DNA of 64,000 bases from Clonostachys chloroleuca (lineage: Eukaryota > Ascomycota > Sordariomycetes > Hypocreales > Bionectriaceae). Below are positions 1 through 64,000 of this stretch, one piece after another. Position numbers and translations under genes: made by a program. Numbering within the stretch: position 1 is the first letter of the stretch; each line of letters opens with the position of its first letter. The notes below the pieces were generated by a model that did no database searches, was not told the DNA's origin, and worked only from the letters and a program-made list of their open reading frames with translations. Where the stretch lies: contig JBANAY010000003.1 in assembly GCA_037952775.1 (NCBI GenBank), positions 36,332,001-36,396,000 of the forward strand. The letters run 5' to 3'.

Positions 1-314
1 GGTCGTATGTGCTGGAGAGAGGATGTGATGTGGTTTATATATCATGGCGGTGGCTGGTGCGGGACCGGTGAAGCCTTCAACAGACCTCCGCCCAAGCCCG
101 AACCGCCCTCATCACGGAGAAAGATGGTTGATCGGATTTTTCTTAGGGGTGACAAGTGAATTGTATGAAAAGAACCTCCTGTATCAGAATGAGCGAGTGA
201 CTCCGACGGCCACAGACCGTGGGGTTGAATGCTGGAGAGACAAGGAATCTTTTAACGTCACGCACATATCATTAGGTGCACTTCATAGAAGATTCACATC
301 TGTCCCAACTGATA
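1..314. other. gene-free left edge
   Basis: No supported coding region. A 97-codon plus-strand reading frame is present but has no recognisable domain and runs into the 3' end of the minus-strand reductase gene. The stretch is most likely the 3' flank of that gene. Confidence 0.5.
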
Positions 315-2195
315 TTAGTAGCCAAAATCTTCAGTGACAACATCCAATCCTTCCAACCAAGCAGTGACCTGGCGCATCAGAACTGGCGCAGCGCAAATAT
401 AATATCGCACCCCTTCTCTTTTAAAAGGTTCAAAATCATCTTCACCCATCCGCCTTTCCGCCACATGCGCACCCATAGACTTAAGCTTGTCAATCTGGGC
501 AGCCACTGTGGGCGAATCGTTGTCTTTCCCGGTGAGGAACAACCTCGTCGCGCTCGCCAGGCCTGGGATCCTCTCAAAGGAATCAAGAGCAAAGTTGGCA
601 TCCTCCCTCTTCAAGGTCCAGAGAACCGCCAGGCTCGATCCTCCACTGGCAACGAGGGGGCCTGCCTGTGCAAGGATCGGCGTGATCCCAACGCCACCAG
701 CCACAAATACCGAAGACGGTTTGCCATCTTCTGGGGATGATGAGGCATGTACAGGAAGGTGGAAATCCTCTTTGCCCCCAAAGCCCATGACGGGGATCTC
801 AAGCTGTGCGTTGACGTTCTGCCTCCACAGGAATCCCGTCACTGGCCCGTTCCTCCTCACTGTGATTTGTAGATTCTCATCTTCCGGCCGGCTTGAGACG
901 GTGAAGGTCCGGATGTAGTCGTCGTTGAGGCTCTGGGGGTCGCTGTCGTTCATGTGGCTGTACCCGCCGCTCACCTCGTCATGGAAGTCAAACGTCACAT
1001 GCTGCCCTGCTACCCACTTCGGCTTTGAGGAGAGTCTGAATGTGAAGCGGTTGACGGTCGGTGTGATTGGTTCTTTGTTGATGAGCGTCGCCGATATGGA
1101 GGAATTGGAAGAAACCAGTGCGGTTTTCGGAGCTCGTTCGCTGGTCAGATACCGGACTGGTGGGTTGTAGGGAGAATGGTCTACCAGGGGCCCTCTGAAG
1201 GGGAGACATTGCCGGATAAACTTGGCATCTGAGACGGTAATTTTCACCGCAACTTGGGTCCTGGCGAGGACGGATGAGGCCTCCTCACCGAACAAGAGGG
1301 ACGTAGAGCCAGTCAGATACAGCGCATCGCCGGTGTCAAAGTCCGGAATGACGATGCCAACCAGTGGGTTAACTTTCAAGTTTCCAAGGGTAGAGTAAAA
1401 TCGATTTCCAGAGTCTATGACAATGTTAGCGTATGTCATCAGTGGCTACGACAATATCAGATGGCTGGGAAGAGACTTACATTCTGGATATACAAGTTCT
1501 ACTGCTTTCGAATTGTTGCTTAAAACCCTCATAAATCCTGGTGGACCACCCCGGTGATTCGTCCCCATCTCCTTTCCGTCGGTGGTAGACAGGAAGAAGA
1601 GGTCCGTATTATTTATCAATTTAATTGCCTCCGAAGGCAGTGGGAGTCCCTCGTGGGCTACCGCCACCTTCTCCTTCATGATGGGACTTGGCGTAATCCG
1701 TCTTTTGGCGATGTACTTGGGACAGTTGCCAATTGACTGCGTGATTGCCATTGCCATCTGGATATTTGTCTTGTCTTTGTCAGTAATGGCTCCAGCGATC
1801 ATCTTGCCTGATATTTTGACTCTGTCCCTCGTCTCCGGCTCAAACGCCAGGCCCGCCATCAACTTGTTTTCATGCTGGACGACATCACCCTCGCCATGAT
1901 CGCCTGGTCCCCATAGAGCCTTGAACACGGGATCTACGTCGGTGGCGACGGAGGTGTTGATGCCCAGAACGTCCTGCTGGATGGGGCGCGAGAAGCCGAG
2001 CTGCCCTCCCCACAGCGTGGTCCATGGTCGGCCATCAGCATCAAGAGTGCCTACCGCCATGAGCGAAGAATGGTTCACTCGGAGGCCAAATCGTGTGGGG
2101 AGTCCATAGTAAGTCGGATTCCTGTGTGGAGGGATCTTAAGCGCCTTCTGGACGGCTGCCTCGCCCTGGTGCCAAGTTTCTACCTGCGTTGACAT
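315..2195 (-). CDS. PNPOx-like FMN domain fused to FAD/NAD(P) reductase
   Basis: Two exons, complement(join(315..1414,1481..2195)), 604 residues. The 66-nt intron has donor GTAAGT, branch GCTAAC and acceptor CATAG, and its removal restores the run VYPE-Y-SGNRFYSTLGN. Residues about 30-330 resemble the pyridoxamine-5'-phosphate-oxidase-like flavin-binding fold (split beta barrel, FFLSTTDGKEMGTNHRGG). The C-terminal ~270 residues are a ferredoxin-reductase module, with an FAD-binding RTFTVSS motif, the nucleotide-binding motif FVAGGVGITPIL and a terminal EDFGY. No 2Fe-2S cysteine cluster is seen at the C-terminus. The likely role is an NAD(P)H-dependent flavin oxidoreductase acting in the cytosol; the substrate is unknown. 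It is transcribed away from the chromodomain gene's 3' end. The start is the first in-frame ATG, before STQVETWHQGE. Confidence 0.85.
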
Positions 2196-2790
2196 TACTG
2201 TGAATAAACCGAATCCTGCGATGGGTGAAGTTGTCGGCGGACTCTAATTGATGGGAAGAGTCCGAGATATAGTGTCAGTGAGAAATTAGAGCGTGACGTT
2301 GATGATAGTATGACATGGCGTGGGATTTGCGGATTACAAAGCTCCCAGTTAGCCAAGTTTGTCCCATGTCATGTCAAAGGCGCGCTGATTCCATCATCCC
2401 GCCGCCATCTCTCCGTTACTCCATTGGTGCGCCGGATCGCCAATTGCTGACCAACCACTGTGGCGTGCTTCATAACCATCCCGAATACCGAAATAGATGC
2501 TCTGCCCGAGATAAACCTTATTTCGACGAAAACGCACCTAACCGATGTGAGGCACATCCCTCCAAAGAGTGGTCAGCAAGGCCTTAGATATCAAATTTGT
2601 TTATTCATTTTATAAAGTTATCACGCTTCTCTCCAGAGGCACCTTTGCCCGCCCAGATATCTTGTCCATATGGGTGCCTTGTGCCCATAATCCCAAGTCA
2701 TGCCCCATATCACCAGAGCGCCTGTGTATCTTTCGTCGCATCATGCAGAATGGGCGTGCAGTTCGCCTATGAAATCCCAATATATCGCTT
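2196..2790. other. intergenic, no gene seen
   Basis: It lies between the start of the reductase gene and the 3' end of the chromodomain gene, so it should hold the reductase promoter. Short overlapping reading frames on both strands have no domain signal. Confidence 0.4.
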
Positions 2791-4467
2791 TCATGTCCCG
2801 AAAAGAGAGAGTCTATTCCCAGTATCGCCCCAGCCAAAGCGTGGTGTGCTCAAAACACTCGACCTGTCATCCACAACGAACAGTTCGTCCTCATCTTGAC
2901 TGAACCCCCCGGTCGGCGTATTTGCATCGTTATTCATCCCATCTAGATTGTCGAGTATATCCTCATCTCGCCCGCCGTCGTCATTCGTGCCGGGTGCTTT
3001 ATCGTGCTCATCCCCGCCGGCAAACGCTTCGCTAACATTGCTATATTGCGTCGCCTTCGCCCATGATAAGGTGGTCTGTTTCATCTTGCGCTTGGGCGTC
3101 TTCTTTTCCTTCGGTTTCCAGGGTTTCAGCTTCCTCTTTCCCTTTTTGAACCAGTTTCGTACCAGCTTTGGGGGTAGGTTCTCTTCCGGTTCCCATGATG
3201 GGTTCTGGTCCTCAGGCCAGTTGCCTTCCCAGCGTACTTTGAAGTACCGAACAAACTCCCCGCTTTCCGCTTCGTACTCGTTGCAATCCTCGATTCGCTC
3301 TACTACCCACTCTCTTTCTTCATCTTGCTTGGCAGGGGGGCTAGAAGCTGAGACAAGACTCTTTTCTTTTTCTTCCCCACCTTTTCAGGTGTCGTTTCTT
3401 TGTGATCTAATAAGATCTCCAAGCCAACTTGCTGTTGAGCTTCAGGCAGCGGTATCGGAGAGCTGCGTGAGGAAACATCGTTGGATGAAAAATGCGGGAA
3501 GGTTCTGTTTGCGCCAAATGGTTTCCAGGGTGCCAAATTGGGTTCTTTGGAATTATCATTAAGCGTTACTTTAGTAGCAAGACTCGAGGAACGTTCCGCC
3601 GCAGCAGGAGTAAATTGCACAGCCGGCTGGTCCCAAAATTCCAAGTTATCTGATACCAATTCAGGTTGCTCCTCCAGCGACTGATCGCTCGGCGATACCG
3701 GAGGCAGCTCAGTTTGCACCTCCTCTTCAGCGTCGTAGAATTCCTCCACCTCCATCATCTCCTGCTCACTCTGCGAATCAGAAACGTCCTCCATGCCCTG
3801 GACAAGCCTCCCCTGCTAGCCGCGTGGGGCTCACGTCGTCACCATCCAAGGCCTCGAATTCCTTCAAAAGACTCTTCTTAGGTGTGGTCGAGAGCGCAAG
3901 GGCACCTCCCTTAAGTGGCGCCTGCCCGTCGTCGTCCGTCTCCATATCAGCCGCGGAGGCGGGCTGCAATCGCGGTCGTCCTCGTTTGCGCTTCTTGGTT
4001 GGCTGCGCATGTCCGCTGTGCGCCTCGGCCGCTTCCTTCTCCCTCTGCTGCAGCTCCTCCCACTCCCTGTCGATCTCCTCGCGCTCGATGTCGAGCCTCG
4101 CCTCGTTCTCCGACTCCCACTTCTCAAGCGCCGCGGGCGAGACGTAATCCAGCACATCCATCACCGGGACCGTCATGCTCGCCGCTGGAAGATCACGCCA
4201 CCCGATGACGTATATCATCCGTTTCGGCAGCGGCTTCCCATCCTTTTCTGCGAGGCCCTTGGGTGGGAGGAAGAGGCGGCTCGTGATGTAGGCGGTAGAG
4301 TCTTCGGGCGGAAGGAGGGTCACACGAGGGGCCGGGGGGCCTGAGTTGGGGACATAGTCGCGCGGTTTCGAGTTCAGGGCGATCACGAGGCGCCCCTTTG
4401 AAGGGCCCGCCGGTCTGGCATTGGGTTGAGCTCTCGGTCTTGGTAATGTTGGCGGCGTGGCCGCCAT
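2791..4467 (-). CDS. chromodomain protein with AT-hook
   Basis: The coding signal runs through three minus-strand frames. The N-terminal part (start taken at ATG 4465-4467, MAATPPTLPRPR) has a folded segment (MIYVIGWRDLPAA, VMDVLDYVSP), a Glu/Arg-rich helix, then an AT-hook-like basic block KKRKRGRPR. A middle acidic part follows (3303-3794). The C-terminal part carries a clear chromodomain at about 3140-3320: EWVVERIEDCNEYEAESGEF followed by VRYFKVRWEGNWPEDQNPSW. It predicts a nuclear reader of methylated histone. The frame change near 3780-3830 can be joined by a 37-nt GTGAGC...CCAG segment, very short for an intron. The change near 3330-3440 has no obvious standard intron. Either two tiny or unusual introns exist or the gene carries frameshifts. 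An upstream ATG at 4582-4584 is possible but gives a poor extension. The domain call is firm; the exon model is not. Confidence 0.7.
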
Positions 4468-6498
4468 TTCGCGTACGGCGTGTCTCGTGTAGAAGAAGCT
4501 ACGCGCGCGCGCGTAGCAGGTCGTCACAGGAGTGGAAGGCGGGCTCCGTATGATTTGTTGACCAGTGCCGTGACAGTCTGGCACATGAATCCCAAGGGGG
4601 CATTCTCCAGGTGAGTCGGAGACACCTTCGTGTGAGCTCGCGTCGAGGAGGAAGAGGTGAATCTTCAGTAACTGGATGCATCTAGGGATAAATCAAAACA
4701 GGCCAGCAAGTTCAAGAATTAGCTAGTGTAGTTCGCTTAGTCAGCATCAGCGCTAGCAGTGATACCAAATATATAATAATATAGCGTTAAGGTATTAAAA
4801 AATATCAAAAAAAGACCTGATTTTATTTTATTTTTTAATTAATTTATTTATTAATTTATTTTGATATTAAGTATTTTTATAAATTTTAAATTTCTTATTC
4901 TGGCTTTTAATTTTTTTGTATAATAAATGCTGGCCCTCGTTGAATAATTACCAGCTATGAGGTTTCTTTTGTAATGTTGTAGGGTGAGATACGCTTGGAA
5001 GGCCTCCAGCTGTAACCTCCGATTTATTTTGAGGCCATTGGCTTGACGTTGGGCGCTGTCCGAGGTTGGGCAGGGAGTTCAAGCGCTGTGGCAGAGAATT
5101 AAGTAACGAGTTACAGTGCCTCACAAGAATTCTCGATGAATGAGTCACCGCCGCACTGCGTCTACGAAGGTCTAGGCGCGAACCTTCTATCAAGCTTTGG
5201 GTATACTTTTTTTTTTTTTAATTAAAGATTTGCCTTCAAAAAAATTCGACATGTTTATTAAAGTGGCTATATTGTACGTGACCCCAAAAGTGTTTTCTTC
5301 TAGCTATCCGGCTCAACTCAACCTTTTCCTTCCCTTCGATTTATCATCCTACCCTATACATCGAATTGTATTTTATCATGTTAGATAATTTCATTAGTCT
5401 CCATCCTTGGAAACTCAAGCGGACAAAAAAAAATCGAAATAGACAATGCGTAATTTTTTTTATACACAGATGTGAGAAAGGTCTGGGAACAGAGAGGAGA
5501 TTTCTACGTTGTGGTGTAAGGTGGCGCAAATAGATGAGCCCGATTTTGTTTCGAATTCACAACTAAAGGCAAACCTGTCAACCAACTGAAATTCATACCT
5601 CTACTTTCTAAATTGATTTTAGTATTTCAGAATTTCAGAGCATTCATTCCATGGAGAGGCTCAAGCTTCACGGGGAATTTTGGCCACGTTCTCCCCAGCA
5701 AACGAGTTGGGGAGCGTCCTCACCTCACCACGCTCACAATTCAAAAGAAGGCATTGAAACTACTCCCAAGCAATAACACCACATCCCTCGAGCCGACCTA
5801 GATTCTACGCCAAACTGCTTTGTCATCCCGGCCGCCTCTCTCAACTGAGATTGGTTCTACGCATAAGTTTACTCTTGAGTCGCGTTTAGCACAGGAGGAG
5901 GTGGTATGGCCTCGGGCATCTGGGAAATCCCCAACAGGACCTGCAAAACTACGGAGAAGCCGCTGCTCGCGAGGGGAGGCTGGCGTCGACCTAGCTTGGA
6001 AGGATGCAATGGTTGGAGGCCACGAGTGCCAATCCGATAGAAGTCTATCCATGCCTCAGATTCTTGGAAGAGTAGCGCGTTGTAGGTTTGGTAGATGGAG
6101 TCGGATTTCCATTTCGGCCCCCTAACCGCCTCCGCCTACAAGTATGGAAAATATGATAAAATCTACAATTCAGTCGGAGTTGTAACAACGGCAGAGGTCA
6201 CAGCGATTATCATAGGTACGGTTTGCTTAATATACTCTATAGCGAGAATAGCGAGAATAGCGGATGGTGTAGTGTATGTTCTGATTGAGGGTGATTGCCG
6301 GGCCGTTATGGGAGCGTTGGTCTAGGCGGACAAGTATTTTCAGCTGTTTGCGTTTATTCTGAGTAAATGTCTCATATATGCGTGCTTCGAAGCAAGGCTA
6401 TCCCTCAGGTTATCTAGCATCCAAAATGAGCCAAAGCTTAAGGCTCATGACACCCAATTCTAGTTATTATGACCACACTTCGCTTTGACTGAATTCTC
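4468..6498. other. long gene-free stretch
   Basis: No coding region with a recognisable domain. It holds the chromodomain gene promoter, then the AT-rich relic described separately, then unremarkable sequence with short reading frames (for example 6095-6325) that show no homology I can name. Confidence 0.5.
4740..5640. repeat. AT-rich relic island
   Basis: Composition drops sharply to very AT-rich, especially 4780-4935, which is almost only A and T with runs of TTTATT and TTAATT. Both strands are full of stops and no coding pattern survives. In filamentous ascomycetes such islands are commonly repeats decayed by repeat-induced point mutation. That origin is inferred; no recognisable transposon protein remains. 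Confidence 0.5.
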
Positions 6499-7918
6499 CT
6501 ACTCTGAATCGCTCCCGTCGGAGAAATAGCGATGGTCATAGAGCATGGCGATCTGAGTTCGATCTGATGGCTGCGTGGTGACCGTTTTTCGGATCAGATC
6601 TAGGAACGTCTCACGATCAGGCGCACTCTCCAGTTTATTACTCCAGGCCTTGTCCGTATCGAATACGGGCTGCTCCCAGATCTCAGTATTGAGGCCGGGG
6701 TTTTGCGAACTCAAGAATTCAGACCAGTCTTTGGGTGGCTCACCACCTAAACACAAGGCAGCGTAAAGTTGTGACTGGAGATTACCCCATGATGATATCA
6801 CATACTCTCCCTTCAATTGGTGCAACTTCACGTGTTGTTAGTATACATCTACTGCACCTGGGGTGAGATGAATTGGAAGTCTGACTCACTATGCATCCAA
6901 TCGCCCAAATATCGGCTTCTTTGCTCCAGGCCGGCCCAATTTCTCCATTGGATAACGTATGCATAGAGACTTCAGGTGGGCGATCCGTGACTGGTGTGAC
7001 ACCTGGTAGATCTGAAGGAATGTCATCTTCCCAGCATGCTGATTACAGTTAATCATCTCTTCGAGTGGGCTGGTTTCGGTAAGGTAGACTGGGTATGATT
7101 CAAGTGACAACAACGTATCATGCGGCACTACTGCTGTAAGCACAGGATCGGAAAAATAATCCATCACATCCAGTTCGGCAATCTGCTGGAGCTGCGGTAT
7201 CGCTATGCCGAGGTTGCCCATATGGGGATCTGTAAACCGAGTTTTAGATACATCCTTCAGCTGCGTCCGCATTCTGGACTCCCGCGGTTGAGCCTTACCT
7301 CCACCATCCCGTGGCTGTGTAAAAATCCAATGCCGGCCATTAATTGCTAGACTAGTTTCTGTCGCGAGCCTAGTTTTTTGCTCTCAATGCGACGAACGGG
7401 CAGTACGACTTCGGTTACGATACACGTGTGGAACCCATTGGGGCCTCGGACTGTAAAGCTGTCGTAGATTTCCAAAATATTCTCGTGGCCCAGTGCGTCA
7501 GAGTTGGCCTGGTAGAGATGGCGTAGAATTTCTACTTCGGTGCTGCTTTGAGTGTGTTGATCGGAACCCTCACAGACCTTGAGGGCGACGCATCTTCTGT
7601 TAGACGGTTGTGATTAGCTAGGGACTGCTAGCATGGGAGGGCGATTCAAGCATACTTCTCGTCAACATCTCGCGCGAGCCAAACAGTGGAAAATCCCCAT
7701 GAAACCAAGTTTCAGGAGGATGCCGTATCGTGGCTTTTGTCCTGGTCATCTACACAGGTACCAAGTTTTGGAAGAACTTCGCCGAGGATAACAGGATGCA
7801 GCCCTCCAGGCTTGTACCTGAATAGCTCCTCTGTTTCCTCTCCATCTCCCCCAAAGTAGAACGTGGTCATATCATTCTGACACATTCTGGGATAGGCATT
7901 GCAGTAAAAGACGCTCAA
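6499..7918 (-). pseudogene. decayed SRPK-like protein kinase
   Basis: Reading the minus strand gives pieces of a fungal SR-protein-kinase-like protein in order. These are an N-terminal FRYKPGGLHPVILGEVLP, the glycine loop YGILLKLGFMG followed by FSTVWLARDVDEKY in another frame, VALKVCEGSDQHTQSSTEVE (the ATP-binding Lys), ENILEIYDSF, TDPHMGNLGIAIPQLQQ, KEADIWAIGC, and a C-terminal tail ending SDGSDSE. At least two lesions are visible. The glycine loop changes frame by one base near 7690-7700, and an in-frame TAG interrupts the segment before QLMAGIGFLHSHGMV at about 7345. Intron-like GTAAGG...TTTACAG and GTGAGTC segments are still present. The conserved His-Gly of the catalytic loop is replaced by Val-Glu before the intron. 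It is most likely non-functional. Confidence 0.75.
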
Positions 7919-8729
7919 GTTGAAGATATGTGAAGTTGTCGGCCCGAGGTGAAGTCGATGTATGGTTTAATGGGCGATGAGGGCTTTGTAGGCAGGTGAT
8001 AGAGGTGGACATGAAAAGTGAGAGAGGCAGAAAAGGGCAAGAGAGTGTGGGTGTGGGGGAGAGAGGTGAGGAAGGAACGCCTAGCAACCTTAAGTAAGGT
8101 ACCTAGAGGCGAGGAGGTACATGCAGGTACAAAAAGTTATGGTTTGGTAACGCGTCCGAAGAATTACGCCAGAAACACGCGTGACCACGTGTGCTCCTCC
8201 TCGATTTCCCTGGTTGCATGTGACGAATTTACAGCATGACAATGGGACTACAGCGTTTTGGCGAGCAACAAGATTGGAAGCATCATCAACTCTTGCAAGC
8301 CGTTGGGCACTGATTCACGGATGTTAATCTGAAGCCCCCTGTAGCTATCGATAGCGATGAATTGGGAAGGGGCACAGGATTTTATCAAGTTTGAAACAGA
8401 AGTGCATGTATGATTTAATTATCTCATTCGATGGCTGCATAATCTAGTAATCTCCCATTGGAGAAAGTCTAATGTCTGAATTTCAGGTTTCTTTAAAGCA
8501 GTGTGACTACCTATCAAGCTTCTGGAGCGACGAGAGGCGCTAGCCAACCTTACGGAATGTGCATTTAGAAACTTGTGATGCTACATTGGTGCCTTTTGAG
8601 TCTATATAGCATAGTAGCGAGTAAATGAAGAGCGTGTGATTCGACGACTACTGAAGTGAGCAACATGGCAGATTCGAGAAAGGACTTCTTCACCGGTTGA
8701 CCTGTAACCATCCCTCCTATCCAACTGTT
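7919..8729. other. intergenic, no gene seen
   Basis: Former promoter region of the broken kinase plus the 3' flank of the RRM-like gene. The reading frames are short and unrelated to known domains. Confidence 0.4.
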
Positions 8730-10052
8730 CTAGTTCCACTCCTGCTTCAGGAACTCTCGGATAACGTCAGAGACGGGAGTGGCCTTGATCTCCAGACAAC
8801 CAAACTTGCAGTCAGCCGGGCACTTCGGGACGTGCCCGTCAAGCAAACCCTGCTGCTCGCACAGCTCCCGCCGGTGCTGGGCGAGCCGGGCATATGCCTC
8901 CCATTTCTGGAGGTTGATTGTAATGTTCTGGTGTTTGCGGAAGTAATTTCCCCAGATGCGCTCCAGTCGCGGATTGCTCATTGATGAGAGGAGGGTGTCC
9001 CAGGAGAAGCAGGCCAATATGTAGGAGCCCTCGCATGTGGCCTCCCAACTCCACTTGTTGCGGTTCAAACCGAGGCACTTGGCCAGCATCTCTACTTCGT
9101 TTTTGCGTGCCTCTTCCACCGCCTCCCTGCTGTGAGGCTCGAGGTGGTACAAGTCCATAATGTAATGCTTGTGGACCGGCCAGTCCTCGTTGTATGGGAC
9201 CTTGTCGAATGAGATTGTAAGTTGATCCGGCGCAATGTATGCCACGAATTCGCGCTTGGGAGAATTATCGGGAGGAGTGCGGCAGCCAGGATCCGGGCTT
9301 GGCAGGTCCGACTCCGAATCATCGTCTGCAAGCTCATCGTCTGCAAAATAATTCATAGAGCCGGAAGAGGGAAGATCGACTGAGTTGGAAAAATCATCCG
9401 GAGTGTGGGAGGAAGTACTCGGGCTCGACAACTCCAATCGAGTTTCATTCTCGGCGATCCAATGGAGAGATCCAGAGGAGGGAGCATAGAATGGAAACTC
9501 CTTGTTTCGGAGCAACCGGTAAGCTTGGGCGGAATGAGCCAAGGAGACGAACTCAACGGTGAGCGCCTCGAATCCGGGGTTGTGGTTGTAGTCAGCATGC
9601 ACGACAGTTTTCTCACCGCCCACGGCGCAAATGAAGAACCAGACGGCGTTGATCGGGAAATTGTCTATCTTGAAGCGACGAGTGACTTTTTTGAATGCCG
9701 AAGCAAACTTGGACCGGTGGGTTCGGCCAGGGACGAGCCACACGTCTGCAGTGCGGCGGGTTTCGCTGTCCTCATACTCAAGGTAAAAGTTCGAGTTGGC
9801 CGACCAAGAGAAGGTTGCGGCTGAGTTGGCCGAAACGAACTCAATGCTGGCAGATTTGGTTCCCTGGCCTTCGACCTTGGCCGTGTCGAAGAGAAACACA
9901 TCGGCGACTGGGCCGAAGCCGCGGACACCCCTAAGAACCTGGGCGATACTGACTCCGGATGGAAGGTTACTGATAGTTATTCTGCGGCTCTCATTGGGGT
10001 TGTCGTGGTCAAGCACAAACTTGCTTGAGCGAGGGATCATCTGGATGGGCAT
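8730..10052 (-). CDS. RRM-like orphan protein (440 aa), parent-type of array fragments
   Basis: Single uninterrupted frame. The N-terminus (residues ~20-85) reads as an RNA-recognition-motif-like fold: ITISNLPSGV as RNP2, GVRGFGPVADVFLFD as the helix and second strand, and KSASIEFVSANSAATF as the RNP1-like strand. A second similar segment may lie around residues 135-200 (ALTVEFVSLAHSAQAY). The middle is acidic and low complexity (ELADDDSESD). The C-terminal region has LERIWGNYFRKHQNITINLQ and a CPADCKFGC cysteine group. I know no function; RNA binding is an inference. Pieces of a close paralogue lie on the opposite strand at about 14.8, 17.35, 17.6, 18.5, 18.8 and 19.1 kb, so this gene or a relative contributed material to the hairpin array. 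The first ATG of the frame was used as the start. Confidence 0.75.
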   Translation of the reverse strand: MPIQMIPRSSKFVLDHDNPNESRRITISNLPSGVSIAQVLRGVRGFGPVADVFLFDTAKVEGQGTKSASIEFVSANSAATFSWSANSNFYLEYEDSETRRTADVWLVPGRTHRSKFASAFKKVTRRFKIDNFPINAVWFFICAVGGEKTVVHADYNHNPGFEALTVEFVSLAHSAQAYRLLRNKEFPFYAPSSGSLHWIAENETRLELSSPSTSSHTPDDFSNSVDLPSSGSMNYFADDELADDDSESDLPSPDPGCRTPPDNSPKREFVAYIAPDQLTISFDKVPYNEDWPVHKHYIMDLYHLEPHSREAVEEARKNEVEMLAKCLGLNRNKWSWEATCEGSYILACFSWDTLLSSMSNPRLERIWGNYFRKHQNITINLQKWEAYARLAQHRRELCEQQGLLDGHVPKCPADCKFGCLEIKATPVSDVIREFLKQEWN

Positions 10053-13000
10053 TTCATGGCGTAGCCGCGCAAGAAATTCCTAATCTCTTGCACTACTTTC
10101 CTCGAAAGCCATTGTTGGTGTTCCGAAGCAAAGTCTTGAAAGCTGGTAGAGAAAACTGATGCGATGAAGTCTTGAAGTAGCAGAGCGTGATGAGGGCTTC
10201 AGGTTCTGCCCTCAGAAGTGTGAGAAGCAGAATGCAGAACGAAGGTGGAGAAAGCAGGAGAAAGGAAGGAGCGGCGAGGGAAGCAGGAAACTTTCCAATT
10301 TGCGAGAGGGTTGTGCGCTATTGTGCGGGAGCCGAGACAAAGGGGGATCCGGGCATCATGTACTTGTGTCGAAGAGTCTCTTTGGAGCTCAGCAAGACAT
10401 GTGGCAGACATCCCTCCCAACACCAAGGAGTTACAACAACACCAGGCCGCAACTCATAGATAGCTGATTCCGCCTCGGACCATGGTGTATTCCCTCTTAA
10501 ATAGACACTTCGGTATATGCTCTCGTTCGAAATAGGTTTTCTGCTACACTAGAAAGGCAGAGGGTTAGTCTGATAGTTCATACTTAGACAGGGGTACATA
10601 CAGTTGTACTACTCAGTAAGTGTCCACTCCAAGCCAACTCATGGGTCAGTTAAAACTCTTCAAAGAAGGGTCCCAACCATAAAAAATAGACGAAAAGCTC
10701 TAACATGTCCATGGGCAATGGGAATATGCACAATGAAACCACTTCCTGTGTTTCAGGTGTGTTGAAAACATAACTGTTGAAATTGTGCCGTGTTGGTATC
10801 GACAAGCGCTGTACTGTCAACTGTGTGTAGGCTCTGGTCAGGGGTTCGAAGTAACGGCCCCAAATATTCTGAGCCTGGGGTTGATGAAGACTAGTCACCT
10901 GGGACAGGTTGCCATATTCGTTCGCCCAAGGCTTGGAAAGGCATGACGAGTTGCTACGCCTTGTCTTCTCAGGAACTTGTTGAGTCTTTTATCCAAGATG
11001 ATCAGCGATGAGGGATATCTGTCACCCATATATGGGAATGCAATGCTCAAAACGGTTCGGTCGCATAAGCAGCGATACCCAAAGGCCGTTCGTAAGCTCA
11101 TCAGGCCCGAGGGCTCTTTTGCAGGATGAAGAAACGCGGTTGGGCCTCAACCATGGGGAGGTCACTTGGTGTGAATGAAGCTTCTCATGGTCCTTTATCA
11201 CTTTTGGTAGTCTCGGAATCGGGTCCTTGGTGGCCTGGTGCAGGCATCATGATTTTCATCTCGCCACTTTTCGAAAGGCGCGAGGATGCTTGGGAGCTTC
11301 CTGTGTTTTTTTTTGTGATCTGCCTCAGTAACATCGTGATGATCCCTCTCTCTTTTGAACACTTTATGCCGCATGATGCGTAAAGTTTTGTAAAATGTTT
11401 TCTTTCTCGTCTTCGATGATTTCGAGTCGCGGGAGGGCTGGTAGTGCTTCGGGGAAACGACGTTTGTTGTCTCCGGGGGGATGACTTGGAAGATGTGTCA
11501 GGTTTTGGATGAGTAAATATTGGAGCAAGGATGAGGAAATACGTCAGACTGGTGATGGAGAATGCTTGGAACTGAGAGGCTTCAAGACTGACTTGGTCGT
11601 TCTTGGAAAAGTTTGAGGGACGGACACGAATAGTGTGATGTGTGCACCAATGCTGATCAATGTTGGACCTTTTTTTCTTGGAAAGAGTACAGAAGTGAGC
11701 ATCTTCCTGTGAAACAAGTCGATGTGGAATAGAATCAGACAAATATGAGGGATGAAGAAAGGCAAGAAGTAGGGGGCGGGGAAAATAACACAAAGGAACT
11801 CTGAGTTCGCCCGGGACGTAAACAATGACTGGGTAGCCCCTACGCACTGTTCATGAAAACACCACGAGCTCCGTGCACGCTTCTAGAAAATATTAAAACG
11901 AACTAAGATACTGTAACTAAGTACGAGTCTGTTTTAGAACACATGAAAGGGTTTGTGGGGTGCGAGTTGGCTCTGGATACAGCGAGGGTAAGGGGTTGTC
12001 ACCCGGAGCACTACTGTCACCTTCGCGTCGCGGATACACGAACAACAAATAGCCATCACCACTGTGAACATGATATTGGGCATGCAATGTTTCTATAGGA
12101 GTTTATTTATGCAATTTTCTTAGACTGGGGAGGCATTGTCCGGGAAATGATCAAGTAACGCGCACGCGCCGACCGACCATGACACGATTTCCTGCCTCAC
12201 CCTTCGATCTTGGAAAGAAAATACATGGACATGAAGTTCAAATGAGCATCATTAAAGCTTTTCCTAACAATTTTAATGTGAATAAAAAATTATGTTGGTC
12301 GTGATTGTCGTGCATTCAAGAGAAGGGAAAGGGGGGAAATTATGTGTGCCTGGGTAGAGTGGGAGTGACTCACTGCTTTGGGTCAAAAACACCAATTCCA
12401 TCTATTCTGTGAGTTTGAGTGGCTTCATAGGTACAGTTCTTGGATAGAGGCTGCTAATGGCTGGCGGGGGTTGAGGGGATGCTGTGGAGGGAGGCTGTAG
12501 AGGGATGCCTTGGGAGGAAGCCAGGAGCGGCTGGCCTGCCAAGTTGCAGACCATGAAGCCCAAAGCATTTTGGCAAGCTAAAAACACCGAAAAAAGACTT
12601 CACGAGAAGGAATAATTATATCAGGATCCCACCTGGGAGGAGGATACATTGGGAAGCGTGGACTTTGGGGCACAGACAGCCTTGATGGGATGTACTGTCC
12701 ACTGGAATAGGGACATTATTCTTGAGGCTCGTGCCCAATTTTCTCCGCAATATTTGGGACTTTATTTATCCCTATGAAGTGACATATATTTTAGATCTAA
12801 TGGATTCGTCCTAGGCGTAGAACATCACCCATGGGCCAACCATGCAGGACTTCACCGCCCCGTTTTGCCTCATAAGGTGCTGAATACCGATGAAAAGGCC
12901 GTTCTCTCATGAGTAGCCCGACATATGATACTGAAGGTTGATTCACCACCCAGAGGAATTATGGACAATATTTAGGGGGACTTTGTTGAGCGGTTGCCCA

Positions 13001-14307
13001 GTACCACCTGCCCATCCTTTCACTGAACAGTCGTTGCACTGCTGTAACCACCTCTGCACATTAAGTAAAATAGAAGCGTACCTGCTTAGAGACCACCTGA
13101 AAATAATACTATAATACCTGAATAGGTACCCAGGCGGCAGATAAAATCGGTGGGCTTGGATTTGCTGCGGGTGACGCGCATACAAAATCCCACTTCTCCC
13201 CTCGACCTCTCCCGCTCTCCTTTCTTCTTTCATCCCCACACCAACTTTGGCCTCAACCATCAACCACAACTATCAACTTCATTCCTTCCTTGGTAAGTGC
13301 ACATCTCTATCATCATATTCATCTGCTTGGCGGAGTTCGAAACAAGCTTCCATCCGTAGAAAATCCCTCCACCAAAACCCAAGCTGCAACTTCCCCAGAC
13401 ACATACTCCTTGTTTGAAGCCGCAGAAAACGAAATTCACTTCTTTTAACTTCATTATACACTCCCCAGAAGCTTTTGGATCCCTTTCATGAAGTATGATG
13501 CTTTTCTAGAGATTAACCTTCCCCAAAAACTAGAGAATCTAGAGTGACAGCCACTTTCGCAGCTCCTTACCCCGTTTGCTTTGGGAACAACAACGCGATT
13601 CTGCAAGCTACTCAAGTCATCAGGTAAGAAAGCACGTCATCAACTTTCTGAATCAACTGATTCTGAACTTCATTTGATGACCTTGACAGTTTTTTTCGCC
13701 TCGTTTGACTACAAAAGCCATCATTTCACTTTGGTTTTCAGCCTAGATCCCCTACCCCTCTTCTCCCCTCCAAGGCCTCATTCTTCTTTCACCCACGCGT
13801 TCACTCCTTCTACCTTTTTTTGCGAAAGAAATTTGTTTCGTTTCCATTTTCTTTTCACAATCTGCCACGAAAAAGCCGACGGGCCAGAAACCCATAAGCT
13901 GCCACTATGAAGTCCAATCAGGTACTTGGCTGGGTCAAGCTCTTCTGGGACCTCCCCCTATCTTCCCTTTCCTTCAAGAACACACGAAACACAATAATTC
14001 ACTTTCACTCCACTCGAGACAAACAACCTCGGGGCCCTGGAACTGAGGGTCAGGAAAAAGTCAACTTCGATGAGCTCGAGAACAAATCGACCAAGCCAAA
14101 CGCAAAGCAACCCACCCCCACCCCCTAGGACGAGCATCGTGGTCAGTCCAAACCGCATGAGAATGAATCCACCCAGACACCTCCTACTCACGGAACTTCC
14201 AAGAATCACTGAGCTTCTGTCGAGAGAGCACATTTCATGGTGGTAGAACAAAATCTTGCCTTTCTTCCCACCTTTCCTCTTCACCTCCCACCCCAAAACA
14301 CAAACAC

Positions 14308-14656
14308 TCCCTTGAGAAAGGAGTCATTTCTGGCTGCCTAAATTTGCCTTTCTTTCTCCTTCGGTAAGATTCTCTGCCTTTTCATCTTTTTTCCTTGCCC
14401 TTTTCTTATCATCTGTTTTAGAATGGCTTTCGGAATGAGGCCCCTGAACCCAACAACGTTGCCTCCGTCATCAAAACAATACCCTCTCTTGAGGAACGAG
14501 TCATGTCTGGCTGCCTAAATTTGCCTTTCTTTTATCTTCGGTAAGCTTCTCTAACTCTTCACCTTTCCACTTCTTTTTCTTGTCCTTTTCTTAACATCTC
14601 TTTTAGAATGGCTTTCGGAATGAGGCCCCTGAACCCAACAACCCTGCCACCGTCAT
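14308..14656 (+). repeat. tandem duplication with splice-like signals (2 copies)
   Basis: Copy 1 is about 14308-14471 and copy 2 about 14487-14656. Each reads CTTGAG, then GGCTGCCTAAATTTGCC, then a TTCGGTAAG donor-like site, a pyrimidine-rich stretch, TTTTAG, and finally AATGGCTTTCGGAATGAGG. Similarity spans the exon-like and intron-like parts. No long open frame spans either copy, so the products could be non-coding exons. Confidence 0.75.
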
Positions 14657-14760
14657 CTTCACAAACACGTCTCTCAAACTTTCAAGAATATCTTCTCCTT
14701 TCTTTTAAGAGTATTTACACATAATACACATGACTTCATCATAAAACACAATCTACTGCT

Positions 14761-14900
14761 ATGAGAAGCTTCAACTCGAAGTTTCTCGGAGTGATCTCGT
14801 CCGCTACAACCCTTCGAACAAAGTTTGCGCTCGACCACGTCAAACCCACGAATGAGAGCCGCAAATCCATAATCAGCAATCTTCCATTTGACCTTCTCTG
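14761..14900 (+). pseudogene. N-terminal fragment of RRM-like gene
   Basis: The plus-strand translation TKFALDHVKPTNESRKSIIS, continuing NLP, matches the start of the intact protein at 8730-10052 (SKFVLDHDNPNESRRITIS), then diverges. The orientation is opposite to the intact gene. It is a detached fragment, too short to be functional. Confidence 0.7.
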
Positions 14901-16187
14901 GATGACTTCTGCCAAAGTATCGTGTCTTTTGGCAGCGTTACTACAGAAGAGAATTTCATGTGGCAGCCCCTGTGGCCGCGACACAGTCCCCAGCCTACGC
15001 ATCCGCCCCTGAGGTACAACTCCCCGTTCTTCTCCCCAACTGCCTTGAAAAATTGCTAATTTTCCTCTCGGATCTAGAAGATTCCAATCTCATCCTTTTG
15101 ACGCAATAATCACAATGAATTGGTGCGGAAATCAGGGTTTCTTAGGGCAGTTGCCCTCGTTTTCACGCCGCTGGGCGGGAGTTGGTGGCGCGGGTCACCC
15201 CCAAACAACTCCTTCTTCCACCCTCCACCCTCCACCTTCTCCCTTCTGCAACTCACCACCCACACGCTTCTTCAAGCCCTTCATACTACTTCAAGCCTCT
15301 TGCACTTCATCGTTCATTCATCCATTCATTTAATGAATGATCATAGCACCCAACACACTTCATAACATCCTCAACACATACATCATCCTACTCTTGATGC
15401 TGTTGCTGTCTGCAACTCATCGTCGCATGGCCTTGACCTTCACCAGAGCTGAGCATCAAAGAAAGTAGCGACATCCTGAAGCAACTTCACCCTCTTGGTC
15501 TGACTAAGGGTTGCTCTATTGAACGAAGTCATACCTAGTTGTCCCGTGGTGGCTCCGGTTTCATACTACACACATCCTTGGCAAAGAACCCTCTCTCACC
15601 ATGGCGAGTGGAAATGCCTACATCACTTCTTCCTAGCGATAACTTCATTCGCTTCATCTACTCATTGTAAATTCATCAAAGTTTCTCTGGTCATCATCGC
15701 CTTTTTACCACTTCAACCCATACCTCCTGTTGTGTCTTGTACCAACAACCTGTTCTTCATCATCGCACTGCATACTATCATGAGATACGGTGACCAAGCA
15801 TTCATCCATCTCTACGGTCTACCAAATGAAGCCCTTGAATCTTCAAGATATCCTGTTTCCTCAAAGACTGGACAATAAAAAGCCCCTCTTACAAGTTTTC
15901 TTCCTGGCAGTGGCCGCACCAACACTGCTCCTCTCCCCTGATCGAGACGAGCGGTGCGATACCAATACGCCTGAACTTGAAAAAAAAAAAAAAAAACACC
16001 AGCATGAGTCCCACACATACCTCCCTTCCATTGCAGACATGTCTCAAAGGATGATTCCCAATCTCACATTCACGCCTGCGTACACCCTCATTACTTCCAT
16101 GGCTGTCTCCATCAATCACCAAAGGACCTCAAGCCTACGGAATATCCCGACCCGAAGTCAACCCCCGCAACGAAGAACCTCACTGAA

Positions 16188-16232
16188 ATAGAATTGCACT
16201 ATCGCTTAAGGATGTGGCACGGGCAATTCTAT
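16188..16232 (+). repeat. array hairpin H1
   Basis: The arms ATAGAATTGC and GCAATTCTAT are perfectly complementary (10 bp). Between them lies the core with inner stem GCT/GGC around the loop TAAGGATGT. Confidence 0.8.
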
Positions 16233-16296
16233 CTGATAGTCGTCTGCAACAATCTTTTCTCTGCGGCGCCAAGGGGAGGGAGATCCGGTTGAATGT

Positions 16297-16359
16297 GGTA
16301 TCTAGAGCATTGTATCGACGCCTAAGTATGGGGCATGATCAATTCTCGACAATGATACC
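16297..16359 (+). repeat. array hairpin H2
   Basis: The arms GAGCATTG and CAATTCTC (16305-16312, 16340-16347) pair with one mismatch. The inner stem is GCC/GGC around TAAGTATGG. An outer stem GGTATC/GATACC extends the fold. Confidence 0.8.
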
Positions 16360-16414
16360 AGCCCTCTCCGTGATGGTCCCTGGTAACTACTAACTGGTGG
16401 TGGTTTGGTGGTTA

Positions 16415-16457
16415 GAGAATTGCCTCAACGCTTGAGTATGTGGCATGTACAATTCTC
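16415..16457 (+). repeat. array hairpin H3
   Basis: Perfect 8-bp arms GAGAATTG and CAATTCTC. The inner stem is GCT/GGC around TGAGTATGT. Confidence 0.8.
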
Positions 16458-16479
16458 GGTGATCTACGGAACTGGCGAA

Positions 16480-16845
16480 AGCAGCCAGATGGCGGCAAGA
16501 AGGCGGTTCCTCATTGGAGCCATCCAGTTCTTTGATGTTCAAAACAATAATGACCTTCATTGGGCAACTATCTTTGACCGACAGACCGGTACTCTGTATT
16601 ATATTGATACACTCGTTCCTGGCAGAGAGGAACGATTCAAAGCTGCCTGTTGCTCAGTGCGAAGTTTCTGGACCCAGCAAGGCCATCCCTTTACGTTTAC
16701 CGCGATCTGCCTGAACCTTACATCACAGGACAAGCCGGGTTCATCTGGAGTACTTGCGATCTTTACTTTTTGGATGATGATCAGAGGCCTTGTGGGTCGT
16801 GATCTCCGCGCCCTGGACCTTACTCAAGTGCTCCCTGAGGATTGA
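16480..16845 (+). pseudogene. Ulp1/C48-like cysteine protease fragment
   Basis: An open segment with the protease pattern HWATIFDRQTGTLYYIDTL (candidate catalytic His and Asp), followed by FTAICLNLTSQDKPGSSGV where the family has Gln...(S/D)CG. The expected nucleophile Cys is Ser here (TCT). There is no upstream initiation context: the frame reads through hairpin H3 and ends at hairpin H4. Such domains occur both in SUMO proteases and in transposon-captured genes. It is an inactive fragment by inspection; the family call is moderate. Confidence 0.55.
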
Positions 16846-16877
16846 CCAACGCCAAAGTATGTGGCAGGGCAATCCTC
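16837..16877 (+). repeat. array hairpin H4
   Basis: Perfect 8-bp arms GAGGATTG and CAATCCTC. The inner stem is GCC/GGC around AAAGTATGT. Flanking CCCT/AGGG and GTG/CAC can extend the stem. Confidence 0.85.
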
Positions 16878-16910
16878 GAGGGCGACACGGGCCGTATCGC
16901 ACGCCTCTTC

Positions 16911-17066
16911 AATACTTCGTTTCGACAGCAGAGCGGCACCTCGAGTTAATCGCCGATGGCCAACTATACCCAGAGTATGCCAAGGAAGCCTTCGCTTTCT
17001 ATAGCCTGCTCCGAGATAAAGCTGCCCCGGTCTTGGCGAAGCGATCCGGAGACGGCCCAAAGTTTT
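16911..17066 (+). pseudogene. unrecognised coding fragment between H4 and H5
   Basis: An open segment reading AERHLELIADGQLYPEYAKE, then AFAFYSLLRDKAAPVLAK, with a coding-like helical pattern. No start codon belongs to it and it ends in hairpin H5. I do not recognise the family. It is probably one exon or piece of a captured gene. Confidence 0.45.
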
Positions 17067-17103
17067 GGGTTGCCCAACGCCTAAGTATGTGGCAGGGCAA
17101 TCC
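17067..17103 (+). repeat. array hairpin H5
   Basis: The arms GGGTTG and CAATCC pair with one G-T wobble. The inner stem is GCC/GGC around TAAGTATGT. The 3' flank CTCGAGGACGACACC resembles that of H4. Confidence 0.75.
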
Positions 17104-17111
17104 TCGAGGAC

Positions 17112-17314
17112 GACACCGCCAGGTTAGCCACCTCCCAGCGGACCTGATCGAGTCCTTCGTCCAGAACGAGTACGCGACTCTCAAATGGCTTTCGAAAACT
17201 GGTATACCTGTTATCGAAGCTTACGGATATGGCCTTGCAAGCGACCCATCCAACCGCGTTGGTGTCAGTTATATATTCCTTGGTGTCATGCCAGGCAAGC
17301 CTCGCACACACTAG
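17112..17314 (+). pseudogene. APH-type phosphotransferase, N-lobe fragment
   Basis: The translation LPADLIESFVQNEYATLKWL, then GIPVIEAYGYGLASDPSNRV and SYIFLGVMPGKP, matches the N-lobe pattern of fungal aminoglycoside-phosphotransferase-like proteins (helix with E-x-x-T/L-x-W, then VP.VxxY). It stops at TAG 17312-17314. The matching C-terminal part lies 4.7 kb downstream at about 22.0 kb. Its start is missing upstream, where hairpin H5 intervenes. Confidence 0.65.
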
Positions 17315-17348
17315 CCATAGATCTCAAGGCTGTGTTCGTGCACAACAA

Positions 17349-17424
17349 GTTGACGTTCCTAGCCGAACCCACCGGTACAAATTCACTTCAGCATTCAAAA
17401 ACGTCACTCGTCGCTTCAAAGACC
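17349..17424 (+). pseudogene. RRM-like gene fragment, middle piece
   Basis: Translation SRTHRYKFTSAFKNVTRRFK corresponds to GRTHRSKFASAFKKVTRRFK, around residue 107 of the intact protein encoded at 8730-10052. In this array it lies upstream of pieces from residues 42-80, so segment order is changed while orientation is kept. Confidence 0.8.
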
Positions 17425-17508
17425 ATCAGCGCGTCTGAGGATCCAGTGCGAATCGCACAGGATCTGGGCATGTACATGACACCGAACCCATTCGTTGAGC
17501 GAGGTTTG

Positions 17509-17551
17509 AGAGGACTGGACAACGCCTAAGTATGTGGCAGGGCAATCCTCT
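17509..17551 (+). repeat. array hairpin H6
   Basis: The arms AGAGGACTG and CAATCCTCT pair at 8 of 9 positions. The inner stem is GCC/GGC around TAAGTATGT. Confidence 0.8.
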
Positions 17552-17577
17552 GTGCCTAGAGGATCATCATCGGCGGC

Positions 17578-17712
17578 CAAGGTCGAGGGCCAAGGCACCA
17601 AGTCTGCCAGCGTTGAGTTCGTGTCTGCCAACTCAGCCGCAACCTGGGGCGTCCGCGGCTTCGGCCCCGTCGCCAATGTTTTTCTCTTCGACACGGCCAA
17701 GATCGAAGGGGT
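17578..17712 (+). pseudogene. permuted RRM-like gene fragment
   Basis: The first part reads AKVEGQGTKSASVEFVSANS (residues ~58-80 of the intact 8.7-kb protein) and is followed directly by GVRGFGPVANVFLFDTAKIE (residues ~42-61). The two parts overlap at AK(V/I)EG and are joined back to front, as in a circular permutation or a truncated tandem duplication. Confidence 0.85.
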
Positions 17713-17732
17713 TATCCTCGTATGCAATGGTG

Positions 17733-17763
17733 GCCAACGCCTGAGTATGTGGCATGTGTCTCC
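17733..17763 (+). repeat. array hairpin H7 (degenerate arms)
   Basis: The core AACGCCTGAGTATGTGGCA with its inner GCC/GGC stem is intact, but the outer arms pair poorly. The 3' flank GATGGCGGCACCACCAG resembles that of H8-H10. Confidence 0.65.
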
Positions 17764-17849
17764 TCGATGGCGGCACCACCAGTTCCCGTCTCATCTTGCC
17801 GACTCAAAGAACAACTGAGGTGATAACTTTGGTGGCTGGTTCTGAGCTC

Positions 17850-17912
17850 GTGGTGCTGAGAGAATTGATCGACGCCTAAGTATGTGGCAGACAGTTCTCG
17901 ACGACGCACCAC
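17850..17912 (+). repeat. array hairpin H8
   Basis: The arms GAGAATTG (17860-17867) and CAGTTCTC (17892-17899) pair with one wobble. The inner stem is GCC/GGC around TAAGTATGT. A 7-bp outer stem GTGGTGC/GCACCAC is perfect. Confidence 0.85.
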
Positions 17913-18055
17913 CACTTGGATTCTGGCTCCTCCACCAGCTACTAATCCAGCTCGGCTACCACCACCACATCTCAGCACAATGGCTGCCGTCCAAACTCCA
18001 ACTATCCTCGCACCAGAGCGAGTGACAGAAGAAGGGCTTGTCCGCTGAGACAAGC

Positions 18056-18443
18056 AAGCAATTTGGTCCTTCCAGGGGATGGACCCGCACACCATCTCCC
18101 AGGTGTGCAAAGACTCGAGAGATATAGTGCAGAAGCAAGCATTGCGTCGCTTTCAGGGGGAAGACCACAACCACCATCACGACCAAGGGACAGATTGTCT
18201 ACGCCCAAACGTTGGCTATGCGGAGAGACTGCCAGCGCCTAAGTATGTGGCAGTGCAGTTTTGATGGCGGCATCAACTTGGTCCTTCCAAGGAATGGACC
18301 CACACACCATTAGCCAAGTGTGCAAAGACTCTAGAGATATAGTGCAGAAGCATTGTGTCGCTCTCCGGGGGAAGGTCGACACCCCCATCACGACCAAAGG
18401 ACCGGTCATATATGCCTGAATAGGCGACTCCGAGAGACTGCCG
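18056..18443 (+). pseudogene. tandem pair of 2EXR-like fragments
   Basis: Two copies of the same piece, about 18056-18232 and 18283-18443, each ending in a hairpin (H9, H10). Copy 1 reads FQGMDPHTISQVCKDSRDIV, resembling the 'L-x-VCxxSR' segment of fungal 2EXR proteins. Copy 2 carries a small internal deletion and loses the frame. Both copies and both hairpins are closely similar, so unit and hairpin were duplicated together. Confidence 0.65.
18214..18276 (+). repeat. array hairpin H9
   Basis: The arms GAGACTGC (18225-18232) and GCAGTTTT (18255-18262) pair along all 8 positions with G-T wobbles. The inner stem is GCC/GGC around TAAGTATGT. Outer ATGC/GCAT and GTTG/CAAC can pair. Confidence 0.8.
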
Positions 18444-18470
18444 GTGCCTAAGTAGTGGCAGTGCAGTTCT
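18434..18470 (+). repeat. array hairpin H10
   Basis: The arms GAGACTGC and GCAGTTCT pair over the inner six positions. The loop is shortened to TAAGTAGT. It is a near duplicate of H9. Confidence 0.75.
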
Positions 18471-18503
18471 TGATGAAGGCATCACCATTCCCCAGAAGAT
18501 CCC

Positions 18504-18665
18504 CCGCTCAAGCAACCTTGCCCTGGACCACGACAAACCCAAGAATGAGAGCCGTAGAATCGTCATAAGTAACGCCAGAGTCGAAGGACCTTGGAAAGAA
18601 GCTGACTTCTTTCCACTTGTTCAACATGTTCTTGCAGGAGCTCCAAGATGATATTTGGACAGCTG
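18504..18665 (+). pseudogene. chimeric fragment: RRM-like N-terminus joined to 2EXR start
   Basis: The first ~75 bases read ALDHDKPKNESRRIVISN, matching the N-terminus of the intact protein at 8730-10052. They are followed within about 20 bases by KDLGKKLTSFHLFNMFLQEL, the typical N-terminal 2EXR segment that recurs intact at 19.77 kb. Two unrelated genes are thus fused without a hairpin at the junction. Confidence 0.7.
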
Positions 18666-18731
18666 TCTCCGCCACCACCGGTAGTACCTCGGCGGGTGAT
18701 TGAGAATGATGAAGTTGGCGACATCTAGAGA

Positions 18732-18764
18732 GCTGGCCGACGCCAGAGTAAGTGGCATGGCAGC
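18732..18764 (+). repeat. array hairpin H11 (degenerate)
   Basis: Short arms GCTG and CAGC. The core is CGCCAGAGTAAGTGGCATGG with inner GCC/GGC retained and the loop changed to AGAGTAAGT. Confidence 0.6.
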
Positions 18765-18766
18765 AC

Positions 18767-19130
18767 GACTGGAGCGCGTCTGGAGAATTCTCTTCCTCAA
18801 ACACCAAAACATCACCGTCAACCTGCAGAAATGGGAGGACTACGCCCGAGCCGGCGGGGGCTGTGCACGCAGCAGGGTCTGAAAAGACAGGCCTCTCCGG
18901 AAACACCTTACCATACCTTTCGTTACGATACCAGCGAGGATTTTGAGACAGAAGGAGCCTATGATGGAAAGCCATCGGCTCTGAAAGGACGCGCCTCTCC
19001 TGTTTCTCAGGACGATGACTATCGTTTCGAGACCAGCAAGGATCAGACTATTCTGCCGAATGGACGGATCCCGAAGTGTCTCACTGACTACAAGTTTGAT
19101 TGTGTGGGAACCAAGGAAATGGATTTGAGA
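18767..19130 (+). pseudogene. C-terminal fragments of RRM-like gene
   Basis: Two pieces in original order: LERVWRILFLKHQNITVNLQ, continuing KWEDYAR (18767-18850), and NGRIPKCLTDYKFDC (from 19058). They match LERIWGNYFRKHQNITINLQ and GHVPKCPADCKFGC of the intact 8.7-kb protein. About 200 bases of unrelated or highly diverged sequence separate them, and the frame is broken. Confidence 0.75.
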
Positions 19131-19373
19131 TGGTCAAGAAGAAGTCGCCTCAATGGAGTTATCCTCTGAACCCAACCATCACACTTCTCTCAGCAGTAAG
19201 TAGCCCAGCATTCCCCCCATTGCAACATCAGTGTATCCTCTTTCATCGGATCTTACTAACATCTTCTCATCATTTTCCAGTGAGAACAAACATCTGCCTT
19301 TGCTGGAAGCAAGGCCATCCTCTCTCTCATGAACGATTCGGTCTGGGATCTGGAGTTGAGTGCGGAAGATGGA

Positions 19374-19433
19374 GATGCGGAGAGGACCGACTAACGCCTA
19401 AGTATGTGGCATGTCGGTTCTTAACGATGCATC
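19374..19433 (+). repeat. array hairpin H12
   Basis: The arms AGGACCGAC (19383-19391) and GTCGGTTCT (19413-19421) pair along 9 positions with one wobble. The inner stem is GCC/GGC around TAAGTATGT. The outer stem is GATGC/GCATC. Confidence 0.8.
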
Positions 19434-19554
19434 GTCAACCTCGTAACCTGACGGTACGCTGGGTGAGTCGATTCAGCTTGTCTTCTGTCCAATTTCCCTC
19501 GTTCAGTCTGCTAATGAATGAAAGGCAGTCCACGCGATAGAGACCGCTTGACGG

Positions 19555-19619
19555 GGTCGACGCTAGGAGAGCTAACCGACGGCAAAGTATGTGCCATGGT
19601 AGCTCTCCGGCGTTCGACC
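19555..19619 (+). repeat. array hairpin H13
   Basis: Perfect 9-bp arms GGAGAGCTA and TAGCTCTCC (19566-19574, 19600-19608). The inner stem is flipped to GGC/GCC around AAAGTATGT. Outer GGTCGA/TCGACC and CGC/GCG pair around one bulge and reach into the following gene piece. Confidence 0.85.
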
Positions 19620-20127
19620 TCTCAACGCCGGCTTGCTCTCCCGTTTCGTGGGCTACAATGGCCCGGAAGATCATTGACGAGCGACGGTGGCTGAGAACAA
19701 CGAGATTTCCCTTCCAGTCGCCGAGGCGACCATCAATCCTCTCCCCAAGCTGGGGATCCACCGCCCAGTCCGAAAGGACCTTGGAAAGAAGCTTGCTTCT
19801 TTCCACCTGTTCAACCAACTCCCACAGGAGCTGCAAGATGAGATTTGGCCCGCGATGAAGTTACCGATGAGGAAGGCAACAAGATTTGCCGACCCCCGCC
19901 AACCATGACGGAAACCCAGGCCCTACTGGCTTCCCGACAGGATGAGATGGAGGACTACGAGGCGGCGATGCTGGCCGCCTGGTCAGAAGAATGGATGTAG
20001 ACTCTGCCCAGCAGCAATACACCCAACAGGACTCCGACTGGAAGCGCAATATCGCCTTGGTCATTCTTAAAGATGAACGAAATCAACTTACCCTGTCGAT
20101 GATGAGTGGCAGTGTATGGGGGGCTTG
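19610..20127 (+). pseudogene. 2EXR-type fragment between H13 and H14
   Basis: It begins with a diverged copy of the unknown helical unit (GGCGTTCGACCTCTCAACGC at its head, then NGP-like residues). It switches to PLPKLGIHRPVRKDLGKKL and FHLFNQLPQELQDEIWPAM (19735-19860), the N-terminal motif of fungal 2EXR proteins. A short frame ALLASRQDEMEDYEAAMLAA follows, then VDSAQQQYTQQDSDWKRNIA up to TGA at 20125-20127, inside H14. It is a composite without an intact frame. Confidence 0.6.
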
Positions 20128-20159
20128 ACCGACGGTAAAGTATGTGCCATAGCAGCCCC
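20118..20159 (+). repeat. array hairpin H14
   Basis: Perfect 7-bp arms GGGGGCT and AGCCCCC. The inner stem is GGT/GCC around AAAGTATGT. Confidence 0.8.
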
Positions 20160-20162
20160 CAA

Positions 20163-20590
20163 ACGGCGTTCGACCTCTCAACGCAGAGTTATTTGCGTAT
20201 CTCTCTCGCTTTGTGGGGTATAATGGCCCCGAAATCAACGACGAACGGCGCCGCACTTACGTGCAGCATAAAGAGAGAGAGCTCTCAAAGATCCTCTTCG
20301 TCGCCGAGGACGAATTCGCCAACGGCTCCCCGCCGGTCCATTTCCTGCCGCTTTATGGTATAACTCTCTACTCTCGTCACAAGCATTCTCTCAACTTCTC
20401 GAATCCTGGGCCACAAGGAAACAAACGGAATACAACAAGAACAACTTTGTTGCGCTCTGCCTTGAGTTCACTTTTCTCGGGTATGAACGGGAGTACTTCG
20501 CCGACACCAGCGAGGAGCGAAGTATTGAGCATGTTGCATACCACCACGAGCTCAAATCTCGTGATGAGTTTAACGATGAATGAATCAAGA
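20163..20590 (+). pseudogene. unknown helical protein unit, copy A
   Basis: Translation NAELFAYLSRFVGYNGPEIN, then KERELSKILFVAEDEFANGS. After a frame change at about 20365-20400 it continues LLESWATRKQTEYNKNNFVA, LEFTFLGYEREYFADTSEER and HVAYHHELKSRDEFNDE up to a stop. The sequence is helix-rich and I do not recognise it. The same unit recurs as copy B, and its head recurs after H13. It starts right after hairpin H14 and ends shortly before H15. The frame change may be a short intron (GTATAA donor) or decay. Confidence 0.6.
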
Positions 20591-20607
20591 ACAGACTCGA
20601 CAATGAG

Positions 20608-20651
20608 GCGGGTTGACCGCCGGCTAAGTATGTGCCATGGCACTGCCCCCC
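20608..20651 (+). repeat. array hairpin H15
   Basis: The core ACCGCCGGCTAAGTATGTGC has the flipped inner stem GGC/GCC. The arms pair only at GGG/CCC, because the 3' arm runs into a 10-base C tract. Outer CAGA/TCTG and TCGA/TCGA can pair. Confidence 0.65.
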
Positions 20652-20661
20652 CCCCGGAACG

Positions 20662-20928
20662 GAGTTCGACCTCTGAACGCAGATTTGTTTGCGAATCTCT
20701 CTCGCATCGTGTTGCTACAATGGCCCTGAGATCAACGACGAACGGCGCTGCACAAGAGGGAGACCTGTCAAAAGTGCTCTTCGCGGCTGAGAGTATCTTC
20801 GCAAATGGCTCTCCAGCAATCCACTTTCTTCGCTCTTCTCCCCGTACCGGGAGTACTTTGCCGACGCAAGCCAGGAGAGAAGCGTTGAACATGCAGCATG
20901 CCACCATGAGCTAAAACCTCGCGATGAG
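20662..20928 (+). pseudogene. unknown helical protein unit, copy B
   Basis: Diverged and shortened copy of unit A: DLSKVLFAAESIFANGSPAI, then YREYFADASQERSVEHAACH and HELKPRDE in another frame. Internal deletions break the reading frame. It is followed without a gap by the candidate intron at 20929-21006 that contains hairpin H16. Confidence 0.65.
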
Positions 20929-21006
20929 GTTAGTGTCTAGGGGATTGACGACGGCTGAGTATGGGCCATGGCAATCTTTCGATCATGACACTAACCTCCG
21001 AGACAG
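20929..21006 (+). other. candidate intron containing array hairpin H16
   Basis: The hairpin arms GGGGATTG and CAATCTTT (20940-20947, 20972-20979) pair along 8 positions with three wobbles. The inner stem is GGC/GCC around TGAGTATGG. The perfect 12-bp outer stem GAGGTTAGTGTC/GACACTAACCTC (20926-20937, 20987-20998) contains a GTTAGT donor on one side and an ACTAAC branch-like site on the other, with CAG at 21004-21006. Removing the 78 bases joins HELKPRDE to ETSADRIARLEADSF in frame. Splicing itself is inferred. Confidence 0.7.
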
Positions 21007-21110
21007 GAAACCAGTGCCGACAGGATCGCGCGTCTGGAAGCAGATAGCTTTCTTGCCGAACTTGGGAAGCATTTGGAAGATACCACGCTTGGTGCTTCGA
21101 GTGTAGGCAG
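21007..21110 (+). pseudogene. coiled-coil-like exon after H16
   Basis: It reads ETSADRIARLEADSFLAELG, then KHLEDTTLGASS, in frame with unit copy B once the H16 intron is removed. The pattern is coiled-coil-like. It ends in the 5' outer arm of hairpin H17. Confidence 0.55.
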
Positions 21111-21180
21111 TGTCTAGGGGGTTGACCAACGGCTAAGTATGGGCCATGGCAACCCCCTTCGGTGATCGCATGCGAAGCAC
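21092..21180 (+). repeat. array hairpin H17
   Basis: Perfect 8-bp arms GGGGGTTG and CAACCCCC (21117-21124, 21150-21157). The inner stem is GGC/GCC around TAAGTATGG. The distal outer stem GTGCTTCG/CGAAGCAC is also perfect, giving a foldback of about 90 nt. Confidence 0.85.
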
Positions 21181-21480
21181 ACGAGAAGGATCCTGTCTGG
21201 ATCATGCAAAACCAAGTGCTATCAAGAGCCCCTAAATGGCCACAGCACTTGACCGGCATTCGCAATGTACTAGTCGAGATCCAGCACAAGAAACTTCTCT
21301 CTCAGGCGGGAGTGAACAGTCTCTTGACGATCATGCTCTACGGCCTCGAAGGTGTTATGAGCAAAATCTCCTCACCACTGCGCATCTGCATGTACCAACA
21401 GGGAAATGTCTATGTTCCCGCGTTTTACAGATCTCCTCCTACTGATCATCAATACCTTCCTGGGACACAACTCGTCGATC

Positions 21481-21520
21481 GAGGTTTGCCGCCGGCTAAG
21501 TACGTGCCATGGCATCCCTC
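21481..21520 (+). repeat. array hairpin H18
   Basis: The arms GAGGTTTGCC and GGCATCCCTC pair at 8 of 10. The inner stem is GGC/GCC around TAAGTACGT. Confidence 0.75.
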
Positions 21521-21728
21521 CACGAAAGAAGCAGAGGCAACAGCTGCAGAGTCAAATGCGTCGATCCAGTCGCAACGAATCCCGAAGTCACTTGTCCGGG
21601 ATCCTCCTTACCATCCTGCTGTAGTCTCCCTCTTCAACAACCGGGAGACTATCTATGTCAACAGAGTACGACGATCAACTGCAACAGACGTGCCTCCTGC
21701 ACTATCTTCAGGGCCACAATCTTCGATT

Positions 21729-21768
21729 GGGGTTTGCCGCCGGCTAAGTATGTGCCATGGCATCCCTC
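21729..21768 (+). repeat. array hairpin H19
   Basis: The arms GGGGTTTGCC and GGCATCCCTC pair at 8 of 10, with one wobble. The inner stem is GGC/GCC around TAAGTATGT. Outer CTTCG/CGAAG can pair. Confidence 0.75.
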
Positions 21769-21874
21769 GACGAAGTATCAACTGGCAGCTTGCTCGATTG
21801 GAAGCGATCCGGAGAAGACAGAGAGTTTTGGCTGAAGCACATGGATGACAAGGGAGACCATATCCGCGTCGATC

Positions 21875-21914
21875 GAGGTTTGCCGCCGGCTAAGTATGTG
21901 CCATGGCATTCCTC
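21875..21914 (+). repeat. array hairpin H20
   Basis: The arms GAGGTTTGCC and GGCATTCCTC pair at 8 of 10. The inner stem is GGC/GCC around TAAGTATGT. This is the last hairpin of the array. Confidence 0.75.
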
Positions 21915-21990
21915 GAAGATGACATCTCTAGAGAGTCAGAGGCACATCGAATCAAGATGTCTCAGTCCTTAGGAAACGTCCTATTCCAAA

Positions 21991-22246
21991 TCACAATCGG
22001 ATCCTCCAGATAGGTTGGTCGATGACAACTACAACATCAAGTCGATCGTCAACTGGCAGCTTGCCCGATTCGTCCCGACGGAGGATGCCTTTGACGCCAG
22101 TCTCTTCACCGCAAACATGAGACAGTTGTACGGCGGCACACCTGAGCTGAGCATCGACGACCATGTGTTCAGTAGTATGCTTCGAGACACTGGCGATCAT
22201 GATTTAGTCAAGTTTGCATCATCAGATGAACTTGCACGTCGATTCT
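21991..22246 (+). pseudogene. APH-type phosphotransferase, C-terminal fragment
   Basis: Translation VDDNYNIKSIVNWQLARFVP, then EAFDASLFTANMRQLYGGT... with a run FDASLFTANMRQLYG and a terminal DELARRF at a stop. It matches the C-lobe of fungal APH-like kinases, where DDNYNI-x-SIIDWE-x-A carries the Mg-binding Asp. Here that Asp (IDW) is Asn (VNW), so activity would be lost. A scrap of the same segment (NWQLARLEA) lies after H19. The N-lobe piece is at 17.1 kb. Confidence 0.7.
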
Positions 22247-24392
22247 AACTTGGGCTCACGGGCGGCTTCGGTGGCACTTGTCGCAAAAGATGGCGGATCC
22301 TCATTGGGTTGTGCGGGAGTTTTTTTCGAACAGGAATGTAACAAAGATATCACCACCCTGCACATCTGGTAAACCAGAACAGGTTGGACAAGCGGATGCT
22401 GGGGCGTGTCCTATTCGAACAAGAATATAACAAAGACAACTCGAAGATTTGATTGAAAGAAACTGGGAGTTGTAAACTCGAAGATGGTTTCTCTGCTGGT
22501 TCAGAGGGCGACTCACACTCAAAACACACATACTTGGAGAGAGAACCTTGATTCTACACCACACAACTCACTCATGTTCACCCAGAATTCCGCTGCCGAC
22601 ATTCCATTGAGACTTTTGAATTCAATACAATTCTTTTGGCGTCTGACTTGGTCGTCTCACAATCGAAGCAAGCACACATTCGCTGTCGGGTCTGGCATCT
22701 TCTATTGTTGTTTAACTTTATATCGAATCTTTTACGCACACAGGCGCATTCCTGGCTGAGATGCAATGGCGCCACCTTCGACAACACACGTGCGCGAAGC
22801 TGAGGCACTTGTGGAGGCGTCAAATACCACTCGACTTGCCGGCTTCTCCAGATACATTGGCCATTTCCATCATACACTCAAACTCAGCCTCAGCGACAGA
22901 TCCCTCACTCCCAATCTCCAACCGGAGATTGATTTGTCAGACGCCCCTGTTGTTATACTTCAGCATACTTGGCGATCGATTGCCACAGAGGTTTATCGCC
23001 TCACAAATATTACACCCAGGGCAAAAGCCGAGCCTCGTCTGCGCCAATTGAGCATAATACAACAAGCCACCCATCGTTTCTCCCCATGGCCGCTTACTTC
23101 GGACAGCCAATTGGTCCAGACACTCAGTTCAGACGGCCCAAGGGGCTAGCTTATCTAGGGAAAACGTCCGGGAAGTTTATTGAACCCGTACTGACTTCAA
23201 CATTCAACAAAAAATAATGAAAGAAAAAGAGAGGGAGAAGGGGGGAGAAAAAAAGAAACAGGGAAAAAAAAAAAGGACGAGAAGAAGAGAGCGAGAGGGG
23301 GAGGGAGAGAAGAAAGGAAGAAATGAGGGGAGAGGGGAAAGAAGGGGGAGAAGGGGAAGAAATAGTCATCACCTTTTTGGGCAGCCTCCAACACATCACT
23401 CAGAAGATATGGCTGGCCTACAAGAAACAAAACAAGGGAAGGAAGACTGCACAGGTGTCAATCATCATGTACGCGTCGGGTATTGGATTTGGAGGGTTAT
23501 GGATGTTGGAAAGGTGTTTGGGCTCTGCCAATTGGGAAGATGGATGAGGTATTGCGCAAGGAGGAAGGAAATTGGGTGTACTGATGGATGAATGAGGTGG
23601 TTGGGAGGAATATCGAGAAGTCAAGAGGAGTCAGCCTGGAGCCAACACAATCGCATTTCCCGCACGCCGCCACACAAATCTCGCCAATTATCCAACCGAG
23701 ACAACAAAAAGAAGCTACAAGGGTGGATAAATCACTGGCGATCCCAAAAACAGCCCTACTCTCAAAACCGCATTTCGCCCAAACCACGAGCCGACGTTGA
23801 CCACCACAAACGTGGCACACACACACTGCTTATTCGACTTGGCGGCATCCCAACTGTCACAAGAGCCAGTCTAGCTCACGGAAACCACAATGGAATTGAC
23901 AAGATTTGCATTGACTCTTAGTGGGAACAATGGATCTACGACGTCAGCGACTTTGCCGATTAAGGTGGAGGTCTTCGATCGAGATGGAGAAGAACAAGGA
24001 TCATCCCTCTCCAATGCAACAGCTACTATCCGCAACCCTTCAGCAGGCGAACCAGAGGCCGCGCTTGCGGGAAAATTCTCTCCTCCGCGATACGAACGCG
24101 GTGAGAAACCAATGAACAACCTACCCTTTGTGGAAATCCATGTGGCAGGCTGATGTCGCCGTTATGCCAATATGACGTACCGTCACAAACCACAACCAGA
24201 GGGCCTAATGCACGCTCTTAGCCTCCTCAATGCCGCGGCTATCACAAGCAGGATATGGCCTTGCGGGCTAGAATAAATGGAAGCTGGTGCGCTCTCGCTG
24301 TTGCTGGCAGCGCGCTCGCCCACTCAACTTGGCATCCGTCCTCTTTCTCCGTCACTGAAACGCCGCCGAGAAATCAATTACAACCAACAACA
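22247..24392. other. gene-poor stretch
   Basis: A 24-base direct repeat (TTCGAACAGGAATGTAACAA near 22325, and a variant near 22416) lies just after the array. A 127-codon plus frame (22766-23149) and an 87-codon frame (23890-24153) have no recognisable domain. The purine tract is listed separately. The end is the promoter of the small membrane protein. Confidence 0.4.
23217..23362 (+). repeat. ~145-nt homopurine tract
   Basis: Almost only A and G on the plus strand, with very few pyrimidines. It consists of GA-rich and A-run segments. Such tracts can form triplex structure and, as RNA on the other strand, polypyrimidine tracts. The open frame through it (Lys/Glu/Arg repeats) is a composition artefact. 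Confidence 0.8.
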
Positions 24393-24824
24393 ATGGCACC
24401 ATATCTACCAATTCCAGTGCCGACTTGGACAACAGCAGACTCCCCCTCGCGGGTGGTAGCACGGCAAGTTGTGACCACAGTGACCGTCGTCGCAACCAAT
24501 GACGACTGTGCGAACTGCGTCCATCTCACCGGCGGCGCCATCGCCGGCATTGTCATTGGCTCAATTGCCGGATTCCTCCTCCTACTCTGGATCATCCGCT
24601 CATGCTTCAACCTTGGGGCACCACCAAAAGAGCGGGAGAAGGCGTGGTATAAGTGGGGGGACGAGGAGCCGCGACACCACCACCATCATCGCCACCACCA
24701 TCGCTCAGGCTCAAGACGGCGCGGGCGCAGCCGAAGCTACCGCGCATCCTCTACCTACTCAGTCCCGGCGGTTGTGATCAATGAGCGGTCCAGAAGCTCG
24801 CGGCGGCCGCGGGTTTATGTGTGA
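24393..24824 (+). CDS. small single-pass membrane protein with His/Arg/Ser tail
   Basis: Start taken at ATG 24393, in the good context AACAACAATGGC; an upstream in-frame ATG at 24255 would add 46 unlikely residues. The 143-residue protein has a short Thr/Pro-rich N-terminal part with VVTTVTVV and a C-x-x-C (CANC). One transmembrane helix follows (GGAIAGIVIGSIAGFLLLLW), then a cytosolic tail with a WYKWG segment, a histidine-rich block and Arg-Ser repeats. This is a common lineage-specific fungal architecture with no known function. The poly-His stretch could bind metal, but this is only suggestive. Confidence 0.7.
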   Translation: MAPYLPIPVPTWTTADSPSRVVARQVVTTVTVVATNDDCANCVHLTGGAIAGIVIGSIAGFLLLLWIIRSCFNLGAPPKEREKAWYKWGDEEPRHHHHHRHHHRSGSRRRGRSRSYRASSTYSVPAVVINERSRSSRRPRVYV

Positions 24825-26481
24825 TGACTTGTCGGCTTGTGGGAGGCGATATTCGTGATTGGCGAGGAATTGGCAAGCGAATGAGGCGTTCAAGTAGATA
24901 GACTTACGTTATGAATCATGACTGGCTTCATACATCTATTCATTTCCCACCTACAAGGCAATCTGTTTGTGTGAGAGCTCAAGAGGAGAGAGGGGAAAGG
25001 CAGGCCAGCCATACGGAGTATTAGGAGTTAACTAGAGCCGTTTACTTCTCAAATACACAGGCACATTTCAGGCTCATTTCGGGTTTCATTGACATCTAAA
25101 ATCTATGAACGCAGAAATTCGCCCAAGCAGTCCATTGTATAGATATTTCACTGTCCCCATCTCCTCTGTTCCCCCGCTAACTCGACCGGTCTTGAGGGCT
25201 ATCACAGATCGGAATATCAAGAGTATTTCTGATAAATATTGAGTCGCTTAAGCTGACTGACTTATTTGAGTGTAGGCATACCAGATAGTAATCGAGAGGC
25301 GACCAAGTCACCGATTCGATTCAAGAGCCGACAGAATAGGGCAGGATCAGAGTGCTGTTACCTTGAGTAATTGAAATATTCACCTTCCATCAAAGCCAGT
25401 ATGGTAGAATCGGGGGACAATTGCAAAGACTCGACTTCCAGAAGGCCCATGCCCGCCGGAGGTGCCTTGGAATCTCCTGATTTTTGACCGGCGATCCAAA
25501 CGCTCCCGGGGCTCGCGTGTCTTGTCAAGGCCAACATGGTGATAGAATCAATTAGCATGGCTTGCGCCAAGCTAAGGTGATCATTTTTATCATACCCGAG
25601 AAGTTCTGGGCGTCAATTGGAAAATTGAATATTACGATGGAAGCAAAGACGGTCGTGGCGTTGCATCTGGGGGGAACAAGCCTACATGTGACGTGCAAGA
25701 CGATGCTTTCGCCGAATCTTCATCGCAATGCCGTGGAGCAGCCACATTGCCTAATTTGGCTCTGGCAGACACTGGTAGCTCGCCATAGGTCTTCCAAATG
25801 ACGTCGGGCTAAGTAGAGGACAAGCCAAGCCTCGTCGGATTCGGGCGTCAAGCCGACGCCTCGCTTGGCACCGGAATGACAATGCTCACGGGCAAAGAAC
25901 CCGCTTGAAAATTTCTTTCCTTTCACGAGCAAACGGATTGAACGGCTCGACTAATAATTATAAATTACAAGCAGCAGTTGCCGCAAATCCTCCCCTCTTG
26001 CCGAATGCCGAGCAAGCAGCGAGAGCGCCTCAGCAAACCTACAAATGATTTGCCTGCGCCGTGTTTAGATTACGTTTTTGTATGTTCTTGGACCGTCGAA
26101 CCTTGCCCAAGTGAGTTAATACAATCCACGATGCGGCCACGCGATTCGTCTTACCCCAAGTTTTAGACCCCCTGCTTGCCGCCCTGGTTCCAGACATCTC
26201 CACCCCAGAAGCAATTCCGACGACTGCCCTTGTGTTGCCCTTTTGAGAGTTTCCATTACTCAATGTAAACCTCTTGCCAGTGGCACATCTCCGCGGCCAG
26301 ACTCACTTACGGTGACGGGTCTTTGGGTTATTTGGCTACGCTGGCCGCTTTCCGTTTTCCCCCTTCCCTCTCGCTACCCATCATGTGTGGTTCCCTGAGC
26401 GAGAGGTGCATATACCGACCCTAATCTACACGATCTGAGATAAAACCACCTAGGAGACCAAATATCCGGGGTGAGCCAGTC
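24825..26481. other. intergenic, no gene seen
   Basis: 3' flank of the small membrane protein and 5' flank of the HPP gene. Short frames such as 25358-25570 (minus) and 25562-25801 (plus) have no domain signal. Mixed composition, no clear repeats. Confidence 0.4.
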
Positions 26482-27527
26482 ATGGATCCGCGGTACTGGA
26501 CGTTCGACGTAGATCGGTACATCAACCGGGCCATCCCGCCGCCGCCGTGGCGTCACATACCGTACCCAGTCGCGCGGTTCCTCGGGTACAGGAGGGAGGG
26601 CGACCAGCCGCAGGGGACGGGGAACCTCGTGCCCATCTTCTGGGCCTGGATCGGTGTGTTTTGCGGCGTGTCGGTCATAGAGGCTGTTGCGGCGCATATC
26701 CCGTCCTTCAAGGACAACGCGGCCCCCATCATCGTGGGCAGTTTTGTAAGTTTTACTCTCCCTGTTATATGTGTTTGGATTGCACCAAGCAAACAGTAGG
26801 CCATTGGCTAACGTGTGAAAAAAAACAGGGTGCAGCAGCAGTCCTCGAGTTCTACGCGATCGAATCCCCCCTCGCCCAGCCGCGCAACGCCTTCTTCGGG
26901 CAGATCATATCGGCCGTGGTGGGCGTCGCGATATGCAAGCTCTTCCTCCTCAGCGACGACTTCGAGTCCCTGCGATGGCTCGGCGGCGCGCTCGCCTGCG
27001 CGTCCGCGACTGCGCTCATGGCGCTGACCAAGACGGTGCACCCGCCCGCGGGGGCGACGGCTCTACTGGCCGTGACGGACGACAAGATTGTCGGGATGGG
27101 GTGGTTCCTCCTGCCCGTGATGATGCTCGGGTGCGTGCTCATGCTGTCGGTGGCGATGCTCATCAACAACCTGATGAGGCGGTTCCCCGTGTACTGGTGG
27201 ACGCCGGAGGATCTGAGGAAGGGCAAGCGACATGAGATGTTGGAGACCAAGCTGTCGAATCATGGACGGGGCGCGAGTTCGGAAAAGGAGCTTGGCAGTG
27301 CCGCCCAGGACGACCAGGAGAAGAAGGGCGACGAGACGGATTTAGAGGCCGGGGGGAACAGCTCAACGTGGGTATCTTCAGCTGTGAGCACCGGCAACGA
27401 CACGACCATCTCGGAGACGGATGGCTCCGAGGTTGTCGTGCGGCGCGGGCATATCGTCGTACCAGAGCATATTCTTCTGACGCAGGAGGAGAAGCTGTTC
27501 CTGGAGGAGTTGGCCAACCGCTTATGA
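26482..27527 (+). CDS. HPP-family integral membrane protein
   Basis: Two exons, join(26482..26745,26829..27527), 320 residues. The 83-nt intron starts GTAAGT and ends ACAG, and falls between IVGSF and GAAAVLEFYA. There are four to five membrane segments (FWAWIGVFCGVSVIEAVAA, NAFFGQIISAVVGVAICKLF, LGGALACASATALMA, WFLLPVMMLGCVLMLSVAML). The family signature HPPAGATALLA lies between the third and fourth segments. A hydrophilic, acidic C-terminal tail of ~115 residues ends in ILLTQEEKLFLEELA. HPP proteins in plants and cyanobacteria are linked to nitrite transport into plastids or cells; the fungal role is not established. The start is the first ATG after a stop, MDPRYWTFDVDRYIN, typical for fungal members. 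Confidence 0.88.
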
Positions 27528-28262
27528 GGCCTGCACGCACATTTTACCGCATGCATTCAACGATGCGTTCTCTGAAAAATAATGGGGGGAAGGGCATAGA
27601 GTTGCACTGTACATATCTCGTTTCCAGGCGCATCAGTAGCACAATGATTTTTTATTAAAGTTCACTCACAGTAATTGGTCTCGTGCCGTGATTCACACCA
27701 TCCGAGGCTATGGGCATGACGATGGCTTTGTGCGGCACAGTTAATAGTGATCATTGAAATTGAATGGCCTCTCGCCGCAGATGATTGGCAGCAGATGATT
27801 GGCCAGTGGCACATGCACAGTGCTGCCTGGCGGTGGGCACAAAGCATAACCTGAAGGTATACACACAAAAGCCGCTGATTGGGCCTGCATCTGCATAAAT
27901 CGACGTCCTCCCGCGCTACAAACCGCTGTGCAGCCTAATGCTTCCCAAAAGGTTACGCCGAACTCTCCAAGTTGACTCATTCACCGCCGCCAATTGTGCA
28001 CTCTGTGTGTTCGTTCAGAGCAGAGTTCGCAATACATAGGGCGCAAACATGGCGCTTCTTGTGTATAAAGTTGGCGGGCGCCGGCAACTTTCCTCTGCTT
28101 CTTTCCTCCCGGCCAACCGACATCACAGCCTGCACAAGAGACTGGTTCACTCCTCCTCTCTTTCGCTTGCTTGCAATCGGCCCAAACCAAAATATATCAC
28201 GAGGTGACAGGGACAAGGACGGTGACATTTCTCCACCTCAAAGAGCCGCATTCACCTTTACA
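27528..28262. other. intergenic with promoter of DUF2828 gene
   Basis: Contains the 3' flank of the HPP gene and the upstream region of the DUF2828 gene. The long frame extends upstream to 27972, but the residues there look non-coding. Confidence 0.4.
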
Positions 28263-30773
28263 ATGGCGTCCTCGTCAGATGCTGGCCAGGAGCCTTGGTT
28301 CCTCAAGTCGTCTGTCCCCGTCTGGCTCCCATACCATGAGGCACTGACTATGCCCAACGACAAATTCAACGCCTTCATTCGCAGTGAGCTCGATGGCAAC
28401 GCCATGGTCGTTCCCCCCTCGGGATTGGGTCCTCCACCTGGTCACGATCTCACAGACGCCACTTCAACATCAGGCACTCACGTCACCCCGCCCTCCACCA
28501 CGGCTGACATGCGCGAGGCTGTTGATCGAATGGAGGTGGACGGCAAGCCTGATTCCACAGAGCCCACTACCTCTGAGACTGCAGCTGGTGCTGAGGAGCA
28601 CCCGTGGCGCGCAGCTCTGCTCAAGAACCTCACCCCACCAGCTCCTCCTAACCTAGAGAACAAAGTCTTCACGGCCAACGGGGACCTCGCCCACTCATCT
28701 ACCACCGATGCTTGCGTAGATCTCTTCTACGAGCTAGAGGACTCAATCTCTGGCGCTCGTCTGAGCGATCTTCTCACGGCGTCATGGAACCAAGATGCCC
28801 TCCTGACGCTCAAGATCATATTCAACGCCCGCTCCATCCACCTGGGAAAGAGCTCCCGCAACACCTTCTACGGCTGTGCTGGCTGGCTGTTCTTGCACCA
28901 CCCTCTCACCCTGATCGAGAACCTCAAGTGGCTGAGCCGCCCCGTCATCCAGAAGAAGGCCAAGAAGGAGACCGACGGTGAGGACGACGAGATGGTCGTC
29001 ATCGAGGCGGACAAGGATCCCAGCCGCCCAGAGACCTACGACGTCAAGCACGGCGTCGCCCACGGGTACTGGAAGGACATCATCAACCTCCTGGCTCTGG
29101 CGGCCAACAACCAGCTCGGCGCCTTCTCCGACCCCAAGATCATCCTCAACTCCAAGAACCCGGGCATCTATAACGGCAAGAGCATCAAGATAGTTCGGCG
29201 ACGCGCCAAGTTGAACAGGCGGAAGGGCGAGCCTGCGGAGAAGACTATCGTCTCCGATTCCAATGCCAAGAACGAGAACGAGGATGCTGTTCCTTCTTCA
29301 GACTACAAGGTGCTGCGACGCGCCAAGCGGCTCGATCGCAACCAGAACGCCACCAGAGCCTTTAGCGAGGACCTGCAGTACCGCGTTCTCCACCTGGCTG
29401 TCGCTCGCCTGTTCGCCGAGCAGCTGGAGAAGGATCTCAGAGCCCTGCGAGGAGGTGACTACCAAGCAAAGCGCAACATCTCGCTCTGCGGGAAATGGGC
29501 CCCAAGCCACGACCGGTTCCACGATAAACACACCTTCATCGTCAGCTCCATCGCCGAGATCATGCACCCCCGCGACTCCTTCGACAACGTCCTATCCCCC
29601 TCTGACGACAGGGACACCTACCTCCGCTATGCACGGGAGGCATACCGCAAGGACATTTCCGCGCTGCGAAAGCACCTGGAGATCGTCGAGCGGGATCTCT
29701 CTGCCGGAACCTTCGAAAAGATCAAGTACGATCGCGTCCCCTCGGTAGCCATGCAGAACTACACCAAGACCTTTGTCCAGAAAGACCTGAGGCGCTTTGA
29801 GGAGTACATCACCCGCGTCGCAGAGGGCAAGGCCAACATCTCCGGTGCCATCCTCCTCCCCTCGACCATGGTCGCCGCCGCACGCCGCACCCGCCATGGC
29901 CCTGAGCACTTCGACCCACTCACAATCTCCGCCAAGCAGTTCGTCGACCTGAAGATCCGGGAGATACAGACCAAAGTCGACGACGGGCAGTGGAACACCC
30001 TCGTCAAGCGCATCAAGGACTCGGGCGTGCTCGCCTCCAGTATCGCCGTGTGCGACGTCTCTGGCAGCATGCAATGGCCGCAACAGACCGACGGCACCAC
30101 ACCCATGGACTCGGCCATTGGTCTGTCGCTCCTCATCGCAGAAGTCACCGAGCCCCCCTACGGCGGCGCCTTCATCACCTTCAGCTCCAAGCCACGGGTG
30201 GAAAAGGTCGACCTCAGCAAGCCGCTGTCTGAGAAGGTGGCGCAGCTGGAGCGGGCCAACTGGTCGATGAACACGGACTTTGAAGCCGTGTTCCTTAAAC
30301 TGCTCCTGCCCATGGCGCGGGAGCACAACCTCAAGCAGGAGGATATGGTCAAGCAGGTCTTTGTGTTCAGCGACATGCAGTTTGACGAGGCCAGTTCCAG
30401 GAAGGACCGATGGACGACGAGCTACGAGCGGGTGAGCGAGGCGTACAAGGAGAGTGGGTATGAGGTGCCCGAGCTCGTGTTCTGGAACCTGGCGGGTGGT
30501 TCGCACTCGGGCCAGGCTCCCAAGCCTGTGACCACTGAGGATGAGGGAACCTGTCTGATGAGCGGGTACTCGCAGGGTCTGCTGAAGGCGTTCCTCGAGA
30601 AGGGCGGGTTTGAGGACGATGAGGAGGAGGAGCAGGAGGAGGTGGTTGTTGTGACGAAGGATGAGGGCGGCGAGGTGACGGCCGAGACGGTGAAGCGGAA
30701 GAAGAACCCGATCTCCATGGTGAAGAAGGCGGTCTCGCACGAGGCGTATCAGATGCTCCGAGTTGTTGACTGA
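28263..30773 (+). CDS. DUF2828 / von Willebrand A-type domain protein
   Basis: Intronless, 836 residues. Start taken at ATG 28263 (MASSSDAGQEPWFLKSS), although the frame is open from 27972. The N-terminal region has a PNDKFNAFIRSEL segment and an acidic stretch. It is followed by the conserved DUF2828 core (LTASWNQDALLTLKIIFNAR, SRNTFYGCAGWLFLHHP, KHGVAHGYWKDIINLL). The C-terminal half is a vWA-like fold with an intact metal-ion adhesion motif: SSIAVCDVSGSMQWPQ (DxSxS). VFVFSDMQFDEA follows, then a tail rich in Glu. The layout resembles the Ro60/TROVE type of RNA-binding protein with a vWA module, and a role in RNA quality control is an inference. Codon use is strongly C-ending, as expected for an expressed gene. 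Confidence 0.88.
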   Translation: MASSSDAGQEPWFLKSSVPVWLPYHEALTMPNDKFNAFIRSELDGNAMVVPPSGLGPPPGHDLTDATSTSGTHVTPPSTTADMREAVDRMEVDGKPDSTEPTTSETAAGAEEHPWRAALLKNLTPPAPPNLENKVFTANGDLAHSSTTDACVDLFYELEDSISGARLSDLLTASWNQDALLTLKIIFNARSIHLGKSSRNTFYGCAGWLFLHHPLTLIENLKWLSRPVIQKKAKKETDGEDDEMVVIEADKDPSRPETYDVKHGVAHGYWKDIINLLALAANNQLGAFSDPKIILNSKNPGIYNGKSIKIVRRRAKLNRRKGEPAEKTIVSDSNAKNENEDAVPSSDYKVLRRAKRLDRNQNATRAFSEDLQYRVLHLAVARLFAEQLEKDLRALRGGDYQAKRNISLCGKWAPSHDRFHDKHTFIVSSIAEIMHPRDSFDNVLSPSDDRDTYLRYAREAYRKDISALRKHLEIVERDLSAGTFEKIKYDRVPSVAMQNYTKTFVQKDLRRFEEYITRVAEGKANISGAILLPSTMVAAARRTRHGPEHFDPLTISAKQFVDLKIREIQTKVDDGQWNTLVKRIKDSGVLASSIAVCDVSGSMQWPQQTDGTTPMDSAIGLSLLIAEVTEPPYGGAFITFSSKPRVEKVDLSKPLSEKVAQLERANWSMNTDFEAVFLKLLLPMAREHNLKQEDMVKQVFVFSDMQFDEASSRKDRWTTSYERVSEAYKESGYEVPELVFWNLAGGSHSGQAPKPVTTEDEGTCLMSGYSQGLLKAFLEKGGFEDDEEEEQEEVVVVTKDEGGEVTAETVKRKKNPISMVKKAVSHEAYQMLRVVD

Positions 30774-31075
30774 GTTGACTTCCCTTTCTATGTCTTGTTC
30801 TCGTCTATTTTACGTATGATACCCTGCATTGCTTCCAATGCAAAACTCCAAAAAGTGAGAGAGATTAATTAGAGTCAACTGATGAATTAATGGTTTGAGA
30901 TTCATAATCTATCATCTAGACCGGTCTCATTTAACATGCCGCCATTCTTGTGAGTGAAGTGAAGCCTAAAACATAACACCAGTCCATCGCATCCCTATCA
31001 GACGTATACGCTATCATAAAGTCCCATAAAGAAATCAAAGACGAGAAAGAAAAAGTCCTTCTTTCGTTAATTATT
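30774..31075. other. convergent intergenic gap
   Basis: 3' flanks of the convergent DUF2828 and PIPK-like genes. Nothing else is seen. Confidence 0.4.
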
Positions 31076-32206
31076 TCATCCGTCAGACGACTCACTCCCA
31101 GTCAAGAGATCCTCCGCCTCAAACGCCACGAAGATACTGTCCACCATCCTCAGGAACCTCTGGCGGTACTCCTCGGGCTCGGCGGTGATGCTCATGGGGC
31201 CCCTCCTGGCGACGAAGTTGAAGGCCTCGACGAGCCCCGTCATGGCCCTGGCGCGCAGCTTGCGCTTGCACCAGAAGAAGTCGAGGACGACGGCGCGGTA
31301 GCGCCATTCACCTTTCACGTCGTCGACGCCCTCGCGCCAGGGGCTGGGGAAGGAGCCCGTGGGCGCCCTGCTGGGCGGGGCTGGGAGGGAGGACGGGTGA
31401 CGGACGAGGAAGAGGGAGTAGTCGACGGCGGAGTGAGAGGCGAGGAGGCGGGTGTCGCGGGAGAGGAGGTCCATGAGGGAGCGCTTGGCGGCCGGAGGGA
31501 TGCGGATCTTGTGGGGGACGATGTCGACGAGGTTGTCCTTGACGCGGGAGGGGGCGAGGCGGCCGTTGGCGAGGTCGCGCTCCGGGAAGAAGTAGTCCGC
31601 GGGCTTGAGGTCGAAGGACTCCCAGCGGCGGTGGGGGGACGCTTCGTCCAGGGAGGAGGTGGAGGAGGCGGATGGTTTCCCGTAGAGGAGGTTCTCCATG
31701 ACTATGTGGTGGGTCGGCGCGGTGCCGAGCAGGCTGCCCAGTGCAGGGCGGGAGGCGTAGACCATGTCCGTGATGCGGACGAGGAGGGAGTCCGGGTGGG
31801 CGGTGTTGTGGGAGAGGTAGGGCCCGCAGAGGTCGTGGGTGAAGAAGGTGTGCTCGAAGCGGCGCGGGAGCGACTTGATGAGAAACTTGGCGTCCGGGGT
31901 GGTGAAGAAGGTCGAGCCGCTGTAGCCCAGGTCGCCTACGGGGACGAGCTCGGCCGCGCGGGACGAGGAGGAGTAGGCGTTGCGGAAGGAGTCGAGGTAC
32001 TCATCTTCATCGAGCTGCCAGGCGGTGCGGCGGAGGGCCAGGAAGTCGGCGGGGCGGTAGCGGACGAGCCACAGGCGGAAGAGAGAGAAGAAGGTGATGA
32101 TGGCGCGCAGGAGGCGGCCGTGGCGCTTGTGGCTGTCCGGGGGCTCTTGGTCCTGGTAGATGGCGTTGGCGATGGACGCCGAAATGCGTGAAGCCCGAAT
32201 TTTCAT
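31076..32206 (-). CDS. phosphatidylinositol-phosphate-kinase-like protein
   Basis: Intronless, 376 residues. It shows the PIPK catalytic pattern without the long N-terminal extension of yeast MSS4. The pattern includes GYSGSTFFTTPDAKFLIKSL (nucleotide loop with the conserved Lys), SHNTAHPDSLLVRITDM, HHIVMENLL, a segment LMDLLSRDTRLLASHSAVDY continuing SLFLV (the family's 'MDYSLL' catalytic region), a VVLDFFW segment in place of the usual IDxL(Q), and a C-terminal SITAEPEEYRQRFLRMVDSI. It probably phosphorylates a phosphoinositide at membranes, but the changed ID(L/I) segment leaves activity open. The first in-frame ATG (MKIRASRISA) was used. A divergent small paralogue of this kind is common in moulds. 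Confidence 0.78.
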   Translation of the reverse strand: MKIRASRISASIANAIYQDQEPPDSHKRHGRLLRAIITFFSLFRLWLVRYRPADFLALRRTAWQLDEDEYLDSFRNAYSSSSRAAELVPVGDLGYSGSTFFTTPDAKFLIKSLPRRFEHTFFTHDLCGPYLSHNTAHPDSLLVRITDMVYASRPALGSLLGTAPTHHIVMENLLYGKPSASSTSSLDEASPHRRWESFDLKPADYFFPERDLANGRLAPSRVKDNLVDIVPHKIRIPPAAKRSLMDLLSRDTRLLASHSAVDYSLFLVRHPSSLPAPPSRAPTGSFPSPWREGVDDVKGEWRYRAVVLDFFWCKRKLRARAMTGLVEAFNFVARRGPMSITAEPEEYRQRFLRMVDSIFVAFEAEDLLTGSESSDG

Positions 32207-32796
32207 TATTGTGTGGCCTTTTGAAGCTACGGTGAAGACGGACTGGCGTGTGCAGATTAGACAGAATGCAGTGGCAGGCCAAGAGACCGGCGCAGGTTCA
32301 CGCGCATGGCAGGCAACGAGGGAATATTTGAGGCAAAATCAACGGCAAGAAGCTGAGGATGACGCTCAGAATGTTTCCATCCGGTCCGAGGAATGTCTTA
32401 TCTAAAGTCTCGCCTCGTCTCATGTCGACGTCGCAGGCAGTCAGCTTCGGTGACGTCACACCACGCTGTCCGACACGAGGGAAGGAGCAACCACGCCGGG
32501 ACTCATGCGGTCACGTGTTACCCTGAGAGTTGCATCTCTCTGCATCTTCGCCTCAGAGCGTGCCAGATCAACAGTCGTATTCACATGACGGACAACCATC
32601 CAGTCGCGTTCAATTTGATGAATCACTAAAGTGACGCCATTACGAGTGCGCTCTCACCTCCATTCCAGTTTCAGCTTACAGGGTTGCATCGATAAGTAAA
32701 TATGTCAATTTCTCCCCAAACTCTCCCCACCTCACTAATCATGCAGGTCTAGCTACAGCCGGCCGGCATGCATCGTCACAGTCCCACCACCACCTT
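32207..32796. other. intergenic, no gene seen
   Basis: Promoter side of the PIPK-like gene and 3' flank of the CmcJ-like gene. Short frames only. Confidence 0.4.
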
Positions 32797-33785
32797 TTAC
32801 TCCTGATCGTCGGGGTGGAACACCAGGGCTCGGACTTCGATGCTCTCCCTCGGCGGCGCATCCTCCTTGGCCGTCGGGTCCACAAACGCCGTGTGCGGCA
32901 CCCGCCTCGCCCTCCCGTCCGTCTTGCTGTCGAAGCACTTGATCAGGATCACCTCGTCCGGCTCCAGCCCGGACTTGTAGAACCACCTGTGCCCCTCGTT
33001 GTGCTTCACCGCGTACGTCTCGCCGTTGCGCGTGGGGTAGATGAGCGGGATCCCCACCAGGTCCGTGTCCGGCACCGAGTGCGCCTCGGCCACGGCCAGT
33101 GGGTCGCGCTGAATCGTCCGGATGGGACGCCAGACGTTGATGATCTGGTACCGCCCGCGGAGCAGCGCGTCCGCCTCCTCGGGGAGGTGGTGAGGCACGC
33201 GGGACTTGGCCGCCGAGTAGGACTGGTCGATGTGCACGCGCTGGACCGGGCCGCGGAGGTTGCGCCCTTGCTTCTCTGAGCCGGCTGGGTTGCGGCGGAT
33301 GGTGTGGTCGAAGATGAAGATGCGAGATGCGCCGGTGCTGATGAGAAAAGATAGGAAATCAGTAAATGGAAGTAGGTTTCAAGGTATGTGAGGGATCTGA
33401 CTTACGCATCCTTCAGTAGTTGCTCGGTCTCGGGGTAGTAGACCGCCTTGATATGCTCATCATCTACAAAGTCCTTCTCGGCGGCTGCACGGCGATAGAT
33501 CTGGAATCCATTCTTGTCCAGGGTGTAGAGGTGCTCCTCGCCTCTAACATCGTGAATAATGGCATCGTGGGATGAATATGGGCGCTCATATGAATCTGGG
33601 CGGTCAACATAGGTAGGCCGAGGTGGCGAGCCATCCTCATTGTCCTTGTGATAGTTCAGCACTGTCCTCACGTCTCTCTTGTCCGTATACTGGGCGAGAG
33701 TGGACAACTGATCTGTCTGCTGCTGAGGGTTGGCCAGGCCGATGCCTCCTGGTACAACCGAATGCTGGACTGCAGCTGCGGCCAT
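32797..33785 (-). CDS. CmcJ/AsaB-like oxidoreductase
   Basis: Two exons, complement(join(32797..33337,33406..33785)), 306 residues. The 68-nt intron (GTAAGT...ATCAG) joins LLKDA to TGASRIFIFDHTIRRN in frame. The sequence carries the hallmarks of the fungal CmcJ/NvfI-like family: VLNYHKDNEDGSPP, a central FIFDHTIRR, VHIDQSYSAA (candidate metal-binding His and Asp of a 2-oxoglutarate/iron-type core), YQIINVWRPI and QRDPLAVAEA, with RWFYKSGLEPDEVILIKC and RVPHTAFVDP near the C-terminus. Members act as hydroxylases or desaturases on secondary metabolites; here no biosynthetic core enzyme is adjacent, so the substrate is unknown. Length is normal for the family. Confidence 0.85.
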
Positions 33786-34312
33786 GTTGGTCTGTCTTAA
33801 TGCTCTTGATTGGTAGATTGTTACGAGATTGGTATGATCAGATTAGTTTGCTGAACACCGTTGATTACTCTGTCTATTCAATTCTTAGCCGGGTCAGCCG
33901 TCGAAGGCTATTTATACGTTGATCCAAGACGTCACATCATCAATGCCAGACCTCCCCGCAAAGCACGCAATTCCTCAGCGACAACACCAAATGGGTCGAT
34001 TGATAATCATACCCAATGAACTCCGCACATCGATCTCGACACAGCGTCCCGGTGTGGCTGGTACCCCAATCAGGAAACGTATCAACAGCATTTGATTTCA
34101 AATACACGGCCAGACTTGTAATCTGCGCCCTCCAGGTTGCATAGTCACATGCCTGCACGACGCATTGTCGGATCATTTGGACGGTTTGATTTTCAATCAA
34201 TGTTCATCAATCGTAAATTGACATTCCTTGCGTGGTACTAACTGTCCGTAGAGGTATCTCATGCCGCCCGAGCGGCTCATCTATATTCTAGCAAGGTCTA
34301 TCCATCGCCTGG
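33786..34312. other. intergenic, no gene seen
   Basis: Upstream region of the CmcJ-like gene and 3' flank of the permease. Only short frames with no domain. Confidence 0.4.
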
Positions 34313-36136
34313 TCACTGCGGTTTGTGGACAAGTCTAGTAATAGAGGTTCCATCGTCCAACAAACCCGTCTCCTCCTCCAGTGTATAGCCCCTCCACCTG
34401 GGGATCAAGACAGTCCATAGATACCAGTAAATAACACCTGCAACGAGGCTGGGAAGGTCTGTTAGTCACTGGGTTGAAATTTGACGCGCTGCGAGGGGGA
34501 TACACTTACATGCTCACTCCCACTATAGCATAAGTGGCGTAAAACATCCCGTTTGCTGGCTTCTGGGACGGCGGGAAGAAAGGCGCCGCCAGGAGTGCAA
34601 CACTCAAGGCGATCTTTATAAGGACGGCTGGTGTCCAGGCTTTGAATGGCCTTCTCAAGTCCGGCCGTTTGAATCGAAGTAAAAGCAGGCCAAAACAGAT
34701 GGCAAAGCTGAATATTTGTCCTGGATAGCCCTCCAATTCAAGGATAAAGGAGTATACTTCGGCCGATGGTGGTAGCACGATGACGAGCAGAGACGGGATG
34801 AAGTGGACGACGAATCCGCCCAAGGGTGAGCCGAATGGCTTGGTCGAAGACAGGAGATGCGAGTATGGGAGGAATCCCTGTCTGGCGATTTCTTGCTTCA
34901 GACGGGCCTTTGAGTGGGTTAGTACATGAAGCTCTCGAGATGGATACGATTTTAGAAGAATGACTATAAACTAACCTGAGCAAATGCAACGACCAGTACG
35001 TTTCCGACCGCTGACAGCGCCACAGCAAGCGGCAAGGCTGTCTTGCCGAAGCCATGCCCAAAGATGCGCTCGAAAAACAGAGCAGCGATGAGCTCGCCGC
35101 TCTGTTTGATCTCGTCCACGGGGACGACCAAAAGGTACGCCAGATTGATAAGGATGTAGAGCCCACATGTCGTGAACAACGCTGCGGTCGTGACGGACTT
35201 GAGCGTCCGGACAGGCTCCTTGACCTCGTTCAAGACGTTGCTGACGTTGTCCAGACCGGCAAATGAGTAGAGGACCTTGAAGAAGGAAGTGGCGATAGTG
35301 CCCCAGTTCCACACGCTGTCTTCCCAGAGATGGTCCCATGATAACTGGTCGCTCACTGGAGGAGAATTGTCGGTGGTCGCAGTACCGGGGCGGAATACCA
35401 ACACGTATATTCCCGATAGGATCATGAAGCCCACGATGGCAATCTTGACCCAGCCAAGAATGTTCTGCAGCCGGATGCCCGTCTTTGGGAAGACGCCATG
35501 GGTCACGGTGACGAAGATCAGCAGCCCAGCCGCCAGTCCCTTTCTCAACACCTCGCTCGGGTGGTCGATGCCCAAAGCAAAGAGCACGTACTGGCTGAAC
35601 ACGACGCAGTTACTCGCCGTAAATCCAAGGAGCACCGCCTGGATAGCCACCAGCGTGGAGGCCAAGAATCTCGGGTGTCGGTACGTGAATTCCAGGTACA
35701 CCTTCTCCCCTCCCGAGCGAGGTAGCATGCATCCATACTCAAGCGACACGGACAGCCCGCAGGCAGCGATGACGGCGCCAACGAGCCACAGAGCAAGGGT
35801 GAGGCCAGGACTACCGACAGAGCGCAGGATCACACCGGGCGTCGCAAATATCCCGCTTCCGATGACCCTCGACATGACGATGATGAAGGCGCTCTGCCAA
35901 GTGAGCGTGCGTCCGAGGCTGGATATCTCGGGCAGGACATCGTCCTCGACGGCGCGGGTGGGGTGGACGTCCCCTGTGATGATGTCCTCCTCCTGGATGA
36001 CCCTCGTCTCGGGGCGTTTATCTCCATCTTCGCTGTCTCTCGCGGTGGTGCTAGACGAAAGGGAGGAAGAGCGCGACGGCTCGTTGTCCTGTCGCTGGAG
36101 GAGGGGTCGGAGCTCTGGCGGAACGGGACCAGCCAT
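34313..36136 (-). CDS. APC-superfamily amino-acid permease (MUP1/LAT-like)
   Basis: Three exons, complement(join(34313..34448,34510..34907,34976..36136)), 564 residues. Introns of 61 and 68 nt have GTAAGT...TTCCCAG and GTTAGT...CTCAAAG (branch GTACTAAC). The hydrophilic N-terminal ~85 residues end in EISSLGRTLTWQSAF. Twelve membrane segments follow, starting with SRVIGSGIFATPGVIL, the APC substrate-binding GSGIF motif, and including GLSVSLEYGCMLPRSGGEK and FTASNCVVFSQYVL. The pattern is that of high-affinity methionine or large-neutral amino-acid permeases of fungi. It should import amino acids at the plasma membrane; methionine specificity is only suggested. The last exon ends GLLDDGTSITRLVHKPQ. 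Confidence 0.87.
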
Positions 36137-36772
36137 GGTGCCTACTGATTAAATCGCCGAAAATCCAAATCGTCTAATTTTACCATTAGAGCGTCAGATC
36201 AATAGACTTGCAGTATGATACTCTTATGAGAATTTACACCAGCAGGCAACAAGGTCAGGTCCGCGCCTCCCGCACATAGGAGTCGTGATTGACGTCGCAG
36301 ACATCGACATATGGCGTTTTCTGCCTCCAATATGGCGAGGTGAGACAGCCGGCGGCCCAGGCGGCACCTGTCATCCTCCTTTTTGGTAGGACCTTCTCGC
36401 CTGGGACTTGGTGGGCATTTTTGATTTCGAATCAAGGGTGATCTACGCGGCTGACTTGGCCCATGGCGCGAAACCATCGTGGTCGCACGCCATCGCTCAT
36501 CGCCCCCGTCTGGCGCCCGCTCAAATCACCAGGCCGCGCCGCATGACAAATAATAGCGTTTGGGGATTGGATCCATGCCTTGTTTGTTTCTCCATCGCTG
36601 CCGGGGCTATTTCATAAACGTGAGCGTTTGGTGGTCAGCCCGATGACAGCGAACTGTATCTCACACTGGAAAAGGTGCTTCAGAATCAGACTCTGGTTGG
36701 ACCACCTATCCTTTCGTATTGTTTCTCCCTTACTGCCCAAATGTTTGTATAACGATAACTACACATTGCGCT
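36137..36772. other. intergenic, no gene seen
   Basis: Promoter of the permease and 3' flank of the NLR gene. No coding signal. Confidence 0.4.
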
Positions 36773-39700
36773 TCATCGATAGCTGGTGACAGAGGCGAAG
36801 CTGCCCGCAGAACTGAAGCTTGCGACACTCCCGCGTCTTTTTACCATTCGCCTTGTTGTATGCCTCACATCATCCTCCTCGCCCTGCTGCCCGATGTCCA
36901 TAGCAAGGCTGAGCTCGTTATTTGAATTTCCCTCAGCCAGAGGACTCTGATCCTCTTTCTGGACAAGTCCCATGTATTCCATGGCTCGGACCCAGGAGGG
37001 AAGGCCCTCAGTCAAGGGTTGAATCGTATCCTTATCTTCTCGAAGAATGCTCATTCGATTCCAACCACCTCCTAAATAAAGTCGGTTGATGATGTCGGTA
37101 GGATCTGCACCATACGATTGAGCAAGACGGGCATGATTGAAAAATTCCGACGTGACGTACAACAGAAGAGCAGGGTGGTCATCCAGAGTTTGAGAATGTA
37201 CGGAGACCGACGTTTTGATTGATTCTATTTCCGCAGCATCATGCGGTCCACGAATCATGCCTTCTTTGCTTGCCGAGATCCACTGAGGAATATCAATCGT
37301 CCCATCTACGCCCTGGAAGGCGCCAGCCATTTCGGAGAAAGGGTGCTTCGGAGTTGGCCTTAATGGGAGTCCTGGTTCTGCATATTTCCTTTGCAGGGAA
37401 CCATGATCATCGCAGCCTTGCCGTGTCGATGACTTTTCTCGCCTCATGGCCTTCTCCTCGTTGTAGACCGCCTGGCCGGGGTCAGCAAGGAAGAGGCCCC
37501 CATTGCCATTAAACAAAGTCTCGAAGGCGACGACTCTTTTGTTCATTTCCTTATTACCTCTTTCCAAGCCTGCAATGCTTTGTTCGAGTCTCTGGATATG
37601 CTCAAGTGCGCCATCAAGTATCTTCGCCTTGCTAAGCTTAGGCTGTCCCGCCTCTCCTGTGGTGGTGTTGACACTGTTGTCCATAGGCATTCGATCATCA
37701 TCATGCAGCATGGTGAAATTTGGCATGTTGAGTGATGGAACTACGGCACGGAGAGCCTCGATCCTTGCTCTAAGAGCGGTTCTGTTCCTCGGCATCGTGG
37801 AGATCGCTCGTTCTGGAGCTTGGGCAACCTTACTGCCACAAGGTTCGACATCACCGGACAAACCCAGGTGTGGTTGCAACGCTGTTGATCCCGGATTCGG
37901 TTCGGCACAAGCCACATGTTCCGCTGCTCGTCTCCGCGCTTCTACCAGAGCATCCAACTCTCTGATACCCATGTAATCCAGTGCCGTGTTCATGATATAT
38001 AGGTGGCCTTCCGCCACGTATGCCTGAGGAGTCGCAAAAATGCCGTCCAAAAGCTCGCTGGCACCTAAAGTAGTGATATCACGGGTAAGAATTGCGAAAC
38101 CCTCGTCATTTTCAAAAAATTCGCAAACGGATTGATGAATGACCCGTACAACCCGTGTCTCGCCATTATCTAAATCAAGAGATCCTGCGCCGGCACGCAC
38201 AGAACTCGAGTCAACAATGTCCGCCTGTGACACGGTAGGTCGGCTTGTCACTTCGATCAATCCCTTGGATATGGCCTTGATTTGCCTTTCAAGCTGCTCG
38301 TCGTCCTCAGTAAAACTGAATGATTCTCTCCATTCTTTCAAGGAGGAAAGGCTTGGTTGTTTACAAAATGCTAGAATATGGTGCCATTCGCGAAGCCGTA
38401 GCGGCTTGACGGCGAGTATTACCCAGCGAAACAGCTTAACAGCCAATGCTTTAGAAGCGGCAGTTGAGCCCTCGAAGAGCTGTGAGAACAGGCTCCTCAG
38501 GGCCTCCGGCACAGTTTCCAACTGCGAAAGTATATATCTAGGGTGTTCTCCTTCATCCCACATTCTCAGGACTTTCTCAAGCACGAGAATTACCCATAGG
38601 AACACCCCTGCCGACTTTCGGATGATTGCGCGCCTTATTTCTTCCCATTTTCCCTCCTGCCTTTCAGAATCGCATGGGAGCTTCTGTTTCACGTATGTTG
38701 CAATATCTTGGTCGTTATGGTGTTCCACGATCACCTCAGCTCCGTTTTCAAAAGTGATGAGGGGATGATGTCTAATCGAAATGCAAACCTTCAGCCGCGA
38801 TCCCTTTTTACGAGCACGTTTTGTAGCAAAGCTCCAAAAAGAAGCTTGCAAACGCATCCAATGCGGATGGCATTCATCAAGAGCGTCGATGAAAATCGTG
38901 ATGTCGACGGGCTTTCCAGCCTCAAAAAATGCGTCGAAGAGCCCCTGAAGTTGTTCTGTAGACCACTCATCAGATTTATGCTGACTCGCCTCCTCTCCAA
39001 AGCCTCTTTGAGACCATATTTGTCTCAACTGGACAAATTCCCGCCTAAGTCTTGGGAACAGTTGGTAAACCAGCGAACGGAAAAGGCCAGTGGGGGTTCT
39101 TTGTAAAATGGTGCCCTTGGCGTCGAAGAAGAATGCTGCCGTGGCGCAATTGCTACCCGAGAAGGACCGCTCTTTGGAGCTGCGTCGGAACGCTTCTTTC
39201 ATAAGAACCGACTTCCCAGCCCCCGGCTTGCCTTTTAAAAGAAGAATATCTTGGTACATATCTTGATCTCTATTGTGAAACCAATTCTGGTATGTTTCGT
39301 TCTGGAATAGCCAGTTGCAGGTATTATCGGCCGGACTTTCGACGGTCTGGTGGCGGAAGTCTATTCCAGGAAACCAAAGGGACTCGAGAAGTTTCTTATC
39401 ACTTTCAGTCAGTTGCCCATTAGACCAATGCCCTGACGTTTCCGGTACAGAACTTTGAGGAGGCATGTTGACCCGTGAACCAGTTTCCATAAGCTCACTT
39501 CGGCCGAGGTTGCCGGAGTCGAAATCAGTGATGGAACGGTAGATGAAGCCAATCTCTCCCCCAACTTTACGATAGTTGGGATCATTATGCCCAAAGAACC
39601 GGCACATATTCTTATGATTTGCCTGGAGGGTCTCCGCGCATTCTCGATAATCTCCAATGAGGGAAGAGCTGTCCGGCACCACCTTGTTTCCGAGAACACC

Positions 39701-40650
39701 CAAATTGATGCCTCTAAGGCCTAGCCCCTCCTGGAAGGTCTTGATGCGAAAGTCGTACATCTGCCAGACAGCTGAGAAGGCCTCCTGGGCTCTTTCCAGG
39801 TCTGTATTCTTCATACCAAGTGCATCAAGAATGTCAGATGTTGTCTGCATGCGAAAAGCACTAATCAACGACCGTGCCCATTCACCAAAAGAAGCAAGAT
39901 CCGGACTTCCTCTGTGGGGTGTGCCCAGAAACACTACAGCAGATGTCGATCTGACCACATCTTGATACTCAGATGTTGGCCAAGCGGAGGATATCGCAAG
40001 CATCTAAGATTATTGTCAGCAATTTCTTTACAAATGGGGAAGAAAACCGCCGCACCTGTTTGACAACTATTCCACCCAGGCTATGCGCCACAAAGATGAG
40101 CCGACGGCCAGAAGGCCGTTCGCGCATGAGAGCAAACAACAGATCCTTGCTGTGAGAATGGACACTGTTCTGGTTTGTCGCACCAGAGGTATACTTGGTG
40201 ACTTTGCTATCGTAGCCGAACACGAGAACCCGTGCTTTGGGGCACCCACTAGGGAGAAGGTCTCGGGGCCAAAAGACGCATGATTCTTCGTCCTGCGAGC
40301 CTTGCGCATTAACCAATGTCTCTGATGACTGATGTTCAATGTCTGTATTATCGGACCTGCTGCCTCTAAACAGCGGGATTACTCGATGTGATATCTTTTG
40401 CTTTTTGCGCCGCTTGTCCTCGTCCTCCTCCAGCACGTCTTGCTGGTCGTGAGTTTCCCTCTTATATACCCAAGTCTTATAAGGATGCCCGTGCAAACCA
40501 TGAACGATCACGATGCTAAATGAGGCATAAGTCTCTATCCAGGCTCTTCACATCACCGAAAAGTACATGGTGGACCTACTCTACCAGGGGGGAGCATCTT
40601 TCCGGCTCGTACACCACAGATATACCCGTGTCCAGAATGTGACCCGGCAT
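36773..40650 (-). CDS. NLR-type protein: alpha/beta hydrolase-NACHT with C-terminal HLH
   Basis: Three exons, complement(join(36773..40003,40056..40515,40580..40650)), 1253 residues. Introns are 52 nt (GTGCGG...CTTAG) and 64 nt (GTAGGT...TTTAG). The N-terminal SesB-like serine hydrolase reads LVDIVIVHGLHGHPYKTW, then FVAHSLGGIVVKQ (nucleophile elbow) and VVFLGTPHRGS. The NACHT NTPase has Walker A GKPGAGKS (~435-442) and Walker B IFIDALDE (~547-554). After the winged-helix-like part (VIHQSVCEFF) the usual ankyrin, WD or TPR repeats are absent. Residues ~917-1007 instead hold a helix-loop-helix pattern (RTALRARIEALRAVVPSLNM...KAKILDGALEHIQRLEQ). The tail ends SSAGSFASVTSYR. Fungal NLRs of this type mediate heterokaryon incompatibility or defence. 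The start at 40648-40650 was chosen because the exon supplies the usual LDTGISVVYEPE lead. Confidence 0.85.
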
Positions 40651-41086
40651 CCTTCATCGTCGGAGTCCACCCTCACGCAACCTGCATGTGTCAGGTGGTT
40701 CCGGTAAGGGTGGTTAATCAAGAATCAACTTCGCAACAAACGATTGAGGCTGAGTACGAAATTACGTCGCAAGCCCTGAGTCGAAAGCCTGAGAGGCAGC
40801 GAATGTTACACTGCATGATGCGGTCAGCAGCATCACGTGGAGCCAGCGGCATCGGCCCAGCCCAAACTGATGGCCTATTGGGCAGATATGCGCGCGTAGC
40901 CGCGCTGACAGGGTCTTTAGGCTTTAGATGTCGATGCAAGGAAAGCATGTTACGGAAACGCTCACAGTCAAAAGCATGGTATATAACCAAGTGTCTTCTT
41001 ATAATTCACATGAGTGGACTTTTCCAACCTAGGGTATCGAAATTTCCTTGAAATACTATTATTAAACCTTTAAACCATCACTCAGC
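40651..41086. other. intergenic, no gene seen
   Basis: Promoter of the NLR gene and 3' flank of IMP4. Only short frames. Confidence 0.4.
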
Positions 41087-42064
41087 TTACCCAAGATGAG
41101 TCTTCTTTCTCGAAGTTCTCGTGTAGTGGGAGTACTGCCACTCAACATCCCCCTCCTTGTTATCAATCGTACAGTTCCGGATCTCATAGACTCGCATCGT
41201 CATGCGCGGACCAATTTCAGAAAGCTCCAGTTGATCGTACCCTGTACGCACGTAGAGGTGGTGCCGCATCTCGATACTATCATCTTCCAAACGCTTGAAC
41301 GTAACGGTACGATTGCCAACTTTCATTGCAGCGTCCCTGGGGGGAACAGGTGTGTCAGAATGCGCTGAACACGTTTACCCAGCTTTGTGGTGAAACCATC
41401 AAAGATAAGGTGCGGATACGACTCCGGGATAGTGCCTTTCAGATACCCGGGAAGGTCGTGCCGGGCAGTCACGTTGTGCAGACTGAATGCGATCGTCGGT
41501 CCGTGTGGTAGGTGTGATATTGTCATGGAGGTAGGGGTGCCTCTGGTCTCGGCAACATGTATGATATCTGTGAGGCCGGCGGCCTTGGCAGCACGCACCA
41601 GCTCCGCCATTGTCATCGTACCTCGGTTGATGTATGTGCCTGTCGGGAGCAGGAGTCGGATCTCCTTGGAGAAGGTGTTGAGTTTGCTCGAGGGCGAGCG
41701 AGAGGTGGTGACGAGGATTCGGGGATCCTGGATCCCGGAGAGGGCTTGGTACTCGTCGTCCAGCAGCGCAAGATCGTGGTCGGCCGTCTCATCGTAGGCG
41801 TAGTCCTTGCGCAGTTCCTTGTCGTTGGCAATGTCGGCGGCCAATGGCTTGCCAGAAGCCAGGGACTCTCTCAGCTTGGCTCGTCGCTCCGCCGTAGCGC
41901 TTTCTTGGAGAGCCAGGGCTCGCCGGTGAAGGTAATCCCTTCGTTGCCGGGCTTGTCTTCGTACCTATTTGCAATTTGATTAGTGGTCTGGTTTAAGAAG
42001 ACGAAGCGATCAAGGGACCAAAGCGATCACGGGACCAAAGCGATCAAGGACTCACCATAGACAT
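41087..42064 (-). CDS. IMP4: U3 snoRNP protein IMP4 (Brix domain), with one-base frameshift
   Basis: Exon 1 is only 9 bases (ATG TCT ATG, 42056-42064). A 91-nt intron (GTGAGT...AAATAG) precedes exon 2 from 41964. The product reads VRRQARQRRDYLHRRALALQ, then DPRILVTTSRSPSSKLNTFS, TYINRGTMTMAELVRAA, VTARHDLPG and DGFTTKLGKRVQRILTHLFP. It then changes frame and continues RDAAMKVGNRTVTFKRLEDD, ELSEIGPRMTMRVYEIRNCT and YTRTSRKKTHLG. This is the Brix domain of IMP4, needed for 18S rRNA processing in the nucleolar SSU processome. The shift lies in a six-C run at about 41333-41341; one more C would restore a 295-residue protein of normal length. Because IMP4 is essential, an assembly error is likelier than a null allele. 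Confidence 0.88.
42003..42050 (-). repeat. three ~17-nt repeats in the IMP4 intron
   Basis: On the plus strand AAGCGATCAAGGGACC, AAGCGATCACGGGACC and AAGCGATCAAGGA follow each other. They lie inside the first intron of IMP4, close to its 5' splice site, and account for its above-average length. Confidence 0.85.
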
Positions 42065-43526
42065 TTTGCTGTGTGTATGAGGTTGCTGATTCTAATCGAT
42101 AGTAAGAGTGGCCAAAAAAAAAAAAAAAAGCCTGACGATCTGCTTAGCTCAGCCAATTTTTTTTGTGATAAGATAGAGATAAGATAAGAAGATCCACATT
42201 ATTTTCCTCCTTCAAGCTCAAGCTAGACTCAGTCCAAAATGGAGAAATGATGAACAGTCTCAATGATTCACGTGTATCAATCAATCCGCAACATCATTCT
42301 GTCCATACGTCACAAGCCAGATTGATCTTGGATGCAAGTATTACGGTTGGTAAACATAGCAGTGGATCAGCGTTTCCCGCACACATTCATAGAACAAGAC
42401 CAGCTCCAACCAAGCTGTCTGTCACACCTCCTTGAAGAAGACGTGTTGCAAAGCTACTACTCCAGAAGAAGCCACATGTCTTCTTCATCATCCCAAGTCA
42501 AATTGCGTGATCACTAAATTGCTGCGCTGTAAGATATGTACTTACGGTTTCTAGTACCCCTGGACCAAAAACGCCATCCCATCTCACAACACCATCCGCA
42601 AAGGGAGACTCACGATCCCCTCATCGCGCCTCCATCCTCCAGACAACCCTCAGTCCCAAAGTCCAATCTAATTAGATTTTGATTCTCGGCTCCCCTCCGA
42701 GCCATGCATACCCTGCCGAAATTGCCTGTGTCTCAAGCCAACTTCCCCACGAGAACGCCTTTCCCCAGAACAAAATCTCCTTCCCATCACATGAGCTTTC
42801 TTTCCCCGATCCAAAGCCTCGCCGCTAGACGGCATTCTGGAACGGAGATTTGAAGCCGAGACGTGCCCCCCCCCCCCAGGATCCAACAATGCCGGAAACT
42901 TTTGACGTAATTCCTATTCCAAGTTCTCAGCCACCAGTCGACATTGTCCGCGGTCGAACATTCCATCGCACCTCATTTGTCGCCCCCAGACTGCCGGCCG
43001 GTTCGTCAGTCTAGGCCGACGGCTCTCCAGAGAAGGGCGATCGACAGCCAATCATTTTTCCACATGCACAGCAGTTAAGAAAATGTCGTCGTAGTGATGA
43101 TATTACTTTATTCGTAGCAGCTGTTTCAGCTTCGTAGAATGATCCTATCAATGAATGAATGCATGCCATATACCCAACATTTCCAAGCCAATTCGTGCCA
43201 TATTTTCGTCCGTTTACTATTTATGCCTGCTCGTTCCAAAACACCCCAAAAAAAAAAAAACCAAGTAATTTCCCTTTTCCCAGGATAACAATAATATCTG
43301 CCAAATTGATTCTTTCTCACAACTTGAGAGCAATAAAGATAACAGGAGTAGCAACCATAAAAATAACGGGGCCAAGGCCCGTTCGCTCTGTCAATAAAAC
43401 TTATGTGATAACATTTTGAGCCCGTAGTATAAACCTCCTCTCCCATGGGAGATAGAGTGGTTGGGCAGGTAGGGAAATAAGGCTCTGCCCATATTTCCGG
43501 GGATTCTGTGTCCCAAATTTTGGCTT
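42065..43526. other. gene-free 1.5 kb
   Basis: Promoter of IMP4 and 3' flank of the PRM10-like gene. A run of ten C lies near 42868 and a 12-base A run near 43249. No supported coding region. Confidence 0.45.
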
Positions 43527-46442
43527 TTAGAAGCTGAAAAGACCGCTCCTGCGTTTGCCCAGCGGGTAAACAATCAGGGCACTCATGAAGAGACCGACAC
43601 TGATGCTGATGGCCACCTGGATGACACTTAACAGTACATTGAATGCAGTCCCATCAAGGTTACCGGTAGCAGTCGTGTCGGTTTTCTTGCCGTTGGTAAT
43701 CTCATTGGCAGAGTTGATACCGGCCAGGAGGGAGCCTCCTGCCGCGAGACCACTGGGAACCTGTACAAAAATAGCGGGAAGCATGGCCGCCGCCGCCAGG
43801 CTGTAGCCGGCTGGTCTCTTCTTTCGCGGTGGCTCTGCCTCCACTGGTGACACGGGTCGAGATTCGGGGTCGGACATGCCGTAGTCCTCGCTGACCTTTC
43901 TGTTCATTCTTCGCCTTCTGCTCTTGGAGAAGCGGGGGAGCACCTTGTACTGCCACCAATCCAGCAGATCCAGCCAGCCATGTTGGATGTGCCCTCCAAG
44001 TCGCGAATAAAGGTTGGAGAGAAGACCAACAGCGAGAGCGCCCAGCATGTTCGATATCTGATTGTTGTTGAAGTAATCGCTGGTATAACTGTTGACACAG
44101 AAGCCAGCCAAGGATATGATGAGCATCACCGGAGTTTGTTTCCATTGGGCCTGGTTGACGATGCACAAGCAGAGAGTGAATCCAGGCACAAAGAAGAAAT
44201 TCCATTCACGAACCAGTGGATTTTCACATGTGGGTGAGCTCGTGGCATTGGAGTCGAGCATACCATATAGTGAAGCGCCAATGGTAATGCCGTATCCGAG
44301 GAACAGGGTGTAAATCATGGCATGGACCATACGAACACTACCGGCAACAAGGTTTTGACTCTGCAGCTCCAGCGAGCTGCATAAGACCATGTATCCGGGG
44401 AGGATCAATGCAATACTGCTCTGGGCCAACGCGCTGAAGCAAAAGGTTTTGCCACCATTGATGGAACCAAACCCACGAGCGAGGAATGATGTTACCACGG
44501 ATGCAGAAACCTCAAAGACGTGGGCATATAGATCGTTGCTCGGGGCAAGAACCAACTGGAGTACTCCGACAATGCAGCCGAGCAAAAATGCAAGCGGCAA
44601 GTCAATGAATCGGCCCTTGAACGCGAACGGAGCCACACAAACTGATGCGACACCATACATAAACACACGGAACCAGACATTGAACTTCGGGGGGCGGTTC
44701 ATCACTTCGTCGAGTCTCTTCGTCGCCTCCTCCACACTAATCAAGTCGTGCACGACATCCTTATAGATAATGTGGACGTCTCGGAGACGGCCTAGATCGA
44801 CGCCCTGCGGCACACGAACAACCTTAACTTCTGTTGTGTGGGTAGTGCTGTCGTCGAAGCTGATGATCATGCAGGATGGGATGTACAAAAACTGGCCCTC
44901 AATCTCAAGGACGCGAGACGACATCATCATATACTCCTCCAGGCGATGAGTCGGTGCCCCGTACATCATGAGTGCTCGGCATAGCTTAATAAGGTATCGA
45001 TGGCGGAAGATGATGCCTGCAATGTGAACGGTGATTCGGGCTTGGTCCTTCTTTGGCTTTGGGGGGTGTTGGGCGGCATTCTCGCGACGGATTTGTTCGG
45101 CCATGCGGTCGGATAGCTCGCTGGATCCCGGTGCTGCGAAGATGGACGACGACTTCATGAGTTCAGTTAGGGTAAGAGAAGATGCTGAGTGATGCGACCG
45201 GTGGAGGTTAAACAAACCGCTAGAGCGCTTAGACCTTGGGGTTCCAGATCGAGATACAGGTCTCGAGGTCGGGGGTGAGGGCCGTGGCGAAATGACGGGA
45301 GTTGAAGGATTGGTCGTAGGTGTGTTGTTCCCAGTGCTACCATATCCTCCTCCTCCTCCTCCAGCGGATCTATCATCGTGATAGAGCTTGAGGAGCGAGG
45401 AGAGGACTCCTCCACGGTATTTGCTGGGTCGGGGCACATAGTCATGGACATAGTCTTGGTGAGCAACGGGAGTTGAGGTGCCAGACGTGGCCCGGGGAAG
45501 GTGAGGGTTAAAGAGATCTTTTCTTCCCTTGCGCGTGTGTGAACGAACGAGCTTCTCGGCTATATCGTGTTCGTCCAAAGTGGCAGCATTAATAGCTTCA
45601 TATTCATCTGGGGAGACTTTGTGGGGGGCACGACGCCGGAGATTCACATCGTCGGCGGAAAGACCAGCTTGACCCCGACTAGAACCGCCGCCACCAGCAG
45701 CACTGGGACTGGACGTGACAATTGGACGTGGAACAGGTGGAGCCCCCCTTGCGGGTTTCGATCTGATCTCCTTTCCCTCGTCATTATCATAGTCATCGAC
45801 TATAACAGCAGGACGCGGGCTTCTTCCACTGTGGGGGTCATCTGAGTCGCTGAGCAAACTCTGGAATGAGGCACCAAGGTCCTCAGAGTTTCGTCTGGAA
45901 CCTGGGGCAGAGTGGCTACCCAATGAAATGGCAAGCTTGTCTGCTCTATTTCTCGCGTCGTTGATGGATCTCAGGGTCCTCTTGTCCGCTCGTTGCTCGG
46001 CTTTGTCGGCTTCCTCCTGCTCATGGGGTACATCATAGCTCGTGTTACGTCGCAATGCCGGTCGTGGGGGACGGATTCCAAGCCCGCGGTTGGAAGCCGG
46101 GTCCCAATCAGGTTGCAAGTGGAACTGAGGCGATGGTTGGTCGACGACGGTGTTATCAAACGACTCGTCGGACAAAACCTTGGTGAGCTTGCGGCTGAGC
46201 TCAAAAGCGTCTGGGCCGCCCGGACTTAAGGCGCCAGCAGGGAGCTTGGGAGAAGCTGATGGGGATAGGGTTGAGAGGTCAAATTGGCTGGCTGGTTCTC
46301 CTCCACTACCACCACCTCCACTGCTGCTACTGGTGTGCCAACCAACGCGCTTCTTCTCCTTGCGGGCCGGCGTTGGGGCATCACTGGCCCTACCACTGTC
46401 CCTGCCGCTGTCCCTACCACTATCCAACAGCTCGGCCGACAT
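43527..46442 (-). CDS. PRM10-like / ThrE-family membrane protein
   Basis: Intronless. Start taken at ATG 46440-46442 (MSAELLDSGRDSGRD), 971 residues; the frame continues upstream to 46598, but the extra 52 residues are atypical. The ~480-residue N-terminal part is Ser/Pro/Arg-rich and disordered, with an SGRDSGRDSGR repeat. The membrane part starts near FRHRYLIKLCRALMMYGAPT HRLEE and contains the ThrE/DUF1212 features: a periplasmic-like domain with PSCMIISFDDSTTHTTEVKV, then about ten helices (GVASVCVAPFAFKGRFIDLP, GGKTFCFSALAQSSIALILP, VPGFTLCLCIVNQAQWKQTP). It ends with ISISVGLFMSALIVYPLGKR. Bacterial ThrE exports threonine; yeast PRM10 is pheromone-induced and of unknown function. It is probably an export-type transporter. 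Confidence 0.85.
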   Translation of the reverse strand: MSAELLDSGRDSGRDSGRASDAPTPARKEKKRVGWHTSSSSGGGGSGGEPASQFDLSTLSPSASPKLPAGALSPGGPDAFELSRKLTKVLSDESFDNTVVDQPSPQFHLQPDWDPASNRGLGIRPPRPALRRNTSYDVPHEQEEADKAEQRADKRTLRSINDARNRADKLAISLGSHSAPGSRRNSEDLGASFQSLLSDSDDPHSGRSPRPAVIVDDYDNDEGKEIRSKPARGAPPVPRPIVTSSPSAAGGGGSSRGQAGLSADDVNLRRRAPHKVSPDEYEAINAATLDEHDIAEKLVRSHTRKGRKDLFNPHLPRATSGTSTPVAHQDYVHDYVPRPSKYRGGVLSSLLKLYHDDRSAGGGGGGYGSTGNNTPTTNPSTPVISPRPSPPTSRPVSRSGTPRSKRSSGLFNLHRSHHSASSLTLTELMKSSSIFAAPGSSELSDRMAEQIRRENAAQHPPKPKKDQARITVHIAGIIFRHRYLIKLCRALMMYGAPTHRLEEYMMMSSRVLEIEGQFLYIPSCMIISFDDSTTHTTEVKVVRVPQGVDLGRLRDVHIIYKDVVHDLISVEEATKRLDEVMNRPPKFNVWFRVFMYGVASVCVAPFAFKGRFIDLPLAFLLGCIVGVLQLVLAPSNDLYAHVFEVSASVVTSFLARGFGSINGGKTFCFSALAQSSIALILPGYMVLCSSLELQSQNLVAGSVRMVHAMIYTLFLGYGITIGASLYGMLDSNATSSPTCENPLVREWNFFFVPGFTLCLCIVNQAQWKQTPVMLIISLAGFCVNSYTSDYFNNNQISNMLGALAVGLLSNLYSRLGGHIQHGWLDLLDWWQYKVLPRFSKSRRRRMNRKVSEDYGMSDPESRPVSPVEAEPPRKKRPAGYSLAAAAMLPAIFVQVPSGLAAGGSLLAGINSANEITNGKKTDTTATGNLDGTAFNVLLSVIQVAISISVGLFMSALIVYPLGKRRSGLFSF

Positions 46443-49400
46443 GGCCTTGGCCGTCTGTGTCTCTCTTTGATTCCTTTCACGATGTTGGTATAAGTGAGCC
46501 CGACTAAGGCACGCTGTACGTAATTCCTTGTTGCAGAGGCTGTTGACGATGCCTGGATTCCGATCGATCGACCCTGAGACTTGTCTCAAGAGGCTCAACC
46601 TGAATAGGAAAAGAGCTTGGAGCTTGACGAGGAGATGTCTCTGACTACTCTCTAATTGAGGTAGGCGAGGAATTGTTCAATGAACGTGGGCCAGAGAGGC
46701 TTTGAAAGAGCACACGAAGCTGCTTCTACAAACCCAGGAGACAGGGAGAGAATCGGCCGGGCGGGCACAGAGAGGATAGCCTTCATAACGACGGAGCAAG
46801 CGGTGGTAAAAGCGGGCCGTTGGGCCTTCCCGCACAGGAAAACATATCAGCCTTCTCCACCATGATCGATGCTCGTTGCTCACGAACAGACTGAGTGGTT
46901 GAGGTGTAGCGAAGTGGCCCATCAAGGGAGCCCCTCAGTGGGAAGGGGACCTGGCATGGTCATGGATGGCGAAAATGTGACTTAATTAGGCGCGAGATAA
47001 GAAGGCTGTGGGTCGCCGCAGACACTCCGAGACAGAAAAGAGGAGAGCATTCCGTAGATAGTTGACAGCCTTCCATGGCATGGCAGCCAGTGGGTGGTGA
47101 GTTTCGAGGTGACTGGGTTGTTGTTAGGGCGGTGGACTATTTGCGGGTTGTTATCGCCCAGGAAGGAGAAAAAAAACCTGCGGCCACACCACCAGTGTAC
47201 GAAATGGTTTACGAAGACTCCACCGTCTGACTCTTTCCTTCCCTCGATGGTTTGCGCCTGCCGTCTTCCTCCTCCACGCATTGTTCGCTCTTCTCGCACA
47301 ATTCAATGGTTAAATGCATAGGCTGGCCTGCAAAATCACCACATCTACATAATCCGTAATATTACGAGGCTGCACACTTGGGAAACTCGGCGGCCGATCC
47401 CCCAACGCCCGCAGGGATTAGTGGCCTACCAGCGTGTATGACGTCTGCCGCTGCAGAAGCTGCCGCAAGATGCGCGCAAGTAACATGCGATTCCCCTCTC
47501 AACCTGCGGCTCTTCCTTGTCGCCGAGCTGTGTATTGAGCAATAGATCGACGGAGGAATCGCAATCGTCTGCAACCGCCGCCAACATGCAGATTCGCTGC
47601 ATCTGCATCGTGAAGTGTGCGGGCGTGGAAACACATGCCCTCTCGCGGCCTGCTGTCGTCCGAGAGGTGTCAATGCCCCCCTGGCTCCCCTCCATTGGCA
47701 TGTGAACAGAAGCCGGCAGCACACTCGCTGAAGCTTCCAGGGCGTTCGCTACGGGCAGCGCGAGCCACCACCACGGCCTCCAGCCCCCACTTGAGACGGG
47801 CGTCAAACCGGGCCTCAGGTCTTCAAGAGCCACTAGAATCCACAGAAGAAGCACGCTGATCCGAGCCGCTGGGTCCCACCGCCCCTGATTGATGGACGCC
47901 GCGGCCGTGCGTGGGTTCTGAAAAGCTCGTCTCACAGCCACCCGCTAGCGGGACCCTGGCAGCCTCAGCGACGCAAGCTCTGTAGCTCATCACGCTAGAA
48001 TCGCAAATCGGGCGCCTGCAGGCCGAGCAAGGATTTCCTGGTCGCCACTGAAGATATTTAGACTAGCCGTAAGACAAGGGACCGGATCACGAAAAGCTCA
48101 GACACTCCCGAACCATCCCATGATTAGGGACATCTCAGCTTAGCCGTGATAAGAAGCTCCCGCGCACGCGGTTTTGGGTTCTGACTCATTAGTATCTCGC
48201 ATTGATATGACTAGTTCTGCCAGGCAACCTAGCTAGCACTGCGTGGTTCATGCGCCACTGTTCCGGCTCCCGGGCTGGCGTTCCCGTCCCTTCTACAAAT
48301 CTTGCGGGCTCTATAAATGGTGATCAGGATATTTAAAATCACGTTTGCTATAGGTGGCTCACCTTTGCTTTCGGGGAGCTCGGAGAGGGTTTGAGGTGGG
48401 AATCTTGATGGTCCCTCGGTCTCGGGATACCCTAATGGGCAATAGCGCACCGGCTCTGCTTAGCTTCCATCATGTTGCACCACAGACCAAGCCCAGCTCT
48501 GCATGTTATGCTATCTTCTCTGCAATTGCGTTATCATAGCTGCCCCTTTCCTTAAATCTCCTATCTAGGTGATGATCCGCTCACGGTTGGCCATTATATC
48601 TCGGCAACTTGGCTGATCAATCTGTACGTGTCACACAGCTTCATATCTCGAGGGACGGTTTCAAACTCAGTTGAAGAAAACAAGGCCGAGGGTTCCCACC
48701 TTCTTTTCCTCCAGGCTGAGGAACCATTTTTTTCGACCGAGATGAGAGCTTCCATAGTGGATTCAGTAAATAGAAGCTCATACATACTAATCTAGAGTTA
48801 ATGAAAGGAAACAAATACCCATGTTACCCTAGATTACCGGCAGAGACCCCTAGTTCTCACCTCGATCCCAACTTTGTTATATTTGTGGATTTACTGTTGG
48901 GCATCAATCGTAGATTGAGCACTCTGGCGGGGGTCTTGTCGCAGTTGCGAGCACGCCCCTGACATCTTGGATTAGAATGGCCTCGTTTCGTTCAAGGGTC
49001 TGTTATCCGTGTTCCCACCTACGGTCCGTCCTGCATGATACGCCGGCTATCTCTAAAGATAACTTGGCATGGCAACAGAGTCCAGGGCTAGCATCACTAG
49101 CACGATAAAGCTCCGGATGACTAAATACGCCACCAAAGTCAAGTTGAAGGTACAAGCTTGAAGAATACGATGATAACGCGCCCCTCTCTTGGTGGATGGT
49201 GTCGAGCGGGGTGGGCGGTCACTACATATGCGGCTCCGTCTGCCTAACCTAGACCTCCTAACGTTCGTTAGCGGAGGGCATTTTTCCAGCGAAGCAGTTG
49301 GCTGCCTAATTCTGCCGCCCTGGACCCTCACCGCTTTAGAGCCGCTATAAAGCTCCGCACGCACGGCAAAATTTTTTGGTCTTTTTTCTTCTTTCTTCTT

Positions 49401-50687
49401 TAGCTCTCTTTGCCTTTTGGCTTAGATCAAGTGTAGTATCTGTTCTTTTCAGTTTAATCTCTGAAAGGTCTCTAAGGAGACCAATCGTGATTATTCCTAT
49501 TTTTGGCCTTGGGATGGTTTCCTCTGCGCTTGCGCACGATTCCGTCCACAGTGTCCCTGGTATTACACTGCCTCCAGGCGACGCGAACATCCTTTTTCAT
49601 TACTTGTGGCGGCTTGCCGTCAAGGTGAAGAAGAAGAAAGCAGACATTTATGAATCCATAGACAGCCCGTGAACAGTAGGATCGTAGATTTGGGTGTGCG
49701 CGCGTAGTTCGAAATAATCTGCTAGTCGCGACACAGCGATCGTGATTTTTGGCCTGCCAGAATCTCAACGCCTCGTCTTTTGTGCCCTCCTTGCCGTTGG
49801 CATTAATGTCTCCAGCTCATCTGAGTATGGGGTGGATTTCCCCAGGCATCTGACGTAACTTCTCATCTCTTGCTCAGTGCCGACCAGAGCAAAGTTAAGT
49901 TTTTTTCGTGATGCTATCGTGGTGTTGCACAGCAACCACAAGACAGGCCATCAAAAGGATCGACCCAAGCATCATTTCACGGTAGATGTGATAAGCAAGC
50001 ATCCCTTTCTCTAGTTAAGAATAGGGTGAGATTAGGAAGCTCCTATTGGATTTATCGCTACTGAGCTGGGCCACGCTTGAGATTGTGAGGAAAAACCGAT
50101 GGAGGATGATTATAATCATTAGGTTCGCTCCAAAGCCCCGTTACCTGTCGGATTTGTTTCGCGTCATAGTGATCATTTGTGAATCGCCTATTTCTTCTTC
50201 TGCTTGTGACTCGAGGTCATTATTCCCCAGACTTTCGTTGAAATCGCAAACTGAAGCTCCTCTCCGGCCGAATGCCCAGTATAGGGTAGGGCAGATTTTG
50301 GTGGCTTGCATTCAACACTGTAGGAGGTGGTCAAGAGCTTCCTACGTTGAAATTTCCGAGCTTATTGCCGCTTGATCTCCATTCTACTCTAGCAATCACA
50401 TACTTGTATTCTCTATCGCTCTGTTGCTCTGACACTGACCAGCAGTGACAGAAGATCCCCGGCCAATAATGTCAGAAAATGGAAGCTCATGGGGATCTTG
50501 AGATCGGATTTCGGATCGCCGATTGCCGACGAAGTTTGCTAACCCCGGGGGTTGCAGCCATGCAGCGTTTGATTGTTTCAATCTACGTGCCTCTCCAAGC
50601 GGAATTCCATTGCTCCCACTCGATGGCAATTGACTCCTGAGCCTTCCAACTAAACCTCAGACCACCACTCCCCAACGCCGGTGGACA
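46443..50687. other. 4.2-kb gene desert
   Basis: No convincing gene. The longest frame, minus 47426-47941 (171 codons), reads HFTMQMQRICMLAAVADDCD near its C-terminal part. It could be a remnant of a zinc-cluster regulator tail, but no Cys6 domain is present. Other frames are short and overlapping. Composition is close to average, without the strong AT bias of the 4.7-5.6 kb island. Confidence 0.4.
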
Positions 50688-51627
50688 ATGTCTCAAAACA
50701 ACCGCATCGTCCTCCCGGACAGGATCGTCCCCATGCGCGTCATCGTCTGCGGCGCCCAGCGAACAGGAACCCTCAGTGAGCTCCTCCCCCTCCTCCTAAC
50801 CCCCCCGTTCCCTGAAAGCAAAAAACTGACCAGCATCGCGACCAGGCGCGCGCCATGCGCTCTTCCGACTCGGCTTCCACGACTGCTACCACATGCACGA
50901 CGTCCGCAACAACCCCGTGACCGACGGCCCCCAATGGATCCGCGCCCTCCGCGCCAAGTTCGCCGGCGAGGGAGCCCCCTTCGAGAAGGAGGACTGGGAC
51001 AGGCTCCTGGGCCGGTGCCAGGCCGTCTCTGACGTCCCCGCCGCCTTCTTCGGGCCTGAGCTTGCGGAGGCGTACCCGGACGCCAAGGTGATCATCCTCA
51101 ACCGGGATCCCGAGAAGTGGTACAACAGCGTGTTGGGGAGCATACATAGCGACCGGACGTTGGGCTTCAAGCTCAAGATGATCTTCTGCCTTATCTTCAC
51201 CCCGGAAGCGAGGGCGTGGGTCCGGTTCGGCATGACGATGGGCTCCTCGTTTGGGTTCAACATCCGTACGGAGAAGGACAAGGCGCTGGCATGGTATGAA
51301 AGGACCTACGAGGAGTGGAGGGAGGGTATACCGGAGGAGCGGCGTATCGAGTACTCTGTCGGCGACGGGTGGAAGCCTCTGTGTGATCATCTGGGGGTAC
51401 CTGTGCCCTTGGTGGAGGATCCGGAGAGCGGCGAGTTGGTTGAGCCACCTTTCCCTCACGTCAATGACCGCTCCTCATTCCTCGGTGAGATGGTACATGT
51501 TCAGGCTGGCTGGGTATCAAAAGGCGTTGACAACTTGTTCGGCCTGATAGGCAGGACTGTTGTATATGGGTCAGCGGCATATGTTGGCTATTTGGTTTGG
51601 AAGACACGACTTGGGGGTCGTATCTAA
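50688..51627 (+). CDS. sulfotransferase-like P-loop protein with C-terminal anchor
   Basis: Two exons, join(50688..50775,50846..51627), 289 residues. The 70-nt intron (GTGAGC...ACCAG) joins GAQRTGTLS to ARHALFRLGFHDCYHMHD in frame. RVIVCGAQRTGTLS is the phosphosulfate-binding P-loop of the fungal sulfotransferase_4 family. YPDAKVIILNRDPEKWYNSV is its second conserved block (the 3'-phosphate-binding RDP-x-xW-x-xS). The C-terminal region ends in a hydrophobic helix (GRTVVYGSAAYVGYLVW), probably a membrane anchor. Many such fungal proteins cluster with secondary-metabolite genes, and their true substrate is unknown. The start is the first ATG after the upstream stop. Confidence 0.85.
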
Positions 51628-53890
51628 CTGAGGTGCAGCTCTATTATTGTATATAATTACTGTATAACCTGTATATATCATGCTTTGATCGATATCACCC
51701 GCTCCAAGTCTCAGATGTAGACATGCCTCATTGTTCAAGAACCGGTCTTCTGGCTTTGATTGAGTCCTCAGAACTGGTAGAGACGTGATCTGAGGTTTTA
51801 TATTTGAGTGATACCATACTATGACCGGCCAGTGGAGCAGGATAACCTGCAACAGTTAAGGTAGATGAAACAAGAAGCCCGCAGTACATACGTAATGTGG
51901 CTTGAAGATTGGGTTATTTCCTGTCCTATACTGGCCGCCAAAAGAGGAGTGACGGGTAGTAGAGTAAATGTCGCCCTCACGACTTGGAAGAGTTATCGCA
52001 CGTTGGTCTGGTATATCTGCACCGTATCTTAGCACACTCAACTGCACTCAACAAGTAGATATTAAAGTACTGATGGGTATTTTTGAATACCACGAGCTGT
52101 GGAAACGCAGACACTGTTCCACATGACATCTCGGTTTTTGTTCAGGAGATGCCCGACAGACATCAGACTGTTCATCATCCTGCGATATTGTCTATTTGAG
52201 ATGAGCGAATGATATGTTTGGGCTTAGGAAGATGAAATAGTCCCTCGGCCATGCGTGAAACCCGGATGGCGATCTCTGAAATGTTTTCAGAATCGAGCCG
52301 TTGGTATTAGGGTCTGAGATAGACTCCGTACTTAGAAAGGTAACCTTGGCCTGCCTATTTAATAACCATATCTCGCATGTGTAGCTTTGACACTCTGTAG
52401 GCCAGGCTCCTTTATATCTACTCATCAATATGTCGCATTATTCGGATCACTACCTCTGCGATAAATCGTTCCTCTCCTCTCCGGTTCTGGCAGTTGATAC
52501 CACCGAACCTGACAGCAGGGCTATTCTCCTCAATGGAGATCAAACGGCGACCGTTATAGCTTAGTTTCGTAGTTTTCCTTGTCTATCGGTCTGCTACCTC
52601 TTGTCATCTCATCTGTGAACTGAGAAGATTGACTAATCCCATAGGCATCTGTCGTCAGCTTAAGTATTCGCGTGGGGGTTTTACTACTGCAACCAGCTAA
52701 CATCACGATTGCCTGCCTCTCACCTCCCACGTCAACAAAGAAATGCTACCCTACCCACATGGCTTCATTAAAGGGAGAGGAAGATGTTGTTTCTTTGCTC
52801 CTCACAACCTACTTCTCCAGAGGCTCCCACCGGGGATGTTCTTGTCAAAAATTCCACTTCACCTCCTTCATGAACAGTCGCAAATTAACTTTGATGAAGC
52901 TAAAACTGGCGTGAAAACCATTAAACCTGAGATAATTTTAATAAGAAATGGGCTAATGGAACGAATATCTCGACCTGTGCGATTGCTCATCGGTAGAAAA
53001 GCTGGATGCGATTTGGTAGGACTGGATGATAGCAACATCATGACAAAGCATTGTTTTGTGATTACGGTAGTGAAGATTTGCAAACCCTCTTACACCACCA
53101 GGCCATCGGATGTCGATAGGCTTGGCTTCCCTAAACTAATGGACCGTCCAGCCCTTGCTAGAACGATTGGTGGCGACAATTGGCCGGAGAAGGAGGCCGG
53201 GTGGCTTCGATGGAGATTGCCAAGGCGTCGGCGCAAATCAGGTGCACGGGGTACTAAACACTGCAACATCTTTGCGTTTACGAGACACCAGAAAGAGTGG
53301 TTGCCTACGACTGCCAAGTGAGAATGCCAACGCAAATGTTTTGAAGGTTCAGGAATGGAGCGTCTTTGGGGTGGGCTTGGCTGCGACGATGGCAATCAGA
53401 TGAATCTTGGCAAGTCGTAGCAGGCGGTGATATAAGCAGGGATGAGATGTCACTATGAACGTGGAAGGGATGTTGGCGCTGCCCTCCTATTGTAATGGAA
53501 ACGAGACTATTGCTTCTAGAAGCCGTAGGGGAGGGTGGATGGCCATTTTTATTATCCCATTTACGTGGGACCATTTCCATCTCGCAGCATATTTCACTCG
53601 GCTGTCGTCGGGGCAGTAAGATCAGATCCGACAAGCTCCCGACATCAGCTCATTGGAACCGAAAAGGTTCATATGGGCCGTGGATATAATTTCCTGACCT
53701 GGAACCTCCAATACGAATTAACAAAATCTAACGGTTGCCAGTACGAAAGGGGATGTAGGCTCAGCAAGTGAACAGGCGACTTCCGAACCATTAAAAAATT
53801 GGAGGGGTCAATGTCATCCCTGCATTAGCGCCAACTCTTGTTTGAATCATGTCCCCCTGTACACTTGTGAATCGATGTGCTCAAATCTAG
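51628..53890. other. gene-free 2.3 kb
   Basis: A 192-codon plus frame (52743-53321) is present but has no recognisable domain and an unlikely composition. Otherwise only short frames. No repeats stand out. Confidence 0.4.
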
Positions 53891-55486
53891 TTAATCGGCA
53901 CCCTCATCGAGCCACTCTGCAAATAAAGCTGTGGACTTGGGCTGGCGAGTGGCCCTCGTGGGTGGGTTGCGGGGGGCTGCCCTGGCATCATCTGGCGAAG
54001 GCTGCTCGCTGGCATCAGCTTCTTGAGAAGCCATGTGGCTTTGCATTAGCTCCAGTCGTTGCGCCATCCAAGCAGCGAGGCCGGCAAACATGCCAACCTT
54101 TGGCCATCTGCGACAGAATCTGGCGAGAGCCTCATGCTGGCCCTGGATGAACTGCATCTGGATGTCTGGCGTGGTTGGTTTCCCTATCAACGGAGCAACA
54201 AGGTTCGATAGCTTCTGGAGGCAGATGGGGCACAGATAGGGCGGCTGGCGGGCATCCTCGGCGAGATTGGCAGTCCCTTGCATGACACAGGCGAAGAACG
54301 AGCAGTGGTCGAGGACCATGCAGTGGCCTATCTCGTGGGACATGGTCCTGGCCGTACGGGACATCCATAACTGGGAATAGTCCTCCGTTGTTCTAGGCAC
54401 GAGATACTGGCTGGCCCCCCGTACAGCCGAGGCAAGTGGTGAGGTTTCACCAACTGGGATGGTTGGCACGCTGGGCGGTTTGACCTTCTTGCCTCGCTTC
54501 CTGGGAGGTTCCGCCGTCGTCTGACAAAGCCCGTCTACATATGCTCTGCAGTGCGACGCTGGCCACATGTGCTCTCGGTCAATGCCCGAGTAACGATCTA
54601 AGGACGGATGATACCGAAATGACGAGACAATAGCCACGCGACTAGACCCCCATGCTCTCCCACAGCAGAAATCGTCTTCATCGTCTTCGTAGAGATCATG
54701 GTGGGTTAGCATGACAATTGAATAGGCATCCGGTGGGATATGGGCAAGCATAGCGTCCGTAATATCGCTTAGATTCAATTGCTGCTTTGCAATACCGTCT
54801 AGTGATGGTCTATATCGGACACCGACCAGCTCGCCAGTCGGAGCGGCTGGCTCCAGACCGAGATAGGTGTCATGCCCCTTTCTCGATTTCGAGCTCCGCG
54901 CTGTCGAAGATCCGGATGAGGTCCCGTTCCCGGTCCACGATCGCCACAGATACTGTGGCCTAAAGACCTTGATCTCCATAGGGTGGTAGAAGGCGCGCAG
55001 ATAGTCGCACAGATCCTCCACCGTTGGGGCTGCTAGCTGGCCAGACGGGAGGCTTGGCACCTTCTGGCCCCTCGGCACCTGGGGTTCCGCCCAGCCCTTC
55101 ATGAGGGACTGGACCTCGTCCGTCTCATCGGGGGGTGGGATGACGTAGAGAGTCTTTCTGCGGTTGGTGATCTGTCTCCCAGGGCCGCGAGAGTACTTGA
55201 ACCACTCTTTGAAGGTCTGCGGATCATCGTCCTCGGGGTCCTGGGCGATCTCGTCGTCTGGGAGAACCAACGGACCGGGAAAGACTGACGGATTATTGAA
55301 GACCTGTGCCGGTGTAGCCAGCTCGTCAGCGTTTGTGGAGGTCAATCTCCCGGTGAGGGTGGCCGCCTCGAGGCGACTGTGGGCCGCTGGGCGCGAGAAG
55401 CCAGCAATAGCGGCTTCAGGCGACGAGTCGACGTAGAGGGTGTCGTGGGCACAGCAGCCACTTGCGTTTCTAAGGGGTGGGGGCAT
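53891..55486 (-). CDS. archaemetzincin-type metalloprotease
   Basis: Intronless. Start taken at ATG 55484-55486 (MPPPLRNASGCCAHDTLYV), giving 531 residues; an ATG at 55552 would add 22. The zinc site is complete: HEIGHCMVLDHCSFFACVM with a CPIC pair 17 residues after the Met, exactly the archaemetzincin pattern HExxHxxxxxHCxxxxCxM...CxxC. Upstream it has the family segments DITDAMLAHIPPDAYSIVML, HHDLYEDDEDDFCCGRAWGS and SSFRYHPSL. The long N-terminal part (GWAEPQVPRGQKVPSLPSGQ, VEDLCDYLRAFYHPMEIKVF) is typical of fungal members, which are larger than human AMZ. It ends with a Gln/Ala-rich tail. The predicted role is a cytosolic zinc protease; substrates are unknown. Confidence 0.88.
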   Translation of the reverse strand: MPPPLRNASGCCAHDTLYVDSSPEAAIAGFSRPAAHSRLEAATLTGRLTSTNADELATPAQVFNNPSVFPGPLVLPDDEIAQDPEDDDPQTFKEWFKYSRGPGRQITNRRKTLYVIPPPDETDEVQSLMKGWAEPQVPRGQKVPSLPSGQLAAPTVEDLCDYLRAFYHPMEIKVFRPQYLWRSWTGNGTSSGSSTARSSKSRKGHDTYLGLEPAAPTGELVGVRYRPSLDGIAKQQLNLSDITDAMLAHIPPDAYSIVMLTHHDLYEDDEDDFCCGRAWGSSRVAIVSSFRYHPSLDRYSGIDREHMWPASHCRAYVDGLCQTTAEPPRKRGKKVKPPSVPTIPVGETSPLASAVRGASQYLVPRTTEDYSQLWMSRTARTMSHEIGHCMVLDHCSFFACVMQGTANLAEDARQPPYLCPICLQKLSNLVAPLIGKPTTPDIQMQFIQGQHEALARFCRRWPKVGMFAGLAAWMAQRLELMQSHMASQEADASEQPSPDDARAAPRNPPTRATRQPKSTALFAEWLDEGAD

Positions 55487-57127
55487 TTCGGCCTCGTCGG
55501 CAATGGCTGTGGCTAATGGCGGCCTTGGCTGACTCCGAGTACATTCGAACAAGGTCTAGAGGCTGCTGGTGACTGAGTCGTGAACCAACAGAGATGTGGT
55601 GGGAAAAATGAAAATGAATGCAAGGAAGACTTTGCCTCTGGCGAGATTACGCCGCATCTTGAAGGATGAAAAGAAAAAACCATTAGCTTCCAACCCGCAG
55701 ATGCAGCTAGGCAGCAGCGCCTCATAGTGCTTTGAAGCCATCCAGTTCGTGTTTGGTGAATTTTGGTGATGTTTTTAGAGTGCTGATGGCGCCTGCTGTT
55801 GATCAGGCACGGCACAGTCCAAGACCATGAGTCTGTCGGACTTCGGCTTTGAGAATGCACAGCGCCGTGCACGACTCAGGTACCTGCTGCAGATGGGGCT
55901 GGTAGCGGGAGGCTTAGCAGGAGGTACCGCCTAAGCTGGCCGTCTCTCACCCTCCCGGTCACATTTCGGCCCCGACAGGGATTAGACGATGATTAACCGA
56001 GCTGCACAACGGTACCTGGGCACTGCCATCGGCCTAAGGGTTTAGCTCAGCAGCAGTTGGTCGCTGCTCGGCGGCGATTGGACTCGCTAGACCCTCTAAA
56101 GCTGGATACCCGATGGCGCTAATTTCATTTATTGATCGAGGCTGGCCGACTTGGACTTGGCAGATTCTTCGCGACTGAAGAAACTTATGACACATACCCG
56201 CGGTCGGATTCAGGGGAAGAGGGCCCCGCGGTTTGATAAACATCAAGCGGTGGGCCGTGGACTCGCACTCGCCCATGGGGGAGATCAGGCGAGAAATGGG
56301 GAGGTCTGCTCTGCCTGCTCATCGATCAATAACTCATCGGTATGCATGTCTTGGATGGAATGCAGGTCAGGCCTAGTCTGATCGGATCGGATGTGAGGTG
56401 GCATCTGAGCCGCACTCGATATTAATTAATCAATCTGACATTCTTCTAGAAGCTGCCGACGCCTCCGCCACGTGAAAACGTTGGCTCTTCAGCTGGAGGG
56501 TAAGACTGCAGGCCGGGGGCATAGCGGGCAGTCCTTTCATATGTGGCGAGGCAGTATATACCGCAAAGGTTTGGTATCAGCCAGTCGTTTGGCCTCGCCC
56601 GGTTGTCTAGTGGCCGGCATCCCACTAGAGGTCACCCCATCCCCTTGCCTTTGTGGATGAATCCACTCGCTAGACCCGTTCATCGTCATGGAGGGAGGGT
56701 CGGAGATAGTCGCTCTCGTTGGTTGACTGGCTCTGCGTTGGTCTGGATCACAGCTGCCAGCTCCGGTGGGTGTGTGGCCGCCAATTTTATTCAACCAGAC
56801 GTGGAAAAACATGCGGCTGACGCAACCATCTTCTCTGTTGGTTAGTCTCCCCAGGGGACGCCTCCATTGATGGATAAAACTGATCGCCTTCCCAGCTGCG
56901 GGCCCCAGATCGCATGTTCCAGTCTCTCGTTCCCATGCATGCATGTCAGCGCATCATGCTTCATAGTGGGTTGAACGAACCGTGTCGATCCTCATAAGAC
57001 TCTTCTGATTTCTTTTCCCTCGCCGCTCCGCTCCTCTCCCCTGCTCCTCCATCTTCGTCATTGAAGATTTGTGAAGAACCACTGAAGCAGTTCATGAGAA
57101 GCGCTTTGATCACATCAACCGCCCACC
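55487..57127. other. intergenic, no gene seen
   Basis: Divergent region between the metalloprotease and the receptor gene, so it should hold both promoters. No coding signal. Confidence 0.4.
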
Positions 57128-58611
57128 ATGCTCGCCCTCGAGCCTGAGTCTTGGGTATGGTATGCCTTGTCATGGGTGATTGTACTGATCCGGATGTAAG
57201 GCATTTTCCTCGCAAACTCTTGAAGCTCATCTGATATCTTATCTTTTCTTCTAGGGCCTCGCGAAAGCTTGTGCTTGGGTCATGGAGGAAGCTGCAAATT
57301 GATGACTATCTGATGCTCGTCGCCATGGTATGCTGAAGTCTCTGTGATGTGATGCAGTCATCGTAGCTTCGCTGTATGTTGACCGATTTGATGCCAGGCT
57401 ACCGATACCGTGCTCATTGTGTCTATGAACATCGTTGCTAGAACGTCGAGTAACCTGATTGACCCTAGTTTGCATGAGCAACTCACGCCGGAGAATATCG
57501 CCGAACGAGTCTATGGTTCCAAGATGGTCTTGGTTGTGGAGCAGATGCAATGTGTGACCATTTGGATGGTCAAGGCGTGCATCTTGCTCATGTACCACCG
57601 ATTGACGTATGTTTCCGTGCCTGGATGAGCCATCACCGTCGTTGCCGTGTTCAACATCTGATCGAACCCTCTAACGTCACATAGGATGAGTTTGAAGCAG
57701 AATCTGGCTGTCAAAATCGTGGCCGGATATACTCTGGGATCCTTTATCCTGATGGAGATTCTCTACTTGGGAGTCTGGTGCAGACCATTCACAGAGTACT
57801 GGGCTGTTCCACCTGCAAGCAGTGAGTCCCGAGTCTGTTTGATCCTGCCGAAGTCCAATCGTTTGCTGATGTGTGTACCAACCAGCCCAATGTTCGGCTG
57901 CGACAAACCATCTGATTACCAATGCCGTTTTCAACCTTTCGTCCGATATCATGATCATCTTGATCCCCATGCCCGTGTTCCTGAAGTCGACTCTTGGCCT
58001 CAAAAAGAAGGCTGTTCTTTGCGGTATCTTCGCTGTTGGACTTTTCACGGTACGTCAAAGAATACCCAGGCTCATCAATACTTAGCCCCCCTAATACTCA
58101 CAATCCTCAGATCTTGTCCGCCATCCTCAGCAAATACTACAGTTTCAACCAGCCCTTCGGTGTCGACTGGACCTACTGGTACATTCGCGAATCCTCCACC
58201 GCCATCATCACGGCCAACTTGCCCCTCACCTGGTCGCTCCTCCAGAAGTGCTTCGGCCTCAAGTCCTTCAAGGACTACTCGAACCCCTACTCGAACCAGA
58301 ACACCAACTCGCGCTTCCGGTCGACCACGTACGGCCGGCAGAGCAACAAGCGCGGCGGCACGCGCTCCGCCAGCCAGGAGCGCATCACCAACGTGCCCCT
58401 CAAGATCTACCAGAAGCGCGAGGTGCAGGTCACCAACGCGCCCGTGAGCCCGACGCGCATAGAGTCCTCGGAAGAGTCGCTGCCCCTCCCCGACCAGCTG
58501 AGGACGACGGTGCACGTGAGGGGCGGCAACGCGAGCTCGCACAATGAGGAGACGGCCTCGGAGAGGTCGGTGGCCGGCGCCGTGAACGTGCATGTCGCGA
58601 ATGGCGTGTGA
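57128..58611 (+). CDS. rhodopsin-domain (PTH11-like) seven-helix membrane protein
   Basis: Six exons, join(57128..57195,57255..57327,57398..57606,57685..57821,57886..58049,58111..58611), 383 residues; each junction keeps the frame with GT-AG sites. Seven helices start with WYALSWVIVLI and continue through DDYLMLVAMATDTVLIVSMN, MVLVVEQMQCVTIWMVKACI, NLAVKIVAGYTLGSFILMEI and NLSSDIMIILIPMPVF. The family block VPPAS-TQCSAATNHLITNAV is clear, with the WCRPF preceding it. The ~130-residue cytosolic tail is Ser/Arg-rich. It lacks an N-terminal CFEM domain. In plant-associated fungi such proteins are candidate surface sensors. The ligand is unknown. Confidence 0.85.
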
Positions 58612-59234
58612 AGCACCCCCGGCACTGTATTAATTTCTTGAACCTATATCTTTGTTTCCCACATATTTTGACATAATATTTTGTATTTGAAGGCATATAG
58701 AGATGACACATTATGAATAGAAAGTCTCACGGAAGAGACAGGTTACCCTTGTTTCGGTCGACTCAGATCGCTGGATTTGACATGTAGATGATGGGAAGGT
58801 ATTGTAAGTCGTTGCTTGAGAAGACGTTGAAGTTGGCAACATTCTTAGTAAGTCTTTAGATTCCTTCCACAACCCAATGTAACCACACTCTGGAAGTAAT
58901 CAAGCGGCATTAGTCAATCAGGGAGGTGCGATGACAGATCTGGCACCCATCACCCGCGGCTCTCATTATCCGGATTGAAGCCATCTCGACTGCCCCACGG
59001 GGAATCCTTCAGGCGGGGGAGGGGCATCGGTGTATGGGATCGGCGCCATGATAATACACCTTGAGTTACCTGTTCAGGAAGATGCTTTTCCGGGGCGTGG
59101 AGGTGATGCTTGCCATCCTTTGGTGTGGTTATTACCAGGCCAGAGCGCCGTTACCTAGACTTGGATCTGGTTAGAGACGAGCAACTGTCTTCTTTCGATA
59201 TACGCCTACAGGTTGTCGGATTGAGTCTTGCAAC
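58612..59234. other. intergenic, no gene seen
   Basis: 3' flank of the receptor gene and promoter of the P450 gene. No coding signal. Confidence 0.4.
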
Positions 59235-60924
59235 ATGGCAGCCTTGGACCCGACATCAAATGGCTTTGTGAGCTTGCCGTTGCTGGCATTCAGCCTTGCG
59301 CTGGTGGTAAGTATCGAAGAACTATACATTCTTCTTTGTCGAGTCATCGGCTTCTGACCATTGATACAGGGAATCGCATACTTGATCTGTATCGCCATCT
59401 ACCGTCTCTACTTTCACCGTCTATCCAAATATCCAGGCCCCTTCCTGAACAGAATCTCTCCCCTGCCGCTTTCCATCGCCCTGCTCCGAGGCCGCCTCCC
59501 CTTCTACGTCAAGCACATCCACGACAGATATGGCCCCGTCGTCCGCCTCACACCCACCGAGCTCTCCTTCAACTCGGAGCGATCCTGGAAGGATATCTAT
59601 GGCTCCCGCCCGGGCCACGCCAACTTCCACAAGGACCCCATTCACGTCGGCTCCGTCCAGGCCGTCCCGGGAGCCGTCACAATCACCATGGCCAACGACG
59701 CCGACCACGCCCGCCAGCGCCGCGCCCTCTCCCACGCCTTCAGCACCAAGGCCCTCCTCGAGCAGGAGAGCCTCATAACGTCCTACATCGACGCCCTCCG
59801 CGACATCGCGAACCAGCATGCCCGCGAGGGCCGTGTCTGCAACCTCGCTGACTGGCTCTCTTATACTACTTTCGACATCATCGGCCACCTCTCCCTCGGC
59901 GAGCCCTTTGGCTGCCTCACCTCCTCCGACCTCCGCTTCTGGGTCGGGCTCATCTCCGAGTCCATCAAGGCGGGTGCCGTCGAGCAGGCCGCCCGCCGCC
60001 TCGCCACGACGGGCTCTTGGATGCAAAAGCTCCTCCTCCGGCTCCTCGCGCCGCCGGAGCTGCGCCAGCAGCGCGTGCGGCACCTCGAGTACTCGCGCGA
60101 GAAGATCCTCAAGCGCATCGCCGCGCCGGGAGGTAATAGTACGCACAGGGACTTTCTGCACTACCTCCTCCGGCAGGGCGACAAGGAGAACCTGAACCAG
60201 GACGAGATCATAGTGAATGGGGCGCTCTTCATCATAGCGGGATCCGAGACGACGGGGAGCTTCATGACGGGGCTGTTCAACCACCTCCTCCGCCCAGAGA
60301 ACAGGCGCGCGTACGAGAAGCTGAGGGACGAGATACGCGGCGAGTTCGCACGGGACGAGGACATCACCTGTGAGCGGTTGTCCAAGCTGCCCTGGCTGAG
60401 CGCCGTGCTCGAGGAAGGGCTGCGCATCTTCCCCTCCGCGCCCATCGGCTTCACGAGGCAAGTCCCCGCGGGAGGGGACTCGGTGGACGGGGAGGTGCTT
60501 CCGGGGGGAACGACGGTGTCGACGTGCATGTGGGCGGCCACGCACGCGCCCGAGAACTTTGCTGATCCGTATTCGTTCCGGCCGGAGAGGTGGCTTGATC
60601 GGGAGAAGGCGACGGATAGGCTGGGGGCTAGTAATCCGTTTTCGCTTGGTCCGAGGGGGTGTATTGGTCGCAAGTGAGTTTTTTTTTAAGTTAACCTGAA
60701 ATGTTTGATGTGAGGTGTGTTTGCTGACTTTGGGTTTTAGCTTGTCTTATATGGAGCAAAGGCTGATTGTGGCCAAGCTGCTTTGGCATAATGATATTGA
60801 GATGACGGGGGATGAGTCGTGGAGGGTTTGGGATCCTGTGAATGACCATGAGAATATGCAGGTGTTTACGAACTGGATCAAGATGCCTTTGAATGTGAGG
60901 TTGATTCCGCGGAAAATGGAGTGA
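59235..60924 (+). CDS. cytochrome P450 monooxygenase
   Basis: Three exons, join(59235..59306,59370..60673,60741..60924), 519 residues. Introns are GTAAGT...ATACAG and GTGAGT...TTTTAG; the second interrupts the haem loop right after GCIGR. An N-terminal signal-anchor helix (LPLLAFSLALVGIAYLICIA) is followed by a Pro-rich hinge (KYPGPFLNRISPLP). The I-helix reads FIIAGSETTGS, the K-helix LEEGLR (ExxR), then FRPERW, and the haem-binding FSLGPRGCIGRN supplies the Cys ligand. All catalytic motifs are present. The pattern is close to fungal families related to CYP65/isotrichodermin C-15 hydroxylases. It is an ER-bound oxidase; the substrate is unknown. It lies between the receptor and a sugar transporter. 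Confidence 0.92.
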
Positions 60925-61073
60925 TATAATATTCCAGCTTGTAGGGCGAGTTAAATCATATTTGAACATCATGATTGCCTCACGAGGCATGAAGTAATGC
61001 ATCTATTCATTCATCATATAAGAATAAACATAAAGGGAATCTATAAAATACAAGACCAGCGACGTGGTGATGC

Positions 61074-62883
61074 CTAGACATGCTCCTCGCGCGAGACATG
61101 CGCGTCAAGAACCCCATTCCCGTCATCGGCGCTCTTCTTCTTCTCCGTACCGGCAGACCCAGAGACACTGAGCTTCCTGAAATGCGCCTCGTCTCTCTGC
61201 ATGCGGGTGATGTAACCAGGAGGCACCCACTTGTGGCTCGTCCACGGCTTGAGGCCGGGCTGGCTGTACATGAGGTCGACGTTCTCCAGGCTGAGGGTGC
61301 GGGATTCGTAAAGGAAGAACCAGGTGACAAGAGCAGCGCACAAATTGGTCCCGGCGAACACGAAGCCGTAGTAGTAGCTGATCCCATCTGTCGCAAGTGG
61401 GGTGAGGAAGCCAACCATGACTGCGATTTAATTTGTTAGCTTACATTCGAGAGCTCATAGTGAAGAGATATGCTTACAGTTTCCAAGCCAGTTTGCGGCG
61501 GTGGCAAGAGACGCCTGTTTGGCGCGGGTTCTGAGGGGGAATGTCTCGCCGATTACGACCCAGGCCATCGGACCCCAAGTCCCGGCGAAGGAGGCGATGA
61601 ACATGCACGCGGACACAATCATTACGATACCCGAGGTGCTATTGTCCTCCGGAGGTAGCGAAGTGCCAATGGCGGCGAACACGACGAGCCAAACAGACTG
61701 CCAGATGGCGCCGAGGAAAAGCGGCCACCGGCGGCCGTATCTCTCGACGACATAGAGACCGTAGAATGTCATGGCGACGTTGACGGCGCCGAGGATGAGC
61801 TGCGTCTTGATTGGGTCCTCGATGCCGGCTGATTTGAAGATGGTGCTGCCGTAGTACATGAAGAAGTTGATGCCAGTCCACTGCTGCAGGAAGTGAATCC
61901 CCATGCCCAGGAACGTACGGTAGACAAGCTTGGGGATGCTCGTGTTGGGGTTGAAGCACTCCATCCATCCAGAAGTACCAACCTGCTGCTCCTTGTCGAG
62001 GACCTCGCGCATCTCAGTGAGGTCGTCCACCACAAGAGAGTGATTCGCATCGTCCTTCATCCCTCTCAAGCGTGCGAGCGACCGCTGCGCACCCTCCCAG
62101 TCTCCCTTGGAGGCGAGCCAGCGGGGCGACTCGGGGACGGAGAGGACGCCCACGCCCAGGGGCAGGGAGAAGAAGATGCCGAGCCCGATGACGATGCGCC
62201 ACGAGGCGCTCTGGTCCTGGATGGCGCGGACGCCAAAGTTGATGAGGTTGGCGACGAGGATGCCGATGGTGATCATGAGCTGGTACGAGGCCACGACGGC
62301 GCCGCGGATCTCGCGGGGCGCGCACTCGGACTGGAACATGGGCACGCCGACGGAGAGGCTGCCGACGCCCAGGCCGGCGACGAAGCGGCCCATCATCATG
62401 TGGACCCAGCTGCGCATGGCGGTGATCTGGATGACGTTGCCGACGATGAAGACGCCGACAGCCATGGTCAGGCTCTTGCGGCGGCCGAACCAGTCTGCGG
62501 TGCTACAGAATGTAAGTTTTGGGAAGATGTTGCTAGTGTAGGCGCGTGCTGATGTGACTTACTATGCTCCGGACAGAGCACCGATCAGACACCCGATGCT
62601 CATGAGCGAGACGACGAGAGACTGGATGATGGGCTGCCAGTCCTTTGTGCCGTCGGGCTGCTCCTGCGCAAAGCGGTCGATGAAGTCTTCGAAGATGAGC
62701 ATCTGGGAGATCTGGCCGGTGTCATAGCCGAAGAGGAAGCCACCGATGGAGGTGACGACACCGAGGAGAAGGGACTCGGCGCCCACTTCGGCGCCGTTCA
62801 CCTTGACGGACCTGGAATCAGCGTTAGTGAGGGAGTTGGCGAGAGACGAGAAGATGGTACGATACGTACACTTTCCCCAACAT
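61074..62883 (-). CDS. MFS hexose transporter
   Basis: Four exons, complement(join(61074..61420,61478..62502,62563..62811,62870..62883)), 544 residues. The first exon is only 14 bases (MLGKV). The introns (57-60 nt) start GTAAGC, GTAAGT and GTACGT. Twelve helices carry the sugar-porter motifs GGFLFGYDTGQISQ, DWFGRRKS, GRFVAGLGVGSLSVGVPMFQ, VPESPRWL, QQWTGINFFMYYG, ERYGRRWPLFLG and VVIGETFPLRTRAKQ. The C-terminal tail is cytosolic and ends SADDGNGVLDAHVSREEHV. It imports hexoses at the plasma membrane, resembling fungal high-affinity glucose transporters of the HXT/RCO-3 class. It faces the P450 gene tail to tail with about 150 bases between. Confidence 0.92.
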
Positions 62884-64000
62884 GGTGAAAGTAGCGTGAG
62901 ATGGGATTGATGGATGGGCAAATCAATCAATGGCTTAGCATGGAATGGCTGTCTTGCATCTTCTTCGGTTATCCCTCCCGAATGTCTTGGATGGAAGATA
63001 TGGGGCGAGCAGTATGTCTGTCATGCGAAAGGGAGATGGGGAAAACAAGAAAGGCGAGTGAGTGGATTATATAGATATCTTTACCAGTATTTGGGACACC
63101 CTCACGATTCATTCAATCGGTGGAGTTGAGGCAGGCATTGTATCATACCTGGAGTCAGGCGATCAGCTGCCATACGCAGAGGCAGCAAACACTACCGCCA
63201 TGGCCATCAATTGACCTCATCTCGCCCAGGCACAAACGAGGCAGGATGCATGCTATTGGCCAATGCGTAATGCGGCAAGATCAGCAGCGTGGCTCTACCA
63301 ACGTCATTAGATGTCGTCGAGCCCTGATCAAAGGCTGGCCGTGTCGACACTTGCCGCGATCCGGAATAGTGACGAGCTGCCATCGACCGGGACATGACAT
63401 GCAAAGGACATGAGGCAAGGAGGCCATTCTCTTACCGAGCGGCCATCACTGGGGAGCCGTCTGGGGGCGCCCCCTCAGAAGGGCCGAGAGCCAAGTCACA
63501 GTGTTTGTTTTGACCTCGCAATGGCCCGATTGGCAGGAATCGGCTCCGGGTCGAAATATTCAAAGAAATAATTGTGTCAATTTCCTTCTTTTTGATTTAC
63601 ATTCTTTTTCCGGAATTATCTTGGTAGGTAGACTAAACATGCGCTGCAGGCGACAGTGTGCGTAGGCCAAGCGGGTGGTTGGCAATGATTGAGAATGGTA
63701 ACGCGTGTAGAGGCGGTTTTGTCAGTCTGTCAGTGGCTTTTTTTCTCTCTCTCTGCCGTCATCCATCGCGTCAGCCAAGAAATCTCCCACCGGTAACAGC
63801 GACGGAATGTCTCCCCCCGCAGGTAAGCTTAAAGAGTCTGCAGATCAATCGGCGCCCAGAGATGAAAGGGGCTGCGGCCGCTTTTCATTTGGGTTGCACC
63901 AATTTGAACAATTAGCACAATTAGCGAGGAATATTGGCTTTTAGCATTCCGGCTGTGCGCCACCAGGTCATTCTTCTTGGCCCAACTGTTATTCCCATCC
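62884..64000. other. promoter side of transporter, right edge
   Basis: No coding region. It should contain the hexose-transporter promoter. A CTCTCT run lies near 63745. Short frames have no domain signal. Confidence 0.4.

Follow-up and report, generated by a model that had tools for sequence, protein, structure and literature searches.

How exons from unrelated genes come to be joined and can be spliced immediately is a long-standing question. Integron arrays carry cassettes in one orientation, separated by attC hairpins that are conserved in structure and variable in sequence. In attC sites the outer R' and R'' boxes are conserved and the loop is variable. Fungal introners and the sister stwintrons of Xylariales are described as short elements that resemble one another in sequence, lie within coding regions, use donors of the GTATGT type and have complementary repeats near their ends (PMC12403724). 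Helitrons are reported to hold multiple captured gene fragments per element and hairpins at their ends (PMC5148889, PMC4289320), and their termini are described as very similar in sequence within a group (PMC5148889). Hairpins of RNA genes are reportedly made and mended by template switching (PMC8794818).

The array described here was found in Clonostachys chloroleuca Cc878, a soil fungus (assembly 59.4 Mb), within a stretch of 64,000 nt that we call the window. A pattern search located 20 hairpins between positions 16187 and 21920. A covariance model built from 16 copies gave 20 array matches in the 64,000-nt window (E <= 8e-4 each) and one chance-level match in the rest of it (E 0.95). Both searches agree with the first-pass annotation, which had reported about twenty hairpins between gene pieces. 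It had also raised the question of copies elsewhere in the genome, and pattern searches of the 59.4-Mb assembly answer it with three extra hairpins at two further loci, so that the genome-wide patterns give at least 23 hairpins at three loci among the matches listed. Allowing at most one mismatch, the window contains TAAGTATGT 27 times, where 5.7 +/- 2.2 copies are expected, and none of 100 shuffles had as many. The similarity common to the copies covers about 50-55 nt around the hairpin and is not the whole-intron similarity of introners. No Rfam family matches the array at gathering scores, the window's sole match being a U2 snRNA at 49400-49592; a single sub-threshold match in the array, sR20, lies on the minus strand (E 0.045). 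This agrees with the earlier remark that no named fungal element with this consensus was known.

Each hairpin has a loop, a short inner stem and longer arms. The inner stem is GCC (or GCT)/GGC in copies 1-12 and GGC (or GGT)/GCC in copies 13-20, matching the switch that had been noticed between the two halves of the array. Across 23 copies, left and right arms pair with their own partners better than after random re-pairing (duplex sum -337 vs. -221 +/- 16 kcal/mol; 0/20000), the own partner being the single best one in only 6/23. For the outer flanks, too, own partners match better than expected by chance (27/20000 random re-pairings). In an alignment whose arm offsets were set manually with an eye to pairing, and against a tree-aware null whose tree came from the same columns, double-change cells numbered 25 vs. 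6.2 +/- 3.1 and mutual information was 2.07 vs. 0.84 +/- 0.25 (0/2000 for each). The covariation goes beyond relatedness, and the proposal that the fold is conserved rather than the arm sequence is upheld. The picture of a fixed loop between arms that vary yet stay complementary is right about covariation and too neat for some copies: the arms of w07, w11 and w15 are poorly matched, and w18-w20 have two central mismatches each. Folding energies fall below z = -2 relative to dinucleotide shuffles in 11/23 copies and are unremarkable in w03, w07, w09, w14, w15 and L039; one L038 copy has a stem of about 20 bp. The sense strand forms the more stable fold in 16/23 copies, and on it G.U outnumber A.C mismatches 16 to 5 (p 0.027, weaker under a looser aligner).

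Parsimony assigns 3.94 changes per column to the arms and 1.47 to the inner stem plus loop, about a 2.7-fold difference. The nine loop columns have 3, 4, 0, 0, 1, 1, 3, 1 and 3 changes; read as a splice donor, positions +1, +2, +3 and +5 are nearly invariant, and +4 and +6 changed three times each. On the plus strand of the array, 15 of the 18 GTRNGT words are inside loops, while the three outside compare with 3.6 expected, i.e., no depletion. CTRAC branch words number 5 vs. 10.5 expected, and CAG follows the inner stem in only 6/23 copies.

The segments between the hairpins are scrambled sense-strand pieces from five resident gene loci, D1 to D5, in keeping with their earlier description as pieces of unrelated genes. 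D1 is a 529-aa ORF (L068), D2 an APH-domain gene (L069), D3 a 2EXR gene (L067), D4 a 449-aa open frame inside the window (8733..10079, minus strand) with a sub-threshold RRM match, and D5 is at L070. All array features below are on the plus strand. The array begins with w01 (16187..16237; loop TAAGGATGT, perfect arms), w02 (16303..16353; outer stem TGGTATC/GATACCA) and w03 (16413..16463; GAGAATTG/CAATTCTC). A sense D1 piece, 88% identical (16494..16828), is followed by w04 at a D1/D2 joint (16835..16883; GAGGATTG/CAATCCTC) and two D2 pieces (16884..17068, L069 5254-5070; 17129..17301, L069 5615-5443) with w05 at their non-collinear joint (17063..17111). Small D3 and D4 pieces, joined directly (17309..17419), precede w06 (17508..17556), and two D4 pieces, joined directly in reversed order (17574..17709; window 9883-9812 and 9931-9868), precede w07 (17723..17771; left arm decayed, loop GTATGT at 17745) and w08 (17858..17905; outer stem GTGGTGC/GCACCAC). 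Two D3 pieces (17955..18189; L067 5568-5537 and 5378-5176) come before w09 (18221..18269), and a diverged duplicate of part of this cassette (18274..18415; D3 5302-5161) before w10 (18430..18477), whose loop is one base shorter by deletion. A D4 piece and then a D3 piece (18492..18663) lead to w11 (18726..18774; loop AGAGTAAGT, right arm partly decayed). D4, D5 and D4 pieces with the D3 5' flanking region follow, an intron-like stretch being kept (18766..19271), and then w12 (19380..19428; AGGACCGAC/GTCGGTTCT) and w13 (19565..19613; GGAGAGCTA/TAGCTCTCC). Most of the left flank of w13 (about 19540-19570) repeats, in inverted orientation, the D3 piece to the right of this hairpin.

Three scrambled D3 pieces with direct joins (19608..20031) separate w13 from w14 (20118..20166), which is followed by D3-locus pieces (20163..20579), the decayed w15 (20606..20654) and a frame-shifted D3 piece (20659..20932). 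The pieces after w13, w14 and w15, including the first at 20163, start at one common D3 donor base (4848/4849). Hairpin w16 (20937..20985) has a 12-bp outer stem (GAGGTTAGTGTC/GACACTAACCTC, 20926-20937/20987-20998). Next come a D5 piece (21002..21103), w17 (21115..21163; GGGGGTTG/CAACCCCC), a D1 piece from directly upstream of that at 16494 (21187..21476), w18 (21478..21526; loop GTACGT), a D5 piece (21543..21683), w19 (21726..21774), a D2 piece (21805..21873) and w20 (21872..21920).

Thirteen hairpins have gene pieces on both sides, and 12 of these sit at a non-collinear joint. The remaining one, w20, is part of a 144-nt insert that alone interrupts a run of D2 sequence, the latter resuming at 22018..22265. 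The insert edges carry a perfect 6-bp duplication, GTCGAT (21868..21873 and 22018..22023), of the kind expected of a target-site duplication, w20 being the only copy that could be judged for it. Joining by microhomology could likewise leave such a duplication. Twelve piece-to-piece joints have no hairpin. Hairpin-plus-piece units are duplicated at w09/w10 and w13-w15. By eye, C. byssicola P0061 contains the D2 cassette with the hairpin translation twice, as opposed to once in C. chloroleuca, and the second cassette has EWH and AYVFYKLL as does that species' own D2 (P0004). No recombinase domain was found in the 10 flanking ORFs scanned of 30 listed.

Four deposited gene models, which are predictions prone to placing introns at frame breaks, put splice junctions at or near w07, w08, w16, w17, w19 and w20 (6/20 hairpins). 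V2G26_015419 (P0085), a BRAKER2 annotation using RNA-seq and protein evidence (PMC11256822), was reproduced exactly. Its intron 2 (21894..22013, GTATGT ... CCAGATAG) begins at the w20 loop GTATGT (21894), the annotated 5' splice site, and the junction DRGLPPAK|LV is found again in C. rhizophaga P0081. The C. rhizophaga models and the second C. chloroleuca models were mapped on the DNA of this genome and not on their own; so placed, C. rhizophaga P0074 implies a 146-nt intron (17745..17890) from the w07 loop GTATGT to GGCAG in w08. A 78-nt canonical intron (20929..21006; GTTAGT ... CACTAAC ... ACAG) encloses w16 and matches model P0080, which also places w17 within an intron (21103-21245). In V2G26_015419, w18 is exonic and w19 lies in an intron (21666-21804) whose ends are weak (GTACGA/GGAAG); a single hairpin of the three in this model thus provides a donor. 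The donor-gene frame of the left piece is open to the loop in 6/14 hairpins (w05, w07, w09, w18, w19, w20). It stops before the loop in the other 8/14 (w04, w06, w10, w11, w14-w17), and there the loop donor is unable to serve that frame.

Against their donors, the 26 pieces have a dN/dS of 0.22 and two in-frame stops; eight contain indels, with a net frame shift in four. Array paralogues have omega 0.04-0.24 at dS 0.48-0.99. Those that share a hairpin junction show mainly synonymous differences (A-B, omega 0.04 over 25 codons; B-C, 0.15 over 84 codons; dS 0.92-0.99). Related mosaic proteins are found in the sister species C. rhizophaga and C. byssicola, and against C. rhizophaga array proteins 563/645 residues are identical (87%; 17/20 pieces given matched). 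The whole donors D2 and D3 are 89.4% and 85.5% identical between these species; over the same stretches alone, conservation is higher in the donors (92% and 90%) than in the array (87%). Judging by these comparisons, the gene pieces appear not to be plain debris. The first-pass annotation had not noticed this signature of coding constraint.

What the data show is a covarying fold that has sense orientation to the pieces and sits at their joints (12/13 judgeable hairpins), a coding-constraint signature in the pieces, and junctions of deposited gene models at or near six hairpins. We tentatively favor, with somewhat less than even confidence, the reading that the hairpins are sense-strand introner-like splicing elements in an exon-shuffled mosaic gene array. 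The fold would act in the transcript, with the predicted 5' splice site GTATGT in the near-fixed loop. The deposited gene models would then reflect real splicing, and the stem would serve to expose the donor site in the loop and to keep the joint from coming apart. New joints might arise at palindromic DNA via template switching or microhomology, and those competent for splicing would then be retained. The arms would drift freely in compensating pairs and the loop would be held near the GTANGT donor consensus. Among the functions proposed at first, introner-like is best supported, by the six hairpins at model junctions and the w20 insert, but a genome-wide introner it is not: three loci are far short of an introner burst, which counts against the favored reading. 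Also counted against it are the exonic w18 and weak w19 intron ends, the 8/14 early stops, CAG in only 6/23 copies, the lack of GTRNGT depletion outside loops, the CTRAC deficit, the 4/26 frame-shifted pieces and the greater conservation of the donors.

The main rival, possible though rather doubtful, is that the hairpin folds as single-stranded DNA and is a recombination or template-switch site at which pieces are cut, copied and joined; it would be attC-like without being attC, and self-templated repair would keep the arms complementary. The 12/13 non-collinear joints, the inverted copy beside w13, the long L038 stem, the paired outer flanks, the fast arms and the doubled P0061 cassette all fit it, as does the template switching reported for RNA-gene hairpins (PMC8794818). 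It leaves the near-fixed loop and the coding constraint unexplained, 12 joints have no hairpin, and the flanking ORFs scanned have no recombinase domain. Self-templated repair predicts G.U and A.C intermediates in equal number, against the 16:5 observed; folded single-stranded DNA of the sense strand would show the same G.U bias, so this ratio is not exclusive evidence. That the hairpins double as DNA joining sites and RNA splice junctions, in a eukaryotic cassette system that continually recombines resident-gene pieces into immediately spliceable mosaic proteins, we consider quite unlikely.

It is also unlikely that this is a decaying tandem array, in which an old hairpin repeat was multiplied through unequal crossovers and template switching and the gene pieces are pseudogene debris that now lacks a function. 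Frame-shifted pieces, in-frame stops, decayed arms (w07, w11, w15), the 8/14 pre-loop stops and the duplicated units would be natural there. The mainly synonymous differences of same-junction paralogues, between-species conservation near that of two intact genes, and covariation beyond the tree-aware null speak against it. Partial, largely open, sense-oriented segments of resident genes would suit a silent archive of variant segments swapped with intact genes by gene conversion, with hairpins as exchange boundaries, and the EWH and AYVFYKLL that P0061 has in common with P0004 (by eye) point the same way. We rate this as very improbable: over a 61-residue segment, the C. chloroleuca and C. rhizophaga cassettes have 5 differences and cassette and C. 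chloroleuca donor 10 (by eye), and a dS of 0.23-0.97 between D3 pieces and D3 implies that gene conversion is not frequent. Equally remote is a role as milRNA precursors. Studies of C. rosea milRNAs exist (PMC8557909, PMC9275246), and the stem-loops are of suitable size (about 50-75 nt), yet conservation falls on the loop rather than on an arm, and the loop motif strings are absent from the main text of either paper.

A fold with a donor motif at joints, parents in the same genome and mosaics in sister species make origin, selection and splicing each directly testable. This would be a rare case of a nuclear RNA fold whose compensatory evolution can be traced over twenty paralogues at one locus, and if the splicing reading is true, the hairpins would let patchwork genes be read.

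Compared with known systems, the array resembles integron arrays in its same-orientation cassettes and in separators conserved in structure and not sequence. It differs in that its cassettes are gene pieces rather than whole genes, it lies in eukaryotic nuclear DNA, no integrase is present in the few flanking ORFs scanned (10 of 30 listed), and conserved loops with variable arms reverse the attC pattern. Several gene fragments occurring together with hairpins recall Helitrons (PMC5148889, PMC4289320), but unlike the Helitron termini described (PMC5148889) the arms here vary, and one array holds twenty hairpins. Stems with compensatory changes of several bases and with inverted copies (w13, L038) are shared with the RNA hairpins attributed to template switching (PMC8794818). 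Template switching is a mutation mechanism and not an element, and it accounts for neither the near-fixed loop nor the positions. Introners occur in many genes, whereas at least 23 copies at three loci are found here among the matches listed, most judgeable ones at gene-piece joints, with a conserved loop, covarying arms and no common 3' end, and with splicing as predicted by gene models. Like introners and sister stwintrons (PMC12403724), the hairpins are short, resemble one another and lie in coding sequence, with putative donors of the GTATGT type and complementary repeats near their ends. Moreover, w20 belongs to an insert that carries a 6-bp duplication, and a gene model removes the greater part of this insert as an intron.

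The array at 16187-21920 holds twenty copies of the hairpin (w01-w20), in every case on the plus strand. The general plan is an 8-bp arm stem that a short asymmetric internal loop separates from the inner stem, with a nine-base loop near TAAGTATGT at the tip; part of the copies also have a variable outer stem. The inner stem is GCC/GGC in copies 1-12 and GGC/GCC in copies 13-20. Both the copy number and this switch between array halves agree with the first-pass annotation, which had claimed about twenty hairpins and the same exchange. Conservation of the hairpin as protein sequence is ruled out because the reading frame differs from cassette to cassette. No known RNA family matched the hairpin.

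Own-arm pairing exceeds that of re-paired arms (0/20000), and the covariation of the arms proposed from the sequence is recovered. In a hand-made alignment of 23 copies, whose arm offsets were picked with pairing in view and are biased in favour of the fold, there are 25 double-change cells vs 6.2 ± 3.1 (0/2000) under a null that keeps the per-column change numbers and a tree inferred from the alignment columns themselves. Under this null the covariation score is 0.156 vs 0.036 ± 0.017 (0/2000), the mutual information is 2.07 vs 0.84 ± 0.25 (0/2000), and the pairs with double change number 8 vs 3.6 ± 1.4 (1/2000). Simple pairing is less striking, at 152 of 184 cells vs 125 ± 15 (53/2000). A simpler count on 16 MAFFT-aligned copies agrees for three of five measures (covariation score 0/500 shuffles); the two that are not unusual there are the pairs showing a double change and the further pair types. 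Parsimony gives 3.94 changes per column in the arms and 1.47 in the inner stem plus loop. With fixed 8-bp arms at the best-pairing offset and symmetric scoring, the 184 pairs divide into 149 Watson-Crick, 16 G.U, 5 A.C and 14 other; a permissive aligner gives a weaker G.U to A.C ratio (42:28 overall, p 0.12; 19:8 near the loop, p 0.05). Folding energy by itself is weak for about half of the copies.

The DNA of the array has counterparts at five further loci in the genome, which bears out the pieces of unrelated genes claimed by the first-pass annotation. Four donors are single long open frames. D1 (529 aa) matches nothing in Pfam, even with the threshold at E 10, and is Ulp1-like by eye only, D2 (514 aa) carries APH (PF01636), D3 (401 aa) carries 2EXR (PF20150), and D4 (449 aa, window 8733-10079) has a sub-threshold RRM. 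D5 consists of two adjacent frames (143 and 237 aa), neither of which has an accepted domain. The twenty-eight listed pieces are 32-335 nt long and 74-96% identical to their donors; their order is scrambled and their orientation is sense throughout. Thirteen hairpins have assigned pieces on both sides, and in 12 of them, w20 being the sole exception, the pieces come from different genes or are not collinear; the other seven lack pieces assigned on both sides. Twelve piece-to-piece joints carry no hairpin. The cassettes after w13, w14 and w15 share a start at D3 base 4848/4849, and for this reason hairpin and D3 piece were probably duplicated as a unit. Same-strand donors are rejected: apart from the array itself, all of the 26 genome matches (25, the hairpin at L039 among them) fall on the minus strand. 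A looser local BLAST adds two short plus-strand matches, 18518-18568 to window 14825-14872 and, outside the array, 22684-22721. With all five donors on a single strand, sense-only capture is indistinguishable from strand-preserving DNA copying. Capture of mature mRNA is rejected, as the array keeps an intron-like stretch from the 5' region of D3, which speaks against spliced templates. Canonical-looking introns without hairpins lie in the array at 19196-19280, which derives from the D3 5' region, and at 19463-19528.

Read in the donor frame, 26 pieces (two others lie outside donor reading frames) show 235 synonymous and 208 non-synonymous differences (dN/dS 0.22), codon-position counts of 113/75/255 and two in-frame stops. 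Indels occur in 8 of the 26, with net frame-shifting in 4 of these. When pieces of the array are compared with each other, including those that share hairpin junctions, omega is 0.04-0.24 and dS is 0.48-0.99 at 25-84 codons per pair. By eye, parts of the same mosaic are found in C. rhizophaga and C. byssicola proteins, and these sister-species proteins contain hairpin translations, e.g. QRLSMWQGNPRG. The species comparison took 20 of the 28 pieces; 17 match C. rhizophaga (563/645 residues identical) and 3 match C. byssicola (144/167 residues), in local alignments that cover piece parts only and in which two pieces may share one matched stretch. This comparison, of proteins only, is biased toward conservation because gene finders favour open stretches. 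The intact donors are 89.4% (D2) and 85.5% (D3) identical to C. rhizophaga over the whole length, and 92% (D2) and 90% (D3) on the same segments as the pieces.

Gene models place predicted splice junctions at or around six of the hairpins. The array protein deposited for Clonostachys chloroleuca, V2G26_015419 (P0085), is exactly rebuilt from exons 21204-21665, 21805-21893 and 22014 onward. In this model the first intron contains w19, w18 is read as exon, and the second intron starts at the GTATGT of the w20 loop. At w20, 144 inserted bases with GTCGAT on either side interrupt otherwise continuous D2 sequence, and the junction DRGLPPAK|LV recurs in the C. rhizophaga protein P0081. The junction of another C. 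rhizophaga model, P0074, maps on C. chloroleuca DNA to 17745-17890, from the GTATGT of the w07 loop to GGCAG at w08. A second C. chloroleuca model, P0080, implies a 143-nt intron around w17 and a 78-nt intron (20929-21006) around w16 with GTTAGT, CACTAAC and ACAG; the 12-bp outer stem of w16 pairs the donor with the branch site. Of the plus-strand GTRNGT words in the array, 15/18 lie inside hairpin loops. Their number outside loops is about the shuffled expectation, so cryptic donor depletion gives no evidence of splicing in the array. The frame of the left piece is open up to the loop in 6/14 hairpins and stopped earlier in 8/14; where it stops early, for example at w16 and w17, the models put the donor left of the hairpin. 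For strain Cc878 the genes were annotated with BRAKER2, which drew on RNA-seq as well as protein evidence (PMC11256822).

The genome comprises 59.37 Mb in four contigs, of which C3 has 37,472,460 bases and carries the window at 36,332,001-36,396,000; the Cc878 assembly is described as 59.38 Mb in four contigs with an N50 of 37.47 Mb (PMC11256822). Its contigs were scaffolded with RagTag (PMC11256822), and long-range C3 positions need caution for that reason. Elsewhere in the window are a U2 spliceosomal RNA gene (49400-49592, 158 bits), a 944-aa DUF2828/DUF7788 frame downstream of the array (27939-30770), and a minus-strand 1076-aa frame (36776-40003) with NPHP3_N and sub-threshold AAA matches, a candidate STAND-type protein.

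The first-pass annotation had tied its proposal to copies outside the array, and pattern searches that allowed two mismatches found at least three at two further loci, all on the minus strand, at C3:36,826,149, C3:36,826,422 (about 20 bp of stem) and C3:12,552,529. The two-mismatch search gave 112 matches vs 58 for a reversed-pattern control; the count of three rests on those among them that were listed, and very diverged copies may exist. A DNA search of the genome with w04 as query gave copies in the window only, and by eye the arms are not complementary in any of the six candidates with a single mismatch that lie away from the three loci. A genome-wide introner burst is not seen, with three loci only among the matches inspected. 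Nor is a viral source favoured, the exact 16-base pattern occurring in 68 IMG/VR contigs, about chance level by a rough estimate. At L038:6100-6460 a cassette of roughly 270 nt with a sub-threshold ankyrin-like fragment (E about 0.1) lies between two hairpins and resembles the array in miniature. Nearby, a stretch of about 70 nt (L038:5673-5743; C3:36,825,673-36,825,743) is 78-90% identical at about forty listed genomic places. At L039:5046 a lone hairpin lies at the end of a minus-strand reading frame; close to a G homopolymer the neighbouring frames shift, which may reflect a nanopore error.

We take a role in RNA as the simplest single reading of the hairpin facts. The hairpin would present a donor site in its loop where coding sequence is interrupted, and the joint would thereby be removable by the spliceosome. 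Both the excess of G.U pairs and the constraint on coding point to the transcript rather than the duplex; stopped frames and weak acceptor signals count against the RNA role. Were the hairpin instead a switch or recombination site in DNA, the joints would be better accounted for, as would the inverted copies at w13 and at L038; hairpin creation by template switching has been reported (PMC8794818). Both readings may be true, palindromes creating joints and splicing letting them survive.

A comparative Clonostachys genome paper is available (PMC7896725). No paper on this array was found among literature titles and abstract openings, drawn mainly from non-subscription journals, and the hairpin loop strings had no match in the text of two small-RNA papers. 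Integron arrays have only their layout in common with the hairpin array. Points in common with introners are an insertion accompanied by a duplication, as at w20, and the intron models; copy number and similarity over the whole length are not. Stwintrons share complementary near-terminal repeats (PMC12403724). Helitrons also hold captured fragments, but their ends are alike within a group (PMC5148889).
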